A DNA stretch of 64,000 nt from Desulfobulbaceae bacterium (lineage in GTDB: Bacteria > Desulfobacterota > Desulfobulbia > Desulfobulbales > Desulfocapsaceae): assembly GCA_003249645.1 (NCBI GenBank), contig QKIH01000044.1, positions 1 to 64,000 of the forward strand, read 5' to 3'. The notes below the pieces were generated by a model. That model did not search any database, was not told where the DNA came from, and saw nothing but the letters and a program-made list of their open reading frames with translations. The stretch's first letter is position 1. Each line of letters starts with the position of its first letter. Below are positions 1-64,000 of this stretch, piece after piece. The position numbers and the translations under genes are program-made.

Positions 1-36
1 AAGCTTAGACCCTTTTGAAATTGAATTTTGTTTTTA

Positions 37-107
37 GGCATAATCTTTCTCCTTTGGTTTTTAGGAGGATTATGCCATGGCTTGGGTGTCATATAGTGAG
101 CACCCAA
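37..107. repeat. Two consecutive inverted repeats upstream of coaX
   Basis: GGCATAATC (37-45) / GATTATGCC (68-76), with inner CTCC/GGAG; then TTGGGTG (82-88) / CACCCAA (101-107). Confidence 0.6.
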
Positions 108-200
108 TTTAAAAACTGAGTTTTAGTGGTAACCAGAAATAAAATATTTTATTCTGTGATTAAGCACAATCAAAACTTCACAACGGAGATTGTACCAATT

Positions 201-995
201 ATGCTTTTTGTTATAGATATCGGCAACTCACATACTGTTACCGGCCTGTATGACAATGACCGGCTTGTAGCTCAATGGCGATTAAAATCGGATCGGGCTA
301 GAACAGCTGACGAGTTGACCATACGTTACCACACCCTGTTCGGGATTGCAGGGGTTTCACCTGCCAGTGTCAACAACGTTGTTATGGCTAGCGTTGTTCC
401 GCAGCTCGAAACGTCTTGGCTGAAAATGTGCAGGGAATATTTTTCATCATCTCTTCAGTCACCTCCATTTGTCGTCAACCACAAAACCGTCAGGGATCTC
501 ATAACAATCGACATTGACAACCCTTCAGAAGTTGGTGCTGATCGATTGGTTAACGGCATTGCGGCATGGCAGCAATATAAACAGGATCTCATCGTTATTG
601 ATTTTGGTACAGCCATCACCTTTGACTGCGTCAGCGCTGACTGCCGTTATCTTGGCGGCATGATCCTTCCCGGCATAGCATTGTCTCTCGACGCGCTTGC
701 TGCCAGAACCGCCAAACTGCCCCAGATAGATATTTCATCAGCACCGAATACAATCATTGGCAAAAACACCGTTGACGCCATGCACAGCGGCGCGGTCTAT
801 GGCTATGGTGCAATGATTTCAGGCATTTCTGAAAAAATCAAAGATGAAATGGTCGGCAACAGCAATAAAGACCTGAAAGTCATTGCAACTGGCGGTATTG
901 CTGAAATCATTGCACCCTACTCTCCAATGATTGACGTTGTTGACCCTCTTCTGACTCTAAATGGATTAAAAATTATTTATGATGCAACCAAATAG
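201..995 (+). CDS. coaX: Type III pantothenate kinase (CoaX); ORF extends upstream to 126 but start at 201 fits the family
   Basis: MLFVIDIGNSHTVTGLYD N-terminus, GADRLVNGIAAW, DFGTAITFD, GGMILPGI motifs of CoaX. Confidence 0.93.
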   Translation: MLFVIDIGNSHTVTGLYDNDRLVAQWRLKSDRARTADELTIRYHTLFGIAGVSPASVNNVVMASVVPQLETSWLKMCREYFSSSLQSPPFVVNHKTVRDLITIDIDNPSEVGADRLVNGIAAWQQYKQDLIVIDFGTAITFDCVSADCRYLGGMILPGIALSLDALAARTAKLPQIDISSAPNTIIGKNTVDAMHSGAVYGYGAMISGISEKIKDEMVGNSNKDLKVIATGGIAEIIAPYSPMIDVVDPLLTLNGLKIIYDATK

Positions 996-1917
996 GCGTT
1001 CCCTGCGCCTGCCTCAAAAGCTTAAAAAAGGCGATGCCATCGGCATTATAGCTCCTGCGGCCCAGATCATCGACAAGGATCAGTTTGCTCGTGGCATCAA
1101 CATCTTAAGTGAGATGGGCTTTGAACCGGTTTTTCCACGAGAACTTTGGCCTGGCGATTTTTTCCTTGCTGATACTGACAGGAACAGGACTGAGGAGTTT
1201 TCAAGAATGTGGTCAGATGACCATGTGAAAGCATTGATCGCGGTTCGAGGCGGCTATGGCAGTATAAGGATTGCACCCGGACTGGATAAAGAGCTGATCA
1301 AGAGCAAAAAGAAGCTTTTTGTCGGTTTTTCTGATATTACCCTGCTGCACCTGTTTTTGTACAATCAATGCGACACCATCTCATTGCATGGACCGGTTCT
1401 CACATCTTTACCGACATTGAGCCAGGAAGCTCTTGAGCGTTTTTATATTTCACTTACCGGCGGTGCTCTCAATCCGATCCCATTTAGGAGAATAGAAGTT
1501 CTGCGTGAAGGAATGCAAGATTCCCCCGCCCCGCTTATCGGCGGCAACCTCTCAACTATAATGACCACCCTTGGCACAGCACTGGATTTTGATTACAGCG
1601 GCAAGGTCCTGTTTTTGGAGGATATCGGTGAAATGCAATTCAGGCTCGATCGGATGTTAACACATTTTCATCTAGCCGGAAAATTCAAAAACCTCAAAGG
1701 TCTTATCCTGGGTGACTTTTCTCATCCGGAGATCACCGATATGATTGACAAACTTCGATACAAAGAGTTTGTCTGGAACAGAGTGATCGAATTAACCAAA
1801 AATGAAGAATACCCAGTTATAGCAGACTTTCCGTCTGGTCACTGCTCAAACAATCTGACGCTGCCGCATGGAGCAGATATGCTGATTGACATAGAAAAGA
1901 AATGTCTTCGGTTTTAA
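979..1917 (+). CDS. LD-carboxypeptidase, peptidase S66 family
   Basis: KGDAIGIIAPA, AVRGGYGSIRI, FVGFSDITLLH, GPV, GGNLS motifs; overlaps the coaX 3' end. Confidence 0.9.
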   Translation: MMQPNRRSLRLPQKLKKGDAIGIIAPAAQIIDKDQFARGINILSEMGFEPVFPRELWPGDFFLADTDRNRTEEFSRMWSDDHVKALIAVRGGYGSIRIAPGLDKELIKSKKKLFVGFSDITLLHLFLYNQCDTISLHGPVLTSLPTLSQEALERFYISLTGGALNPIPFRRIEVLREGMQDSPAPLIGGNLSTIMTTLGTALDFDYSGKVLFLEDIGEMQFRLDRMLTHFHLAGKFKNLKGLILGDFSHPEITDMIDKLRYKEFVWNRVIELTKNEEYPVIADFPSGHCSNNLTLPHGADMLIDIEKKCLRF

Positions 1918-2082
1918 GCACACCGCAGCCTGTCCCCGGCAAGGTGTCTCAGGTTTATCTGGGAGAATGTTTGACTTGAGGTACCATTAATGCTATAAAG
2001 TTTGTTTGAAATTTGGGAGTTAGGAAATTGTTGCTCTTTGGGCAACCGCTTACTGCTAATACAAAAAACAAGAGTTTTGCTT

Positions 2083-2541
2083 ATGAAAATTTTGACACCT
2101 TTGAGAACCGGTCTCATCGTTGCCCTGGGAAGTTTACTTCTCGCAACTGCAGCATTTTGCGCTGATTATGTCACTGTGAAAAATGACGACGTCAATGTCC
2201 GAAGCGGCCCTTCAACTGATTCTCCGGTCAAGATGGAAGTTTTTAAAGGATACCCCTTCCAGGTGATGTCAAAAGAAGGCAACTGGCTCAAGGTAACTGA
2301 TTTTGAAGGCGATACCGGATGGATTCACGAATCGCTTGTCAGCAACGGTGATACCGTGATCGTTAATAGCAACAAAGTCAACATGAGAGAGTCTACCAGC
2401 ACCAAATCTGCCGTTATTGCTGAAGTTGAGCGTGGAGTTGTTTTTACCCAGATCGGCAAAGAAGGTGATTGGATCAAGGTTCGTCACAGCGGCGGCACCG
2501 TTGGCTGGATCTATTCCAAACTTGTTTGGCCGAAACTCTAG
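2083..2541 (+). CDS. Exported protein with two bacterial SH3 domains
   Basis: Signal peptide MKILTPLRTGLIVALGSLLLATAAFCA; repeated VNVRSGPSTDSPV / VNMRESTSTKSAV and GWI motifs. Confidence 0.85.
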   Translation: MKILTPLRTGLIVALGSLLLATAAFCADYVTVKNDDVNVRSGPSTDSPVKMEVFKGYPFQVMSKEGNWLKVTDFEGDTGWIHESLVSNGDTVIVNSNKVNMRESTSTKSAVIAEVERGVVFTQIGKEGDWIKVRHSGGTVGWIYSKLVWPKL

Positions 2542-5510
2542 GCTCTACGAAGCAGATTGTCTATAGACTTGTCCAGGCAAAGCGGGAGACGGACTGTTTT
2601 TCCCGCTTTGTTTGTGAATAAAAAGTGTTCATATTCCAAGCCGAAAAGGAACAACTCTTTCGTCAATTCAACATCTTGCTGACAATAGTGTTGTAATTTT
2701 CTGAATTCTTTTTCTTTATACCATTTCAAGGCCTGTAGCCCATCACCAGTTTTTTTTCTATCCAGTGTTGCCTCGGCAACCCGATCCAGACTGAGACGGT
2801 AGCCCAGGTGATTTGAAATCTCTTCAAGAAGATCAAGGCTTTTAATTGCTGATAAATCTATATCGGTATAAGCAGAAAGCACCCTGTTATCAAAACGTTT
2901 ATTATTAAAACCTACCACCACGTCCGCGTTCAGCAAATGCTCAATCAAGGCAGCGATCTCACCTTCCAGGAATGTCATATAGCCGTCAAGCCTGCTGTCG
3001 TAGATAACAGCAAGTGAAACTCGCATCTTTTCTGCATTATTCCAGCCACCCACCTCTTCTGCACTTAATTGTGTTTCAAGGTCAAATACGCAATAATGTT
3101 CAGGTAAAGCATCAATGCCTTTAGGGTAAGATGACTTTCTATTTTGCCCTTTAGAAAGTTTTTCCAGCAAAGCCGGCATCTGCCACTCATTGTCCTGTGG
3201 CCGGGAGGATATGATGAGCTCAAGCAGGGACAGGCAGCCTATCTTATCAATCGGTCGGTTGCCGGAACCGCATTTAGGAGAATGAACGCAGCTGGGGCAG
3301 CCGTTTTCGCACTCACATTGTTCTATCACTCTTTTGCATTCGAGCAGTATTTCATTTATCTTTTCATAAGCATCGCGACACAAGCCCACACCACCGTCAT
3401 GCCCGTCATAAATAAATATTGTCGCAAGTTCAGTCTGTTCATGAACCGGACATGAAATACCACCGATGTCATTCCTGTCGCAGAGCACAAACAAAGGAAA
3501 CAGGGAGATCATGACATGTTCCAGTGCGTGAATTGCTCCCATAAAATGCTGTTTTTCTCCTTCTATCTTCTGTCTGATCCATTCTGGCAATACCAGCCAG
3601 ATCCCATCTGTTTCGATGATCTGCTCGGGAAGGTCAAGAGCTATAGTGTTAATTGTTTTTCGTGTCGACGCATGTATTTTCTGATACCCGGTAACCTGCT
3701 CGGTAACTCGCACCTGACCTTCATACACTGAAACAGAAAAGCACTCCTTCCCACCTTTAGTCTCAATAATCTCAGTTTTTTTATTTGACAGTGCTCTGGT
3801 GTAGTGTGTTTTGCCCCCCTGCCCTACAACAACCTCAGCAGCCTCAAAATCAAGTTTTTCCACGGAGTAAATCTCGCTTCGATGAAGATATATTGCTCCT
3901 TCATGACACTCCTTCATCGCTCTGCTGCTGTCTATTTCTCCAAGAATTACTCCTGATTCTGAATTAATTATTGTCAGTTGACTGGAATCTCCCCTAAGAT
4001 TAAAGAGCCGTTGAGGATATTTTCTACTGGCAAAAAAATCTTTTCCATCGGCAGATTGATGAAGAACTCCATCATTCACCATTTCCCTTACGCAGGACTC
4101 GACCTCGGGTGGTGCAGATATAATCTCTGCTGCTGTCAGGGTAAGTTCTGCTGCCGCACAGTGCAGGTGTTTAGCCATGATAGAACTGTTGAAATGATTT
4201 AAGACAGCAGACTCAACGTCTCTTTTGAAAAATGCCTCCGGATTTCGCATGAAATACTGATCCAGTGCATCCTCTGCGCCAATCATTACGATTGCCGATT
4301 CCTGCTGGCCGCGTCCTACCCTTCCGCCTCTTTGCCATGAAGCCATGATGGACCCCGGGTAGCCGACAAGAATGCAAAGATCAAGATCACCGATATCTAT
4401 ACCGAGTTCCAGTGCAGAAGTTGATATAACGCCGTAAAGTTCGCCTGATGCGAGCTTTTTCTCGATTTCCCTTCGTTCTTCAACTGTAAAGCCGGCCCGG
4501 TAAGAACTCAACTTTCCGGCAAACTCCCGCAGTCTTGGTTTGGTCCACATGGTAATGAGCTCTGTAAGCTTGCGCGATTGGGTATAAACGATGGTTCTTA
4601 AAGAACGTTTCATCGCAGCCTCAAGAAGCTGACTTGCCACATGGGCTGCACTGTCCCATGGATTGAGAAAGAGCATATGCTTTACAGGTTGAGGAGCTCC
4701 AGAATCCGTAATTACGGCAACTTCCTCGCCAAGCAGTTCACGCCCGAGCTGTTCAGGATTTCCAACTGTCGCTGAGAGCATGATGAATTGCGGGGTGGTA
4801 TCATAATAGGCTGCGATTCTTTTCAGCCTGCTTATGGCCCAACTCATATGAGAGCCGAACACGCCTCTGTAGGTGTGAACTTCATCAATAATTATGTATC
4901 TGAGTTTTTTGAAAAAACGACTCCAGTTGTCATGGAAAGGAAGAATTGAGAGATGCAGCATGTCGGGAGTTGTAATCATGATGCCCGGCGGGTTGTCACG
5001 CAGTTTTCTCCTCCTGTACGTGCTTGTGTCACCGTCATAGATCGCAGCGATTTCGTTATCGCGTTTTTCTGAATCCCTTTGACAAAATAAATACATCTCC
5101 TCTATTTTTTTCAGTTGGTCATTGGCAAGGGCCTTTAGCGGAAACATATACAGTGCGTGACCCTGCGGGTCTTTTGCCAGGCTGTCAATGACAGGAAGAT
5201 TATACATCATGCTTTTACCTGAAGCGGTTGGTGTTGCCGCCAGCAGATGTTTCCCCTGTTTAACATGATGCAGGGCTTCAAGCTGGTGAGAATAGAGCTT
5301 GTTTATGCGTTTCTGGTGCAGGTAAGCCTTTAACCCTGAAGATAGGGAATCAGGTATTTCGCCGTAGCTGCCTGCTCTTTTTTGACTTGCTCTGTGACAG
5401 ACAACCTGAGGCCCGAACTTTTCAGAACCTTCCAGAGCCTGCAGATACTCTGTTATGTTTCCTCTGTTTCCAGAAGTTTTTTCTACATGTTGTTTTTCGG
5501 AAGAGTACAT
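2538..5510 (-). CDS. DEAD/DEAH helicase of the YprA/MrfA (DUF1998) type fused to a C-terminal DEDD exonuclease (YprB/MrfB-like) domain
   Basis: TPTASGKSMMYNLP (Walker A), IIDEVHTYRGVFG (DEVH), RGGRVGRGQQ, Cys cluster CECENGCPSCVHSPKCG; C-terminus FDLET, GFNNKRFDNRVL, HYCQQDVELTKEL exonuclease motifs. Confidence 0.88.
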   Translation of the reverse strand: MYSSEKQHVEKTSGNRGNITEYLQALEGSEKFGPQVVCHRASQKRAGSYGEIPDSLSSGLKAYLHQKRINKLYSHQLEALHHVKQGKHLLAATPTASGKSMMYNLPVIDSLAKDPQGHALYMFPLKALANDQLKKIEEMYLFCQRDSEKRDNEIAAIYDGDTSTYRRRKLRDNPPGIMITTPDMLHLSILPFHDNWSRFFKKLRYIIIDEVHTYRGVFGSHMSWAISRLKRIAAYYDTTPQFIMLSATVGNPEQLGRELLGEEVAVITDSGAPQPVKHMLFLNPWDSAAHVASQLLEAAMKRSLRTIVYTQSRKLTELITMWTKPRLREFAGKLSSYRAGFTVEERREIEKKLASGELYGVISTSALELGIDIGDLDLCILVGYPGSIMASWQRGGRVGRGQQESAIVMIGAEDALDQYFMRNPEAFFKRDVESAVLNHFNSSIMAKHLHCAAAELTLTAAEIISAPPEVESCVREMVNDGVLHQSADGKDFFASRKYPQRLFNLRGDSSQLTIINSESGVILGEIDSSRAMKECHEGAIYLHRSEIYSVEKLDFEAAEVVVGQGGKTHYTRALSNKKTEIIETKGGKECFSVSVYEGQVRVTEQVTGYQKIHASTRKTINTIALDLPEQIIETDGIWLVLPEWIRQKIEGEKQHFMGAIHALEHVMISLFPLFVLCDRNDIGGISCPVHEQTELATIFIYDGHDGGVGLCRDAYEKINEILLECKRVIEQCECENGCPSCVHSPKCGSGNRPIDKIGCLSLLELIISSRPQDNEWQMPALLEKLSKGQNRKSSYPKGIDALPEHYCVFDLETQLSAEEVGGWNNAEKMRVSLAVIYDSRLDGYMTFLEGEIAALIEHLLNADVVVGFNNKRFDNRVLSAYTDIDLSAIKSLDLLEEISNHLGYRLSLDRVAEATLDRKKTGDGLQALKWYKEKEFRKLQHYCQQDVELTKELFLFGLEYEHFLFTNKAGKTVRLPLCLDKSIDNLLRRA

Positions 5511-5604
5511 TTATAAACTTGCCTAAAGTGTTATCTGCGTTTATTCTCTTACCTTTCTGTAATTTTAACTATAGATTTTTTTCAGAGAACACTGACAGCA
5601 AACA

Positions 5605-7305
5605 ATGGTAAAGATAGCTACACTGGGGCCTCAAGGCAGCGACAGCATTAGCGCAGCAGGCCAATATTCACCAGATGCCGAAATTTTTCTTTTCAACCAG
5701 ATCTCAGAGGTTTTGAGCGCCCTGGCTTCAGGGAAAGCGGATAAGGCCCTGGTACCTGTATATAATACACGAGGCGGTGAGGTAAAAGAATATTTTCGTC
5801 TGCTTGAAAATGTCGAAAATGAATACTGGATTGACAACATCGTTTTACCGATTCATCTTTCTCTCGGTGTGGTTGCCTTAGAGACGCATAAGCCGGAATT
5901 AATAAAAACTATCGTCGGCAGACAGGCAGTTTTCAACCAGTGTCGTGAATATATATCGACAAATTTTCCGGATGTAACACTTATATCAGTAGGCAGTCTA
6001 GCTGAAAAAATAAAAGCTGCCATCAGCAGCAGTGATCACAGTTATGCCTTTATTGACACAGAAGAGTCCCTTAAACTCGGAGGGCTTGAAATCGCTGAGC
6101 GAGAGGTGGTTTCTCATAACCGCACCCGTTTTGCCGTGCTCGGAAAAAAGCTCCCCCCTTCTACCGGCTACGATGCAACGGCAGTAATCACCAAGCCTCT
6201 CAACGACAGGGTCGGCATGCTCGTTGATATTTTGAATGAATTTACCCGTCGCGGAGTCAATATTCTCGATCTGCGTTCTGAAAACGATATCAAAACCCAA
6301 AAACTTCAGATTTATCTTGAAGCTGAGGGACATATTGAAGATCTGCCCTTGAGATCAGCTCTTGAAACCATAGAAAAACGTGTCATTCAGGAAAGAGATT
6401 CTATAAAATTGCTTGGTTCATTTCCGCGAATCGACATGAGGGTGAAACAGATAAAGAATATCGGGTTCATCGGTTCAGGAGCAATGAGCCAGTGGTTTGC
6501 AGTTCGACTTGCCAATGAGGGCTATAAAACGGTCATTACAGGACGATCTTCAGAAATCTCTCCGGAGGAGATGGTTAAAGATGTTGATATCGTCTGTATT
6601 TGTGTGCCGATTTCGGTAACGGCAGAGACTATAAGGCAGTATGGTCCACTTTTGCATGAAGGCCAGGCACTTATTCTTCTGGCCGGTGAATCAGAAAACA
6701 CCTTACAAACAGCCATGGATTTTACCCACTCAGGTGTCGAACTGATGTTGGTCCACAATTTATGGGGCCCCCAGGCAGATACCATGAAAGATAAAAACGT
6801 CTCAGTGGTCAGGACGTCAAGGAGCGGTGCTTTCTGCAGCGAATTTGAGGCATTTCTTTATAAGCATGGGGCGGCAATATATCATGACAGCGCAAACAAG
6901 CACGACTTGCTCATGGGTGTTGGGCAGAAACTGCCTACCCTTATTTCAGTTGCCCTGGCAAAAACCCTTAAAGAGCACGGGGTGGATTGTGCCGATATTT
7001 CAAGTCATTCAACCTTGACCTCCCTGTATGGCGTCCTGTCTATGGTTCGGGTACATAATCAGAATCCGAGAACCTATGCAGAAATCATGTCAACTACAGG
7101 GGATGGCCGTAAAATCGTCCGCAGTTTTGTAAAAAACATTACCAATCTCATGGAAATTGCTGAAGACAGGGATATTCAGGAGTTATGTTCGATTATGGAA
7201 TCCAGTAAAGAGTTCATGAGTGAAAAGTTCAGAGAAAATAACATGCGGCAGGCGAAAGCTGTTGATGCTATCTTAAGCGACAATGGCGTAAAAGATTTGT
7301 ATTAA
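5605..7305 (+). CDS. Fused prephenate dehydratase - ACT - prephenate/arogenate dehydrogenase
   Basis: N-terminal ATLGPQGSDS and NRTRF (PDT), ACT-like RVGMLVDILNEFTRRGVNILDLRS, then IGFIGSGAMSQWFAVRLANEGY Rossmann (TyrA). Confidence 0.8.
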   Translation: MVKIATLGPQGSDSISAAGQYSPDAEIFLFNQISEVLSALASGKADKALVPVYNTRGGEVKEYFRLLENVENEYWIDNIVLPIHLSLGVVALETHKPELIKTIVGRQAVFNQCREYISTNFPDVTLISVGSLAEKIKAAISSSDHSYAFIDTEESLKLGGLEIAEREVVSHNRTRFAVLGKKLPPSTGYDATAVITKPLNDRVGMLVDILNEFTRRGVNILDLRSENDIKTQKLQIYLEAEGHIEDLPLRSALETIEKRVIQERDSIKLLGSFPRIDMRVKQIKNIGFIGSGAMSQWFAVRLANEGYKTVITGRSSEISPEEMVKDVDIVCICVPISVTAETIRQYGPLLHEGQALILLAGESENTLQTAMDFTHSGVELMLVHNLWGPQADTMKDKNVSVVRTSRSGAFCSEFEAFLYKHGAAIYHDSANKHDLLMGVGQKLPTLISVALAKTLKEHGVDCADISSHSTLTSLYGVLSMVRVHNQNPRTYAEIMSTTGDGRKIVRSFVKNITNLMEIAEDRDIQELCSIMESSKEFMSEKFRENNMRQAKAVDAILSDNGVKDLY

Positions 7306-7383
7306 ATGAAAGACAATTCTCCCCGGCACGCAGATGACGGCAGAGAGAATACCATATAGAGTTTTATTCATAGGAGTTTATTA

Positions 7384-8037
7384 ATGATTATCAGTGAAAG
7401 CAAAGTATTAACCGAAGAACATATCTGCCCGCACTGCAAGGCCCGGATGTCCTGCTGTGAAGCTCCGGCTGTGCATGTTGGCGACGGACTTGGCTGGGGT
7501 TCAGATGTACTATTTATTTGTTTAAACGATGCCTGTTCTCTCTTCCTGAATGGCTGGCAGAATATTGAAGAACGTTACGGGCATCATGCATCATACCGTT
7601 ACATGGAGCTTCCGGGAAGCACTGAAGGCAACGTCATGATGGTTGGAAATAAAGACGCGTTTAAAGGGAGTATTATCGACCCTGAAGTCATAGCCAAGCA
7701 GAATGAACGCTACCTCAAAGAGCAAGCAGCCCTTGCAGCACTGGATTCCTGTGTTGCTGACAAAAACCTCGAACCTGTTCTTACCCTTATCCTTGATGAA
7801 GCTGCCGCAATTGAAGGGAGAAAAAGAGCGGTTGAGCTTCTTTTTGCCCTGAATGATCTCAGCTGTTTTGATGCGATCAGAAACCATGAATTCAGAAATA
7901 AAGCGCTCGAACAGGGTACCAACCTGATGCTTACTGCTATGTTAAAAAAGAATTTCAAGAAAGAATGCCCTGCCTGCGGTGAAATAATCAAATTACAGGC
8001 GAAGAAATGTATGCACTGTCAGGAAAATCTGGATTAA
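7384..8037 (+). CDS. Hypothetical protein with N- and C-terminal zinc-ribbon-like Cys motifs
   Basis: N-terminal CPHCKARMSCC, C-terminal CPACGEIIKLQAKKCMHC. Confidence 0.6.
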   Translation: MIISESKVLTEEHICPHCKARMSCCEAPAVHVGDGLGWGSDVLFICLNDACSLFLNGWQNIEERYGHHASYRYMELPGSTEGNVMMVGNKDAFKGSIIDPEVIAKQNERYLKEQAALAALDSCVADKNLEPVLTLILDEAAAIEGRKRAVELLFALNDLSCFDAIRNHEFRNKALEQGTNLMLTAMLKKNFKKECPACGEIIKLQAKKCMHCQENLD

Positions 8038-8116
8038 ATTTTGTAATTTATTGTTGCAAAAGAGAAAGTGAGAGAGTATAAGGTAAAACCGATTTCGGCA
8101 GACAATTAAATTTGAT

Positions 8117-8194
8117 GGTGGATGTAGCTCAGTTGGTTAGAGCACCTGGTTGTGGCCCAGGAGGCCGAGAGTTCAAATCTCTTCATCCACCCCA
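8117..8194 (+). tRNA. tRNA-His (anticodon GTG), encoded CCA and G-1
   Basis: GGTGGATG...CATCCACC acceptor including the G-1:C73 pair; anticodon arm CCTGG TTGTGGC CCAGG; T arm GAGAG TTCAAAT CTCTT; 3' CCA. Confidence 0.95.
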
Positions 8195-8306
8195 TCATAT
8201 TACAGGGCATCAGTTAATACTGTTGCCCTGTTTTTTTTTGCAGTGTAGAATCCAGCATTTTCCATATCGTCTAACCCCATCGATTACTCAGCATAGAGTT
8301 TGTATT

Positions 8307-9137
8307 ATGACAGATTATTCAAAAATAGATCAGCCCGAGTTTCTCCAGCTTATTTTTCATCCGCTTGTTCAAGAAAAATCTCCTTTACCTGGGAATTCCT
8401 TTGATCTGGATATCGCAGTGGAAGAAGGTGTGACTCTCGGGTGCAGATTTTATACCTGTGATAAAGAAGCTCCGGTTATTCTCTATTTCCACGGCAACGG
8501 TGAAACGGTTAATGATCATAATGAAATCGCATATATGTATAATAAACATGGGATGAATTTATTTGTCACCACCTATCGCGGATACGGGTGGAGCAATGGC
8601 ACCCCAACTGTTGCATCGATGATGGCCGATGCCCAGACATCACTGGACTTTCTTGTTCAGTACATGAAGGAAAACGAATACACCGGACAGATCTTTGCTA
8701 TGGGACGATCTCTCGGCTCTGCCAGTGCAATTGAGATCGCTTCCAAGAAAGAAAATCCTGTTAAAGGACTTATAATAGAAAGCGGATTTGCAGATATTAT
8801 CCCGCTCGCAGAAAAGCTCGGTGTTAATGTTGCAGAACTTGGCCTTACAGAAGAAGACGGGTTTAATTCCAAGGCAAAAATTGAAATCGTTGAACGTCCG
8901 ACCTTCATATTGCATGGCCAGAAGGATGAACTCATTTCTGTTAATGAAGGCGGTAAACTCCAGGCCGCGTGCGGAGCAAGAAACAAACAGTTTCAAATCA
9001 TTCCCGGAGCAAATCATAACACCATGATAAGCACAGCCGGAGATCTGTATTTTCAAACGATAAAGACATTCATCGATACCATAACAGGTGCAAATAGCTG
9101 GCGTAAGAGACGCAAAGCATTTAAAAAAGGTGAATAA
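8307..9137 (+). CDS. Alpha/beta hydrolase (serine hydrolase)
   Basis: YFHGNGET, AMGRSLGSASA (GxSxG), HGQKDELIS, GANHNTM catalytic motifs; start at 8307 avoids the tRNA. Confidence 0.85.
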   Translation: MTDYSKIDQPEFLQLIFHPLVQEKSPLPGNSFDLDIAVEEGVTLGCRFYTCDKEAPVILYFHGNGETVNDHNEIAYMYNKHGMNLFVTTYRGYGWSNGTPTVASMMADAQTSLDFLVQYMKENEYTGQIFAMGRSLGSASAIEIASKKENPVKGLIIESGFADIIPLAEKLGVNVAELGLTEEDGFNSKAKIEIVERPTFILHGQKDELISVNEGGKLQAACGARNKQFQIIPGANHNTMISTAGDLYFQTIKTFIDTITGANSWRKRRKAFKKGE

Positions 9138-9198
9138 CAACGCAAAACGATTTGTGAATTTCGTATAAGAAACATAGAGTAGCATAAAGGGGGAGAAA

Positions 9199-9708
9199 AT
9201 GGGGAATTCTGTAAAGCGCGAAAATCCACTCACCTGGGATGAATATTTTATGGCCGTGGCCCTGCTTTCAGCCCAGCGAAGCAAAGATCCGAACACCCAG
9301 GTCGGAGCCTGTATCGCCAACGAACAGAATAAGATTGTCGGTGTCGGCTATAACGGATTTCCGTTAGGATGTTCTGATGATGAACTGCCCTGGGCTAGAG
9401 AAGGCAACTTTCTTGACACTAAATACCCATATGTCTGCCATGCCGAACTCAATGCCGTATTAAACTCGATTTCCAGAGATCTTCGTGGTTGCAGAATATA
9501 TGTCGGTCTTTTCCCATGCAACGAATGCACAAAGGTTATCATTCAGTCTGGAATCAGCGAAATCATTTATCTCTCAGATAAATATAGAGATACGGACGCA
9601 GTGAAAGCCTCAAAAATCATGATAGAAAAGGCCCCTGGAATCAGCTACAGAAAGCTTGAAACAAATCTGGAGAACATAAAAATTGCTCTTCACGAACACC
9701 TGATATAA
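9199..9708 (+). CDS. dCMP deaminase family protein
   Basis: HAELNAVLN and PCNECTK zinc-binding motifs, [12 protein letters not shown]. Confidence 0.92.
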
Positions 9709-9714
9709 CCTTCT

Positions 9715-9750
9715 TTTCCTATCAGGTGTGTTCATACCCCTGATAGGAAA
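9715..9750. terminator. Perfect 12-bp inverted repeat between convergent genes; candidate transcription-ending hairpin
   Basis: TTTCCTATCAGG (9715-9726) / CCTGATAGGAAA (9739-9750), 12-nt loop; contains the thiL stop codon. No clear T-tract. Confidence 0.6.
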
Positions 9751-10693
9751 TATCTTCTATCCTGCCGTTCTTTCTCTGCAGACGCACGCCCTGCCCCTCT
9801 TGTATCTCCCCTATTCGATAGAGTGAAAAACCTTCTTTTCGCAGGCCATGCAGTGATGTTTCTTTGTCAGCAGGAACTGTGAAAACCAGCTGATATTCTT
9901 CTCCGCCTTTCAGCTGTATGGCTGTCGGATCGAGTTGGAGTGCATTGCAATATTCTGAAAAGTTCTCTTCCATGGGCAGCAGGTTTTCATCGAGAATCGC
10001 CCCTACTCCGCTTTCATGACAGATATGCGCGAGATCGGTTGCTATGCCGTCAGAAAGATCCTGCATTGCAGAAACTAACTTTCCTTCTGCCAATCTCCTG
10101 CCAAGTTTCACCTGTGGAGATGGATCAAGATGGGCAAGATGAAAAAGTGTAAGCTCCTCCACTGACATGCCGGCCTGAAAAAGCTTCAAGCCAAGAGCAG
10201 CCGAGCCAAGACAACCGCTTACAAAGACAATATCCCCGGCTAATGCACCGGATCGTTTAACGGGAGAGACTCCGGCACTGGTTCCTACTACGGTAACTGA
10301 AAAAGAAAGCTCGTTTCCGCTAACAGTATCTCCTCCAATGACTGCGCAGCCGTATTCACTGCACATATCGCCAATACCGCCGAGAAATTGCTCAAGCCAT
10401 TCATCCTTTACTGCAGGCGGAAAGCAAAAAGTGAGCAAGATAAATTTCGGAATACCTCCCATCGCTGCAATATCACTGATGTTCGCTGCAATGGATTTGC
10501 GTCCTAAACGATAAGGGTCATGCCAGTTGAGGTTGAAATGCACATTGTCTACCAGCATATCGGTGGTAATCATCCAGGGATTGGAAGCGGTGTTGCCGAA
10601 TAGAGCACAATCATCGCCAATCCCGGCAAAGAGCATTGAATCCACACGATGATACCGCTCGCGGATTTTTCTTATAAGCTCTCTTTCAGCCAC
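9722..10693 (-). CDS. thiL: Thiamine-monophosphate kinase
   Basis: GIGDDCALF, MITTDMLVDNVHF, GRKSIAANISDIAAMGG, GGDTV motifs. Confidence 0.93.
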   Translation of the reverse strand: MAERELIRKIRERYHRVDSMLFAGIGDDCALFGNTASNPWMITTDMLVDNVHFNLNWHDPYRLGRKSIAANISDIAAMGGIPKFILLTFCFPPAVKDEWLEQFLGGIGDMCSEYGCAVIGGDTVSGNELSFSVTVVGTSAGVSPVKRSGALAGDIVFVSGCLGSAALGLKLFQAGMSVEELTLFHLAHLDPSPQVKLGRRLAEGKLVSAMQDLSDGIATDLAHICHESGVGAILDENLLPMEENFSEYCNALQLDPTAIQLKGGEEYQLVFTVPADKETSLHGLRKEGFSLYRIGEIQEGQGVRLQRKNGRIEDISYQGYEHT

Positions 10694-10697
10694 GTTT

Positions 10698-11066
10698 TTA
10701 TTTTATCCTTTTCAGAAAGCCTTTTTTCTTATCCGTCGCCTGCTCTTCTTCAATGCCGAGATCGGGCTTTTTCACATCGACCTTTACAGCCTTCACGAAA
10801 CGTTTTTTTCCTCCCATGGTGAAGATCTCCATTCCGGTCATCTGTTCAGTTCTCAACGTCCAGGTAGTCTGCTGCAAGGGAATAGTGAGAAAAGCCAGAC
10901 CAACATGCCACCACTCATCTTTTCTGGAATCGTCACGCACTATACCTGTTACCTGGGCGTATATGCCGTTCTGGGATTCTTCCAGAAGAATTAAGACTAT
11001 ATCTCCAACATCTAGTGTTTCTTTGAACTCCATGATCTGCGAGAGTTCTTTTACCAACGATTCCAT
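10698..11066 (-). CDS. Hypothetical protein
   Basis: Intact ORF in tight array between thiL and the next gene; no confident motif. Confidence 0.6.
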   Translation of the reverse strand: MESLVKELSQIMEFKETLDVGDIVLILLEESQNGIYAQVTGIVRDDSRKDEWWHVGLAFLTIPLQQTTWTLRTEQMTGMEIFTMGGKKRFVKAVKVDVKKPDLGIEEEQATDKKKGFLKRIK

Positions 11067-12787
11067 TACTCTTTTCCTTCTTCCAATCGAATGACGGTAT
11101 CGACCGTCATGGTGTTATCAATTCTGCCAACTCTGTACCCAATGGCCTTGTACATGCTTAATCCGTCCAGTACCGGGTGAATAAGCCTGTCGATGACAAT
11201 TTTTGACTTCATCGCAGCTTCTCTGTCCTGGATCGCCAAAACCGTCCCTCCCCAGCTTACCACTTCTTTCATAATCTTAAAAAAGCTTTGCAGCTGTACA
11301 TAACAAAGAATATTGTTTTCGTCATGAAAGCCTTTTGTTACCTGAGCAAAACCATTTTCTTTAGAAAATGAAACAGGTTTATCGAGATGATCGATGATGT
11401 CTTCTAAAAATGGTTTGCTGCTTGCCAGAACAAAGTAATCACCATGTATCGTATAGCCAAGTTGCATGCTGTTTTGTGAATATTCACCCCAGAGGGTCAA
11501 GGTGTCTTCTCCATGTTTCTCCTGGTGAGTAACGACATTATTGTCTTTAATCACCTTTTCCATCATCTTTTCAAATTTTGGTCTGTCATTGATACGGATA
11601 TACATGCCGAAATCAGGTACCGGCAAGAAAAACGGCACTTCGCTGTCTCTTAGCAGGAAGGTTGGCCTGTGATCAAACAGTGAAAAGAAATCATCAAGCT
11701 CCAGACCAGTATTCTTTTGTATTTCATTTTGTAAATTCTGAATCTGTTCATCGGTGAAATTTCTGTCATGAACAGCGAATTTGTAGAGGTCTTTCAGGAG
11801 AAAGGTATTGGTCCAGTAATAAATAAGAAGATCTTCAGGAACCATCTGGACCATCGGATTTTCTTCAGGCGGAACGAGTACGATGTTTTTCATACTGCTG
11901 TCCATTTTATCAGGCCTGAACACAATTGAAGAATGGGTTTGCATCGAACCGTCTTTGACAGGATAGACCGCAGAAGAAAGATGTGAATAATTATCGAGAA
12001 GTTCAAGTTCCTTGGAAATGGCGTCTAAATCTTCCGGGCTGTATGCCTTTATATAGGCAAGAATAGTTTCTTTCAGCGGCCCTGCCTGAAAGAATGCAAA
12101 CTGCAGAGCATTTTTGTGCTTTTCCTGGGCCTTTTTAAATGCCTTGTTAGCTTTTAAATCGGCGGATTGGTTTTTATGACGATCTATTGCCGACTTTATT
12201 ACAGTGTCTGAAAATGAAAAAAGAACCCTGTTTGCAACAACAGCCGCGTAGAGTGTAAATTGATCATCGAGCTTATAATAAAGGATCTTTTCCTCCAGAT
12301 ATCGCAGTTCACCATTATTATCGCTTTTTGGAATCAACTTCGCCAGAGCAGCAAGAGCTATTGCCGACTTTTTCGGCTTTGCAATAACTAGTAGAGATTC
12401 CTTGAGGTTATCTAATCTGCTTACCTCTTGATATATTTTTGTGTTTGGAAGAAGAGCGACAATAAAATGTTCTCCAAAGATTTCATGTACCAGTGGATTA
12501 TTAACTGTTTCCTGTATATCCTCAATAACCTGTTCAACGTGCCGTCTCGATTCTTCAGGCAACTGCAGGTCATTGATAATACCTCTATAATCAATAGCTT
12601 TGATTGTATTGCCAAGTTTTGAACTGTCATATTTTTTATACATTTTAGTCAGGTTATCCTGACGAATATAACCGATAACATTTTGCGGCAGCAGATCAAC
12701 AGCAGTAATTTCCTCATCATCACTTATTATGAAATAGATAGAAACACAGGCAAGCAACAGAACAATAATCAAGATTAGTTTTTTCAT
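11066..12787 (-). CDS. Hypothetical exported/membrane-anchored protein (DUF3352-like)
   Basis: N-terminal TM MKKLILIIVLLLACVSIYFII; large soluble domain; position in tight array. Confidence 0.6.
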   Translation of the reverse strand: MKKLILIIVLLLACVSIYFIISDDEEITAVDLLPQNVIGYIRQDNLTKMYKKYDSSKLGNTIKAIDYRGIINDLQLPEESRRHVEQVIEDIQETVNNPLVHEIFGEHFIVALLPNTKIYQEVSRLDNLKESLLVIAKPKKSAIALAALAKLIPKSDNNGELRYLEEKILYYKLDDQFTLYAAVVANRVLFSFSDTVIKSAIDRHKNQSADLKANKAFKKAQEKHKNALQFAFFQAGPLKETILAYIKAYSPEDLDAISKELELLDNYSHLSSAVYPVKDGSMQTHSSIVFRPDKMDSSMKNIVLVPPEENPMVQMVPEDLLIYYWTNTFLLKDLYKFAVHDRNFTDEQIQNLQNEIQKNTGLELDDFFSLFDHRPTFLLRDSEVPFFLPVPDFGMYIRINDRPKFEKMMEKVIKDNNVVTHQEKHGEDTLTLWGEYSQNSMQLGYTIHGDYFVLASSKPFLEDIIDHLDKPVSFSKENGFAQVTKGFHDENNILCYVQLQSFFKIMKEVVSWGGTVLAIQDREAAMKSKIVIDRLIHPVLDGLSMYKAIGYRVGRIDNTMTVDTVIRLEEGKE

Positions 12788-12806
12788 ATTCTATTAATAG
12801 TTTAAT

Positions 12807-14336
12807 TTATTGAAGAAAACTCATTCTACGGTATTGAATGGCCTCTGCAACGTGTGAAGTGCCTATTTCCGCAGTACCGCTCAAATCTGCCACTGTACGG
12901 GCTATTTTTAAAATTCTGTGATACCCCCTTGCTGACAGGCCAAGCTTGTCCATGCTTTTTTCAATCAATTTCTCAGAACTTTTATCAAGAGTACAATGCT
13001 CCTCTATCTCACTGCTGCCCATTTGCGCATTACAGGTTATACTTGCGGAGGATTCAAAGCGTTTCTGCTGTATTTTTCTACACCTGTTTACACGTGAACG
13101 TATTTCTGCACTTTTTTCAATAGCATCATCTTGCTGGAGTTCATTGAATTTGAGTGCGGGGACATCAAGAGAAATGTCAATCCTGTCCAGAAGAGGACCG
13201 GACATTTTGGAGTGATACCGTTGAATTTGGGCAGGAGTGCAGCTGCATCGATTATGGGTGTCACCGTAGTAGCCGCATGGGCAAGGGTTAAGGGAACAAA
13301 CGAGCATAAAATTGGCCGGATAGGTTACGGACATATTGGCTCTGGATACAGTGACAGCTCCCTCTTCCAGAGGTTGTCGAAGGGTTTCCAAAACATGTTT
13401 ACTGAACTCCGGCAATTCATCGAGAAAAAGAACGCCATGGTGAGCAAGAGAAATTTCACCTGGTTTTGGATATGTTCCCCCACCGATAAGTCCGGCATCA
13501 GAAATTGTATGATGAGGAGCACGAAAAGGCCTGACTGTAAGCAGACCTTTTGTTTCATAAAGGGGTTGTGCAACAGAGTAAATTTTAGTTATTTCTAGAG
13601 ATTCGTTAAATTCAAGATCTGGTAAAATTGTTGGCAGGCGTTGCGCTAGCATGGTCTTGCCGGAACCAGGCGGACCGGAAAACAACAGATTATGCCCACC
13701 GGCTGCAGCAACTTCAAGAGCTCTTTTTGCATGTTTTTGCCCTTTCACGTCGGCATAATCAATTTCGAAGCGAACATTTCCAGAATCACTTCTCGTTTTC
13801 TGATACGTTGCAGACTCCAGCAGCGCGGTACCATTGCAAAACTCAACCGCTTCGCTCAAATGGTTTACGCCGATAATTTTTATATCTTTTACTACAGCCG
13901 CTTCATTGCTATTGGCTGCAGGCACTATAGCCGTATCCAGGCCTCTTTCCTGTGCGGCAATGACCATGGGTAGAATACCTCGCACAGGTTTTACTCCCCC
14001 GTCCAGCGAAAGCTCACCGATGATGCAATATTTGTTTAGCTCAACATTTTTTATCGTTTCTGCTGCAAGCAGCAATGCTATCGCTATAGGCAGATCAAAA
14101 CCTGCTCCTTCTTTCTTGTGATCGGCCGGAGCGAGATTAACGGTGATCCGTTTATTGGGAAAACTGTAGCCGCTGTTCATTAAGGCAGCTTTTACCCGAT
14201 CCCGGCTTTCCCGTATTGCGTTGTCGGGCAAACCGACAATGGAAAACATTGGAAGGCCATTTGAGATATCAACCTCTACATCCACCGGGAAACCGTCTAT
14301 TCCTCTTACTGAACAGCTGAAAACCTTTGAGAGCAT
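12807..14336 (-). CDS. YifB/ComM family Mg chelatase-like AAA+ ATPase
   Basis: FSIVGLPDNAIRESRDRVKAAL, NLAPAD, FSGPPGSGKTMLAQRLP, PFRAPHHTIS, LFLDELPEF motifs. Confidence 0.95.
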   Translation of the reverse strand: MLSKVFSCSVRGIDGFPVDVEVDISNGLPMFSIVGLPDNAIRESRDRVKAALMNSGYSFPNKRITVNLAPADHKKEGAGFDLPIAIALLLAAETIKNVELNKYCIIGELSLDGGVKPVRGILPMVIAAQERGLDTAIVPAANSNEAAVVKDIKIIGVNHLSEAVEFCNGTALLESATYQKTRSDSGNVRFEIDYADVKGQKHAKRALEVAAAGGHNLLFSGPPGSGKTMLAQRLPTILPDLEFNESLEITKIYSVAQPLYETKGLLTVRPFRAPHHTISDAGLIGGGTYPKPGEISLAHHGVLFLDELPEFSKHVLETLRQPLEEGAVTVSRANMSVTYPANFMLVCSLNPCPCGYYGDTHNRCSCTPAQIQRYHSKMSGPLLDRIDISLDVPALKFNELQQDDAIEKSAEIRSRVNRCRKIQQKRFESSASITCNAQMGSSEIEEHCTLDKSSEKLIEKSMDKLGLSARGYHRILKIARTVADLSGTAEIGTSHVAEAIQYRRMSFLQ

Positions 14337-15107
14337 TTATCGTTCCTTTTGCTGATAGAGCTTCTGCATTTCTATGCTGTATGGACCATTTTGGTGTTGA
14401 TATACAAAAAAAGGAGGCAGAACAACGCACTCACTTCCCCCGTTTTTCGTTGCCTCGACAAGAACCAGACTTGCACTGCATGCCTGAGGATAACTGTAAA
14501 TCAGCTGCATTTTCTTTATTTCAAGATTGTCCGCTGAAAGTATGCTGAACAATTCAGTAATGCGTTTTGCCGGATAACATAGGGTTATGGTACCCTTATT
14601 AATCAAAACCTTTTTAGCAGCCGCGGCGATGTCTTTCAAATCGGCATAAATCTGGTGTCTAGCCCCGTAGGCTTCCTGATTTATGTTTGTGCGACCGGTT
14701 CCGGTGCTGAAATATGGCGGATTGCAGTATATATGATCAGTACTTTCAGGTTTTAGATATTGAAGAATATTTTTTAAATCGCCTGATATCGGATAAATCA
14801 GGTCATCAAAACGATTTTGAATAACATTATGCTGCAGCAGATTAAACAGGGAGGATTGAATTTCGACAGCGTAAATTTTCTCTATAAGGCCATTATATCT
14901 ATACGCTAAAATCAGGCTTATCACACCGCAACCGGCTCCGAGATCAAGCAGGCGGCTCTTGCTTTTTGGTAATGTAAAATGCGCAATAAGTACCGGATCG
15001 ATGGAAAACCTGTATCCATCCAGATGCTGCCGACAGACCAGGTCCTGATCAAACAGGGTGTCTTCTGTTACTTGCAGTTTCGTTAAATCAGTCATACCTA
15101 TTCCCAT
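14337..15107 (-). CDS. tRNA1(Val) (adenine-N6)-methyltransferase-like (TrmN6/YfiC) protein
   Basis: LLDLGAGCGVISLILAYR SAM motif, YCNPPYF catalytic NPPY. Confidence 0.82.
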   Translation of the reverse strand: MGIGMTDLTKLQVTEDTLFDQDLVCRQHLDGYRFSIDPVLIAHFTLPKSKSRLLDLGAGCGVISLILAYRYNGLIEKIYAVEIQSSLFNLLQHNVIQNRFDDLIYPISGDLKNILQYLKPESTDHIYCNPPYFSTGTGRTNINQEAYGARHQIYADLKDIAAAAKKVLINKGTITLCYPAKRITELFSILSADNLEIKKMQLIYSYPQACSASLVLVEATKNGGSECVVLPPFFVYQHQNGPYSIEMQKLYQQKER

Positions 15108-15260
15108 AACGGGGAGTTAAGTGCCCCCTATTATTCGTGTATTTATTTTACTCATCAGGGTATAGTTTTGCGGAACCGTAAAGTGTCAACTGAAACATTT
15201 TTTTTCGTAACACATCGAAAAAACAATTTATAATAATAAGATATATCATCGGAGGTTACA

Positions 15261-15641
15261 ATGTTTGATATTTTCATAGATACCCATTTTGCAGGAGGAC
15301 ATCATCTTCGTGATTATCCCGGCGATTGCGAAACCCCGCATGGTCACAATTGGAAGGTACAGGTAACTGTCAGGGCAACGGAACTTGATCATCTTGGGAT
15401 GGGTGTTGATTTTACTGTTGTAAAAAAAGCCGTCAAAGAAACGCTTAAAAAAATAGACCATAAAAATCTTAACGAGCTGCCGATGTTTCAAAAAGTGAAT
15501 CCATCATCAGAAAATATTGCGATTTTTATTTATGACGATCTTAAAGATGCGCTCAACCATGAAAGATACAGCCTGTATTCAGTTACGGTAAGGGAAACTG
15601 ATTTTCAGGGTTTAACCTATTACGGACCTTCTAAAAGCTGA
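15261..15641 (+). CDS. queD: 6-carboxytetrahydropterin synthase / PTPS family
   Basis: FAGGHHLRDYPGDCETPHGHNWKV (Zn ligands and catalytic Cys), GMGVDFTVVKK, HKNLNEL, PSSENIA motifs. Confidence 0.9.
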   Translation: MFDIFIDTHFAGGHHLRDYPGDCETPHGHNWKVQVTVRATELDHLGMGVDFTVVKKAVKETLKKIDHKNLNELPMFQKVNPSSENIAIFIYDDLKDALNHERYSLYSVTVRETDFQGLTYYGPSKS

Positions 15642-15642
15642 A

Positions 15643-16536
15643 ATGTCTTCATCCGGCAACTCAACCATGACTACTCCGACCTTTTTCCTCGGCGTTGACG
15701 GAGGCGGCACCAAATGTCGGGTAAGGCTTTGCGATAATCGAGGAACGATCCTAGGCGAAGGACACTCGGGCCCTGCCAATATCACCCTGGGCCTAGAAGA
15801 AAGTTTTGCCAGCATTCTTTCGGCCACGAAGGTCCTGCTCGAAAAAAGCAATTTAGATGTTTCAATTCTGCAAAACACAAGAGCAGGACTTGGTCTTGCG
15901 GGAGTAGTTCAGCAAAGCGACATTGATGAAATCTGTTCGTTCCCTCACCCCTTTCATTCAGTTTGTGCAGATTCTGATGCCGCCACTGCCTGCATTGGTG
16001 CTCACGATGGAGAAGACGGCGGGATAGTTATACTTGGTACAGGCAGTCATGCTTTAGCTTTTCATCAGGGTGGCAAGATATCCATCGGCGGTTGGGGATT
16101 CACAATTTCAGATCATGGGAGCGGTGCCCAGCTTGGCCTCAAGGCAATTCGTCTGGCTCTGCTTGCCCATGAAACGCAACATGCACAATCACCTTTTATT
16201 CATGAAATTCTTTCTTATTTTGATTTTTCATCTTTAAAAATATTTCACTGGAGCAAAACAGCAAACCCGGCAGATTACGGCAGGTTCGCAAAAATTGTTG
16301 CTGATTTTGCCAAGGAAAATGACCAATCTGCTATTTCCCTCCTCCGCCAGTCGGCTCAAGAGGCTGAAATTCTCATTAAAGGCCTCATTGATTTACATGT
16401 CAGCCGTATCGCACTTTACGGGGGAATGGTTTCGGTTATCAGCCCATTCATACATGATGATTTTGGGACATATCTTGTTCAGCCTCAGCAAGATGCCATC
16501 TCAGGAGCTGTTATCATGGCTATGAATAATTATTGA
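15643..16536 (+). CDS. BadF/BadG-type ATPase, probable N-acetylglucosamine kinase
   Basis: FFLGVDGGGTKCRVRL, GIVILGTGSHA, GGWGFTISDHGSGAQLG; next to nagA. Confidence 0.85.
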   Translation: MSSSGNSTMTTPTFFLGVDGGGTKCRVRLCDNRGTILGEGHSGPANITLGLEESFASILSATKVLLEKSNLDVSILQNTRAGLGLAGVVQQSDIDEICSFPHPFHSVCADSDAATACIGAHDGEDGGIVILGTGSHALAFHQGGKISIGGWGFTISDHGSGAQLGLKAIRLALLAHETQHAQSPFIHEILSYFDFSSLKIFHWSKTANPADYGRFAKIVADFAKENDQSAISLLRQSAQEAEILIKGLIDLHVSRIALYGGMVSVISPFIHDDFGTYLVQPQQDAISGAVIMAMNNY

Positions 16537-16571
16537 CGGTATACGTAAGAATCGAATCGGGACTATCTTGT

Positions 16572-17708
16572 ATGAGTACTACTTGTTTTATAAACGGCAC
16601 CATTTTTACCGGTCACGAACTTGTCAGAGACAAATCGCTTTTAGTTGAAGATGGAATTATCCAAAACATTACTGCCGCTGACAAACTGCCGACAGATGTT
16701 CAAATATATGATCTCGGCGGCGGTATTCTGGCACCCGGCTTTATTGATATACAGGTCAACGGCGGCTGCGGGCTGCTTTTTAATGATTCCCCTTCTCTTG
16801 AAACTATTGAAGAACTGATACGATGCCACCGGATTAACGGCACGACTATGCTGTTCCCTACTCTTATCAGTACCGACTATGTCAAGATGGTTTCAGCATA
16901 TGAGACAGTTGAACTCGCATTAAACAATAATATGGCAGGTCTTGGCGGCCTTCATTTTGAGGGGCCGTATCTGAATAAAAGCAAAAAAGGCATTCATGAC
17001 GGCAACAAGATAAAGGACATCTCGCCTAATGAATTAGATACCTTTATATCCGGATTTTCCGGCGGCAAACTGATTATGACACTTGCACCGGAAAAGGTCT
17101 CCTCTCAATTTCTTGAGAAGATGACAGCTGCTGGGATACTGCTGTTGGCCGGTCACTCTGATGTCAATTTAGAACAGGCGTTACAAGCTTTTAACTCAGG
17201 AATTACTGGTGTCACCCATCTCTATAATGCAATGAGCCAGTTCGGCAGTCGGGAGCCGGGGCTGGTTGGCGCTGCTCTTCTGTCAAAAGATTGCTGGTGT
17301 ACCATTATCGTTGACGGTTACCATGTACATCCTGCGACGTTGAAGGTCTCCATTGCTGCCAAAGGTGCTGAAAAGTTTATTCTTGTGACCGACGGAATGC
17401 CGTCATCGGGTTCCAAACTAACGGAGTATTATCTGGGAAAAACGAAGATAGACGTTATCAATGGCCGCTGCTCATCAAGTGACGGCACCTTGGCCGGGTC
17501 TAATCTCACCATGATCGATGCGGTAAAAAACTGCGTCAACTTGCTTCATCAGCCACTGGAGACAGCTCTGGCAATGGCTTCTCTGCATCCAGCACAGTTT
17601 TTGGGTATTGCTCATCAATATGGCAAAATCGAGGCAGGTTTTTTTGCAGATTTAGTACAGCTTGATCAAAATCTTAACGTTTTGAATACCTGGATAAAAG
17701 GCAGTTAA
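16572..17708 (+). CDS. nagA: N-acetylglucosamine-6-phosphate deacetylase
   Basis: GGILAPGFIDIQVNGGCG, LHFEGPYLN, AGHSDVN, GVTHLYNAMSQ, VTDGMPSSG motifs. Confidence 0.93.
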   Translation: MSTTCFINGTIFTGHELVRDKSLLVEDGIIQNITAADKLPTDVQIYDLGGGILAPGFIDIQVNGGCGLLFNDSPSLETIEELIRCHRINGTTMLFPTLISTDYVKMVSAYETVELALNNNMAGLGGLHFEGPYLNKSKKGIHDGNKIKDISPNELDTFISGFSGGKLIMTLAPEKVSSQFLEKMTAAGILLLAGHSDVNLEQALQAFNSGITGVTHLYNAMSQFGSREPGLVGAALLSKDCWCTIIVDGYHVHPATLKVSIAAKGAEKFILVTDGMPSSGSKLTEYYLGKTKIDVINGRCSSSDGTLAGSNLTMIDAVKNCVNLLHQPLETALAMASLHPAQFLGIAHQYGKIEAGFFADLVQLDQNLNVLNTWIKGS

Positions 17709-17740
17709 TCGAAACCTGTAGACAGATTTTTACTGCAGGA

Positions 17741-18892
17741 CTATTGAAGCAGTTCAAAGGCGAGATCAGCCGCCTTTTGAGAAGCACCTTTTTCTCCGAG
17801 ATGCGTTCTGACATTTTTCAGCCCGGTAAGCTGTAAAGCCATCTGCTTTTTGACAGTGAGTATCTTGATAATCTCTTTTGCTATGTTCGCATCTGTCACC
17901 TGATCCTGTAGAAGCTCAAGGACAAAGGGATTGTCTGCTATCAGGTTAACCAGTGAAAAATATTTTACCTTGATGCGAAAAACATGCCTGCCGAGAAAAT
18001 AGGTGAGCGGTGAGGTTCGATAGCTGACAACCATGGGCACATTAAGCAGTGCAAGTTCAAGCGTTACTGTGCCGGATGCTGCTATCGCTGCATCACATGC
18101 CGCCATAGCCTCATAACGATCTTCTGTAATGGTTATTATTTCAAGGCCTGAACAGGTCAATTCCTGCAAACCGCACTCATTGAGCAGCTCCATTGACACC
18201 GTTGGAGCCTTGGGCAGAATGAAAACTGGCGGTTCAGGCAGTTCCCCGGCAATTTTTTTAGCAGATTCAAGAAAAACAGGAAGCAGCGAGGTGATTTCAC
18301 GATACCTGCTGCCAGGAATGAGAGCAATAAGCCTGCGGTTCGGATCTATTGAATGGCGATGACAAAATTCCTCTCTTCCGTACTGAATGGATACTTCATC
18401 AAGCAGGGGGTGTCCGACATACCGTGCTTTCACACCATGTCTGGTGAAAAACTCTTCCTCAAAAGGAAGAATAACACCAATCCTATCTACCCGTTCTTTT
18501 ATTGTCTTGACTCTTCCAGTACGCCAAGCCCACACTTGAGGGCTGATATAATAGAAAACAGGGATTCCAAGCTTTTTCGCACAAGCAGCCAGCATCAAGT
18601 TGAAATCAGGAAAATCAATAATGATTAACAGATCAGGATGTTGCTGACGCAAAAAGGTTTTCAGGATTTTCTGAGCGCTGAGAATATCAGGTAAATGAGA
18701 AAGAATTTCTGCAATGCCGACAACAGAAACTTTTTGCGCTTCAAAAAGAATCTCTACACCGGCTGCAGATAGTTGCTGTCCGCCCATACCATGAAATGCA
18801 ACAGTTTCGTCTTGCTGATGGATTGCTCTAACGAGATTTGCACCATGGATATCCCCGGAGGCTTCTCCGGAAACTATCAGAACCTTTTTCAT
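17741..18892 (-). CDS. lpxB: Lipid-A-disaccharide synthase
   Basis: VSGEASGDIHGANLV, GMGGQQL, IDFPDFNLMLA, YYISPQVWAWR, YVGHPLLDE, LIPGSRYREI motifs. Confidence 0.95.
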   Translation of the reverse strand: MKKVLIVSGEASGDIHGANLVRAIHQQDETVAFHGMGGQQLSAAGVEILFEAQKVSVVGIAEILSHLPDILSAQKILKTFLRQQHPDLLIIIDFPDFNLMLAACAKKLGIPVFYYISPQVWAWRTGRVKTIKERVDRIGVILPFEEEFFTRHGVKARYVGHPLLDEVSIQYGREEFCHRHSIDPNRRLIALIPGSRYREITSLLPVFLESAKKIAGELPEPPVFILPKAPTVSMELLNECGLQELTCSGLEIITITEDRYEAMAACDAAIAASGTVTLELALLNVPMVVSYRTSPLTYFLGRHVFRIKVKYFSLVNLIADNPFVLELLQDQVTDANIAKEIIKILTVKKQMALQLTGLKNVRTHLGEKGASQKAADLAFELLQ

Positions 18893-19890
18893 TGCTTATT
18901 TATGCTCGAAAAATCCAGATCTTTAAAAACTGATTGTTCACGATGCTGTTTGATCTGCTCTATAACCTTAAGGGCAACATCAAGGGCCTGACGTCCTTCA
19001 TGCCCTGAGACTATTGGACGGCTCCGTTTTTTCACATTTTCAATAAAATGCTCTGCTTCACTTTTGAGGGCATCGGCACTTTCAAAAGACTTTGAAACGA
19101 TATGCTGCTTCGGCATGCCGGAATCCTGCATCTGGTCAGTCAGCTGAATTGAGACGACCTTTCGGTTGGCAAAGTCTACATCGATGTAAGACCCCGGTTG
19201 AAAGATTTTCATCTTTCTGACATTGGTCAGTGAAATTCTGCTCACTGTAACATTAGCTGTCGCCCCGTTTTCAAACATCAACCGGGCATTTGCAATATCG
19301 GTGGTATTGGTTACAACCGGTGCACCAACAGTATGAATATGGATAAGAGGTGATTTTACGATATTAAGAATAATATCAATGTCATGGATCATAAGATCGA
19401 GAACAACATCAACGTCTGCTCCCCTGCCCCTGAATTTGGTGATCCTGTTGCTTTCGATAAAGATAGGGGTATTTAAGAACGGCTCCATCGCCTGAACAGC
19501 AGGATTGAAGCGTTCGAGATGTCCGATCTGTAAAACGAGTTTTTTCTCTTCAGCTTTCTGAATAAGTTCATCGGCTTCCTGCGTAGTCACCGTCATCGGT
19601 TTTTCAAGCAGCATATCCACATTATGTGCTATACAATCAAGCGCTACCCGATGATGATAGGTTGTCGGGACAACAATTGATGAAGCACTGATTAACGGAA
19701 GCAATTGTTTGTAGTCATCAAAGGCCTTACAACCGCATTCTTCTGCAACCCTGGCTGCCTGGTTCGGGTCAGAGTCCGCGACACCAACCAACTCAACACC
19801 TTCCATAGCAGCATATTTCTGGGCATGAAAACGGCCCAGATACCCTACCCCGATTACTCCGACTTTTATAGTATCCATGAAAATTGCCAA
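18889..19890 (-). CDS. Gfo/Idh/MocA family oxidoreductase (GnnA-like candidate)
   Basis: VGVIGVGYLGRFHAQKYA Rossmann, LLEKPMT, IGHLERFNPAV, LMIHDIDIIL; overlaps lpxB start. Confidence 0.85.
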   Translation of the reverse strand: MAIFMDTIKVGVIGVGYLGRFHAQKYAAMEGVELVGVADSDPNQAARVAEECGCKAFDDYKQLLPLISASSIVVPTTYHHRVALDCIAHNVDMLLEKPMTVTTQEADELIQKAEEKKLVLQIGHLERFNPAVQAMEPFLNTPIFIESNRITKFRGRGADVDVVLDLMIHDIDIILNIVKSPLIHIHTVGAPVVTNTTDIANARLMFENGATANVTVSRISLTNVRKMKIFQPGSYIDVDFANRKVVSIQLTDQMQDSGMPKQHIVSKSFESADALKSEAEHFIENVKKRSRPIVSGHEGRQALDVALKVIEQIKQHREQSVFKDLDFSSINKQ

Positions 19891-19897
19891 TGTTATT

Positions 19898-20605
19898 TTA
19901 AATACCTAAATACGCTTTCTGAACTTCCTCGTTAGTAAGAAGATCACTAGCCTGACCGGAAAGAGTTATTTTGCCGTTTTCGATAACGTACGCCCGATCT
20001 GCAATTTGCAGCGCCTGATTGGCATTCTGCTCGACGAGAAATATCGTGGTATTATTATCTTTATTAATTTGTTTAATGATTTCGAAAATCTGCTTAATGA
20101 TCAATGGAGCAAGCCCCATTGAAGGTTCATCAAGCAGCAGGACTTCTGGTCTTGCCATAAGCGCCCTTGAAAGTGCAAGCATCTGCTGCTCTCCACCGCT
20201 CAGCGTTCCTCCATCCTGATTTCTTCTTTGAGCAAGAATCGGGAAGAGAGAATAGACATAATCAAGATCTTTCTTGATTTCTGCCTTATCATTGCGTAAG
20301 AACGCCCCCATATCAAGATTTTCCTGAACAGTCAACATTGGGAAAATGTGGCGACCTTCCGGGACCTGGCAAAGACCGCTTTTGACGATATCGTCAGGTT
20401 CTGCTTTCTGTATTTCCCTGTCCTTGAAAAATATTTTGCCGGTTCTCGTTTTCACGACACCGGAAATGGTCATAAGTGTAGTTGACTTTCCAGCACCGTT
20501 TGCACCGATCAGGGTTATAATTTCACCTGCATTAATATCAAGTGAGATTCCTTTTAATGCAAGAATGTTACCATATCCTGAGCTTACGTTTTCAAGTCTA
20601 AGCAT
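19898..20605 (-). CDS. livF: Branched-chain amino acid ABC transporter ATP-binding protein LivF
   Basis: GANGAGKSTTL, LSGGEQQMLALSRALM, LLLDEPSMGLAP. Confidence 0.93.
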   Translation of the reverse strand: MLRLENVSSGYGNILALKGISLDINAGEIITLIGANGAGKSTTLMTISGVVKTRTGKIFFKDREIQKAEPDDIVKSGLCQVPEGRHIFPMLTVQENLDMGAFLRNDKAEIKKDLDYVYSLFPILAQRRNQDGGTLSGGEQQMLALSRALMARPEVLLLDEPSMGLAPLIIKQIFEIIKQINKDNNTTIFLVEQNANQALQIADRAYVIENGKITLSGQASDLLTNEEVQKAYLGI

Positions 20606-21389
20606 CTAATTCTTCACCTAAGTACGCTTTAATTACTTCCTGATTATTTCTGATCTCATCCGGTGTGCCCTGGGCAATTTTTCTACCGTAATCCATAACG
20701 AATATGCGTTCAGAAAGTGTCATGACAAGTTTCATATCATGTTCAATAAGCAGGATCGACTGACCGCCTGAACTGATATTCTGGATAAGGGTAACAAGTT
20801 CATTTGTTTCCTGAGGATTCATGCCTGCAGCAGGTTCATCAAGCAGAAGCAGCAACGGATCAGTGGCAAGCGCCCTTGCTATTTCAAGACGACGCTGTGC
20901 ACCATATGGCAGATTCTTTGAGTATTCATTGGCAAGATCAGCAAGGCCGACCTTTTCAAGAATCGAATAACTGTAATCGATGATTTCTTTTTCTTCCTGT
21001 CGAGTGCTTTTAGTTCTGAAGAGTGCACCGAAGATAAAGGCCTTGGTTCGGCAATGTCTACCGATCATGACGTTTTCGAGAACTGTCATCTGTGAGAAAA
21101 GACGAATATTCTGAAACGTTCTTGCAAGTCCTGCAACGGTAACCTGATTGGGTTTAAGGCCTTTCAGACTTTTCGGTTTCTGCCTGCCGGGGGTATGGAG
21201 AAGGATATCGCCTTTGGTTGGATAGTAAATACCGGTAACACAGTTGAAAAATGTTGTTTTCCCGGCACCGTTCGGACCAATAAGCGCTACAATTTCCCCG
21301 CCCTTAACATCGAGGTCAACTCCGCCTAATGCCCGGACACCACCAAAGTCCATGGTGAGGTTTTTAACTTCTAATATTTTCTTACTCAT
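20598..21389 (-). CDS. livG: Branched-chain amino acid ABC transporter ATP-binding protein LivG
   Basis: GPNGAGKTTFFNCVTG, PYGAQRRLEIARALA, LLLDEPAAGMNP. Confidence 0.93.
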   Translation of the reverse strand: MSKKILEVKNLTMDFGGVRALGGVDLDVKGGEIVALIGPNGAGKTTFFNCVTGIYYPTKGDILLHTPGRQKPKSLKGLKPNQVTVAGLARTFQNIRLFSQMTVLENVMIGRHCRTKAFIFGALFRTKSTRQEEKEIIDYSYSILEKVGLADLANEYSKNLPYGAQRRLEIARALATDPLLLLLDEPAAGMNPQETNELVTLIQNISSGGQSILLIEHDMKLVMTLSERIFVMDYGRKIAQGTPDEIRNNQEVIKAYLGEELDA

Positions 21390-21390
21390 T

Positions 21391-22593
21391 CTACTCGTCT
21401 TTGTTAATGCTGTATGTACGACGTACATTTGAGATGAGTCCCTGAGGACGGAAAACCATCATTGCAACAAGTGCGGCACCAAAGGCCAGCATCCTGTATT
21501 CCGAAAGCTCACGGAGATATTCAGGCAACAGAATAAGGATCAGTGCGCCGAGGATTACACCAACGATTGAGCCCATACCTCCCAATACGACAATCGACAG
21601 AATCATGGCCGATTCCAGGAAAGTGAAAGAGGCCGGATTGATAAAGGTTGTTTTTGCTGCAAACATAACGCCAATAATACCTGCCCAGAATGCACCAAGG
21701 GAAAAGGCAATCAGCTTTGTTTTCATTTTATCAATACCCATGGCCTGGCAGGCAATCTCGTCTTCACGCAGTGCGATCCATGCCCTTCCAAGCCTTGAAT
21801 CCTGTAAACGATTGACAAAAAAGATCGTCACTACGACAAAAATAACCATGAGATAATAGGTATATGTAATCGCATCGTTTAACGAAAGCTCTATGCCGAA
21901 TAGTCCCGGGCGTGGAATATTGGAGATACCACTGGGGCCTTTGGAAAATTCTCCCCAGTTTTCAAGGACAAGGCGAATAATTTCACCAAATCCAAGGGTT
22001 ACGATGGCAAGATAATCGCCGCGCAGCCGAAGAACCGGAATACCCAGCAAAATACCGAAGATTGCTGCAAGCACACCGCCTATTGGCAACACAGCCCAGA
22101 ATCCCAGCCCGAAGTGATGGTTCAGCAATGCATAACTGTAGGCACCCACTGCATAAAACGCGACATAACCAAGATCGAGCAGGCCTGCGAGTCCAACAAC
22201 TATATTAAGGCCAAGACCAAGCACCACATACATTAAGGCGGTTGTCATGATATTGATCTGATAGGTCGAGAATACAAACGGATATACAACAGCAAACAAC
22301 AGCAATGCTGCTCCGAATACAACTCTGTAGGTAGGATGATTTATCAGTTGATGAATCGGTGACAGCTTGATTTCGGTGCCTGATTCTTCTTTTCCGGCCC
22401 GCATCTCTTTTTGTTTGAGCAAGAAGCGAAAGGCCATGGAAAGAAAAAATATTCCTACCATAACATATACGACATTCATCCATCTCCACTGGATTGTCTT
22501 TTCTATTGAATTCACCTTGATAACCATGATCGGAAAGGTGAGAAAAGCGAACCAGATTGAAGCTATTAATGATTTTCTTAATTCGGTTAACAT
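21391..22593 (-). CDS. livM: Branched-chain amino acid ABC transporter permease LivM
   Basis: GLNIVVGLAGLLDLGYVAFYAVGAY, LRLRGDYLAIVTLGFGEIIRL. Confidence 0.93.
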   Translation of the reverse strand: MLTELRKSLIASIWFAFLTFPIMVIKVNSIEKTIQWRWMNVVYVMVGIFFLSMAFRFLLKQKEMRAGKEESGTEIKLSPIHQLINHPTYRVVFGAALLLFAVVYPFVFSTYQINIMTTALMYVVLGLGLNIVVGLAGLLDLGYVAFYAVGAYSYALLNHHFGLGFWAVLPIGGVLAAIFGILLGIPVLRLRGDYLAIVTLGFGEIIRLVLENWGEFSKGPSGISNIPRPGLFGIELSLNDAITYTYYLMVIFVVVTIFFVNRLQDSRLGRAWIALREDEIACQAMGIDKMKTKLIAFSLGAFWAGIIGVMFAAKTTFINPASFTFLESAMILSIVVLGGMGSIVGVILGALILILLPEYLRELSEYRMLAFGAALVAMMVFRPQGLISNVRRTYSINKDE

Positions 22594-22603
22594 AGAAACA
22601 AAC

Positions 22604-23518
22604 TCACACTTTTTGGTTATCAGCTTTGCCGAGAATTCCGGAAGGTTTAAAAATCAGAATTAGAACAAGCAGCGAAAATGCAAAAACATCTTCGTAGTCA
22701 CTCGAAACATATCCGGTTGCGAAACTTTCGGTTAGCCCAAGAATCACACTGCCGAGAACGGCGCCGGGAATTGATCCGATACCACCCAGTACAGCAGCGG
22801 TAAAAGCCTTGATTCCCGCGATAAACCCTATATAAAAATTTATCTGGCCAATGTGGGAAGCGATAAGGAGTCCTCCTACGGCGGCCAGTGAAGAACCGAT
22901 GATAAACGTAGCTGAAATAATTCTATTTACATTAATTCCGACCAGTGTAGCCATTGTTCTATCCTGGGCTGTTGCCCTCATGGCTTTTCCGACCTTTGTA
23001 TATTTTATAATAAATGTAAGAATAATCATGATGACCGTTGTGGTTGCAAGAATCACAACATCGGTGGAGCCCACAATATGCGCATACGGCTCCATAAAAT
23101 CAAAATCAGGTATCAGTGCAGGAAAAGGAAGAAAATCGGAGGTCTGTGCAAGAAGCACATAGTTCTGCAGGAAGATAGACATACCAATCGCACTGATAAG
23201 GGGCGATAGCCTCGGGGCATGTCGAAGGGGCTTATAAGCGATCTTCTCAATGGTATAACCGTAAGATGCCGACCAGATAACAGCGCAAACCCCTGCCAGT
23301 ATAATAATCGCCAAAGCAGGAAAACCTAAGATGGAGAAGATTGTGGCAGCAATAAAGGCTGTAAAAGCACCGATCATATAAATTTCACCATGGGCGAAGT
23401 TGATCAGACCGATAATGCCGTAGACCATAGTATAACCGAGTGCAATCAATGCATAAATTGCACCTCTGGTCAGGCCGGAGAAAAAGAGTTCTCTAAAATA
23501 ATCAAAATCCATAAGCAT
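22604..23518 (-). CDS. livH: Branched-chain amino acid ABC transporter permease LivH
   Basis: GLTRGAIYALIALGYTMVYGIIGLINFAHGEIYMIGAF, FTAAVLGGIGSIPGAVLG. Confidence 0.93.
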   Translation of the reverse strand: MLMDFDYFRELFFSGLTRGAIYALIALGYTMVYGIIGLINFAHGEIYMIGAFTAFIAATIFSILGFPALAIIILAGVCAVIWSASYGYTIEKIAYKPLRHAPRLSPLISAIGMSIFLQNYVLLAQTSDFLPFPALIPDFDFMEPYAHIVGSTDVVILATTTVIMIILTFIIKYTKVGKAMRATAQDRTMATLVGINVNRIISATFIIGSSLAAVGGLLIASHIGQINFYIGFIAGIKAFTAAVLGGIGSIPGAVLGSVILGLTESFATGYVSSDYEDVFAFSLLVLILIFKPSGILGKADNQKV

Positions 23519-23520
23519 TT

Positions 23521-23564
23521 AAAAAAAAATGCCTGAAGCAGGATACGATAGATCCCGCTTCAGG
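23521..23564 (-). terminator. Hairpin + T-tract between livK and livH (minus strand): intra-operon attenuator/terminator
   Basis: CCTGAAGC-A-GGAT / ATCC-C-GCTTCAGG (23532-23564); on the minus strand followed by a run of nine T. Confidence 0.8.
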
Positions 23565-23593
23565 TTATTATAGAAGTATATCGGTAGCGGGTT

Positions 23594-24718
23594 TTACTTT
23601 AATTCAGTAAAAACACCGTCTTTTACCTGGTATACAGAGAAACCAACACCAATTGCGTCACCTTTTGCATCGAAAGAGATCTTTCCGACAGGAGTATCAA
23701 CTTTTTCTGACTCAAGTGCAGCCTTGAGAGCAGCAAGATCAGTTGAACCGGCTTTTGCAATTGCATTGGTCATTGCAAGCATAGCAGAGTAGGCATTCTC
23801 ATAGAAAGCACCTGGATCTGCATTGAAAGTTGTTTTATGTTCCTCAATTGCGGCGATAGAAAGAGGATTTGTGGAATTGTCCTGAGGACCGGAAGCATAG
23901 GCACCCTCGGCATTTTCTCCGGCTACTTTAATGAAGGTCTGGTCTTTAACACCGTCATCTGAGATAAAGGTTACATCAAGACGTTTTTTCTTCATCATAG
24001 ATATGATTTTTGAAGCTTCTGGATGGTAACCGCCGAATATGACAGTCTCAGCACCGGATTTCTTGATTTTCTGTACAATAGCAGAGTAGTCAACACCACC
24101 CGGAGTTACGCCCTCAAAAAGAACGACCTCAGCTTTTCCGCCTTCCTCAATGAATTGCTTTGCGAATTCAGCAAATCCTTTGCCGTAGTCACCTTTATCA
24201 TGAATAACAGCGATTTTTTTGTAACCTAAGGTGTCAGTTGCAAAATCAACATCGAGTTTCGCCTGAGCATCGTCCGGTGCGATTGTTCTGAAAAAGTTCG
24301 GATATTCTCCGCTTTGAGTAAGTGCAGGATTGGTTGCAGAAGGAGACATTACAAGAATGCCAGCATCGTTGAAGATAGGAAGCGCTGCCTTAGTAGCACC
24401 AGAACAGATACCGCCTAAAACTACCTGAGCACCTTCTGAAACAAGTTTGGTAGCAGTGTTTGTAGCGATTTCAGGTTTACAAACAGTATCTTCAACCAGA
24501 AGCTCCAGCTGTTTTCCGTTGATACCGCCAGCTTTGTTGATTTTATCAACAACTATTTTTGCAGCATTAACGCTCGGGAGTCCGTAAGAAGCGAGATCTC
24601 CACTATGAGGGCCGGCTACACCGATTTTGATGGTGTCGGATGCCATTGCAGAAACAGACAGACTAACAGCAAAACCCAATCCAAGAGCTGTTGCCATGAA
24701 CTTCTTTCTCATTTTCAT
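23594..24718 (-). CDS. livK: Branched-chain amino acid ABC transporter substrate-binding protein
   Basis: Signal peptide; IKIGVAGPHSGDLASYGLPSVNAAKIVVDKINKAGGINGKQLELLVEDT. Confidence 0.92.
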   Translation of the reverse strand: MKMRKKFMATALGLGFAVSLSVSAMASDTIKIGVAGPHSGDLASYGLPSVNAAKIVVDKINKAGGINGKQLELLVEDTVCKPEIATNTATKLVSEGAQVVLGGICSGATKAALPIFNDAGILVMSPSATNPALTQSGEYPNFFRTIAPDDAQAKLDVDFATDTLGYKKIAVIHDKGDYGKGFAEFAKQFIEEGGKAEVVLFEGVTPGGVDYSAIVQKIKKSGAETVIFGGYHPEASKIISMMKKKRLDVTFISDDGVKDQTFIKVAGENAEGAYASGPQDNSTNPLSIAAIEEHKTTFNADPGAFYENAYSAMLAMTNAIAKAGSTDLAALKAALESEKVDTPVGKISFDAKGDAIGVGFSVYQVKDGVFTELK

Positions 24719-24768
24719 CGTTTCCTCCTTCTAGGTTCGTAATGAGATTGGTGCTACGAAGTAAAAAA

Positions 24769-24783
24769 AACTCAATTTGAGTT
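24769..24783. promoter_or_regulatory. 15-bp palindrome in livK/lpxK divergent intergenic region; possible operator
   Basis: AACTCAA-T-TTGAGTT perfect inverted repeat. Confidence 0.4.
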
Positions 24784-24886
24784 CACGCAAAAAACATAGT
24801 ACTTTAGTAAACATCATTTAACGGAAATGAAACTAAAATCTCTACGTACCAAAATATACCATAAATTACCAGCGAAGGTTGCCTGA

Positions 24887-25960
24887 ATGAGCATAAAAAC
24901 TGATACTTTCTTTACCTTTTTTCGACCGCTAAGTCCCATCTACTCAAAATTGATGAGCGCAAGAGAAAAAATGTATTTATCAGAAACCTTTAAAAGCACT
25001 CGTTTTGAGGTTCCCGTTGTGTCTATCGGCAATCTCACCATGGGTGGAACAGGCAAAACTCCCCTGGTGATACATCTGGCCGAACACTTTAAACAGCGAC
25101 AATATCGACCTGCGGTTATCAGCCGTGGCTATAAAGGTGAAGCTGAAAACAGCGTAAATGTCGTCTCAGACTATCAACAAATCTATTTAACGAGCAAAGA
25201 AGCAGGTGATGAGCCCAGATTAATAGCGGAAAGTCTGCCCGGCATTCCGGTACTGACAGGAATAAAAAGAAAGCATCCATGCAAACATGCAATCTCTGCT
25301 TTCGGCTGCGACCTGTTATTATTAGACGACGGCTTTCAGCACTTAGGGGTGCAACGCGACATTGATATTGTTCTGTTTAACGCGCAAAACCTCAAAAAAA
25401 ATTTCAGAGTTTTCCCTGGTGGGGATCTGCGGGAAAACTTCAGCGCATTGCAAAGAAGCAGCTGCATAGTTTTCACCGGAATGACTGACGAACTCCATGA
25501 AGATGTTGCATTATTTATAGATAAACTCAAGTCACATGGTATCGACAAGCCTTCTTTTTACACATCACTTGGCCAGCCGCTTTTTCATGATCTTAAAAGC
25601 CGATTTTTAATTACTCCTGAAAAAACAGGTGGCTCATATTTGAGCTTTTGCGGTATTGGCAACCCGGAAAGATTTAAAGATTACCTGTTGCAGCACGAGA
25701 TCCCGGTAGATTTTTTTCGCAGTTTTAATGACCACCATATTTATAGTCAGCAAGATGTTGATGAACTCGAATTTTATGCCAGGCAAAATGGCATAAGAGC
25801 TCTTTTAACAACAGAAAAAGATGGTGTTAAACTTCGTTCGCTTGATTTTACCATGCCTGTTTTTACCACGAGGCCGGAGCTGATAGTTGACAACGATCTT
25901 TTGACTTTCATAGATGATAAACTTGCATCGTTTTTTCACCGGCAGGTTGACGGGCGATAA
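24887..25960 (+). CDS. lpxK: Tetraacyldisaccharide 4'-kinase
   Basis: VSIGNLTMGGTGKTPLVIHLAE, ISRGYKG, GDEPRLIAE, LLDDGFQH motifs. Confidence 0.94.
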   Translation: MSIKTDTFFTFFRPLSPIYSKLMSAREKMYLSETFKSTRFEVPVVSIGNLTMGGTGKTPLVIHLAEHFKQRQYRPAVISRGYKGEAENSVNVVSDYQQIYLTSKEAGDEPRLIAESLPGIPVLTGIKRKHPCKHAISAFGCDLLLLDDGFQHLGVQRDIDIVLFNAQNLKKNFRVFPGGDLRENFSALQRSSCIVFTGMTDELHEDVALFIDKLKSHGIDKPSFYTSLGQPLFHDLKSRFLITPEKTGGSYLSFCGIGNPERFKDYLLQHEIPVDFFRSFNDHHIYSQQDVDELEFYARQNGIRALLTTEKDGVKLRSLDFTMPVFTTRPELIVDNDLLTFIDDKLASFFHRQVDGR

Positions 25961-25995
25961 GACATCACATTCAGGCCTAATGTGTTGTCTTTTCT
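25961..25995 (+). terminator. Rho-independent terminator after lpxK
   Basis: GACATCACATT / AATGTGTTGTC (one mismatch) directly after the stop, followed by TTTTCT. Confidence 0.65.
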
Positions 25996-26165
25996 ACTAA
26001 TGTGTGTTTTTTTTTACACACAGAATCAAATTCGCAAAAGCAAGCGCCATTATAAATACTTACGTTTTTTCGCGCTGTTACAACACGCAGGAGACCGTAA
26101 TAGATTGATGGTATACTTTTTGCATCATGCATATTGTCTTAACTTATTACTCAAAGGAATTATGC

Positions 26166-27152
26166 ATGACTTCGAAATTAGATTCGCATCAATATACATT
26201 AAGAGATAAAGCCAGCTGTTGTGGCGTTGGTCTTCATTCAGGCCGTAACGTAAACCTCACTATCAAGCCCGCCCCGGTCGATTCCGGCATTCGTTTTCTT
26301 CGAACAGATCTTGCTGAAGCAGAGCCGCTTAAGGCACATATGGACAAGGTTGTTGATACCAGACTTGCAACAACTCTTGGCAATGGTGATTTCAGGGTTT
26401 CTACAACCGAACACCTTCTTGCTGCCCTCAAAGCTTTTGGTGTAGATAACGCAGATATTGAACTGGATGCTGATGAAGTTCCGATTATGGATGGCAGTGC
26501 AGCGCCTTTCTACACACTAATAAAAAGCGTCGGTAAAAAACGCCAGAACGGCTACAGAAAAGCACTTCGCATAACTCAGGAGATAATCTTCCAGGATGGA
26601 GACAAGGTCATCACTATTTCCCCGTATGACGGTTTCATGGTCGCCGGGAAAATACAGTTTGATGACAGCCTGATCAGTACTCAGGAATTCAGCTTTGAAC
26701 TAGGCGGAGAACTGTTTGAGAAAGAAGTTGCCAAGGCCAGAACCTTTGGATACGTCGAACAGGTCGAAGAACTTTGGGCTAACGGCCTTGCACTTGGCGG
26801 TAATCTGGGAAATGTGATCGCTATCCACTGGAACCGCAAATCAGTGCTCAACGAAGACGGTCTGCGTTATAAAGACGAGTTTATCAGACATAAGGTTCTT
26901 GATCTTGTCGGTGATCTCGCCCTTCTCGGCTGCCCGGTACTTGGAAAAGTTTCTGCTTTTAAAGCAGGGCACGCACAGCACCTTGGCCTCATGCAGGCTA
27001 TTGCTGACGCCCCTCATTGTTGGGAAATTGTAGAATTAAAGGAAAATGGTGAACATTCTGTTCTGCACAGTATCATGAATGATACAAAAGAAGCCGCTCA
27101 CGGCCTTCTTATGCCCTTTCTGGCACCTGCAACACTTCCCTCAGCCGCATAA
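26166..27152 (+). CDS. lpxC: UDP-3-O-acyl-N-acetylglucosamine deacetylase
   Basis: GVGLHSG, STTEHLLAAL, EVPIMDGSAAPF, KARTFGYVEQVEEL, RHKVLDLVGDLALLG motifs. Confidence 0.95.
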   Translation: MTSKLDSHQYTLRDKASCCGVGLHSGRNVNLTIKPAPVDSGIRFLRTDLAEAEPLKAHMDKVVDTRLATTLGNGDFRVSTTEHLLAALKAFGVDNADIELDADEVPIMDGSAAPFYTLIKSVGKKRQNGYRKALRITQEIIFQDGDKVITISPYDGFMVAGKIQFDDSLISTQEFSFELGGELFEKEVAKARTFGYVEQVEELWANGLALGGNLGNVIAIHWNRKSVLNEDGLRYKDEFIRHKVLDLVGDLALLGCPVLGKVSAFKAGHAQHLGLMQAIADAPHCWEIVELKENGEHSVLHSIMNDTKEAAHGLLMPFLAPATLPSAA

Positions 27153-27162
27153 CATAAGTCAT

Positions 27163-27198
27163 AAAAACACGGATCAATATTTGATGATCCGTGTTTTT
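27163..27198. terminator. Bidirectional rho-independent terminator between lpxC and the hybrid kinase
   Basis: AAAAACACGGATCA (27163-27176) / TGATCCGTGTTTTT (27185-27198): perfect 14-bp stem with A/T flanks. Confidence 0.88.
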
Positions 27199-27259
27199 AC
27201 CATTGAAAATGGTCTTATTATTTCTTTCAGGTCTTGATTTATAATAACGTGATTTCCTG

Positions 27260-30200
27260 CTAATTGCCGTTTTTCTTCTTTCTGCTGCCCCTTGCCATTA
27301 CTCTGGAAATCTCCTGCAGGATACTGTTTTTTTCAACCGGTTTTCTTATATAACCATTCATACCTGCTTCATAAAATTCTCTTTCATCATCGGCCATGGC
27401 ATAAGCAGTCATGGCAATAATTGGAATCAAACGATTTTTTTCGCCAGCACGTCCTTTCCGCACTGCTTTTGTCGCCTCAAGACCATCCACGACAGGCATC
27501 TGAATGTCCAGCACAACTAAATCAAAATTCTCTTTAGTTAGACACTCGACAACCTCTGCTCCATTTATAACTGCTGTGACATTCAAACCGATGTTTCGTA
27601 AAAGCTGAGCCCCCACCATCCTCGAAACAGGATCATCTTCAGCGAACAACACCTTGTATTTACGTGATAAAGACTCGTTTTCATTTTTCTCGGAGATATT
27701 GTCTTTTTCTTGTTGCAGCTTAAACGGAAGGCTGATGTAAAAGCTCGTACCCTCTTCTTCCCTGCTGTTTACTGCAAGATTTCCACCCATCAGTTCAACC
27801 AGCTGTTTTGAAATGGCAAGTCCCAATCCGGCTCCTCCAAACTGATGCTTATATCGTACCTCTTCCTGTGTAAACGGCGTGAACAATTTTTTCAGCGTCG
27901 AATCAGAAATACCGATCCCGTTATCTTTAACTGTTATAAAAAGACGAACATCTTTTGTATTAACGGCCATATCCAGTTTTTCGATAGTGACCAGCACTTC
28001 ACCTTTAATGGTGAATTTTATCGCATTGCCTATCAGGTTGCTCAAAACCTGTTGAAACCTCACCACATCCCCGATGAGATTATCAGGAACGTCTGTATTC
28101 TTACAGATGGTAAGCTTCAACCCTTTGGATTTGGCTGTTGGTAAAAAAAGTTGGGTGAGAGCGGCGATATTTTCGGAAAGATCGAAAGTCTCCTCCTGAA
28201 TCAGCATTTTTCCAGCTTCAACCCTTGAAATGTCAAGGATATCAGACAGCAGCCTTGTTAACCTCCGGCACGATTGTATGGCAATTTCAATATACTCATG
28301 GTGTTCAGGTTTTGGAGAAGAGTCCTGCATCATCTGAAGCATTCCCATAATGCCATTAATCGGGGTTCTGATCTCATGACTCATGTTCGCTAAAAAGGCC
28401 GATTTCGTTTTATTTGCCTGCTCAGCATCTTTTTTGGCCTGCAGCAGAGTTTCTTCTATTTTTTTTCTTTCAGTAATATCCTGATTGACTCCTGTCAGCT
28501 TAAATTCATTCTGTTGATTTGTTTTTACTCTCTTGAATTTTACAGCAATATGCCTGATCTCATTGTTTCTGGTGATTATTCGATGCTCAGTTGTATGATA
28601 AAAATCAGACGTTTTAACGCTGAGAAACGCACGAATACTTTCCTCAACCAGATAGCGGTCATCGGGATGAACAAAGTTGACCGTGTAATCATGAACAGAC
28701 ATCTTGCTGCCTTCTCTTTGCGAATTTGTTGCATATAGTGAATAAAACTGGTCGTTAAATAGAAAGTACCCCTCCCCTTTTTCATTAAGAACACCTTCCC
28801 AATGGCCCATTTTTGCGAGATCCAACGCCAGAGCTAATTTCAGGTTTGATTCGGCAAGAGCATCACGTTTCTCTGCCAATTCTTTTTCGCTCTTCTTTTT
28901 GCTCGTTATATAACGTGCCTGGTTAACATTTTGATAGGCCAGCCTTGACATATAATTCGTAAACAGATCAAGCGCCTGAGAAACTGACTCGAACTGTTCT
29001 TCTGACATCACCGGAATTTGACGGTATTCTCTCAGCATTTTTGCAGGATCCGCTCCGATCTCCACTGCATACCTCTCAATCTGTGCATCGATAGGCGTGT
29101 CGGATCGCACCTGACCAATGATCCAGCTGGCCAGATGCTTCTCTCCTACAGTAATATTCGCTCCTGCAAGCCAGCAGCCAACAACCGGGCACAAGGTAAT
29201 ATTAGGCCCAACACACTGATGTTGGGCCATGATTGCGTCGGTCATTTTACAATGCACCGCCCCTTTTTCTGTGCTTCGTATTAAGTCAAAGCAAAGATCT
29301 GTGGTATTGCTTGGTTTTGTAATAGGAACACCATCAGGGTCGACTATCATACAGCCGACGCCAGTAGCTTGAGAAAACACATCCTGAAATTTTTGTATTT
29401 CGTCCAGACTGAAAAGATCATCGAAACAGATTTTTTCATTCGATTCAAGTGGCGTTGTAAGGGATAAAATGCGTTTCTCCAAAGCCTCTTCCAGCTGTTT
29501 TCTTTCTGTAATATCATCAAAGACGCCAAGTACACCGATAATGTTTCCCCGTTCATCTGTCAGAGGAGATTTTGATGTATCAACCCAGCGTAGTTCTCCT
29601 TCAGAGGTGTGCACCTGTTCAATCATTTCAACCGGTTCCCCTGTTGATACAACCTTTTTATCAACCCCTCTGTAGGCTTCCGCCATATCTCGCGGCATGT
29701 TTATGTCAAAATCAGTTAGACCTACCAGCCCTGCAGGTGTTCGAAAACCGAAAGTACTCGCAAAGACATTATTGCAACCAAGAAACACTCCATTTAAATC
29801 TTTCCAGAATACTGCCTGTGGAATGGTATTGATTATTTTGTTCAGCATGTCACGGCTTTGCCGAACATTCTCAGAAGCTCGTTTTATCTCGGTTATATCC
29901 TGAACCGTACCGAAAAATTTAACTATGTTTCCTTGATCATCTTTCTCAACAGTTCCTCTGGTAATGAGATAAAGGAAATGCCCTTCACTGGAAAGAGTAC
30001 GATGCTCAATGCTTAAATATGTTTTCCCCTTTCTCTTTCCAGCATCTCTAAAAGCCGCTACCACTTTTTTTCTATCATCAGGGTGTATGAGTTTTCTCAG
30101 TCTTTCTGCAGGGATATAATTATAGAGATCACCTTGCGAATAACCATAAATTTCGCATGCTTCACTTGACGCCGAAATGAGGTCCTTTTCAGGGAAATAC

Positions 30201-30991
30201 TCCCAGTGCCCTAGTCTTGCATATCTTTGTGCATCAAGATATCTGGCGTGGTTTTCTTCATATCTTCGTTCAATTTCCTTTCTTTTTCTGATATCAATAA
30301 AATAACCGTAAACCTCTGAAATATCATCTTTTCGAAAAATTCTAGCATGATGATAAACCCACACTTTTTGCCCCAGAGCTGTAACAAGCATACACTCCTG
30401 GTCAGTCAGGGTGTGTAACTGATGAATTTGCTTATCGCCTAATCGGCTCAGCTTGGCTATTTCCGGACATCTGAATATCTGCGAGAAAGGAATATCTCCG
30501 TTGACAATGCGTTTGGCGTCATAACCAAATTGTTTTATATTTTTAGAAACTGAAACGACCTGTAATTCGCTGGTTATTTCCAGCTTATATCGTACGACAG
30601 GCCCATCTTCAAACAAGGCATCAGCACAAGATTCATTGTGATCAGGTTCTCTTCTCTTTGCTACTTGATCTGAAGACGGCGTACTCCATGGTTGGAGCAG
30701 CACCAGGCTGAATCTTCCTGAAGGGAGATCCAATGAGCTTATACTGGCTATTCCTGCCTCTATAACCCTGCCTTTTTCATTTGAGATGTAAATGGATGGA
30801 GAAGTGAAGGAATGGCTATACTGTTCAACCGGTCCAAAAACAGTGTTGACCGGCATTAATTCGGCTTCTTTATTACTGTACCCTGTCAACTCTTCTGCAA
30901 CGGGGTTAATATAGCAAAGCAGATCCTGATTGTTTTTGACATATGCCGCATGGCTCAACAGATCGAGGATTTCAGTGTTCAACTCTTCCAT
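27260..30991 (-). CDS. Multi-PAS hybrid sensor histidine kinase with PocR-like domain and C-terminal receiver
   Basis: Several PAS/PAC segments; Cys-rich PocR-like block; FLANMSHEIRTPINGIMGM H-box; GGAGLGLAISKQLVELMGG; receiver FAEDDPVSR...LVVLDIQMPVVDGLE. Confidence 0.9.
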   Translation of the reverse strand: MEELNTEILDLLSHAAYVKNNQDLLCYINPVAEELTGYSNKEAELMPVNTVFGPVEQYSHSFTSPSIYISNEKGRVIEAGIASISSLDLPSGRFSLVLLQPWSTPSSDQVAKRREPDHNESCADALFEDGPVVRYKLEITSELQVVSVSKNIKQFGYDAKRIVNGDIPFSQIFRCPEIAKLSRLGDKQIHQLHTLTDQECMLVTALGQKVWVYHHARIFRKDDISEVYGYFIDIRKRKEIERRYEENHARYLDAQRYARLGHWEYFPEKDLISASSEACEIYGYSQGDLYNYIPAERLRKLIHPDDRKKVVAAFRDAGKRKGKTYLSIEHRTLSSEGHFLYLITRGTVEKDDQGNIVKFFGTVQDITEIKRASENVRQSRDMLNKIINTIPQAVFWKDLNGVFLGCNNVFASTFGFRTPAGLVGLTDFDINMPRDMAEAYRGVDKKVVSTGEPVEMIEQVHTSEGELRWVDTSKSPLTDERGNIIGVLGVFDDITERKQLEEALEKRILSLTTPLESNEKICFDDLFSLDEIQKFQDVFSQATGVGCMIVDPDGVPITKPSNTTDLCFDLIRSTEKGAVHCKMTDAIMAQHQCVGPNITLCPVVGCWLAGANITVGEKHLASWIIGQVRSDTPIDAQIERYAVEIGADPAKMLREYRQIPVMSEEQFESVSQALDLFTNYMSRLAYQNVNQARYITSKKKSEKELAEKRDALAESNLKLALALDLAKMGHWEGVLNEKGEGYFLFNDQFYSLYATNSQREGSKMSVHDYTVNFVHPDDRYLVEESIRAFLSVKTSDFYHTTEHRIITRNNEIRHIAVKFKRVKTNQQNEFKLTGVNQDITERKKIEETLLQAKKDAEQANKTKSAFLANMSHEIRTPINGIMGMLQMMQDSSPKPEHHEYIEIAIQSCRRLTRLLSDILDISRVEAGKMLIQEETFDLSENIAALTQLFLPTAKSKGLKLTICKNTDVPDNLIGDVVRFQQVLSNLIGNAIKFTIKGEVLVTIEKLDMAVNTKDVRLFITVKDNGIGISDSTLKKLFTPFTQEEVRYKHQFGGAGLGLAISKQLVELMGGNLAVNSREEEGTSFYISLPFKLQQEKDNISEKNENESLSRKYKVLFAEDDPVSRMVGAQLLRNIGLNVTAVINGAEVVECLTKENFDLVVLDIQMPVVDGLEATKAVRKGRAGEKNRLIPIIAMTAYAMADDEREFYEAGMNGYIRKPVEKNSILQEISRVMARGSRKKKNGN

Positions 30992-31136
30992 TCTATGTAA
31001 ATAGACAGTCTTTTATTTTGTCAGGCTTTTTTTCTCTCAATGACGAACCTGATGAATGTTACCATACCATTTTTTTAAATACCAATATTTAAGCGTAATC
31101 AATTTTAGTCAATCTTACAGATACTCTTCAGCCTTG

Positions 31137-31562
31137 TTACTCACCAATAATCTTCACTAAAACCCGTTTTTTTCTTCTTCCGTCAAATTCTCCGTAAAAG
31201 ATCTGTTCCCATGTACCGAAATCCAGGCGACTATCCGTTACTGCTACAACAACCTCACGCCCCATTATCTGGCGCTTCATATGGGCATCTGCATTGTCTT
31301 CATAACCATTATGACGATACTGATTAACAGGGGCATGAGGGGCGAGCTTTTCGAGCCATACCTCATAATCGTGATGGAGACCTGATTCATCGTCATTAAT
31401 GAATACAGACGCAGTAATATGCATGGCATTACAGAGCAGAAGCCCCTCTTTAATCCCGCTTTCCCGCAGACACTCTTCCACTGTTGGAGTAATATTGATA
31501 AACCCGCGTCGTGAGGGTATTTCGAACCAGAGTTCTTTACGATAGCTTTTCATAGGAAACAC
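31137..31562 (-). CDS. YjbQ family (UPF0047) protein
   Basis: [56 protein letters not shown]-like motif. Confidence 0.9.
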
Positions 31563-31873
31563 CTTTCTTAATATTTTTTTTTGCCCTTAAAACAGAAAGC
31601 CGAGCATATTTAAAAGCATATCCACTGCTTTTTGAAATAAAAATGAACCATCTTCTATATGATGACTATTTCTTTTTTTCACGGTCAGCTAGCTTTTGAT
31701 AAGGTTCTATTATATGTCAAACACTTTGCTTTTTTAATAAATATATCAAGATAACTCCATGCCATCACAATGTAACAATTATATCATGAAACTAAGATTT
31801 CATTTTTCTTTTCAGATAATATAAGATCCGGTTAATCTTTAGGGATTTATTATTCATCCATGAGATTTATGTT

Positions 31874-33331
31874 ATGAAGATAGTTTTTTTTGTATGTCAT
31901 CACCGTATCAGGAGGAAACTGCAGATGATCCAACTGCCGCAGCTTTACCGCAGAGCCGTAACCTATTCACTTCCGATAATTATTTTTGGAATGTTTTCCT
32001 GTGGACCAGTCATAGCGCAGAAGACTGAGATAAAAAAAGCAACTCTTGATGAATGTATCGAAGAAGCTCTTGCAAATAACCACAGAAAACCGGTTTCGCA
32101 ATATGCTGTTCAGATGGCTGAAGCACAACACAAACAGGCTCTTGGTTCTTATTGGCCGCAAATCGCTGTTCAGGGCAGCTATCAAAAGCTTGATGAGTCT
32201 GTCAATTTTGTTTTTCCAAGTCAGATCATGTCATTTCCTGGCTTAACCATTGCCACTCCTGAGCAAAATATTGAAGTTATCAGTGATCAGCATTTCACTA
32301 CGTCAGCCAACGCTACCTGGCTGCTTTATGATGGTGGAATGCGCAAGGGCATTACTTCGCAAACCCAGGGCCAGATTGACGTAATGAAAATCGAAGCCCG
32401 GCGAACCGATCTCGAAATTATTGACAGCGTACAGCGTTATTACTGGGGCGCGGTACTGGCTGAAAAGCTTTATCAAACAAGTGTTGATACTCTCAGCCGC
32501 ATGGAGGCAACTCTCAATCTCACAGAAACGATGTATAAGGAAGGTAGCGGACGGGTAAAAAAAACAGACTACCTGAGCAACAAGATTATGGTTGAATCTA
32601 TTAGGGCCATGGTTGCACTTCTTGAAAAAAACAAACTCAGCACCGTTGCAGCTCTTGCCAACACCATGGGGCTCAGCTGGGATCAAAGTGTGGTTCCTGC
32701 AGATAATAACCTACCATATGTGCCGATGGATCTTGACCTTGATAATCTGGTCGCAACTTCATATCAATTTAATCCTGACTGGTCAAAACTTCTCATCGGC
32801 CTTCGTGTCGCTGAAGGGGCACTGACAGAAGCCAAAAGCGGTCATCACCCTAAACTTGCTGTTACAGGAAAGGTCTATAAGTGGTGGCCGAACTCTGATG
32901 AAGGCCTTGCCACAGATCAAAATGAAGAGGGATGGCAGCTTGGAGTCGGTATTGAACTGCCGATTTTTAATGGCATGTCAACGACCAGCCGCGTACTTGA
33001 AGCAAAGGCGCGCATAGGAAAACTCAATGAAGAAAAATACCTCCTGAAAGAGGGCCTCGGCCTCCAGATCAGAGACATATTTCTCTCTCTTGCTGCTGCT
33101 GAAAAATCACAGGATGCCACACTTGAGGCAATGAATTCCTCAATTGAGAATCGTGACCTTAATACCAGAGCTTACCAGAACGATCTGGTTGAAACAGAAG
33201 ATGTCATCCAGGCTCAACTGGTCGAAGGCCTGATGACAGCACAACATTTCAAAGCCCGTTATGACCATATCGCACTGAAATCTCAACTTCAGCTTGCAGT
33301 TGGTTCTGAATTGTTTAAAACTTTACAATAG
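31874..33331 (+). CDS. TolC family outer membrane protein
   Basis: LDECIEEALANNH, ALGSYWPQIAVQGSYQ, YDGGMRKG, long coiled-coil repeats, internal duplication. Confidence 0.88.
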   Translation: MKIVFFVCHHRIRRKLQMIQLPQLYRRAVTYSLPIIIFGMFSCGPVIAQKTEIKKATLDECIEEALANNHRKPVSQYAVQMAEAQHKQALGSYWPQIAVQGSYQKLDESVNFVFPSQIMSFPGLTIATPEQNIEVISDQHFTTSANATWLLYDGGMRKGITSQTQGQIDVMKIEARRTDLEIIDSVQRYYWGAVLAEKLYQTSVDTLSRMEATLNLTETMYKEGSGRVKKTDYLSNKIMVESIRAMVALLEKNKLSTVAALANTMGLSWDQSVVPADNNLPYVPMDLDLDNLVATSYQFNPDWSKLLIGLRVAEGALTEAKSGHHPKLAVTGKVYKWWPNSDEGLATDQNEEGWQLGVGIELPIFNGMSTTSRVLEAKARIGKLNEEKYLLKEGLGLQIRDIFLSLAAAEKSQDATLEAMNSSIENRDLNTRAYQNDLVETEDVIQAQLVEGLMTAQHFKARYDHIALKSQLQLAVGSELFKTLQ

Positions 33332-33409
33332 TAGATAGAAATTTTGGTTTTAAAATAGCCCATCAGTTCTCAAACAGGAGACACACCCTGTATTACAATA
33401 TCAAATTTT

Positions 33410-34333
33410 ATGCCGTATAGTTTTTTCTATTATTTTTCTAGATATTCCATGCGTTTTTTCCTCTGCATGTCTGTCACAGTCTTCTGTTTTCTCTTTCTTT
33501 TCTCTCATGACAGCTATTGTTCGGAAGAAAAATTCAGAATCGGCTTTTCTATTAAAACACTTGGAGAAGTTAATCAAAATGATGCCATAGCAGCTGTACA
33601 GTTGTGGACTAACGGGCTCGCAAGTGATAACAAAATACCTATTGATCCTGAACCGATTATTTTTTCATCTCTCGATCAGATGAAGAACGCATTGGACAAC
33701 AGGATGATAGATTGCGTCAATATCACAACGCCGGAGTTTGCGGCCATTGAAAACAAAATAGACACAAACTACATGATAGCAGGATTAAAGCAGAACTCGA
33801 TGTATGAAGAATATGTCGTAATAGTCAGAAAAAGTTCAGGCTTTAATTCAATAAATGATCTTCAAAATAAATCGATTGTCGAACTCGACACATCCAGAAC
33901 GTCATTGGCACCACTCTGGCTTGACGCTGAATTGCATCTTAAAAAACTGCAACCGTCTACATCATTTTTCTCAAAAATCGAATCTGTAAACAATCTTACA
34001 GCTTCCGTACTTCCTGTTTTCTTTAACAATTCAGACGCCTGCCTTGTCAACAAGTCGGGATTTGAAACAATGGTTGAACTGAACCCACAGCTTGATCAGC
34101 AATTGAAAATCATTCTACAATCCAAGCCTTACATCCCGATGTTGTTTGCTTTTCGAGCAAATTACAACAGCCCATTTAAGAATCAGGTGCTAAGCCATCT
34201 GGAAAACTGGCACAACTCTCCTGAAGGCAGACAAATACTAACCATTTTCCAAACCGATAGTATAATCAGATTTACGTACGACCAGTTACTTGACTCGCTG
34301 GAATTGGTTAAGCGGCATCGAAGTCTGCAATAG
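33410..34333 (+). CDS. PhnD-like periplasmic binding protein (paralogue 1)
   Basis: Signal peptide; NDAIAAVQLWTNGL; SRTSLAPLWLDAEL; GRQILTIFQTDSI. Confidence 0.8.
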   Translation: MPYSFFYYFSRYSMRFFLCMSVTVFCFLFLFSHDSYCSEEKFRIGFSIKTLGEVNQNDAIAAVQLWTNGLASDNKIPIDPEPIIFSSLDQMKNALDNRMIDCVNITTPEFAAIENKIDTNYMIAGLKQNSMYEEYVVIVRKSSGFNSINDLQNKSIVELDTSRTSLAPLWLDAELHLKKLQPSTSFFSKIESVNNLTASVLPVFFNNSDACLVNKSGFETMVELNPQLDQQLKIILQSKPYIPMLFAFRANYNSPFKNQVLSHLENWHNSPEGRQILTIFQTDSIIRFTYDQLLDSLELVKRHRSLQ

Positions 34334-34336
34334 CGA

Positions 34337-35338
34337 TTGATTTTTCTCATTATGAAGACATCATCCACCACCCTTGATTCACCAATCGTTTTTATCTATA
34401 ATTCTTTAGTGATATCAAGACATAGCCATACACGTTTTGTATCGTTGATTTTGTTTATTTTCCTCCTTTCATTCCCACAGATCAGTTTTGCGGAAAAAAC
34501 ATATCCTATTGTTTTCGGTTTTTCCCAGTCTATTTTAGGATCAAACATTAATGTCAATGATGCAACCGCTGCAGTTAAAACATGGACTAATTCCCTGACT
34601 AAGTCGGCTCATATCCCTGCAGAACCCAAGCCGGTTGTCTTTGAAAGCATCGATGAAACGTACCAGGCTCTTCGCAACAAGGAAGCAGAAGTGTTTTTTC
34701 TGACACTGCCTGAGCTTTATCCTGTAGTCGATGCAATGGATGACACGATCATGCTCATGCCGGTCACCAATGGCACAATTTCTGAGCAGTATATCCTGCT
34801 CACCAATAAATCATCAGGCATCAAAACCCCAGAACAGCTCATTGGAAAAGATCTGATCATATTTGTCAACTCAAGGACATCATTAGCTCCTTATTGGCTT
34901 GAAACAACGCTGAAAGAAAATGGCATGAAAGCACAGAAAGATTTTTTTTCAATGGTCACCAATGTATCAAAACTAAATGATGCTGTTTTGCCGGTTTTTT
35001 TCAACAAAGCGGCTGCCTGTCTTGTTTCAAAAAGCGGCTTTGACACTCTTGCTGAGCTTAACCCGCAAATAGCGAAACAACTTCATGTGATAATGCAATC
35101 TCCTGAATATATCCCAAGCGGGCTCTTTTTCAGGAAAGATTATGAGTCGCCGATAAAAGAAAGAATTGTCGAAGATCTGGCCGATTGGCTAGTATCTACC
35201 GATGGCAAACAGCTGCTTACAATCTTCCAACTTGAAAGCCTCAGTATTGAAAACAGCACCTGTCTTGAAAATAGTGTTAATCTGCTTCGAAAACATGAGA
35301 CCCTGTTAAAACCAGAAAATATTAGCCTGCATGATTAA
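34337..35338 (+). CDS. PhnD-like periplasmic binding protein (paralogue 2)
   Basis: NDATAAVKTWTNSL; SRTSLAPYWLETTL; GKQLLTIFQLESL. Confidence 0.8.
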   Translation: MIFLIMKTSSTTLDSPIVFIYNSLVISRHSHTRFVSLILFIFLLSFPQISFAEKTYPIVFGFSQSILGSNINVNDATAAVKTWTNSLTKSAHIPAEPKPVVFESIDETYQALRNKEAEVFFLTLPELYPVVDAMDDTIMLMPVTNGTISEQYILLTNKSSGIKTPEQLIGKDLIIFVNSRTSLAPYWLETTLKENGMKAQKDFFSMVTNVSKLNDAVLPVFFNKAAACLVSKSGFDTLAELNPQIAKQLHVIMQSPEYIPSGLFFRKDYESPIKERIVEDLADWLVSTDGKQLLTIFQLESLSIENSTCLENSVNLLRKHETLLKPENISLHD

Positions 35339-36293
35339 CAAATACCTTGAGACACAAGGTTGTTGCTCTATGAGACAGCTTGAATTTCTATCTTTTTTAT
35401 TTCTTTTTCTGTTTTTTACTCCGCTCTCTTCTTATTCTGCTGACGTATCTGAACCACCTGTTCATTGTTTCACTTTTGGTATTTCTGCAGTTAACTTTGG
35501 CGGACTCAATAAAAATGACACGACCGCATCCTTGAAAGCCTGGACTCACGCGATCATTTATGAAGAAAAGTTTAACCTTTCACTCCAGATTGATCTGTTT
35601 AACTCATTTGAAGAGCTTAACAGCAAGTATGACAAACAGGAAATTGATGCCGCTTCAATAAATGTCGGCGAATTCATGCAGCTTCATGAAAAGCCTTCAT
35701 ATGTTTACATTCCAACGTACAATAACAGCCCTTTTATCAGATATGCACTTGTTGTTCGGAAAAAAGATGCGACAAATGTATTCAAACAGCTGTCTCGCGG
35801 ACATATTGCTTTTCATGATTCCCCAAAGATGATTTACGCAGTTCCCTGGCTTCAGCTCTTCCTACTGAAGATGCAACCAGAATCAGGGAATAAAGAAAAG
35901 ATAGGCTCTCTATCTCGAAATCTCCATCAGGCAGAAAATCCCTCCAAAGCAATCTTCGAGGTCTTTTTCCATCAGGCTGTTGCGGCCCTTGTAACTTTGG
36001 AATCCTATCAGCTGGCCTGCGAGCTTAATCCGCAGTTGCAGAATAATCTTGAAACAGCAGCCATTTCACCGGAACTTATCGCAGCAATGTTTTTACTCCG
36101 CCCTTCTTTTCAGGCTTCATACCGCAAACAGCTGGAGGAATATTTAGAAACAATGCACACAACCACTGCCGGCAAACAGGTATTGACCACATTTCAAAGT
36201 GAAAAAATAATCAAATATCCGATTTCCATTCTTCAAACAACAATGGAGCTTATTACAGCTCACCGAAGCAACTTTTCTAACGAAGGAATATGA
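35331..36293 (+). CDS. PhnD-like periplasmic binding protein (paralogue 3, divergent)
   Basis: NDTTASLKAWTHAI; GKQVLTTFQSEKI; overlaps paralogue 2. Confidence 0.75.
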   Translation: MINKYLETQGCCSMRQLEFLSFLFLFLFFTPLSSYSADVSEPPVHCFTFGISAVNFGGLNKNDTTASLKAWTHAIIYEEKFNLSLQIDLFNSFEELNSKYDKQEIDAASINVGEFMQLHEKPSYVYIPTYNNSPFIRYALVVRKKDATNVFKQLSRGHIAFHDSPKMIYAVPWLQLFLLKMQPESGNKEKIGSLSRNLHQAENPSKAIFEVFFHQAVAALVTLESYQLACELNPQLQNNLETAAISPELIAAMFLLRPSFQASYRKQLEEYLETMHTTTAGKQVLTTFQSEKIIKYPISILQTTMELITAHRSNFSNEGI

Positions 36294-36411
36294 TGGAAAT
36301 AATAACCAGCATATGCTGTCTCCGTACCACGCACCATTTCTTGCTTTACAATTTTTGCCGTGATATGAGTTAATTATTGTCAAACATCTTATTAATATCA
36401 GTGACAAGCAA

Positions 36412-38646
36412 ATGAAAGGCATTAGTACCTCACTAAAGACACACGATAAAAAAAAGAAAGGTTTCACCATTGCCGTCCGCATAGGCCTGCTTATCTGGAT
36501 GGTTGCGGTTGCAACGCTCTTTATTTTTGTTGTTGTAACTATCCCGCAGCAGAAAAATATCTATATAGAAAACCTCTTTTCAAAATCCAACGGACTGGCT
36601 GTTTCTCTCCACGATGTTGCAGCCGGGGCAGCAATTAATGAAGATTTTGCCAGTGTTGTCAGCGCTGCACAGACACTGCTTGCAGGTGATCCTGACCTCG
36701 AATTTCTTGTTGTCATGAAAAACAACGGTTTTTCTCTGGTCATCGAGCAGGATAAGTGGAGTGTCCAGGAGCTTACATCGGATTACTGGCTTGATAGAAA
36801 ACGTGAGTCGTCTGGTCTGCTTGAAACGGTACCGGTTGTAGACAAGAGAGTTTTTCACTTTATTCAGCCTTTTGATTATTCAGGTATTCAATGGGGATGG
36901 ATCCATGTTGGTCTCTCACTGCAATCATATGACCAGAGCATCAGCTCACTATATCTGAACACCGTTATTCTCGGCCTTTTTTGTATCGTTTTCAGCCTCT
37001 TTTTCTCAGCTGTTTATGCCAAACAGATAGTAAAGCCCATTATCGTACTGCAGTCAGTGTTTCACCAGGTAACTAACGGAGATTTATCTGTACGAGCTGA
37101 TGCGAGAAGAAAAGATGAACTAGGCAGTCTTGCTGCTTCGTTCAATTCAATGACCGACACCCTCTTGCGGAGGGATCTCATACTGGAAAGTGTTCGTTTT
37201 GCCGCCCAGCGTTTTCTGCAGGTTCCGGATTGGCAAGACACAATCGTCGAGATTCTTGAAAGAATTGGCGTGGCGGCTGACGCCAATCGCGCCTCTGTTT
37301 ACAGAAATTTTGTTAATGATAAGAACGAACTTTGCACCATCAGGGATTTCGAGTGGGCTGCAGAAGGTTATGACACCTTAGTCCACCATATCGTTTCCGG
37401 ACATTTCAATGTGCACGCTTTTAAGTTTAACTCTTGGGCTGAGGCTCTTGGCGGAAACAATATTGTCAAAAAGAATTTTTCTGATTTAAACAAAGCCGAA
37501 CAAGTAATATGTGCAAAGCTTGATATAAAATCAATCATTCTCTCCCCGGTCTTTGTTTCAGGTCGCTGGTGGGGCAGCATAATTCTTGAAGATTGCGTCA
37601 AAGAACGTCACTGGACCGATGCAGAAGAAGACAGTCTTAGGACTGCAGCAGACATACTCGGTGCAACGATCGCCCGGCAACAGGTTCAGGAAGCACTTAT
37701 AGAGGCAAAATCAACCCTTGAATCCAGAGTTGACGAACGCACCCGCGAATTAAAAGAGCAGTTTATCAAAAAAGAACAGGCCTTAAAAGAACTCGAAGAA
37801 GCCCAGAGTTCACTACTGGAGATGTCTCGTGCTGCAGGTATGGCAGAGGTCGCCACCGGAGTTCTGCATAATGTTGGAAACGTGCTGAACTCTGTCAACG
37901 TTTCCTGCACCCTGCTTGTCGATCAGCTCCGTGAATCTCGGATTTCAAATATCTCTAAATTATCAGAACTCATTAATCAGCAGGGAGAAGATCTCCCGTC
38001 CTTTTTGACAACCGATGAACGCGGACGCCAAATCCCTACCTATCTCAAATCGCTTGCCGATGCTTTAAAGAAAGAACACGACACATTATTTAAAGAAACT
38101 GAATCATTGGCCGGCAGGATAGAACACATAAAAGAGATTGTTGCAATGCAGCAGAACTACGGCAGGGTTTCCGGCATCATAGAATCAATTGACCCTCATC
38201 AATTGATGGAAGACGCCCTGATGCTCAATTCCGGCGCTCTTGTTCGCCATAATATTGTCGTCTTAAAAGAATATGCAGATGTTCAGTCTATTCAGGTTGA
38301 TAAACATAAAGTTTTGCAGATACTGCTTAACCTCATCAATAACGCCAAATATGCCTGCTCAGAAGCAGACATTTCTGGTAAAAAAATCCGCCTGAAAATT
38401 TACCAGATAGACGGGGAAGTCTATTTCGAAGTCATTGATAATGGTATCGGCATTTCTGAAGAAAATCTCACCAATATCTTTCGCCACGGTTTCACCACTC
38501 GCCGTTCCGGCCATGGGTTTGGTCTTCACAGCGGAGCACTGGCTGCACGCGAACTGAATGGAGTACTGTTTGCACAAAGTGAGGGCCGAGGAAAAGGTGC
38601 AACATTTACTTTAAAACTTCCATTGAACACACCAAGTCAGAAGTAA
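36412..38646 (+). CDS. Membrane histidine kinase: periplasmic sensor, HAMP, GAF, noncanonical H-box
   Basis: Two TM segments, HAMP PIIVLQSVFHQVTNGDLSVRADARRKDELGSLAASFNSMTD, H-box AEVATGVLHNVGNVLNSVNVS, N-box NLINNAKYA, G-box GHGFGLHSGALAA. Confidence 0.88.
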   Translation: MKGISTSLKTHDKKKKGFTIAVRIGLLIWMVAVATLFIFVVVTIPQQKNIYIENLFSKSNGLAVSLHDVAAGAAINEDFASVVSAAQTLLAGDPDLEFLVVMKNNGFSLVIEQDKWSVQELTSDYWLDRKRESSGLLETVPVVDKRVFHFIQPFDYSGIQWGWIHVGLSLQSYDQSISSLYLNTVILGLFCIVFSLFFSAVYAKQIVKPIIVLQSVFHQVTNGDLSVRADARRKDELGSLAASFNSMTDTLLRRDLILESVRFAAQRFLQVPDWQDTIVEILERIGVAADANRASVYRNFVNDKNELCTIRDFEWAAEGYDTLVHHIVSGHFNVHAFKFNSWAEALGGNNIVKKNFSDLNKAEQVICAKLDIKSIILSPVFVSGRWWGSIILEDCVKERHWTDAEEDSLRTAADILGATIARQQVQEALIEAKSTLESRVDERTRELKEQFIKKEQALKELEEAQSSLLEMSRAAGMAEVATGVLHNVGNVLNSVNVSCTLLVDQLRESRISNISKLSELINQQGEDLPSFLTTDERGRQIPTYLKSLADALKKEHDTLFKETESLAGRIEHIKEIVAMQQNYGRVSGIIESIDPHQLMEDALMLNSGALVRHNIVVLKEYADVQSIQVDKHKVLQILLNLINNAKYACSEADISGKKIRLKIYQIDGEVYFEVIDNGIGISEENLTNIFRHGFTTRRSGHGFGLHSGALAARELNGVLFAQSEGRGKGATFTLKLPLNTPSQK

Positions 38647-41600
38647 TGCCAAAATCAAGACGTAATAAGCAGAAAATTCTTTCAGCTCCTAAAAACAGGG
38701 AATCGCCTCCTCTGTTGATAGACAGGAATTCTCTGCTCTGGCAGCTCATTGAGTCGTCCACTGATGGTTTGGGCATTTTAGACCATGATTTCAAACTGAT
38801 TTTATGTAATCACTCTTTCGCCAGCTCTCTTGGTTATTCGGTTGAGGATTTAACAGGAAAACATGCCTGGTATTGGGATGCAAAATATAGTTCGAAAGAA
38901 GCATTCATTTCGGATGTCTCGATTAACAACAGTCTTCCCAGCAAATTCGAAACACAGCATCGTCGAAAAGATGCAACTATTATAGATGTTGAAATCACCC
39001 TTACCACTACGAACGTAGAGGGCAGCGGCGTCTACATGTTCGTAAGCAAAGACATCACCGAGCAGAAACAGGAAAAGCGCAACCTTCTGCAAACCAGATT
39101 CGCCATGGAAAACGCCAAAGACAGCTGCTCCTGGTTTGATGCACAGGGCAACATTGTCTACGCGAATCATTCTGCTTGCAGAGTTCTTGGCTTTTCTAAA
39201 AAACAAATGCTCTCTAAAACCATATTTGATATAGACCCCAACTATACCCGCGCGGGATATACAAAACTGGTTAATAAACTGAAAAAACAGGGATCATGTC
39301 TTTTTGAGAGCACTCACATTACCAGCGACGGCAGAATTTTCCCGGTTGAGATCAGTGCAAATTATTTTAAGGATAGCAGCAACTTCTACATCTGTGTCTT
39401 TGACAGGGATATAACAACACGCAAAATTGCCGAAGAGGCGCTGCAAGAACACAGTAAAATTCTAGAAGAGAATGTATCAAAACGAACAAGTGAACTTTTA
39501 GAGGAAATTAAAAGAAGACAGCTGTCAGAGAAAGCATTGCAGAAAAGCGAGGCAACCTTTAAAGCTCTTTCTGAAAACTCATTGGATGTCATAATGCGTT
39601 TTGACAGAAAGTATAAACTGCTCTATGTCAATCCGGCAGTGCAGTCTATCACCAGTTACACGCCTGATGATCTTATCAATAATTCATTTTCCGATCTCGA
39701 AAAGGCCAAACCAATTGCACCATATCTCAACAGTGCATTGGAAAAGGTTTTTACCAGCGGGAAACTGCACCAGATCGAGTTTATGCTGCCGAACGGGATA
39801 TGGATCGAAAGTCTGCTCTCTCCGGAGTTTAATCGCAAGGGAGATGTATCCGCAGTTGTTTCAACTTCGAGAAATATAACCATACACAAACAGACCCTGG
39901 CCAAACTTAATATCTACAACCAGCTGCAGCAGCTGCTCACAGATCTGGCACTGACATTTATCAATCTCCCGCTGCATGAAACCACCAGCGCTGTGAAAAA
40001 AGCACTTGCCGAGATAGCCTCATTTGTCAGCGCCGATCACGCGTTTATCGTCCATTACGACTATAACAGAAGAACATGTACAAATACCTACTCATTCAGG
40101 AGAAAAGGTTTCAAGTCAAAGAGTGCGCTCCCCTACTCCAGCTTTATCGACAGCATCAACAGCAAGAAAGGGCAAAAAATTCTACATATCCCCGATAGTT
40201 GCATGTTGCCGGAAAACCACAAGTTCAAAAATTTTATGCTTCAAAGCGGCATGACAAGCTTGATTATTGTTCCCATGTTAATCGGCTCTGAAGTTACAGG
40301 TTGTGTCGGATTTGAAACATACGGTCATGGTCATAACTATTCGGAACAGGAACAACAGCTGCTTTCAATTTTCACCCAGCTTCTAGTCAATATTGACAAA
40401 CGGAATGAAACCGAAAGCGCCTTGAAGGAGCAGCATTCATTTCAGGAAATCATTGCCTCCATCGCAGTCAGATTTGTGACAGTAACTGAAAGCAATCTCA
40501 GTGAACTTATAGCCAACACACTGCTGCAGATTGACAGATTCTTCAACTTTGACCGTTCTTCATTCATATTTGATGGTTTTTCCCGGATCAAAACAATAAA
40601 TAGCATTGACGTAGTTGATCACCAAGTGCAGGGCGGCACTTTAAAATGCCCAATGATTCACCCCGTTATCAGGGATAATTTCCTCGAAAAGGATAATATT
40701 TTCAGGCAACAGACTATTTTTCATTTCCCTGTCACTGAAAAGATTCAAAGTAAAAATAAAGCATGGATGCCTTACTTTGCTGAAAATAGCATCAAATCAG
40801 CACTCTATCTATCCTGTAAAACCGATCAGAAAGTTTATGGCATTCTGGGTTTTGAGATGAAAAAAGACTATTCCCAATGGTCCCAGGCTCAAATAAACGG
40901 ACTGGTTATCGTCGCCCAGATATTGGGATATACTCTCGCCAACCTTGAAGCAAGAAAGGCATTGCTGGCCGCAAAGGTAAATCTCGAATCCAGAGTTGAT
41001 GCAAGAACACATGAACTTATTAAACAGATAAAAGCCCGCGAGAAAACGATGGAGGATCTAGCTAAAGCCCAGTCAAGTCTGCTTGAAGCTTCACGTTCCG
41101 CAGGGATGGCTGAGGTCGCAACCAACGTCCTGCACAACGTCGGCAATGTTTTAAACAGTATTAATGTGTCATGCAACATGCTCTCCGGCACCCTGAAACA
41201 ATCAAGATTATCAAATCTGAGCAAAATTACTGAAATGCTTCATGCTGCTAACGGGGGTTACACACATTTTCTGACCCTTGATGAAAAAGGAAAGCATATC
41301 CCTGAATATCTTGTTTCTCTTGCTCCGCAATTAGAAAAAGAACAGCAGACGCTGCTGGATGAAGTGCGGCTTTTAAGCGATAAAATCGACCACATAAAAA
41401 AAATTGTTAATATGCAGCAGGGGTTCGGCAGGGTTCATGGCATATTCGAGAACCTTTTCCCTGAAAAGCTTTTTGAAGATGCCTTGTCACTTTCAACCTC
41501 TTTACTGCATAAACACAATGTAACAGTAGATAAAGTTTTTCATGATGTTCCTGAAATAAGTTCAGACAAACATAAGATCATGCAAATTCTGTTAAACATG

Positions 41601-41909
41601 ATCACCAATGCATGCAATGCATTTGAAAAATATGACAGCAACAGAGACAATGTTATTACACTTGGTCTTTCCCTCGCCGACAATAATGCTATACAATTTC
41701 TTGTAAAAGATAACGGGACAGGTATTCTGAAAGAAGATATCAATAAAATTTTTCTCTATGGCTTTACGACAAGACAGAAAGGTCACGGATTCGGTCTGCA
41801 CAGTGGTGCACTTGCCGCAAGTCAGCTGGGTGGAACGTTAAGAGCATCAAGTGAAGGTTCAGGATGCGGAGCAACATTTATCCTGGAATTGCCATTACAA
41901 AAAAAATGA
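38646..41909 (+). CDS. Cytoplasmic multi-PAS/GAF histidine kinase, same noncanonical H-box
   Basis: PAS segments, GAF segments, H-box AEVATNVLHNVGNVLNSINVS, N-box NMITNACNA, GHGFGLHSGALAA. Confidence 0.88.
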   Translation: MPKSRRNKQKILSAPKNRESPPLLIDRNSLLWQLIESSTDGLGILDHDFKLILCNHSFASSLGYSVEDLTGKHAWYWDAKYSSKEAFISDVSINNSLPSKFETQHRRKDATIIDVEITLTTTNVEGSGVYMFVSKDITEQKQEKRNLLQTRFAMENAKDSCSWFDAQGNIVYANHSACRVLGFSKKQMLSKTIFDIDPNYTRAGYTKLVNKLKKQGSCLFESTHITSDGRIFPVEISANYFKDSSNFYICVFDRDITTRKIAEEALQEHSKILEENVSKRTSELLEEIKRRQLSEKALQKSEATFKALSENSLDVIMRFDRKYKLLYVNPAVQSITSYTPDDLINNSFSDLEKAKPIAPYLNSALEKVFTSGKLHQIEFMLPNGIWIESLLSPEFNRKGDVSAVVSTSRNITIHKQTLAKLNIYNQLQQLLTDLALTFINLPLHETTSAVKKALAEIASFVSADHAFIVHYDYNRRTCTNTYSFRRKGFKSKSALPYSSFIDSINSKKGQKILHIPDSCMLPENHKFKNFMLQSGMTSLIIVPMLIGSEVTGCVGFETYGHGHNYSEQEQQLLSIFTQLLVNIDKRNETESALKEQHSFQEIIASIAVRFVTVTESNLSELIANTLLQIDRFFNFDRSSFIFDGFSRIKTINSIDVVDHQVQGGTLKCPMIHPVIRDNFLEKDNIFRQQTIFHFPVTEKIQSKNKAWMPYFAENSIKSALYLSCKTDQKVYGILGFEMKKDYSQWSQAQINGLVIVAQILGYTLANLEARKALLAAKVNLESRVDARTHELIKQIKAREKTMEDLAKAQSSLLEASRSAGMAEVATNVLHNVGNVLNSINVSCNMLSGTLKQSRLSNLSKITEMLHAANGGYTHFLTLDEKGKHIPEYLVSLAPQLEKEQQTLLDEVRLLSDKIDHIKKIVNMQQGFGRVHGIFENLFPEKLFEDALSLSTSLLHKHNVTVDKVFHDVPEISSDKHKIMQILLNMITNACNAFEKYDSNRDNVITLGLSLADNNAIQFLVKDNGTGILKEDINKIFLYGFTTRQKGHGFGLHSGALAASQLGGTLRASSEGSGCGATFILELPLQKK

Positions 41910-41918
41910 GAATGTGTA

Positions 41919-43775
41919 ATGAAATCCGACCATAAGGCCAGCAATAACAGGATCATTATTATTGACGACAACGTCGCTATTCATGATGATTTTAAAAAAA
42001 TACTTGTTAAAGAGGGTGATGACAATCGTGATCTGGAAGATTTGGAATCCCTTCTATTCGGTTCCGCCATACCTGGTAATACTGGAATTCAGTTTGAGAT
42101 AGATTGTGCTCTCCAGGGAAAAGAAGGCTGGGAAATGGTTAAGAACGCCAGGGAAAACGAAAAGCCGTATGCCCTGGCCTTTGTTGATGGACGCATGCCT
42201 CCTGGCTGGGATGGAATTGAAACAATCAAGCATCTCTGGGAGATTTCTCCAGAGCTGCAGATAGTGCTGTGTACCGCATACGCTGATTATTCTTGGAAAG
42301 AGATTCAAGATGTTCTCGGTAAAAGCGACAGCCTTCTTATCCTGAAAAAACCTTTTGATAATGTTGAAGTCCTTCAGCTTACTCACGCTTTAACACGAAA
42401 ATGGGAATTGAATCAGGAAATCCAGGGAAGACTCCATCATCTTGCCTATTATGATAACCTGACCGGCCTTCCCAACCGCGCTCTTTTTGTCGACAGACTC
42501 ACCCTTGCTCTAGAGGCCGCCCAGCGTGACAAGTATAAGGGCGCGCTTCTTTTTATTGATCTGGACAACTTTAAACGAATAAACGACACACTGGGGCACA
42601 GTGTTGGCGATGAACTGCTGAGAATCATGGCGCAGCGGATTCTTCTTTCCCTTCGCAATACAGATAAGGTGTCACGCCCTATAATCCCTGAAACGGCCGC
42701 AAGACTCGGCGGAGACGAGTTCACCATTGTCATACCTGAACTCTACGGCAATGAACGTGCAGCAGTTGTAGCAAGACGCATAGAAAAACAGCTCGCAGAA
42801 CCGGTGCATCTCGGCAATCATGAATTTATCATCACCTCCAGCATCGGCATTGCCATTTTCCCTGATGACGGCAACGATGTGGAATCCCTTCTGAAAAATG
42901 CTGATCTTGCCATGTATTTTTCTAAAAACAGCGGCCAAGGACGTTTCAATTATTACCGGGAATCGATGAACGAAGCAGCTCTTCGGCGTCTCACCATTGA
43001 AAACCATCTGAGAATTGCCATTGAACACAAAGAGCTTGAATTGTACTACCAGCCTCAGGTCAATATCACAAATAACAAAATCACCGGCTTTGAAGCGCTA
43101 CTGAGATGGCATAATGAAGATCTTGGAACGCTTTCTCCACTTGAATTCATTCCGGTTGCGGAAGAAAGCGGTCTCATTCTCTCTCTTGGCGACTGGGTGA
43201 TACGCACGGCATGCAAACAGGCCAAAGCCTGGTTTGATAAAGGATATCATTTTGAGCGGATCGCGGTAAATGTCTCAGTACGACAATTCACCCACCCTGA
43301 TTTTGCTGAAAAAGTACTCGCCATAGTAGAGGAATTCGATCTGACGCCAAATACGCTTGAAATTGAAATAACTGAAAGTCTTCTGATGCAGGATTTTGAA
43401 AAACTGGTGAAAAATCTCGAAAATTTGAGAAAGCATGGAATTCAGATTTCCGTCGACGACTTTGGTACCGGCTATTCGAGTCTCAGCCGCCTCAAGGAAA
43501 TACCAATTGACAGCTTGAAAATAGACAGGACATTTATTGTCGGAATTGAAAAAGACGGTAGAGATCTTTCAATTATTGAAGCAATCATAGCCATGGCCAA
43601 AGGGATGCATCTGCGCGTCATCGCTGAAGGGGTTGAAACCAGCAAACAGCTGAATTATCTCCTTAATAAACAATGTTATGAGGCACAGGGATATCTCTAC
43701 AGCAGGCCCGAGCCAGCAGAACAAATTGAACAGTTTCTTCAACAGGGGGCGTTTTTAAAACCGGCCCTAAACTAG
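41919..43775 (+). CDS. Response regulator with receiver, GGDEF and EAL domains
   Basis: IIIIDDNVAIHDDF...LAFVDGRMPPGWDGIETI receiver; RLGGDEFTIVI; GFEALLRW; DDFGTGYSSLSRLKEIPIDSLKID. Confidence 0.93.
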   Translation: MKSDHKASNNRIIIIDDNVAIHDDFKKILVKEGDDNRDLEDLESLLFGSAIPGNTGIQFEIDCALQGKEGWEMVKNARENEKPYALAFVDGRMPPGWDGIETIKHLWEISPELQIVLCTAYADYSWKEIQDVLGKSDSLLILKKPFDNVEVLQLTHALTRKWELNQEIQGRLHHLAYYDNLTGLPNRALFVDRLTLALEAAQRDKYKGALLFIDLDNFKRINDTLGHSVGDELLRIMAQRILLSLRNTDKVSRPIIPETAARLGGDEFTIVIPELYGNERAAVVARRIEKQLAEPVHLGNHEFIITSSIGIAIFPDDGNDVESLLKNADLAMYFSKNSGQGRFNYYRESMNEAALRRLTIENHLRIAIEHKELELYYQPQVNITNNKITGFEALLRWHNEDLGTLSPLEFIPVAEESGLILSLGDWVIRTACKQAKAWFDKGYHFERIAVNVSVRQFTHPDFAEKVLAIVEEFDLTPNTLEIEITESLLMQDFEKLVKNLENLRKHGIQISVDDFGTGYSSLSRLKEIPIDSLKIDRTFIVGIEKDGRDLSIIEAIIAMAKGMHLRVIAEGVETSKQLNYLLNKQCYEAQGYLYSRPEPAEQIEQFLQQGAFLKPALN

Positions 43776-43928
43776 GTGGTTGTGAATCGGTTGTTTTTAG
43801 CAAATGCATTTATTTTAAAACACCAGGAGTCCTGTTTATTCTTGCTATTATTGATGAATTGTTTACTTATTTGTCTTTATAATTCACATATACAATTTTC
43901 AATTTAAAAGAAAACCTAACATCTTTTT

Positions 43929-45167
43929 ATGAACCAGAATACACGCGTCGTTATTACCGGGGTTGGGCTTGCCGCTCCCAATGCAGACAATCTTCATGAT
44001 TTCAGAGATAAAGCTATCAGAGGAATAAACGAAACCACCGAAATTGAATTACGCTATTTCGGCAAGGCACCTGCCGGTATCTGCACCTTCCCTGAGACCA
44101 AATACCGTAAGAAAAAAGATAATAAACGCGGTACCAGAGCCGGTTGTCTTGGCGTTTACTGTACCTACGAGGCACTCAACGATGCCGGGCTTGATATTGA
44201 TTACTATGATCGTTCGAAGATCGGCGTCTATATTGGCCTTACGGAGCATGGCACAGTCGAAACTGAAAATGAAGTGTACAACATAAAACAGTATGACTAT
44301 GACACGAAGTACTGGACACACCATCACAACCCGAGAACAGTGCTGAACAATCCGGCTGGCGAAATTACCATGAGCCTTGGGATAACCGGCCCGCATTACT
44401 CAATCGGCGCCGCATGCGCCGCTGGTAATGCATCTCTGATACAGGGTGTTCAGATGCTGCGCCTCGGTGAAGTGGATATGGCCATTGCCGGCGGCATCTC
44501 GGAATGTGTCGGCTCCTTTGGTATTTTTGCCTCGTTTAAAGCACAGAATGCCCTGGGCTATGATGAAGACCCTCGGCTTGCCTGCAAACCCTTTGACATG
44601 AGCCGTAACGGCATAATCATTTCTGAAGGCGCATGCGTATACACTCTTGAAACCCTGGATAAAGCTCTTGAACGCGGGGCAAAAATTTACGGCGAGATTG
44701 TCGGCTATGCCATGAATTCCGACGCCAAAGATTTTGTTCTGCCGTTCTGGGAAAGACAGGCTGAGTGTATGGAGCTTGCCCTTCAACGAGCAGGACTTAA
44801 AGCGGAAGACATTGACCTGGTAAACACCCACGCCACCGGCACCAAATCAGGTGATATTGAAGAGTGCAAAGCTGTAAAACGAGTCTTCGGTAATTCTTCT
44901 TCTACTTATATCAACAATACCAAATCAATCATTGGTCATGCCATGGGTGCTGCCGGAGTTCTTGAACTTGCTGCCAACCTCGGCAGTTTCGATGATGGAA
45001 TCATCCACCCAACCATCAATATTACTGAACTCGACCCTGAATGTGCCTTGAATAATCTTGTTATTAACACAGCAAAACAAGTTGACGCGGTTGATACAAT
45101 ATTGAACAACTCTTTCGGCATGGTTGGTATAAACTCCACCCTTGTGGTAAAAAAATACAAGGGATAA
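43929..45167 (+). CDS. Beta-ketoacyl-ACP synthase (KAS II/FabF-like)
   Basis: Catalytic C-H-H: GAACAAGNASL, NTHATGTKSGD, KSIIGHAMGAAG. Confidence 0.92.
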   Translation: MNQNTRVVITGVGLAAPNADNLHDFRDKAIRGINETTEIELRYFGKAPAGICTFPETKYRKKKDNKRGTRAGCLGVYCTYEALNDAGLDIDYYDRSKIGVYIGLTEHGTVETENEVYNIKQYDYDTKYWTHHHNPRTVLNNPAGEITMSLGITGPHYSIGAACAAGNASLIQGVQMLRLGEVDMAIAGGISECVGSFGIFASFKAQNALGYDEDPRLACKPFDMSRNGIIISEGACVYTLETLDKALERGAKIYGEIVGYAMNSDAKDFVLPFWERQAECMELALQRAGLKAEDIDLVNTHATGTKSGDIEECKAVKRVFGNSSSTYINNTKSIIGHAMGAAGVLELAANLGSFDDGIIHPTINITELDPECALNNLVINTAKQVDAVDTILNNSFGMVGINSTLVVKKYKG

Positions 45168-45295
45168 TGAAATTTTCTTTTATTCTAAAAAAAACATAAA
45201 AAAGATTGATCATCTGTGTTATAGACACATTTTGTTAAAATCTAGGATACGATTATTCGCTTTTAAATATAGTACAGAACCTTCTGGAGATACGA

Positions 45296-45547
45296 ATGAC
45301 ACGTGACGAAATTAAAGACCTGGTACTTGAAATCATTGAAGATATTGATGAGGACGCTGATTTTGATGCGCTTGATCCTGCTGAACCGCTGCGTGATCAG
45401 CTAGACCTTGATTCCATGGATTTTCTCGATATTGTCATGGAGCTTCGTAAACGTCATCAGTTACAAATTCCCGAAGAAGATTATCCTCAACTTGCAACCC
45501 TCAACAGCTGTGTGGACTATCTTGAGCCGCTTCTCAAAGACGCCTGA
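45296..45547 (+). CDS. Acyl carrier protein
   Basis: 82-residue acidic protein; phosphopantetheine site DLDSMDFLDI. Confidence 0.9.
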   Translation: MTRDEIKDLVLEIIEDIDEDADFDALDPAEPLRDQLDLDSMDFLDIVMELRKRHQLQIPEEDYPQLATLNSCVDYLEPLLKDA

Positions 45548-45551
45548 TTGA

Positions 45552-46937
45552 GTGAAGTATCCTTTTCTGATTATCGGCAGCGGCTTATCTGGTTTAGCCG
45601 CTGCTATCCGTATATCCAACTATTGCCCTGACGTACTGCTGCTTGATCAACACAGCAGAATTGGCGGCCTGAATTCATACTACTACCGCAACAACCGTCT
45701 GCTTGAAACCGGCCTTCATGCAATAACCAACTACGCACCGAAAAAGCAAAAACATGCACCGATCAACAAGCTGTTCCGACAACTGAAAATCAAGCGTGAT
45801 GAATTTTCTTTTAAAGAACAGATTGGCAGCCAGATTCACTTCGGTTCTGATCAGATCCTGAATTTCAACAATGATGTAAACCTGCTGATCTCAGAGGTAG
45901 AACGACTATTCCCGGATTGTCACGATGATTTTTGCTCCTTATTAAAGAAAATCGAAGTCCATAATCCGTTTCAAAATACAACAGGCTTGTCTGCAAGAAA
46001 GTATCTCGAAGAAATGATCAGCGATAAACGGCTGATTGAAATGCTGCTATGCCCTCTTTGCTATTATGGTTCAAGTGTTGAAAATGATATGGAACTCAAC
46101 CAGTTTGTCATCATGTTCCGTTCGATATTTCTTGAAGGCATGTTCAGGCCAGAAGGTACAATTAGAGATTTCCTTCAGGTTCTAAAGCAACGCTTTGTTG
46201 ATCAGGGCGGTACACTGAGGCTGAAAAGCAAAGTCAGCAGGATTCTTGTAAAAAACAATACCGCCTATGGCGTTGAGCTTGATTCCGGTGAAATAATTGA
46301 AGCCGACAATATACTGTCCACGGCCGGATATGAAGAAACTTTAGCCCTGACGGGCCGGGATCTTAAAACCAGGATCGGCAAACGGCTTGCATTCATCGAG
46401 TCTATTTTTTTAGTCGACGATTCGATAAAAAACAACCTCACCACCTCAAAAACGATTATTTTCTATAATTCCGGAGAATTATTTAATTATCAGCAATCCG
46501 CCGAGATTGTCGATTACCGGAGCGGTGTTATCTGTTTTCCCCAGAATTTCCAAGATATTGGCATTTCAGATCCTTTGGAAATCCGGTTAACACACCTAGC
46601 CAACTATGATCTTTGGCAGAAACTTTCTTCTACCCCGGAAGAATATCGGCGTGTTAAACTTCAATGCAGTGCCCGGTCCGCCGAAACTGCAGAGAAAATA
46701 ATTGGAATTTTTTCTGACAATATTGTATATCAAGACACTTTTACGCCTGTCACAATTCAGCGTTACACTCTGAAACATGAAGGCGCTATTTACGGGAGTC
46801 CTAGAAAAATAGCAGACGGAGACATTGGTTTTACCAACCTCTTCCTAGCTGGAACCGACCAGGGGTTTCTAGGAATAATCGGATCAATGTTAAGCGGTGT
46901 ATCCATCGCCAACCAGCATTTTTTGACCAAAATCTAA
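45552..46937 (+). CDS. FAD-dependent oxidoreductase, phytoene desaturase/CrtISO-like (GTG start)
   Basis: LIIGSGLSGLAAAIRIS dinucleotide-binding motif, GGLNSYYYR, C-terminal LFLAGTDQGFLGIIGSMLSGVSIANQ. Confidence 0.85.
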   Translation: MKYPFLIIGSGLSGLAAAIRISNYCPDVLLLDQHSRIGGLNSYYYRNNRLLETGLHAITNYAPKKQKHAPINKLFRQLKIKRDEFSFKEQIGSQIHFGSDQILNFNNDVNLLISEVERLFPDCHDDFCSLLKKIEVHNPFQNTTGLSARKYLEEMISDKRLIEMLLCPLCYYGSSVENDMELNQFVIMFRSIFLEGMFRPEGTIRDFLQVLKQRFVDQGGTLRLKSKVSRILVKNNTAYGVELDSGEIIEADNILSTAGYEETLALTGRDLKTRIGKRLAFIESIFLVDDSIKNNLTTSKTIIFYNSGELFNYQQSAEIVDYRSGVICFPQNFQDIGISDPLEIRLTHLANYDLWQKLSSTPEEYRRVKLQCSARSAETAEKIIGIFSDNIVYQDTFTPVTIQRYTLKHEGAIYGSPRKIADGDIGFTNLFLAGTDQGFLGIIGSMLSGVSIANQHFLTKI

Positions 46938-46959
46938 ACTTTTACACCTGCCTTTTCTT

Positions 46960-48369
46960 ATGCCAGTTGCTTTTGACGCCATTTCAGACAGATATGATGC
47001 TATCGTCATCGGTTCAGGTCTTGGAGGCCTGACCACCGCTAATCGGCTTGCCTATTGCGGCCATAAAATACTCCTGCTTGAATACCACCATCAGCTCGGC
47101 GGACTTGCCACTTGGTTCAAAAGAAAAGGACATATTTTTGATGTTTCCCTGCACGGATTTCCATTCGGAATGGTTAAGACCTGTAAAAGATACTGGACCA
47201 AGGAAATCATGCAGTCAATTGTCCAGTTGAAGAACATCGTTTTCGATAATCCTCAATTTACGTTGAAGACAACCTTTGACAAGCTTGATTTCACGCGTCT
47301 TTTAAACGAGAAATTCAAAGTGGAGCTGTCAACCATCAACAAGTTTTTTGAAACTGTCGCCAAGATGAATTTTTATGATGATCAGACGATGACCACAAGA
47401 GAGCTTTTTGAGAAGTTCTTTCCAGGCCGTTCAGATGTTCATCGACTGCTGATGGAACCTATTACCTACGCCAACGGATCAACATTGGAGGATCCGGCAA
47501 TCACATACGGCATTGTCTTCTCAAATTTTATGAACAAAGGGGTCTTTACCTTTGAAGGCGGAACAGACAAACTCATTTCGATGATGGAAAAGGAACTCGA
47601 ACGCCAGGGAGTAACAATCTGTACCAAGGCCAAAGTAGAAAAAATTATCGTCAATAAAGGCAAAGTATGCGGGGTAGTTGCCAATGGAAGAACCATTGCA
47701 GCAGATGCGGTTATATCCAACAGCGGCATAACCAACACCATCAATAACCTGACCGAGTCGTCAGCCTTCTCAGATGAATTTCTTGAAAAGGCCGGGAAAA
47801 TACGGGTGAACAACTCCTCCTGCCAGGTTTATTTCGGAATCAGACAAGAAGAAAAACTTGATGATATCGGGGATCTGCTCTTTACATCCACTGCAGAGGA
47901 ATTTTCGAGCGCAGAACTGCTCGACAAAGAAACAAAATCAAAAACCTTTTCTATTTATTATCCTAAAACCAGACCTGGGCACGACAGATATACCATTGTT
48001 GCCTCAATGAACAGTCGCTATTCTGACTGGCAGGATATGAATGAAACAGTTTACAAGCAGGAAAAAGAGAACCTGATTCAGCGCACCATCGCAGATCTGA
48101 AACGGTACGTTCCAAATATAGAGTCAATGACAGACTGGGTTGAAGCTGCGACACCAAAGACCTTCAATCACTATACTCTGCACACCAATGGAACCTCTTT
48201 CGGTACAAAATTTGAAGGGCTTGATGTCTCTCGTTCTATTTTCAAGGAAGTTGGCGGGCTTTTTCATGTCGGCTCCGTCGGCATCATTATGTCCGGCTGG
48301 CTTGGAGCCATCAATTACGGAGTAATCGTCTCCAACGATGTAGACTGCTATTTACGCAGCAATAATTAA
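46960..48369 (+). CDS. FAD-dependent oxidoreductase, CrtI/retinol-saturase-like
   Basis: AIVIGSGLGGLTTANRLAYCGHKILLLEYHHQLGGLATWF; C-terminal GLFHVGSVGIIMSGWLGAINYG. Confidence 0.85.
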   Translation: MPVAFDAISDRYDAIVIGSGLGGLTTANRLAYCGHKILLLEYHHQLGGLATWFKRKGHIFDVSLHGFPFGMVKTCKRYWTKEIMQSIVQLKNIVFDNPQFTLKTTFDKLDFTRLLNEKFKVELSTINKFFETVAKMNFYDDQTMTTRELFEKFFPGRSDVHRLLMEPITYANGSTLEDPAITYGIVFSNFMNKGVFTFEGGTDKLISMMEKELERQGVTICTKAKVEKIIVNKGKVCGVVANGRTIAADAVISNSGITNTINNLTESSAFSDEFLEKAGKIRVNNSSCQVYFGIRQEEKLDDIGDLLFTSTAEEFSSAELLDKETKSKTFSIYYPKTRPGHDRYTIVASMNSRYSDWQDMNETVYKQEKENLIQRTIADLKRYVPNIESMTDWVEAATPKTFNHYTLHTNGTSFGTKFEGLDVSRSIFKEVGGLFHVGSVGIIMSGWLGAINYGVIVSNDVDCYLRSNN

Positions 48370-48381
48370 CAGAGAACTATC

Positions 48382-49122
48382 ATGACGTTTTTTCAGAATA
48401 AGAAGGTCATAGTCACCGGAGCAACACGTGGAATAGGTAAAACTGTTGCACAATCTTTTCTTGACTCCGGCGCAACCGTAATCGGAATTTATGCAGGCAA
48501 CAGAAAAGCCGCCGAATCGTTTCTTTCAGAAGCATCGGCAAAAGACCAGAATCTCTCTCTATACCAGTGCGATATAAGCAATAAAGATCAGGTTAGATCG
48601 TTTTATGATGCCATAGAACAACGTTTTCAAAGCATTGACATCCTTGTAAATAATGCTGGGATAAGAAAAGATGCGATAGTTGCGTTGATGAAAGAGGAAG
48701 AATGGCAGCAGGTCATAGATATCAACCTGACAGGAACTTTTCTGATGTCCAAATATGCCGTTCCCTTGATGATGCAGCAGAAATTCGGAAGAATTATCAA
48801 TGTAACATCGCCGATGGCGTACCTCGGTTTCGCCGGACAGGCCAATTATTCAGCTTCAAAAGCCGGTCAGATAGGTCTGACAAAATCCCTGTCCAAAGAA
48901 ACAGCAAAGAAGAAGATCACTGTCAATTGCGTGTCTCCTGGATTCATAGAGACAGATCTCATCAATGATCTTTCAGACGAACAGCTTACCGCCTATAAAA
49001 AGCTCATTCCCATGAAGCGGTTCGGTACCCCGAAGGATGTTGCAGAAGCCATCATGTTTCTGGCAAGTGACAGAGCCTCTTACATTACAGGAGCGGTTCT
49101 TGAGATAACCGGAGGGTTATAA
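48382..49122 (+). CDS. 3-oxoacyl-ACP reductase (FabG-like SDR)
   Basis: VTGATRGIGKTVA, VNNAGI, YSASKAGQIGLTKSL, SPGFIETD. Confidence 0.92.
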   Translation: MTFFQNKKVIVTGATRGIGKTVAQSFLDSGATVIGIYAGNRKAAESFLSEASAKDQNLSLYQCDISNKDQVRSFYDAIEQRFQSIDILVNNAGIRKDAIVALMKEEEWQQVIDINLTGTFLMSKYAVPLMMQQKFGRIINVTSPMAYLGFAGQANYSASKAGQIGLTKSLSKETAKKKITVNCVSPGFIETDLINDLSDEQLTAYKKLIPMKRFGTPKDVAEAIMFLASDRASYITGAVLEITGGL

Positions 49123-49124
49123 AA

Positions 49125-49553
49125 ATGAGCAAGGTTCCGGTTACGTCCTATATTCCTCATCGCCCTCCATTTTTATGGGTTGATAAAATTGTTGAACTCA
49201 CTGACAATCGAGCTGTGACAACCAAATACGTAGCTGAGGATCTACCTTTCTTCGAAGGGCATTATCCAGGTAACCCTATTGTACCCGGCGTTATTCTCTG
49301 TGAAGCCATATTCCAGACGGGTGCAGTTCTTATGGGGCATATCATCGGCAATGCTGAGCTGTCTGAAGAAAAAAAACCTGTTCTCACCCGGATAGAAAAT
49401 GCAAAATTCAAACAGATTGTGAAACCGGGCGATACATTGACTATTACTGTTGAACTGAAGGAGACGCTGTCATCCGTCAGTTATTTCAAAGGCAAGCTTT
49501 CCGTTGACGGCAAACTTGCAGTAGCAGTTTCTTTTGCCTGTGCTCTTGTCTAA
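49125..49553 (+). CDS. 3-hydroxyacyl-ACP dehydratase (FabZ-like)
   Basis: IPHRPPFLWVDKIVE, FFEGHYPGNPIVPGVILCEAIFQTGA hot-dog motif. Confidence 0.92.
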   Translation: MSKVPVTSYIPHRPPFLWVDKIVELTDNRAVTTKYVAEDLPFFEGHYPGNPIVPGVILCEAIFQTGAVLMGHIIGNAELSEEKKPVLTRIENAKFKQIVKPGDTLTITVELKETLSSVSYFKGKLSVDGKLAVAVSFACALV

Positions 49554-49725
49554 ATGATCAATCCTGATTGAATTCTGATCTATTCTGATATTTTCTTAGT
49601 TGCCCTTACTTTTGTTGAATTTTTTACTATTCAGGGTATTATAATTCCTCAACATGCCTGTCTATTACAGATGGGCAAAACAAGTCTGAATTAACCATCC
49701 ACAATCTTTAAAGGACCGTTCTCAC

Positions 49726-50418
49726 GTGCAGTCATCATTCAGCTCTATGATTCTCCATGCTGGCCCTGTTGGTCAGTTTGTCATGCTTACATTGCTCGTA
49801 TTTTCACTTGTCTCATGGGCAATAGTCTTATCCAAACTAAAACTTTTCCGTAATGTCAGAATTGACTCAGAAGATTTTCTCGATACTTTCTGGTCGTCAA
49901 ATAATCTTTCTGAAGCATACGATGCAGCCGAGGAGTTTGAATACAGCCCTGAGGCTGTCGTTTTTATTGCTGGTTATAACGAGCTTCAGAAAATAAATAA
50001 AGTTCGCGCCGAAGACAAAGGCTCTGAAACCCTTGAAATGCAGATGGCCACACTTGATAACCTCAAACGGGCAATCCGCAAAGCAGAAAGCCAGGAGATC
50101 AGTGAACTCGGTCGAGCCCTTCCTTTTCTTGCTACAACCGGCAGTGCTACACCGTTTATCGGACTCTTCGGAACGGTCATGGGTATCATGTCCAGTTTTC
50201 ATGATATTGGCTTACGAGGGTCAGCCTCTCTTGCTGTTGTAGCACCAGGTATCTCTGAAGCACTCATCGTTACAGCTGCAGGTCTTGCTGTTGCTATCCC
50301 TGCTGTTATCGCCTTTAACTTCTTTTCAGCCAAGCTGGATAGAATTGACGGGGATATGCAGAACTTTTCAACCGATTTTCTTAACCTTGTTGAGCGTGAT
50401 TTGCTCAGTCGGGTTTAA
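49726..50418 (+). CDS. tolQ: MotA/TolQ/ExbB proton channel family (TolQ)
   Basis: Three TM; LPFLATTGSATPFIGLFGTVMGIMSSF, AVVAPGISEALIVTAAGLAVAIPAVIAFN. Confidence 0.92.
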   Translation: MQSSFSSMILHAGPVGQFVMLTLLVFSLVSWAIVLSKLKLFRNVRIDSEDFLDTFWSSNNLSEAYDAAEEFEYSPEAVVFIAGYNELQKINKVRAEDKGSETLEMQMATLDNLKRAIRKAESQEISELGRALPFLATTGSATPFIGLFGTVMGIMSSFHDIGLRGSASLAVVAPGISEALIVTAAGLAVAIPAVIAFNFFSAKLDRIDGDMQNFSTDFLNLVERDLLSRV

Positions 50419-50432
50419 GGTGGAGAGAACAT

Positions 50433-50858
50433 ATGGCTATGTCTTCGCCAAGAAACGGTAACCGCAGAGGGCTGGTAGCTGAAATCAACGTCACTCCTCT
50501 AGTCGATGTCATGCTCGTTCTGCTGATCATTTTTATGATTACCGCACCGATGATGACACAGGGGCTCGATGTTGATCTGCCTGAGACCACAGCGAAATCG
50601 CTTCGCCAATCGGACGATATCAAGATAGTTACCGTCGATAAGACAGGTAAAATCAGTATAGGCGAGCTCGAAACGCCGATTTCAATGCTGTTTGAACGTC
50701 TCGATGGGAAAAATGCTGATCAGAATCACGAAAAACCAATTTTTTTGAAAGCGGACAAAGGCGTTCCTTACGGAACAGTTATAGAAGTCATGGCTGAAAT
50801 TAAAGCAGCCGGTTATGACAAGCTCGGCATGATTACACAACCGAAGGATCAAAAATAG
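50433..50858 (+). CDS. tolR: ExbD/TolR family protein
   Basis: AEINVTPLVDVMLVLLIIFMITAPMMTQGLDVDLPET. Confidence 0.93.
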   Translation: MAMSSPRNGNRRGLVAEINVTPLVDVMLVLLIIFMITAPMMTQGLDVDLPETTAKSLRQSDDIKIVTVDKTGKISIGELETPISMLFERLDGKNADQNHEKPIFLKADKGVPYGTVIEVMAEIKAAGYDKLGMITQPKDQK

Positions 50859-51724
50859 TGGATCGTGTACAGCGGATAGCCCCGATTGGCAAAATAGATT
50901 GGAAAATAGCTTTCAACCTTGCCGTAGGAATACATCTTCTTTTTGTTGCGTGCGTCATCTATCTGCCGCAGATTTTCAAAAGTAAACCAAAGCACGTTGA
51001 GATTTATTCTGTTGATCTGGTTAACTATGTAGAGCCTGCACCTGCGGCGCCCGCTCAGGCAGCACCGGCCAAGCCGAAAGAAGTAGTTAAGCCAAAACCT
51101 GAAGCGAGAAAAACTGCGCCAATAGCAGAAACCCCTGCGCCAGTTAAACCGGCACCTGAAAAAGTGGTCTCGCTCAAACCGATCAAGAAAAAAGTAGTCA
51201 GTGAGACGCCCCCTAAACCCGATTTAGATCGGCAACGTCGGTTAGTTGAAGCAAAGGTGGCTCAACGTGCTGCCGCAGAAGCTGCACGTCAAGCTCAAGA
51301 GGAAGCTGATCTGCAACGAAGACTTCTTGAAGCGGATCTTGCTGAAGCAAGACAAATTGCTGCTCAGATTAATGCTAATAATACCCCATCTACAGGAACA
51401 TCTGAAAAACAGGGCGGTGGCTCGAATCTCACCGGAATTGAAGCTCAATTCATGAACGCCATCAAGATTCACATCCATCAATATTGGCAGTTGCCGGCAA
51501 TAAAAAGCTGGGATCCTAATCTGACAACAAGAGTTGCTATTACCTTTAACCGAAACGGCAATATCAGAAGTATCGATATTGAAGAAAGTTCCGGCGACAA
51601 GCTCTTTGACCAGTATGTTAGAAAAGCTCTGCAGGATGCAGACCCATTACCTGCAATTCCTCCTGCACTTAGAAAATCAGTATATGATATCGGTTTCTTT
51701 TTTAAACCCGGTGGAATTCAATAA
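50858..51724 (+). CDS. TolA/TonB C-terminal family energy transducer
   Basis: One N-terminal TM, Pro/Ala/Lys-rich linker, C-terminal VAITFNRNGNIRSIDIEESSGDKLFDQYVRKALQDADPLPAIP. Confidence 0.85.
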   Translation: MDRVQRIAPIGKIDWKIAFNLAVGIHLLFVACVIYLPQIFKSKPKHVEIYSVDLVNYVEPAPAAPAQAAPAKPKEVVKPKPEARKTAPIAETPAPVKPAPEKVVSLKPIKKKVVSETPPKPDLDRQRRLVEAKVAQRAAAEAARQAQEEADLQRRLLEADLAEARQIAAQINANNTPSTGTSEKQGGGSNLTGIEAQFMNAIKIHIHQYWQLPAIKSWDPNLTTRVAITFNRNGNIRSIDIEESSGDKLFDQYVRKALQDADPLPAIPPALRKSVYDIGFFFKPGGIQ

Positions 51725-51738
51725 CTTAGAAGGAAAGT

Positions 51739-53022
51739 ATGAAAAAAATATTCCCAGTTTTTTTGTTTGTTCTACTCTTTTGCTTCCCTTTTCAATCAAT
51801 TGCTGCTGAAAGGGTTTATCTTGATATTTCTTCTTCTAAAACCAGGAAGATCAATATTGCCGTTCCCTGGTTTACAAATCAGGATCTGCCCGGCACTCCC
51901 CAGAATTTCGGCAGCGAGCTTGCCGATACTCTGGCAAAAGCTTTACAATTTCACGGCATTATTTCTATCTATCCTACCAGTGAATACGGTGGAAAACAGA
52001 ATGTTGATTTGAAAAATCGTGGTGTGGATTACTCTGTAATCGGTACCTACAAAATTTCTGCGAATATCGTTCGGTTTGAAATCCGACTCCTTGACGTCGC
52101 AAGCGGCTCCATGATTACCGGGAAATCGTATCAGGGCGAGCGCTCTCTGGTTGATCAGATGATCTTTAAATTTTGTGATGATGTCATATATGAACTCACT
52201 GGGAAAAGAGGGATAGCATCAACTCAGATAGCCTTTGTTACCAACAGTCTCAAGGCTAAAGAATTATTTGTAACCGATATTCTCGGCAGAAAAATCCGTC
52301 AGGTTACACGCCACAAAAACCTTGTTGTGTCTCCTCGTTTTACCCCTGATCATACACATATTGCCTATACTTCATTCCATAAAGGAAATCAGAGTCTCTA
52401 TATCACCGATCTGCGTCAAAGCAAAACAACCCGGGCTCTTTCACGCCGAAAAGGGATGAACCTTGCTCCAGCCTGGAGTCCTGACGGGAAAAACTTTATC
52501 CTGACCCTTTCCAACGAGGGAAATCCCGATCTGTACATGCTCGATCGGACCGGCAACATTATTCAGCAGTTGACACGAAACACAGGAATCAGTGTTTCAG
52601 CAAGTTACGCACCTAACGGCAGACAGTTTGTCTTTGTCTCCGATAGAAGCGGCAAGCCGCAAATCTATCTATACGATCTGCCAACCGGAAGAACACAGCG
52701 TATAACATTCGATCAGTATGAGAATAGCGAACCGTCCTGGTCACCTGTTGAAAATCTTATTGTATATACCAGCCTCCGGGAAGGAGTTTACCAGTTATGC
52801 ACTATAAAACCGGAAGCAGATGCTGTGCCTACACAGGTCACACAGGACTTATCACATCATGAGTCACCTTCATGGTCTCCTGATGGAAACCAGATAATTT
52901 TTTCAAAAAAAGACGGGAAAGAAAACAAGATTTACGGCATTATGAAAAACGGATCGTATCAGCGACGTCTTTTCGATTTTCCTGGCAGCCAGACATATCC
53001 TCAATGGGCTTATAACTATTAA
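51739..53022 (+). CDS. tolB: Tol-Pal system beta-propeller protein TolB
   Basis: Signal peptide; repeated PAWSPDGK / PSWSPDGN propeller motifs. Confidence 0.93.
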   Translation: MKKIFPVFLFVLLFCFPFQSIAAERVYLDISSSKTRKINIAVPWFTNQDLPGTPQNFGSELADTLAKALQFHGIISIYPTSEYGGKQNVDLKNRGVDYSVIGTYKISANIVRFEIRLLDVASGSMITGKSYQGERSLVDQMIFKFCDDVIYELTGKRGIASTQIAFVTNSLKAKELFVTDILGRKIRQVTRHKNLVVSPRFTPDHTHIAYTSFHKGNQSLYITDLRQSKTTRALSRRKGMNLAPAWSPDGKNFILTLSNEGNPDLYMLDRTGNIIQQLTRNTGISVSASYAPNGRQFVFVSDRSGKPQIYLYDLPTGRTQRITFDQYENSEPSWSPVENLIVYTSLREGVYQLCTIKPEADAVPTQVTQDLSHHESPSWSPDGNQIIFSKKDGKENKIYGIMKNGSYQRRLFDFPGSQTYPQWAYNY

Positions 53023-53037
53023 TTACGAGACACGAAT

Positions 53038-54060
53038 ATGATAAGAAAACGAATTTCTTTGCTTGCAATCGCGCTCACGGCACCCTTTCTTGTACAATGC
53101 GCATCTCAGGATCAGGTCAACAGACTTGAATATCAGGTCCGGGTTATTAATCAGAAACTGCTGGACATGGAAAACACCACGGTAAACCAGCTGCAGCAGC
53201 GCCAAGCGGCTTCTTCAGGACAGATTGGTCAGCTTGAGAGTGAAATACTGAACTTGAAAGGCCAACTCGAAGAGACACATCATCTTAACCGAACCCTGAA
53301 AGAACAGAATAAAGAACTCGAAGATCAATTCCGCAGTTATACAGAAATTGAAGGCCAGAAGCGTGATGAAGAGCTCAAGCGGATTCAGCTTGAACAGCAG
53401 AAAAAAGAACAACAGCTTGCAGAGATGAATAAAAGGCTCCAAGTTCAGCAGGAAAACCTCAAAGCAATTCAGGCATCTCGCGTCCGTGATGCTGAGCGCC
53501 GTGCCAGAGAAGCTCAACAGGTTGCAGATAAAGCACAAAGCAATGCTTTATCCGGCTCTGCAACAATAAAAGCCGATAAATTCAAAGTGAAGCATGATGT
53601 CACAAATGAACCGGCTGTAGCCGCTGTCCCTGCAGTGGATGCTGCCCCGCCGGCTGAAGAAGTTAAGCAGGCTCCTGCAAAACCGGCAGCCACCGGCGGA
53701 CCGCTTGCAAAGGCTGATGATCTGTATAAGCAAGGAAATTATCAGGATGCGTATACCATCTACGAGCAATACGTAAAGAGCAACGGTAACAGCGACAGTG
53801 CCACTACTGCCAGATTCATGATGGGTGAATGTCTTTTCCAGCAGCAGCAGTATGATCAGGCGATTCTCAGCTTTCAAAAACTTATTTCAATCAATTCGAA
53901 TCACAGCAAGGCCCCTGCAGCCCTTTTGCGGCAGGCAGAAGCTTTTGAGATCCTAAAGGATAGCGGCACCGCAAAGCTTATTTACAAAAAACTGCTCACA
54001 TCCTACGCAAACAGCCCGGAAGCAGCTGAAGCAAACGCCAGACTCGCCAAACTTCAATAG
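53038..54060 (+). CDS. Tol-Pal system protein YbgF/CpoB-like with possible lipoprotein signal
   Basis: Signal ending FLVQCASQ; coiled coil; C-terminal TPR (LYKQGNYQDAYTIYEQYVK, AILSFQKLIS). Confidence 0.85.
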   Translation: MIRKRISLLAIALTAPFLVQCASQDQVNRLEYQVRVINQKLLDMENTTVNQLQQRQAASSGQIGQLESEILNLKGQLEETHHLNRTLKEQNKELEDQFRSYTEIEGQKRDEELKRIQLEQQKKEQQLAEMNKRLQVQQENLKAIQASRVRDAERRAREAQQVADKAQSNALSGSATIKADKFKVKHDVTNEPAVAAVPAVDAAPPAEEVKQAPAKPAATGGPLAKADDLYKQGNYQDAYTIYEQYVKSNGNSDSATTARFMMGECLFQQQQYDQAILSFQKLISINSNHSKAPAALLRQAEAFEILKDSGTAKLIYKKLLTSYANSPEAAEANARLAKLQ

Positions 54061-54067
54061 ACTCGTT

Positions 54068-54802
54068 TTGAAAATTCGTTTAGACGAACTTGTTGTTGAG
54101 AAAGGGCTTGCACCAGATCGGAAATCTGCGCAAGCCCTTATCATGAGCGGCAAAATAGTCGTCAATGACCAGAGAATAGACAAAGCCGGCACTTTGGTTG
54201 ACCGGCACAGCCTCCTCCGTCAGAAAGGTGTTTGCCCGTTTGTTTCACGAGGCGGTTTTAAACTCGAAAAAGGACTCTTTCACTTCAATATTGACCCGAC
54301 CGGTTACACTTGTATTGACGTAGGGGCAAGTTCCGGAGGCTTTACAGATTGTCTGCTGCAGCATGGAGCGGCCCATGTTTATGCGGTAGACGTTGCATAT
54401 GGTCAGCTTGACTGGAAAATTCGCCAGGATCCCCGGGTAACAGTCCTTGAAAGATTCAATGCAAGAAAAATCACCACCGGCGATCTGCCCACGCCAATTG
54501 ATCTTGCTGTAATGGATGTTTCCTTTATTTCTCTTACCACCCTGCTTCTGCCTCTTATCCCGCTCTTCACAAGCCGACTAGATGTTAGAATGTTGGTGCT
54601 TATCAAACCCCAGTTTGAACTGCCGAAAAATCTAGTCGGAAACAACGGTGTCGTTGAAAGCGAAGAACTTCGCCAAAAAGCCATTGACATGACATCTTCA
54701 TTTTGTGCCGAAAACAGTCTGAATATGGCAAGCCCAGTTGCAAGTCCGATTCTTGGACCTAAAGGGAACAAAGAATATCTTACCCTGATTACAGCCAGAT
54801 AA
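54068..54802 (+). CDS. TlyA family rRNA 2'-O-methyltransferase (S4 + FtsJ-like)
   Basis: RLDELVVEKGLAPDRKSAQALIMSGKIVVN (S4), VSRGGFKLEKGL, CIDVGASSGGFTDCLLQHGA. Confidence 0.92.
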   Translation: MKIRLDELVVEKGLAPDRKSAQALIMSGKIVVNDQRIDKAGTLVDRHSLLRQKGVCPFVSRGGFKLEKGLFHFNIDPTGYTCIDVGASSGGFTDCLLQHGAAHVYAVDVAYGQLDWKIRQDPRVTVLERFNARKITTGDLPTPIDLAVMDVSFISLTTLLLPLIPLFTSRLDVRMLVLIKPQFELPKNLVGNNGVVESEELRQKAIDMTSSFCAENSLNMASPVASPILGPKGNKEYLTLITAR

Positions 54803-54804
54803 GA

Positions 54805-56211
54805 TCACTTTTTCATTAATTTTTTAATCAGTTCCTGATATTGCCCTGCTTTCTTTTTCAGGTCCGGATTCAGATCACCTGCTTTTACAGCAGTATTGAA
54901 ATTAAATTCTGCAATCTTCAGCTTTCCAAGATAAAGATTATATTTTCCAAGATAAAACGACATCTTGCCATTTTCCTTTTCTCCACTTGCTATTTTTCCA
55001 AGCTCATAATAAACGTCAGCAAATTCTTCCATATTTAATGTGACCTGCTCAAACAGCTGTTTTGCTCTGCTGTTATTCCCTGCATTCAGATATGCCTTGC
55101 CGAGTGAATACGTGCAGTAATTATCGGTTCTGAGTCTATTGTATAATTTTTCAAGAAGACTTATAGCTCTCTCAGAATCACCTGCTTCAGAGAGTATAAC
55201 TCCCTTATCAACCTGCAGGATATCACGATCAGGAAATCTGCTGATAACTTTTTCAAGCAGTTCAAGACTACGCGGATAATTATTTTCCTGACGTTCCAGC
55301 TGGGAAAGGCCGTATTCTGCATAAACTTTATGTATTTCATCTGTATTGTCATTGGCTATCAGCGAAGCAAGATATGTTCTAAATTCCGCCTTGCTCTGTA
55401 ATAATGACAAGATACGGTACTTAAAACGGAAAAAATCAAAATCGTCTGCTGTCGATTGTGCGGGCTCGACGATTTGCGTCTCTGTTGCCATTAATCCCTG
55501 CACATAATCAAGTCTTGCTTCAGGATTCGGGTGTGTAAGAAGGTATTGCGGCACCTGACTCGATTTATATCTCACTATACGGCGCATGGTCTGCAACATT
55601 TCTTCCTGCCCAACCGGACTTCTACCGAGTTTTTTCATCCATCCGTAGGCTAGAAGATCTGCTTCTTCTTCATATTCTCTGCTGAAAGAAAGCTGAGCAG
55701 ACTGACCTGCAGCAAAAGAACCGGTGATAAGCGCAGCCGTTGCCTTTGCATTGCCCAGTGCTAAAGCAGCAAGAGCTACACCAAGACTGGCTATACTGAC
55801 AATATTGCCTTGTTCGATTCTGCTTGCCAGATGCCTTCGAACAACATGGCCAATCTCGTGAGCAAGGACAGAACAGAGCTGATCTTCACTGTTCATCTGT
55901 TTGATAAGGCCGGTATAGAAAAATATCAGGCCGGATGGCGCTGCAAAGGCATTGAATTCATCACTCTCGACAATGTAATAACGATAATCGAAATACTGCA
56001 GACCGGCCACAGCCAGAATCTCACTGCCCAGTCCGTTCAAATATGAAACAAGATCAGGTTCTTCAATGACCGGGAAGGCACTTCGAATACTGTAAAGAAG
56101 TTTTTCGCCTGCTTCCCTCTCTTCACCAATGGTGAAACAGTGCGCAGGAGTAACGAGAAAAAATATGAGCAAAAAGACTATACTTTTAGACAGCAGTTTT
56201 TTTATCTTCAT
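54805..56211 (-). CDS. M48 family metalloprotease with TPR repeats (BepA-like)
   Basis: HEIGHVVRRH zinc site, FSREYEEEADLLAYGWM, C-terminal TPR; signal peptide from the Met at 56211. Confidence 0.9.
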   Translation of the reverse strand: MKIKKLLSKSIVFLLIFFLVTPAHCFTIGEEREAGEKLLYSIRSAFPVIEEPDLVSYLNGLGSEILAVAGLQYFDYRYYIVESDEFNAFAAPSGLIFFYTGLIKQMNSEDQLCSVLAHEIGHVVRRHLASRIEQGNIVSIASLGVALAALALGNAKATAALITGSFAAGQSAQLSFSREYEEEADLLAYGWMKKLGRSPVGQEEMLQTMRRIVRYKSSQVPQYLLTHPNPEARLDYVQGLMATETQIVEPAQSTADDFDFFRFKYRILSLLQSKAEFRTYLASLIANDNTDEIHKVYAEYGLSQLERQENNYPRSLELLEKVISRFPDRDILQVDKGVILSEAGDSERAISLLEKLYNRLRTDNYCTYSLGKAYLNAGNNSRAKQLFEQVTLNMEEFADVYYELGKIASGEKENGKMSFYLGKYNLYLGKLKIAEFNFNTAVKAGDLNPDLKKKAGQYQELIKKLMKK

Positions 56212-57205
56212 CTTGCAGCCATCGAATAACATTTTCCATTGCCTGTTCGTCCGTTACAATCGGTTTATAACCGAGATCGTTTTTTGCCCTTTCATGAGAA
56301 AAATAATGCGATTTTGCGAGTTGTTCAGCAACAAAACGAGTCATGGGAGGTTCTTTTTTGCTTTTTGCAACCGTGTACAAGGTCTCCAGAAAGGATCCAA
56401 GCTTGTAGGCGGTCTTTTCAGACACCTTCTTCTCAATCTTCTGAATACCAAGCCGCTCAAAAAGCTCATTAATCCATTTCCATAGATTTACAGGTTTTTC
56501 ATCACCGATAAAATATACCTTACCATTAGATCGTCTCCTGCTGCAAAGATCTTCCGCCGCAAGAATATGCAGATGCGCCACATTGTCGACATAGCTGATA
56601 TCCACCCTGTTCATGCCGGATCCGACAATTTTCAGTTTGTTGGCTTTGCCACGACTTACAAGACGAGGAAGAAGATGGGGATCGTTGGGGCCGTAAATAA
56701 GATGGGGCCTGATGGCACAGCCCGACAGGTTCTTATCAAGTGCTTCCAGGACTGCCTTTTCGGCCATAACCTTGCTTTTAGCATAATTGCAGAGAAATTC
56801 CGTTGCATAGGGCAAGCTTTCATCTCCCCCTTGAATATCCTGCCGGTTAAAGACAACTGACGGCGTAGAGGTGTAAACCAGACGTTTTACAGATTGTGAT
56901 TTGCACCCTTTTATGACGTTTTCTGTCCCTGCTACATTGATTCTGTAATAATCACTCCACTTTCCCCAGACACCAGCCAGTGCAGCGGTGTGAAAAACAG
57001 TATCTACCCCGGCAAGGCCTGCTTTCACAAATGCCTCATCACAGATATCGCCTCGCAGACACTCAACCCCTTTGGCAGCAAGATCGGCATATTCATTTCT
57101 GCCAATGACCTTCACCTGGAGACCTTTTTCAAGCAGCATATCAACAATCTTTCTCCCGACAAAACCACCGCCACCCGTCACCAAAGCTGTTTTCATGTTA
57201 TCCAT
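56186..57205 (-). CDS. oleD: NAD-dependent epimerase/3beta-HSD family reductase, OleD-like
   Basis: ALVTGGGGFVGRKIVDMLL, VFHTAALAGVWGKWSDYYRINVAGTENVI, YAKSKVMAE; adjacent to OleC-like gene. Confidence 0.8.
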   Translation of the reverse strand: MDNMKTALVTGGGGFVGRKIVDMLLEKGLQVKVIGRNEYADLAAKGVECLRGDICDEAFVKAGLAGVDTVFHTAALAGVWGKWSDYYRINVAGTENVIKGCKSQSVKRLVYTSTPSVVFNRQDIQGGDESLPYATEFLCNYAKSKVMAEKAVLEALDKNLSGCAIRPHLIYGPNDPHLLPRLVSRGKANKLKIVGSGMNRVDISYVDNVAHLHILAAEDLCSRRRSNGKVYFIGDEKPVNLWKWINELFERLGIQKIEKKVSEKTAYKLGSFLETLYTVAKSKKEPPMTRFVAEQLAKSHYFSHERAKNDLGYKPIVTDEQAMENVIRWLQDEDKKTAV

Positions 57206-58826
57206 TTATTTTACCTTCTGCCCATACTGCCAGCTTTTCCCTGAATATTTTGGCATTATGGCGAATATCGACAGGAAATGAGGTGTGAACAAGAAAATGC
57301 TCTATATCACTTGTCAAATCTGAAACTGAGCAGAGTCTTTTCACCTCATCAATCAGTTGCTCTTCTGAAAGGCCATTGTTCTTCGTCGGTTCCAGGATCA
57401 TCACAGGAGAGAAAAAACCGGGGTAGTTTTTATCAGCAATCGGAACCATGGCAGACCGGAAAACCGCAGGGTGATTATTTGCGATGGCTTCACATGGGAT
57501 AGTATATTTTGTCTGTCCTGTCATCACAACCCGATGTGCTTTTCTGCCGCAAAACCAGATTCGCCCATTTTCATCTTTATAGCCGGTATCTCCCATTCTA
57601 TGCCAAAACGATCCTTGATCTGGGATTTTTGCAAGCCTTGTCTCTTCAGCATTATTTTCATACGCCTTCGTCACAACATCACCCTGAACAATTATTTCAC
57701 CGATGATATTGTTTTTACATTCAACAGCTTCCACTATATCCCCTATGGGCGCATCATTAATTTCTATTATCCTGATCTGTATTCCCGGAAGAGGTCTTCC
57801 CACACAAGTCCCCATTCCCTTTACAGTTTGCGGCCAGGTTTCCTGTACTATTTCCCTGCCTTCTATTGAAACAATAGGCAGACTTTCCGTTGCGCCATAT
57901 GGGGTATATATTTCCGCATCTTCGGCGATGCTGCTGAACACTCTTCCTATCAGTTCTCCCGGTACCGGGGCCCCTGCCATCAGCACTTTTTTAACAGTTT
58001 TCAGTCGTATTTTGTTTTTGATGCAATAATGTGAAACCACATTCCACAAAGCCGGAGAGCCAAAGGAATAGCTCACTTTATATTGATCAATAGAGGCAAC
58101 AAATTTTTTCGGGTCTACATAAGCAGGTTTTGTCGGATCCATATCCGGAATGACCGCGCAAGCCCCAAGTGCAGTGGAAAACAGTGCGAAAAGAGGAAAT
58201 GCCGGCTGATCAATATCAGACGAGCCTATCTTGTAATATTTTCTGAGATGTTCGAGCTGCGCTGCAAAAATAGAATGTTCATACCGTACACCTTTGGGCG
58301 GACCGGTCGAACCTGTAGTGAAAATAATGGCAGCCAGATCTTTTTCGGCAGGCTGATAGATTTCAAAGGGCTGATTTGAAAATGCCTTAACAGCACCAAG
58401 AATATTTTTGCCGAGCAATCCAAAAGACGGACCGACACAAAATGTTTTTTTTATTGAGGAAAAATGTTTTGAAAATACCCGCTTAAAAAGGCAGGCCTTC
58501 GGAATACCGATAAAGATATCCGGTTTAACTTTATCAATACATCGTAAAAGATTTTTGTATCCCATACCGGGATCGATAAGAATCGTTACTGCACCGACCT
58601 TGAACAAGGCAAAAGTAAGACAGATAAAATCTGCCGATGGTTTTACCATCAGCATGACGCGGTCTCCGTGATTTACTCCAGAAGACCTGAGCATCGAGGC
58701 AAAGGCATCAGAATAGTTCTCAAGTTCACGAAAACTCAGTTTCTTTCCCGTTGCTGCTTCTATCAGTCCGGTTTTTTCTTCAAGTTTTTCTGCTGCTTCG
58801 CGTAACGTAAAGGCTATATTGCGCAT
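57198..58826 (-). CDS. oleC: AMP-dependent synthetase family, OleC (beta-lactone synthetase)-like
   Basis: IIFTTGSTGPPKGVRYEH, YTPYGATESLP, HRMGDTGYKDENGRIWFCGRKAHRV; gene context. Confidence 0.8.
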   Translation of the reverse strand: MRNIAFTLREAAEKLEEKTGLIEAATGKKLSFRELENYSDAFASMLRSSGVNHGDRVMLMVKPSADFICLTFALFKVGAVTILIDPGMGYKNLLRCIDKVKPDIFIGIPKACLFKRVFSKHFSSIKKTFCVGPSFGLLGKNILGAVKAFSNQPFEIYQPAEKDLAAIIFTTGSTGPPKGVRYEHSIFAAQLEHLRKYYKIGSSDIDQPAFPLFALFSTALGACAVIPDMDPTKPAYVDPKKFVASIDQYKVSYSFGSPALWNVVSHYCIKNKIRLKTVKKVLMAGAPVPGELIGRVFSSIAEDAEIYTPYGATESLPIVSIEGREIVQETWPQTVKGMGTCVGRPLPGIQIRIIEINDAPIGDIVEAVECKNNIIGEIIVQGDVVTKAYENNAEETRLAKIPDQGSFWHRMGDTGYKDENGRIWFCGRKAHRVVMTGQTKYTIPCEAIANNHPAVFRSAMVPIADKNYPGFFSPVMILEPTKNNGLSEEQLIDEVKRLCSVSDLTSDIEHFLVHTSFPVDIRHNAKIFREKLAVWAEGKING

Positions 58827-58838
58827 GAGAATTAATCC

Positions 58839-59801
58839 TCACCCCTGCAGGAATTTTTCAATCACCGGGCAGATTTCATCCCACTTATCCTCAAGGACAT
58901 AATGGCCGGCATCTTCATAATAGTGAATCAGGGCCTGTGGAAACCTTGCTTTCCATTCATTAAAGAAATGATCATTGAAACAGAAATCTTTTCCCCCCCA
59001 GCCAATGAATACCGGAAGATTGCTGTTCTGGAATCTCTCAAGACCTTCCTCCACTTCTTTCAAAGGCTGATATGATACATGATCTTCTTTCAATGGGATG
59101 TCCTGAACAAATCGATGTGTTGCGATTCTGTTTTCCCAGGAATTATAAGGCCGCAGATAACCTGTTTTAATTTCCTTTTTCATCTTCTTCGTTACGGCCA
59201 TAAACGTAGCCGGCCAGGCAAATCCGTTAAATCCGCGAACAATGAATTCACCGAGCACAGGAATTTTACAAATTCTGATACGAAGAGGTATCCGATCGGA
59301 ACGAAAAGCAGCTGTATTTAAAACTACGGCACGCTGAAGCTGATCAGGGTTCTTTGCAGCCACTCCAAAACCAATAGCCCCGCCCCAGTCATGCACGACA
59401 AGTGAATAACTGTCAACGTTCAGATGAATTAACAGTTTCTGCAGATTATCTATATGGTTTTCAAGAGTATATTGATAGTTCTGAGGCTTATCAGAAAGCC
59501 CACAGCCAAGATGATCAACCGCAATCACACGGTGAGTTGCAGAAAGCACCTTAACGAGACGTCTGTAGTAATAGGACCAGGTCGGATTGCCGTGAACCAA
59601 GACCACACATGGCCCATCGCCCTCATCAAGATAATGAAGCCGATTAGAATCTACAGTGAAATAATTTGATGAAAACGGGTACTGATATAGCAAAATAGTA
59701 TATTGAGGTATTTCGTTGATAAGAAACCGGTCGCAAATACGATGCAATCTGCAACGGCTTTGGATAATTTTGCACTTTATACCACCTTCTCTTAAAAACA
59801 T
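58839..59801 (-). CDS. oleB: Alpha/beta hydrolase of haloalkane dehalogenase type, OleB-like; true start may be internal
   Basis: VLVHGNPTWSYYYRRL, VVHDWGGAIGFG (nucleophilic Asp), GWGGKDFCF, AGHYVLED; next to oleC. Confidence 0.78.
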   Translation of the reverse strand: MFLREGGIKCKIIQSRCRLHRICDRFLINEIPQYTILLYQYPFSSNYFTVDSNRLHYLDEGDGPCVVLVHGNPTWSYYYRRLVKVLSATHRVIAVDHLGCGLSDKPQNYQYTLENHIDNLQKLLIHLNVDSYSLVVHDWGGAIGFGVAAKNPDQLQRAVVLNTAAFRSDRIPLRIRICKIPVLGEFIVRGFNGFAWPATFMAVTKKMKKEIKTGYLRPYNSWENRIATHRFVQDIPLKEDHVSYQPLKEVEEGLERFQNSNLPVFIGWGGKDFCFNDHFFNEWKARFPQALIHYYEDAGHYVLEDKWDEICPVIEKFLQG

Positions 59802-60022
59802 AAGGAAAAAATAAAATAATTAACATAGGTCTATAACGGAACGACTGAATCTCATTTGTCAAGGCTAAACCCTAACAAAAGCACCTATCAATTTTTTTCT
59901 GCTTTTTTTGTGATTTTGTTCTTGCGTTAATATATCGAATATGCTATCTGAATTCTTAAGTTGCACGTAAATACTAGTAAAATTCAATCATTATACATTA
60001 TAAGCGTGTGATTTAGATGCAG

Positions 60023-60071
60023 CCAACGGAAAAGCTGTTGGGAGATTAAAGAGGATCTGAAAGAGCAGATC
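60023..60071 (+). promoter_or_regulatory. Two small hairpins in the csp leader
   Basis: CCAAC (60023-60027) / GTTGG (60037-60041); GATCTG (60054-60059) / CAGATC (60066-60071), just before AAAGGAG. Confidence 0.45.
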
Positions 60072-60091
60072 GTGTAAAAAAGGAGTTCATG

Positions 60092-60292
60092 ATGGCAGAA
60101 GGTACAGTTAAGTGGTTTAATGATTCTAAGGGCTTTGGTTTTATTGAACAAGATGGCGGTCAGGATGTGTTTGTACACTACTCCGCTATTCAATCAGAAG
60201 GATTCAAATCCCTTGAGGAAGGCGCAAGAGTAAGTTTCGAAATCGTAGACGGCCCTAAAGGTCCTGCTGCCGATAACGTTGTAAAACTGTAA
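60092..60292 (+). CDS. Cold shock protein (CspA family)
   Basis: [31 protein letters not shown]. Confidence 0.96.
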
Positions 60293-60313
60293 TATTACAG
60301 TTTATGCAATTTT

Positions 60314-60344
60314 AGGGTTCTGCATTCTGCAGGACCCTTTTTTT
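60314..60344 (+). terminator. Rho-independent terminator after csp
   Basis: AGGGTTCTGCA / TGCAGGACCCT stem (one wobble), 3-nt loop, then T-run. Confidence 0.88.
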
Positions 60345-60446
60345 ATTTCTATATTATTTTCCTTCTGTCTTTTCTGTTTCCAGTATAGTATTAAAGTTGG
60401 CCAACAACCTTAACCGAGGTTTTGATTTAACTTTACTTATAATATT

Positions 60447-61367
60447 ATGACACTTGCAAACCACCCGCTTATTATTTTAGACGGCGCCACCGGTACCACT
60501 CTCCAGAGTATGGATATCCCAAACTCCGCCTGGGATGGACTTGATGGTTGTAATGAATACCTCAATGTCAGTTCACCGGATACAGTTGTTGAGTTGCATT
60601 CCATGTTCCTCGAGGCCGGGGCAATGGCTATCGAAACCAATACATTTGGCTGTTCATCAATTGTACTGTCTGAATATGGTCTTGAAAACAGGGTTAGAGA
60701 AATCAATACCGCCGCTGTTAATAATGCCAAGAAAGCTATAAAGGCGCATAATTCATCTGAGCCTAAATATATTCTCGGTTCAATTGGCCCGACCACAAAA
60801 CTTCCGGTACTTGGCCATATAGAGCCTGATGCACTGACCGAATCACTGAGAGAGCAGACAACCTCCTTAATCGATGCCGGCATTGACGGGCTTATTATCG
60901 AAACCTGCCAGGATCTTCTCCAGGTAAAGCTGACTCTTGTCACTTGTTTTGAGATCATAGAAAAACTTGATAAAAAGATACCGGTCATGTGTTCTGTGAC
61001 AATGGAAAAACTGGGCACCATGCTTGTCGGGACCGACATCGGAGCTGTTGTTGCAACAATTGCTCCTTTTCCCGTCTTCTCTCTCGGCCTGAACTGCGCT
61101 ACAGGCCCTGAAGATATGTCCTCACATATCACCTACCTGAAAAACAACTGGACAGGTCGCATCTCCTGCTACCCGAATCAGGGAATGCCGGAAGTTGTTA
61201 ATGGGCAGACATGTTATCCAATGTCCCCTGAACAATTCAGCCATCATATGCATAAATTTGTTACTGAAGATGGTGTTTCCATTGTAGGAGGCTGTTGCGG
61301 TACTTCACCTGCTCATATCAAACAACTCAGCGATCATCTTAAAAGCGCTGTTCCAACAAGAAAATAA
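60447..61367 (+). CDS. Homocysteine S-methyltransferase domain protein (MetH N-terminal module)
   Basis: LDGATGTTLQS, IETNTFG, GLNCATGPEDM, VGGCCGTSPAHI zinc site. Confidence 0.9.
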   Translation: MTLANHPLIILDGATGTTLQSMDIPNSAWDGLDGCNEYLNVSSPDTVVELHSMFLEAGAMAIETNTFGCSSIVLSEYGLENRVREINTAAVNNAKKAIKAHNSSEPKYILGSIGPTTKLPVLGHIEPDALTESLREQTTSLIDAGIDGLIIETCQDLLQVKLTLVTCFEIIEKLDKKIPVMCSVTMEKLGTMLVGTDIGAVVATIAPFPVFSLGLNCATGPEDMSSHITYLKNNWTGRISCYPNQGMPEVVNGQTCYPMSPEQFSHHMHKFVTEDGVSIVGGCCGTSPAHIKQLSDHLKSAVPTRK

Positions 61368-61374
61368 AAGCAGC

Positions 61375-63783
61375 ATGAACACAACAAACTCACAATTATC
61401 CAGCCTATACCAATCTGTCGATATTACCCAGGACATTCCTCCCCTTATAGTCGGGGAACGAACCAATCCAACCGGATCCAAAAAGTTCAGAGAACTTCTT
61501 CTTGCTGACGATTTTGACGGTTGTCTCCAAGTCGCTGTTGAGCAGGAACGAATAGGGGCTCACGTGCTTGACCTTTCCGCAGCCTGGGCCGGTCGGAACG
61601 AAGAAGAGGATCTGGTTAAGCTCGTCAAGCTTTTCAGCCAGACCTTGCGTATACCGCTGATGATCGATTCAACCTCTCCTGTCTGCATAGAAAAAGCGCT
61701 GAAGTCATATCCAGGCAGGCCGGTTATCAACTCAATTAACCTTGAGGATGGTGGTGATAATCTGCACAAAGTTTGCGGACTTGCTAAAAAATATGGAGCC
61801 TGTGTCGTTGCTCTCACCATTGACGAAGACGGAATGGCAATGGATACCCCGAAAAAATTTGAGGTAGCCGAAAGAATATTCAATATCGCTGTCAACCAAT
61901 ATGGTCTCCAGCCTTCAGACATATTCTTTGATCCGCTGACGTTCACTGTAGGCTCCGGAGACACCAATCTTGTTGATGCGGCAGTACAGACCCTTGATGC
62001 AATTAGACTCATCAAGGAAAAGCTTGTCGGTGCCAAGACTATTCTTGGTCTTTCCAACATTTCCTTCGGCTTGCGTCCACCTGCCAGGAAAGTGTTGAAC
62101 GCCGTCTTCCTCCATGAAGCTGTTGAAGCCGGACTCGACGCTGTAATCATCAATCCGACAAACTGCATTTCACTTGATACCATCAATAAAGAAAGCAGAC
62201 AGCTGGCGATGGACCTGCTCTACAACAGGCAAAGCGGTGAGACATCTCCTCTCATGGCGTATATCGATCATTTTGAAAGTCATAGCGGCGTTGAGGAGAC
62301 TCACGACGAGGCAGAGTTCAACCCTGAACAGCAGATGTTTGACAGTGTTCTTCATGGTAACAGGAAGAATATCAATGATCTTCTTTATATGCTGATGGAC
62401 AAGTACAACCCGCTTGATATCGTCAACCAGATTCTTGTCCCCGCCATGAAAAGAGTCGGTGAACTTTTCGGCTCCGGTGAAATGCTGCTTCCTTTTGTTC
62501 TTCAGTCTGCTGAAGTTATGCGGGCAAGCGTAGAAATCCTTGAACCGTACATGGATAAGAGTTCAAAAAGCGATGCACCAAAGGTCCTGCTTGCAACGGT
62601 GCAGGGCGATGTTCATGATATTGGTAAAAACCTCGTCAATATTATCCTTTCCAACAACGGATATGATGTAATCGATATCGGGATAAAGGTCCCTGCAGAA
62701 CGGATTATAGAAGAGGCCCAAAAACACAAAGTTGACATCATCGGTCTGAGTGGACTTCTCGTAAAATCTGCAGTCGTTATGCGGGACAGCATGTCGATAT
62801 ACAAGGAGGCAGGATTAACTCAGCCTATTTTACTCGGTGGTGCTGCTCTAACCAGAAAGTTTGTCGCTACAGAATGTGCAGTTGAATATCCATCACCGGT
62901 GGTCTACTGCAAGGATGCTTTTGCCGGCCTCAAAGCCCTGCAGGACATGGAAGAAGGTAAACTCAAATCGACCACATGGACAGGCAGTGATCGTGCAGTA
63001 CAATCAAGCGAAGAGGCGGAACAGGTTGTAATTCAACCGGCTAAAAACATTCCAAAACCGCCTGTTTTCGGTACTGCGAGAATGGAAGTAGAAACAAAAG
63101 ATTTCATCGATCTTATCAAGACAAACTTTTTGTTCCGGGGCAGATGGGGATATGTCCGCGGCAATATGAGCAAAGATGAATATCAGGAACTGCTTGATAA
63201 GACCGTGTTTCCGCAATATCGTGCTATCCGTGAAAGAATACTGAATGAAAATTTGCTGGAACCTAAAATCAACTATGGCTGGTTCAACTGCCATAAAGAA
63301 AAAGATACTCTTTACGTTGATGCTGCAGGCCAAACGATTGAATTCACTTTCCCCCGTCAACAAGGCATTCCTCACCTCAGTCTTGTTGACTACTTCAACA
63401 GCAGAGAGCAGGGCTCGGATGTGGTTGGCTTCTTCGTCGTAACAGTTGGCAGCAAAATTGACAGAATTGCTCATGAGCTCTATCAGCAAGGAGAATTTCA
63501 CGACTATCTGCTTCTCCACGGTTACTCTGTTGAAGCGGCAGAAGCGCTGGCTGAATACACTCACAAAATGATGCGGAATGAAATCGGTATCATGTATACA
63601 GGTGAACGTTACAGTTTCGGATATTCTGCCTGTCCCGATCTCAATTTACAACAACCTCTTCTGAAGCTGCTACGGTCTGAAGAAATTGGTGTGGAACTGA
63701 CTGAATCCATGGAGATGGTTCCTGAACAGAGTGTGTCTGCCATGGTCGTGCATCACTCCCAGGCTTCCTACTTTTCGGTATAA
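61375..63783 (+). CDS. MetH module: pterin-binding, cobalamin-binding and activation domains
   Basis: VGERTNPTGSKKFRELL, GDVHDIGKNLVNIILSNNGYDVIDIG (B12 His ligand), C-terminal activation-like RAIRERI, MYTGERYSFGYSACPDLN. Confidence 0.93.
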   Translation: MNTTNSQLSSLYQSVDITQDIPPLIVGERTNPTGSKKFRELLLADDFDGCLQVAVEQERIGAHVLDLSAAWAGRNEEEDLVKLVKLFSQTLRIPLMIDSTSPVCIEKALKSYPGRPVINSINLEDGGDNLHKVCGLAKKYGACVVALTIDEDGMAMDTPKKFEVAERIFNIAVNQYGLQPSDIFFDPLTFTVGSGDTNLVDAAVQTLDAIRLIKEKLVGAKTILGLSNISFGLRPPARKVLNAVFLHEAVEAGLDAVIINPTNCISLDTINKESRQLAMDLLYNRQSGETSPLMAYIDHFESHSGVEETHDEAEFNPEQQMFDSVLHGNRKNINDLLYMLMDKYNPLDIVNQILVPAMKRVGELFGSGEMLLPFVLQSAEVMRASVEILEPYMDKSSKSDAPKVLLATVQGDVHDIGKNLVNIILSNNGYDVIDIGIKVPAERIIEEAQKHKVDIIGLSGLLVKSAVVMRDSMSIYKEAGLTQPILLGGAALTRKFVATECAVEYPSPVVYCKDAFAGLKALQDMEEGKLKSTTWTGSDRAVQSSEEAEQVVIQPAKNIPKPPVFGTARMEVETKDFIDLIKTNFLFRGRWGYVRGNMSKDEYQELLDKTVFPQYRAIRERILNENLLEPKINYGWFNCHKEKDTLYVDAAGQTIEFTFPRQQGIPHLSLVDYFNSREQGSDVVGFFVVTVGSKIDRIAHELYQQGEFHDYLLLHGYSVEAAEALAEYTHKMMRNEIGIMYTGERYSFGYSACPDLNLQQPLLKLLRSEEIGVELTESMEMVPEQSVSAMVVHHSQASYFSV

Positions 63784-63796
63784 CAACGGCAGCAGA

Positions 63797-63823
63797 GGGC
63801 TATAACTTTTAAGGTTATAGCCC
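63797..63823. terminator. Perfect 10-bp hairpin between convergent metH module and pepA
   Basis: GGGCTATAAC (63797-63806) / GTTATAGCCC (63814-63823). Confidence 0.7.
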
Positions 63824-63837
63824 TTGCGTCTTCTTAT

Positions 63838-64000
63838 CTAGAATTTCGTTTTCTTCCAGTTCCGGACAAATTCTATCAGTGTTCGGACGCTGTTTCCTGA
63901 CGGGCCTTTCGGTATATAGCTTTTTTTTGTGAAATCCCAGGCCGTGCCGGCAATATCCAAATGCGCCCACGGGGTATCTTCAATAAATTTTTCGAGATAA
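63838..64000 (-). CDS. pepA: Leucyl aminopeptidase (M17), C-terminal fragment cut by window edge
   Basis: My translation of the minus strand: YLEKFIEDTPWAHLDIAGTAWDFTKKSYIPKGPSGNSVRTLIEFVRNWKKTKF*. Confidence 0.88.
   Translation of the reverse strand, partial: YLEKFIEDTPWAHLDIAGTAWDFTKKSYIPKGPSGNSVRTLIEFVRNWKKTKF

Follow-up and report, generated by a model that had tools for sequence, protein, structure and literature searches.

A TolC, PhnD/ArrX-like binding proteins and a Cache-HAMP transducer form a conserved gene module with a probable trans-envelope sensory role

The window analysed here, a stretch of 64,000 nucleotides from a Desulfobulbaceae genome (contig QKIH01000044.1), carries a block of seven genes encoding a TolC-family protein, three binding proteins (SBPs), two kinases (HK1 and HK2) and a response regulator. 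The features of the block are:

31874..33331, + strand: outer-membrane protein of the TolC family, module subfamily (Pfam OEP; discrete clade, support 99/97; 647 bits)
32543..32569, + strand: loop 1 of the TolC periplasmic tip, GSGRVKKTD (aligned to the TolC of E. coli K-12 and to further TolCs)
33170..33217, + strand: loop 2 of the TolC tip, AYQNDLVETEDVIQAQ (same alignment)
33410..34333, + strand: SBP1, PhnD/ArrX-like periplasmic binding protein (PF12974; AlphaFold2 pLDDT 95; top Foldseek match ArrX)
34337..35338, + strand: SBP2, PhnD/ArrX-like periplasmic binding protein (PF12974; 39% identity to SBP1)
35331..36293, + strand: SBP3, PhnD/ArrX-like periplasmic binding protein (PF12974; 28% identity to SBP1)
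36412..38646, + strand: HK1, membrane sensor kinase, TM-Cache-TM-HAMP-GAF-HNVGN-HATPase_c (Pfam, TM prediction, alignment, model)
36538..36963, + strand: sensor domain of HK1 in the periplasm, single-Cache-like, serving as conserved input of the transducer (inter-TM length; alignment; Cache/PDC fold)
38646..41909, + strand: HK2, soluble PAS-PAS-PAS-GAF-GAF-HNVGN-HATPase_c kinase, a lineage-specific insertion (Pfam; 49% identity to the HK1 catalytic region)
41919..43775, + strand: REC-GGDEF-EAL response regulator, probable c-di-GMP output (Pfam; relatives near HK1 relatives; motifs in translation)

All seven open reading frames lie on the + strand, with the small gaps and overlaps that the original prediction described, and Pfam bore out its domain calls: OEP, PF12974 three times, two kinases with an HNVGN box, and Response_reg-GGDEF-EAL. 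Terminator-like patterns in the block stayed near background, and none fell in the + strand intergenic gaps of the seven genes. The start codon of SBP2 is TTG, with an in-frame ATG further on.

Using the five SBPs of this genome as queries and one genome per species, a locus scan returned 77 loci. These were drawn from twelve phyla: Thermodesulfobacteriota, Pseudomonadota, Acidobacteriota, Verrucomicrobiota, Myxococcota, Calditrichota, Ignavibacteriota, Nitrospirota, Bacteroidota, Kiritimatiellota, Campylobacterota and Gemmatimonadota. A frame-wise profile search placed a TolC of one subfamily directly before the first SBP, at most 1 kb upstream, in 50 of the 61 loci that had more than 2 kb of upstream sequence. 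Each locus encoded one to seven SBPs (seven in L063), with the membrane sensor following or interleaved. The conserved unit is TolC-(SBP)1-7-Cache-HAMP membrane transducer, present in about twelve phyla. Conservation of the seven-gene order across Desulfobacterota had been proposed as a check; the order holds for the TolC-(SBP)n-sensor core and not in full, HK2 being a lineage-specific addition, and a module found in this many phyla is no speciality of Desulfobacterota. Malonomonas rubra, Desulfoluna limicola and Desulfosarcina alkanivorans, all of them named and in culture, carry it too, which makes it experimentally testable.

Reverse searches were started separately from the TolC, SBP and sensor profiles, those from TolC and the sensor not being SBP-based. 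Among 395 genomes of the phylum, the TolC profile matched strongly in the genome itself and one other, G340 (647 and 664 bits), as did the SBP profile; among 297 genomes the sensor profile recovered the same two (>220 bits; next best 54 bits). Gene order in G340 is TolC-SBP-SBP-sensor. The TolC profile alone further led to a diverged TolC in G385 (241 bits), with genes for a PF12974 protein and a two-TM HAMP kinase after it, and in the L022 genome a TolC from outside the profile set scored 674 bits and lies immediately upstream of the SBPs. Distances among TolC, sensor and first SBP correlate at 0.81-0.88 (TolC-sensor r = 0.88, and 0.86 between phyla), which is what a co-inherited unit should show, shared descent contributing in part. 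The SBP subfamily is found in scattered genomes and is missing from the closest kin of the genome studied here, 58 of whose relatives gave only weak matches.

The module TolC is a discrete clade with about one member per genome, set apart from other TolCs by a branch with support 99/97. In the genome under study it scored 647 bits, and no other TolC there exceeded 115; in 21 genomes one TolC each reached 521-718 bits, the remaining TolCs staying at or below 192. With a profile trained on three phyla only, module TolCs from the phyla held out still scored 326-673 bits, and other TolCs at most 149. In tripartite pumps, the adaptor meets TolC at the periplasmic tip loops, and those of the module differ both from E. 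coli K-12 TolC and from the other TolCs of the same genomes. Tip loop 1 is two residues longer than that of E. coli TolC in 21 of 21 module TolCs; the position of E. coli Gly365 in tip loop 2 holds Glu or Asp in 17 of the 21, compared with Gly in 11 of 13 other TolCs. Module TolCs thus lack the canonical adaptor-docking tip of a TolC-dependent tripartite pump.

Upstream of the loci (68 neighbours), response regulators, PAS, HD/HD-GYP and GGDEF proteins were commonest. Adaptor, RND and ABC-ATPase families were absent from the 25 commonest families there, which thus do not contain the adaptor and inner-membrane pump that a TolC-dependent pump would have encoded alongside. The idea that TolC is a passenger of the downstream KAS/ACP cluster was rejected, as it keeps with the SBPs amid quite different neighbours. 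The original prediction, correct in placing a TolC in the block, understated its weight in calling it an export output or an accessory. TolC is a conserved part of the module, indeed the most constant partner, retained across output swaps. Co-inheritance, the altered tip and the missing pump argue for a putative specialised, sensor-side TolC over an export output.

By predicted fold, the closest solved relatives of the SBPs are ArrX and then AioX, and by sequence ArrX; both are signalling SBPs of XSR systems, and the oxyanion pocket of AioX consists of Tyr131, Ser161, Ser163, His192 and Asp210 (PMC5908839). When this pocket, with His192 left out of the mapping, was traced in the module SBPs, only the Asp proved widely kept (81%) and the Ser-x-Ser loop was variable, so that the conserved oxyanion pocket marking the AioX/ArrX/ArxX arsenic subfamily is not found. 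SBP1 Glu106 aligns to the Tyr mutated in ArrX 6x8w (Y138). As predicted, the three binding proteins have no local transporter: ABC ATPase and permease are absent from the block, and no ABC ATPase motif was detected near SBPs in the fetched loci. A PhnE partner was also sought elsewhere in the genome (assembly 87% complete), where the best match reached 46 bits, short of the cut-off of 217. Phosphonate transport was rejected on these grounds. Of the outcomes named as refuting the original prediction, neither a phn-type transporter elsewhere nor a lack of conserved synteny was seen. Being transporter-less and nearest in fold to the signalling proteins ArrX and AioX, the SBPs agree with the premise that PBP folds can act as sensory ligand binders.

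Median identity within one SBP array is 32%, that is, about 68% of positions differ, and only one of 238 within-array pairs exceeds 60%, which excludes recent tandem duplicates. Because of this low identity, we judge the copies of one array to be old and probably to recognise different ligands. Strict first, middle and last SBP classes were rejected with 78 changes on the tree, though the labels cluster beyond shuffles. That the ELNPQ motif is purely a search artefact holds only in part: the search pattern contains ELNPQ, and the exact motif also occurs in 57 of 96 non-matching SBPs. Two more, solitary SBPs of the same subfamily lie on other contigs of the genome among unrelated neighbours. 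In five genomes with solitary SBPs (this one, G370, G372, G373 and G375) the sensor is present elsewhere in the genome. Four others (G369, G371, G374 and G378) have module SBPs and no sensor domain; their SBP contigs mostly end near the SBPs, where the assemblies may be cut. Given solitary SBPs and sensor-less genomes, not every SBP need act on the module sensor.

In HK1, 142 residues separate the two TM helices, and the kinase carries an HNVGN phospho-acceptor box. This spacing stays at 136-143 residues in 52 of 53 loci, for kinase, GGDEF-EAL and GGDEF outputs alike, and the periplasmic domains of the kinase and GGDEF sets align by hhalign with P = 100 and E = 2e-44 after removal of TM and HAMP. 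The sensor model (pLDDT 89) predicts a Cache/PDC fold. Scores for Pfam sCache_3_2 lie below the curated cut-off of 28.4 (best 27.0 bits, in L042; HK1 14.2), Pfam reported neither CHASE8 nor LapD_MoxY_N at E ≤ 1, and a PDB profile search gave a weak match (E = 0.06) to an HK/GGDEF/EAL-annotated domain. The sensor tree shows two changes of output, one to GGDEF-EAL and one to GGDEF; the sensor domain of about 140 residues is retained while the output switches from kinase to either of these. The suggested tie between the HK1 periplasmic region and the binding proteins is strengthened by their co-inheritance. Both marks of an SBP-dependent sensory system are present: a transporter-less PhnD-family SBP, and an adjacent, co-inherited sensor with a periplasmic domain.

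Neither HK2 nor the REC-GGDEF-EAL regulator has a TM helix. HK2 shares the HNVGN box of HK1, with 49% identity over about 380 residues, and we read it as a duplicated HK1 core joined to a cytoplasmic sensor head; a second kinase resembling it was otherwise seen only in L010, where the contig end truncates it. The regulator retains its motifs in translation (DD, VDGRMP, KPF, GGDEF, EALLRW, DDFGTGYSS and AEGVET), giving it the receiver and the intact GGDEF and EAL motifs of a c-di-GMP-output response regulator. Because an HK1 relative adjoins a close relative of this regulator in three other loci (L023, L026 and L058), HK1 and the regulator likely form a pair; L021 also holds a close relative of the regulator. 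The earlier proposal that both kinases feed one c-di-GMP regulator thus gains recurrent adjacency for HK1, HK2 being a local addition. In this genome the module probably controls c-di-GMP.

We infer a trans-envelope sensory module in which several SBPs, one transducer, a dedicated TolC and a swappable output act together, and consider this the probable reading of the locus as a whole. The periplasmic PhnD/ArrX-like SBPs would each bind their own ligand or ligand state and, bound (or empty), all dock on one Cache-like domain, the periplasmic part of a shared inner-membrane transducer; this transducer would drive its swappable output through the HAMP domain. In the genome studied here, HK1 would phosphorylate the REC-GGDEF-EAL regulator and so set c-di-GMP, and soluble HK2, with the same phospho-acceptor module, would add a cytoplasmic input to this regulator. 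The dedicated TolC, as the constant sensor-side part, would most likely be a specialised channel or dock for ligands or SBPs and not the outlet of a known pump. Signalling from SBP to sensor is likely. A caution for the proposed docking comes from P. aeruginosa, where AgtB/AgtS and PA4985/AruS showed no binding between SBP and neighbouring sensor kinase (PMC11113362), so that such neighbours can fail to interact.

Other readings of the locus differ mainly in what they make of TolC and the SBPs. It could be an ordinary AioXSR-like SBP two-component system whose operon also happens to include an efflux TolC, the latter a regulated target or a passenger serving unlinked pumps. TolC proteins often work with pumps encoded elsewhere, and the phylum also holds TolC-less SBP-HK pairs, seen as weak sensor matches with a PhnD-like gene directly upstream. 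We nevertheless consider this reading unlikely, since the TolC forms a discrete clade, is present at about one per genome, stays bound to the module in many phyla and upon change of output, and carries adaptor-docking tip loops unlike those of E. coli TolC and of the other TolCs in the same genomes. That the SBPs feed an unlinked or unrecognised importer, with TolC as a passive uptake pore and the kinases regulating uptake, would suit a family whose members mostly belong to ABC transporters (PMC5908839); the missing PhnE in a genome 87% complete, the lack of ABC ATPase motifs near SBPs in the fetched loci and the kinship of the nearest folds with signalling SBPs make it highly improbable. Chance or regional clustering of functionally uncoupled signalling genes is hardly credible: such genes are frequent in these genomes, and PAS and receiver domains are enriched among the neighbours, but the order is kept across about twelve phyla with matching presence in the reverse searches, which refutes chance for TolC-SBP-HK1 (HK2 lies outside this refutation).

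Within the trans-envelope sensory reading, TolC itself might be sensory: its altered tip would dock the SBPs, and the array would read solutes passing the channel and report to an interchangeable transducer. We advance this tentatively, as a conceivable though somewhat doubtful extension suggested by co-inheritance and the tip sequences. If true, some dozen phyla would possess a TolC devoted to signalling and not to a pump.

The underlying logic is known already from AioXSR and NspS-MbaA. Literature searches, with most subscription journals outside their coverage, gave no description of a TolC-SBP-sensor module and no paper bringing together TolC, PhnD and 'histidine kinase'; as far as these searches show, the combination of multi-SBP array, dedicated TolC and swappable output is undescribed. 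The closest systems by sequence and fold are the arsenic oxyanion XSR systems AioX-AioS-AioR, ArrX and ArxX, which likewise place a transporter-less PhnD-family SBP beside a membrane kinase and regulator. They have one SBP, and their description does not mention TolC, whereas the module has one to seven SBPs and a dedicated TolC; its oxyanion-pocket residues are mostly not conserved, and its outputs are c-di-GMP enzymes or variable. YfiB-YfiR-YfiN and Lap control c-di-GMP across outer membrane, periplasm and inner membrane, with components in each of these three compartments acting on a HAMP-linked transducer; they share this layout with the module and differ in protein families. TolC/OprM tripartite efflux and type I secretion have the TolC fold in common with the module, whose tip loops are distinct and beside which no adaptor or pump recurs. 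PhnCDE and PtxABC, transporters of phosphonate or phosphite, share the SBP family PF12974 and, unlike the module, possess permease and ATPase partners such as PhnE and PhnC.

A further parallel is NspS-MbaA, which senses polyamines in Vibrio. A transporter-less SBP there acts on a membrane GGDEF-EAL protein (PMC8967002, PMC5646818), an arrangement paralleled by the gammaproteobacterial module variant (L068 group). The system differs from the module in its SBP family, which is PotD-like, its single SBP and the lack of a TolC. The module offers a test of TolC as a sensor component and of the number of receptors per transducer. It keeps the same input domain while the output is swapped between phosphorelay and c-di-GMP enzymes, and adds an outer-membrane TolC with an unusual tip. 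SBP-dependent signalling has so far been known from single-SBP cases; here, up to seven diverged SBPs are set before one transducer.

The longest array of tandem periplasmic binding proteins (SBPs) among the loci seen comprises seven, preceding a single kinase (locus L063, 8137-14300). In the block's own genome, two further members of this SBP subfamily are encoded singly, on contigs C26 and C50:

L006, 9132-10052, - strand, solitary module-subfamily SBP
L007, 11150-12130, - strand, solitary module-subfamily SBP

No TolC, kinase or transporter gene adjoins either, and both proteins might provide input in trans to the module's sensor.

Within the window, a large hybrid kinase gene is oriented divergently relative to the block:

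27260-30991, - strand, hybrid kinase with a PocR sensory domain, PAS domains and a receiver

Immediately 3' of the block, positions 43929-49553 encode a ketosynthase, a small acyl-carrier-like ORF, an SDR, a FabA-like dehydratase and two FAD desaturase/amine-oxidase-like proteins; this gene set resembles a cluster for a polyene or a modified fatty acid. Positions 49726-54060 hold a Tol-Pal cluster with ExbB/TolQ, ExbD/TolR, TonB/TolA-like, TolB-like and TPR genes.

A possible variant of the module occurs in the Desulfovibrionales MAG G369, where the module sensor domain had no match anywhere in the genome despite seven module-type SBPs and a TolC (loci L016, L019 and L053); the kinases adjoining these SBPs lack that domain.

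Outside the profiled family, a diverged PhnD-like SBP is encoded immediately 5' of a sensor kinase at loci L099, L101, L103, L104, L106, L109, L110, L112, L113, L115 and L117, all without the module's SBP subfamily. Judging from these loci, SBP-kinase pairs look common within the phylum of the block's genome. At L157 (genome G385, contig C14), a diverged TolC is followed by a PF12974 SBP and a 2-TM HAMP kinase, an arrangement which suggests that the logic of TolC, SBP and sensor extends beyond the family profiled here.
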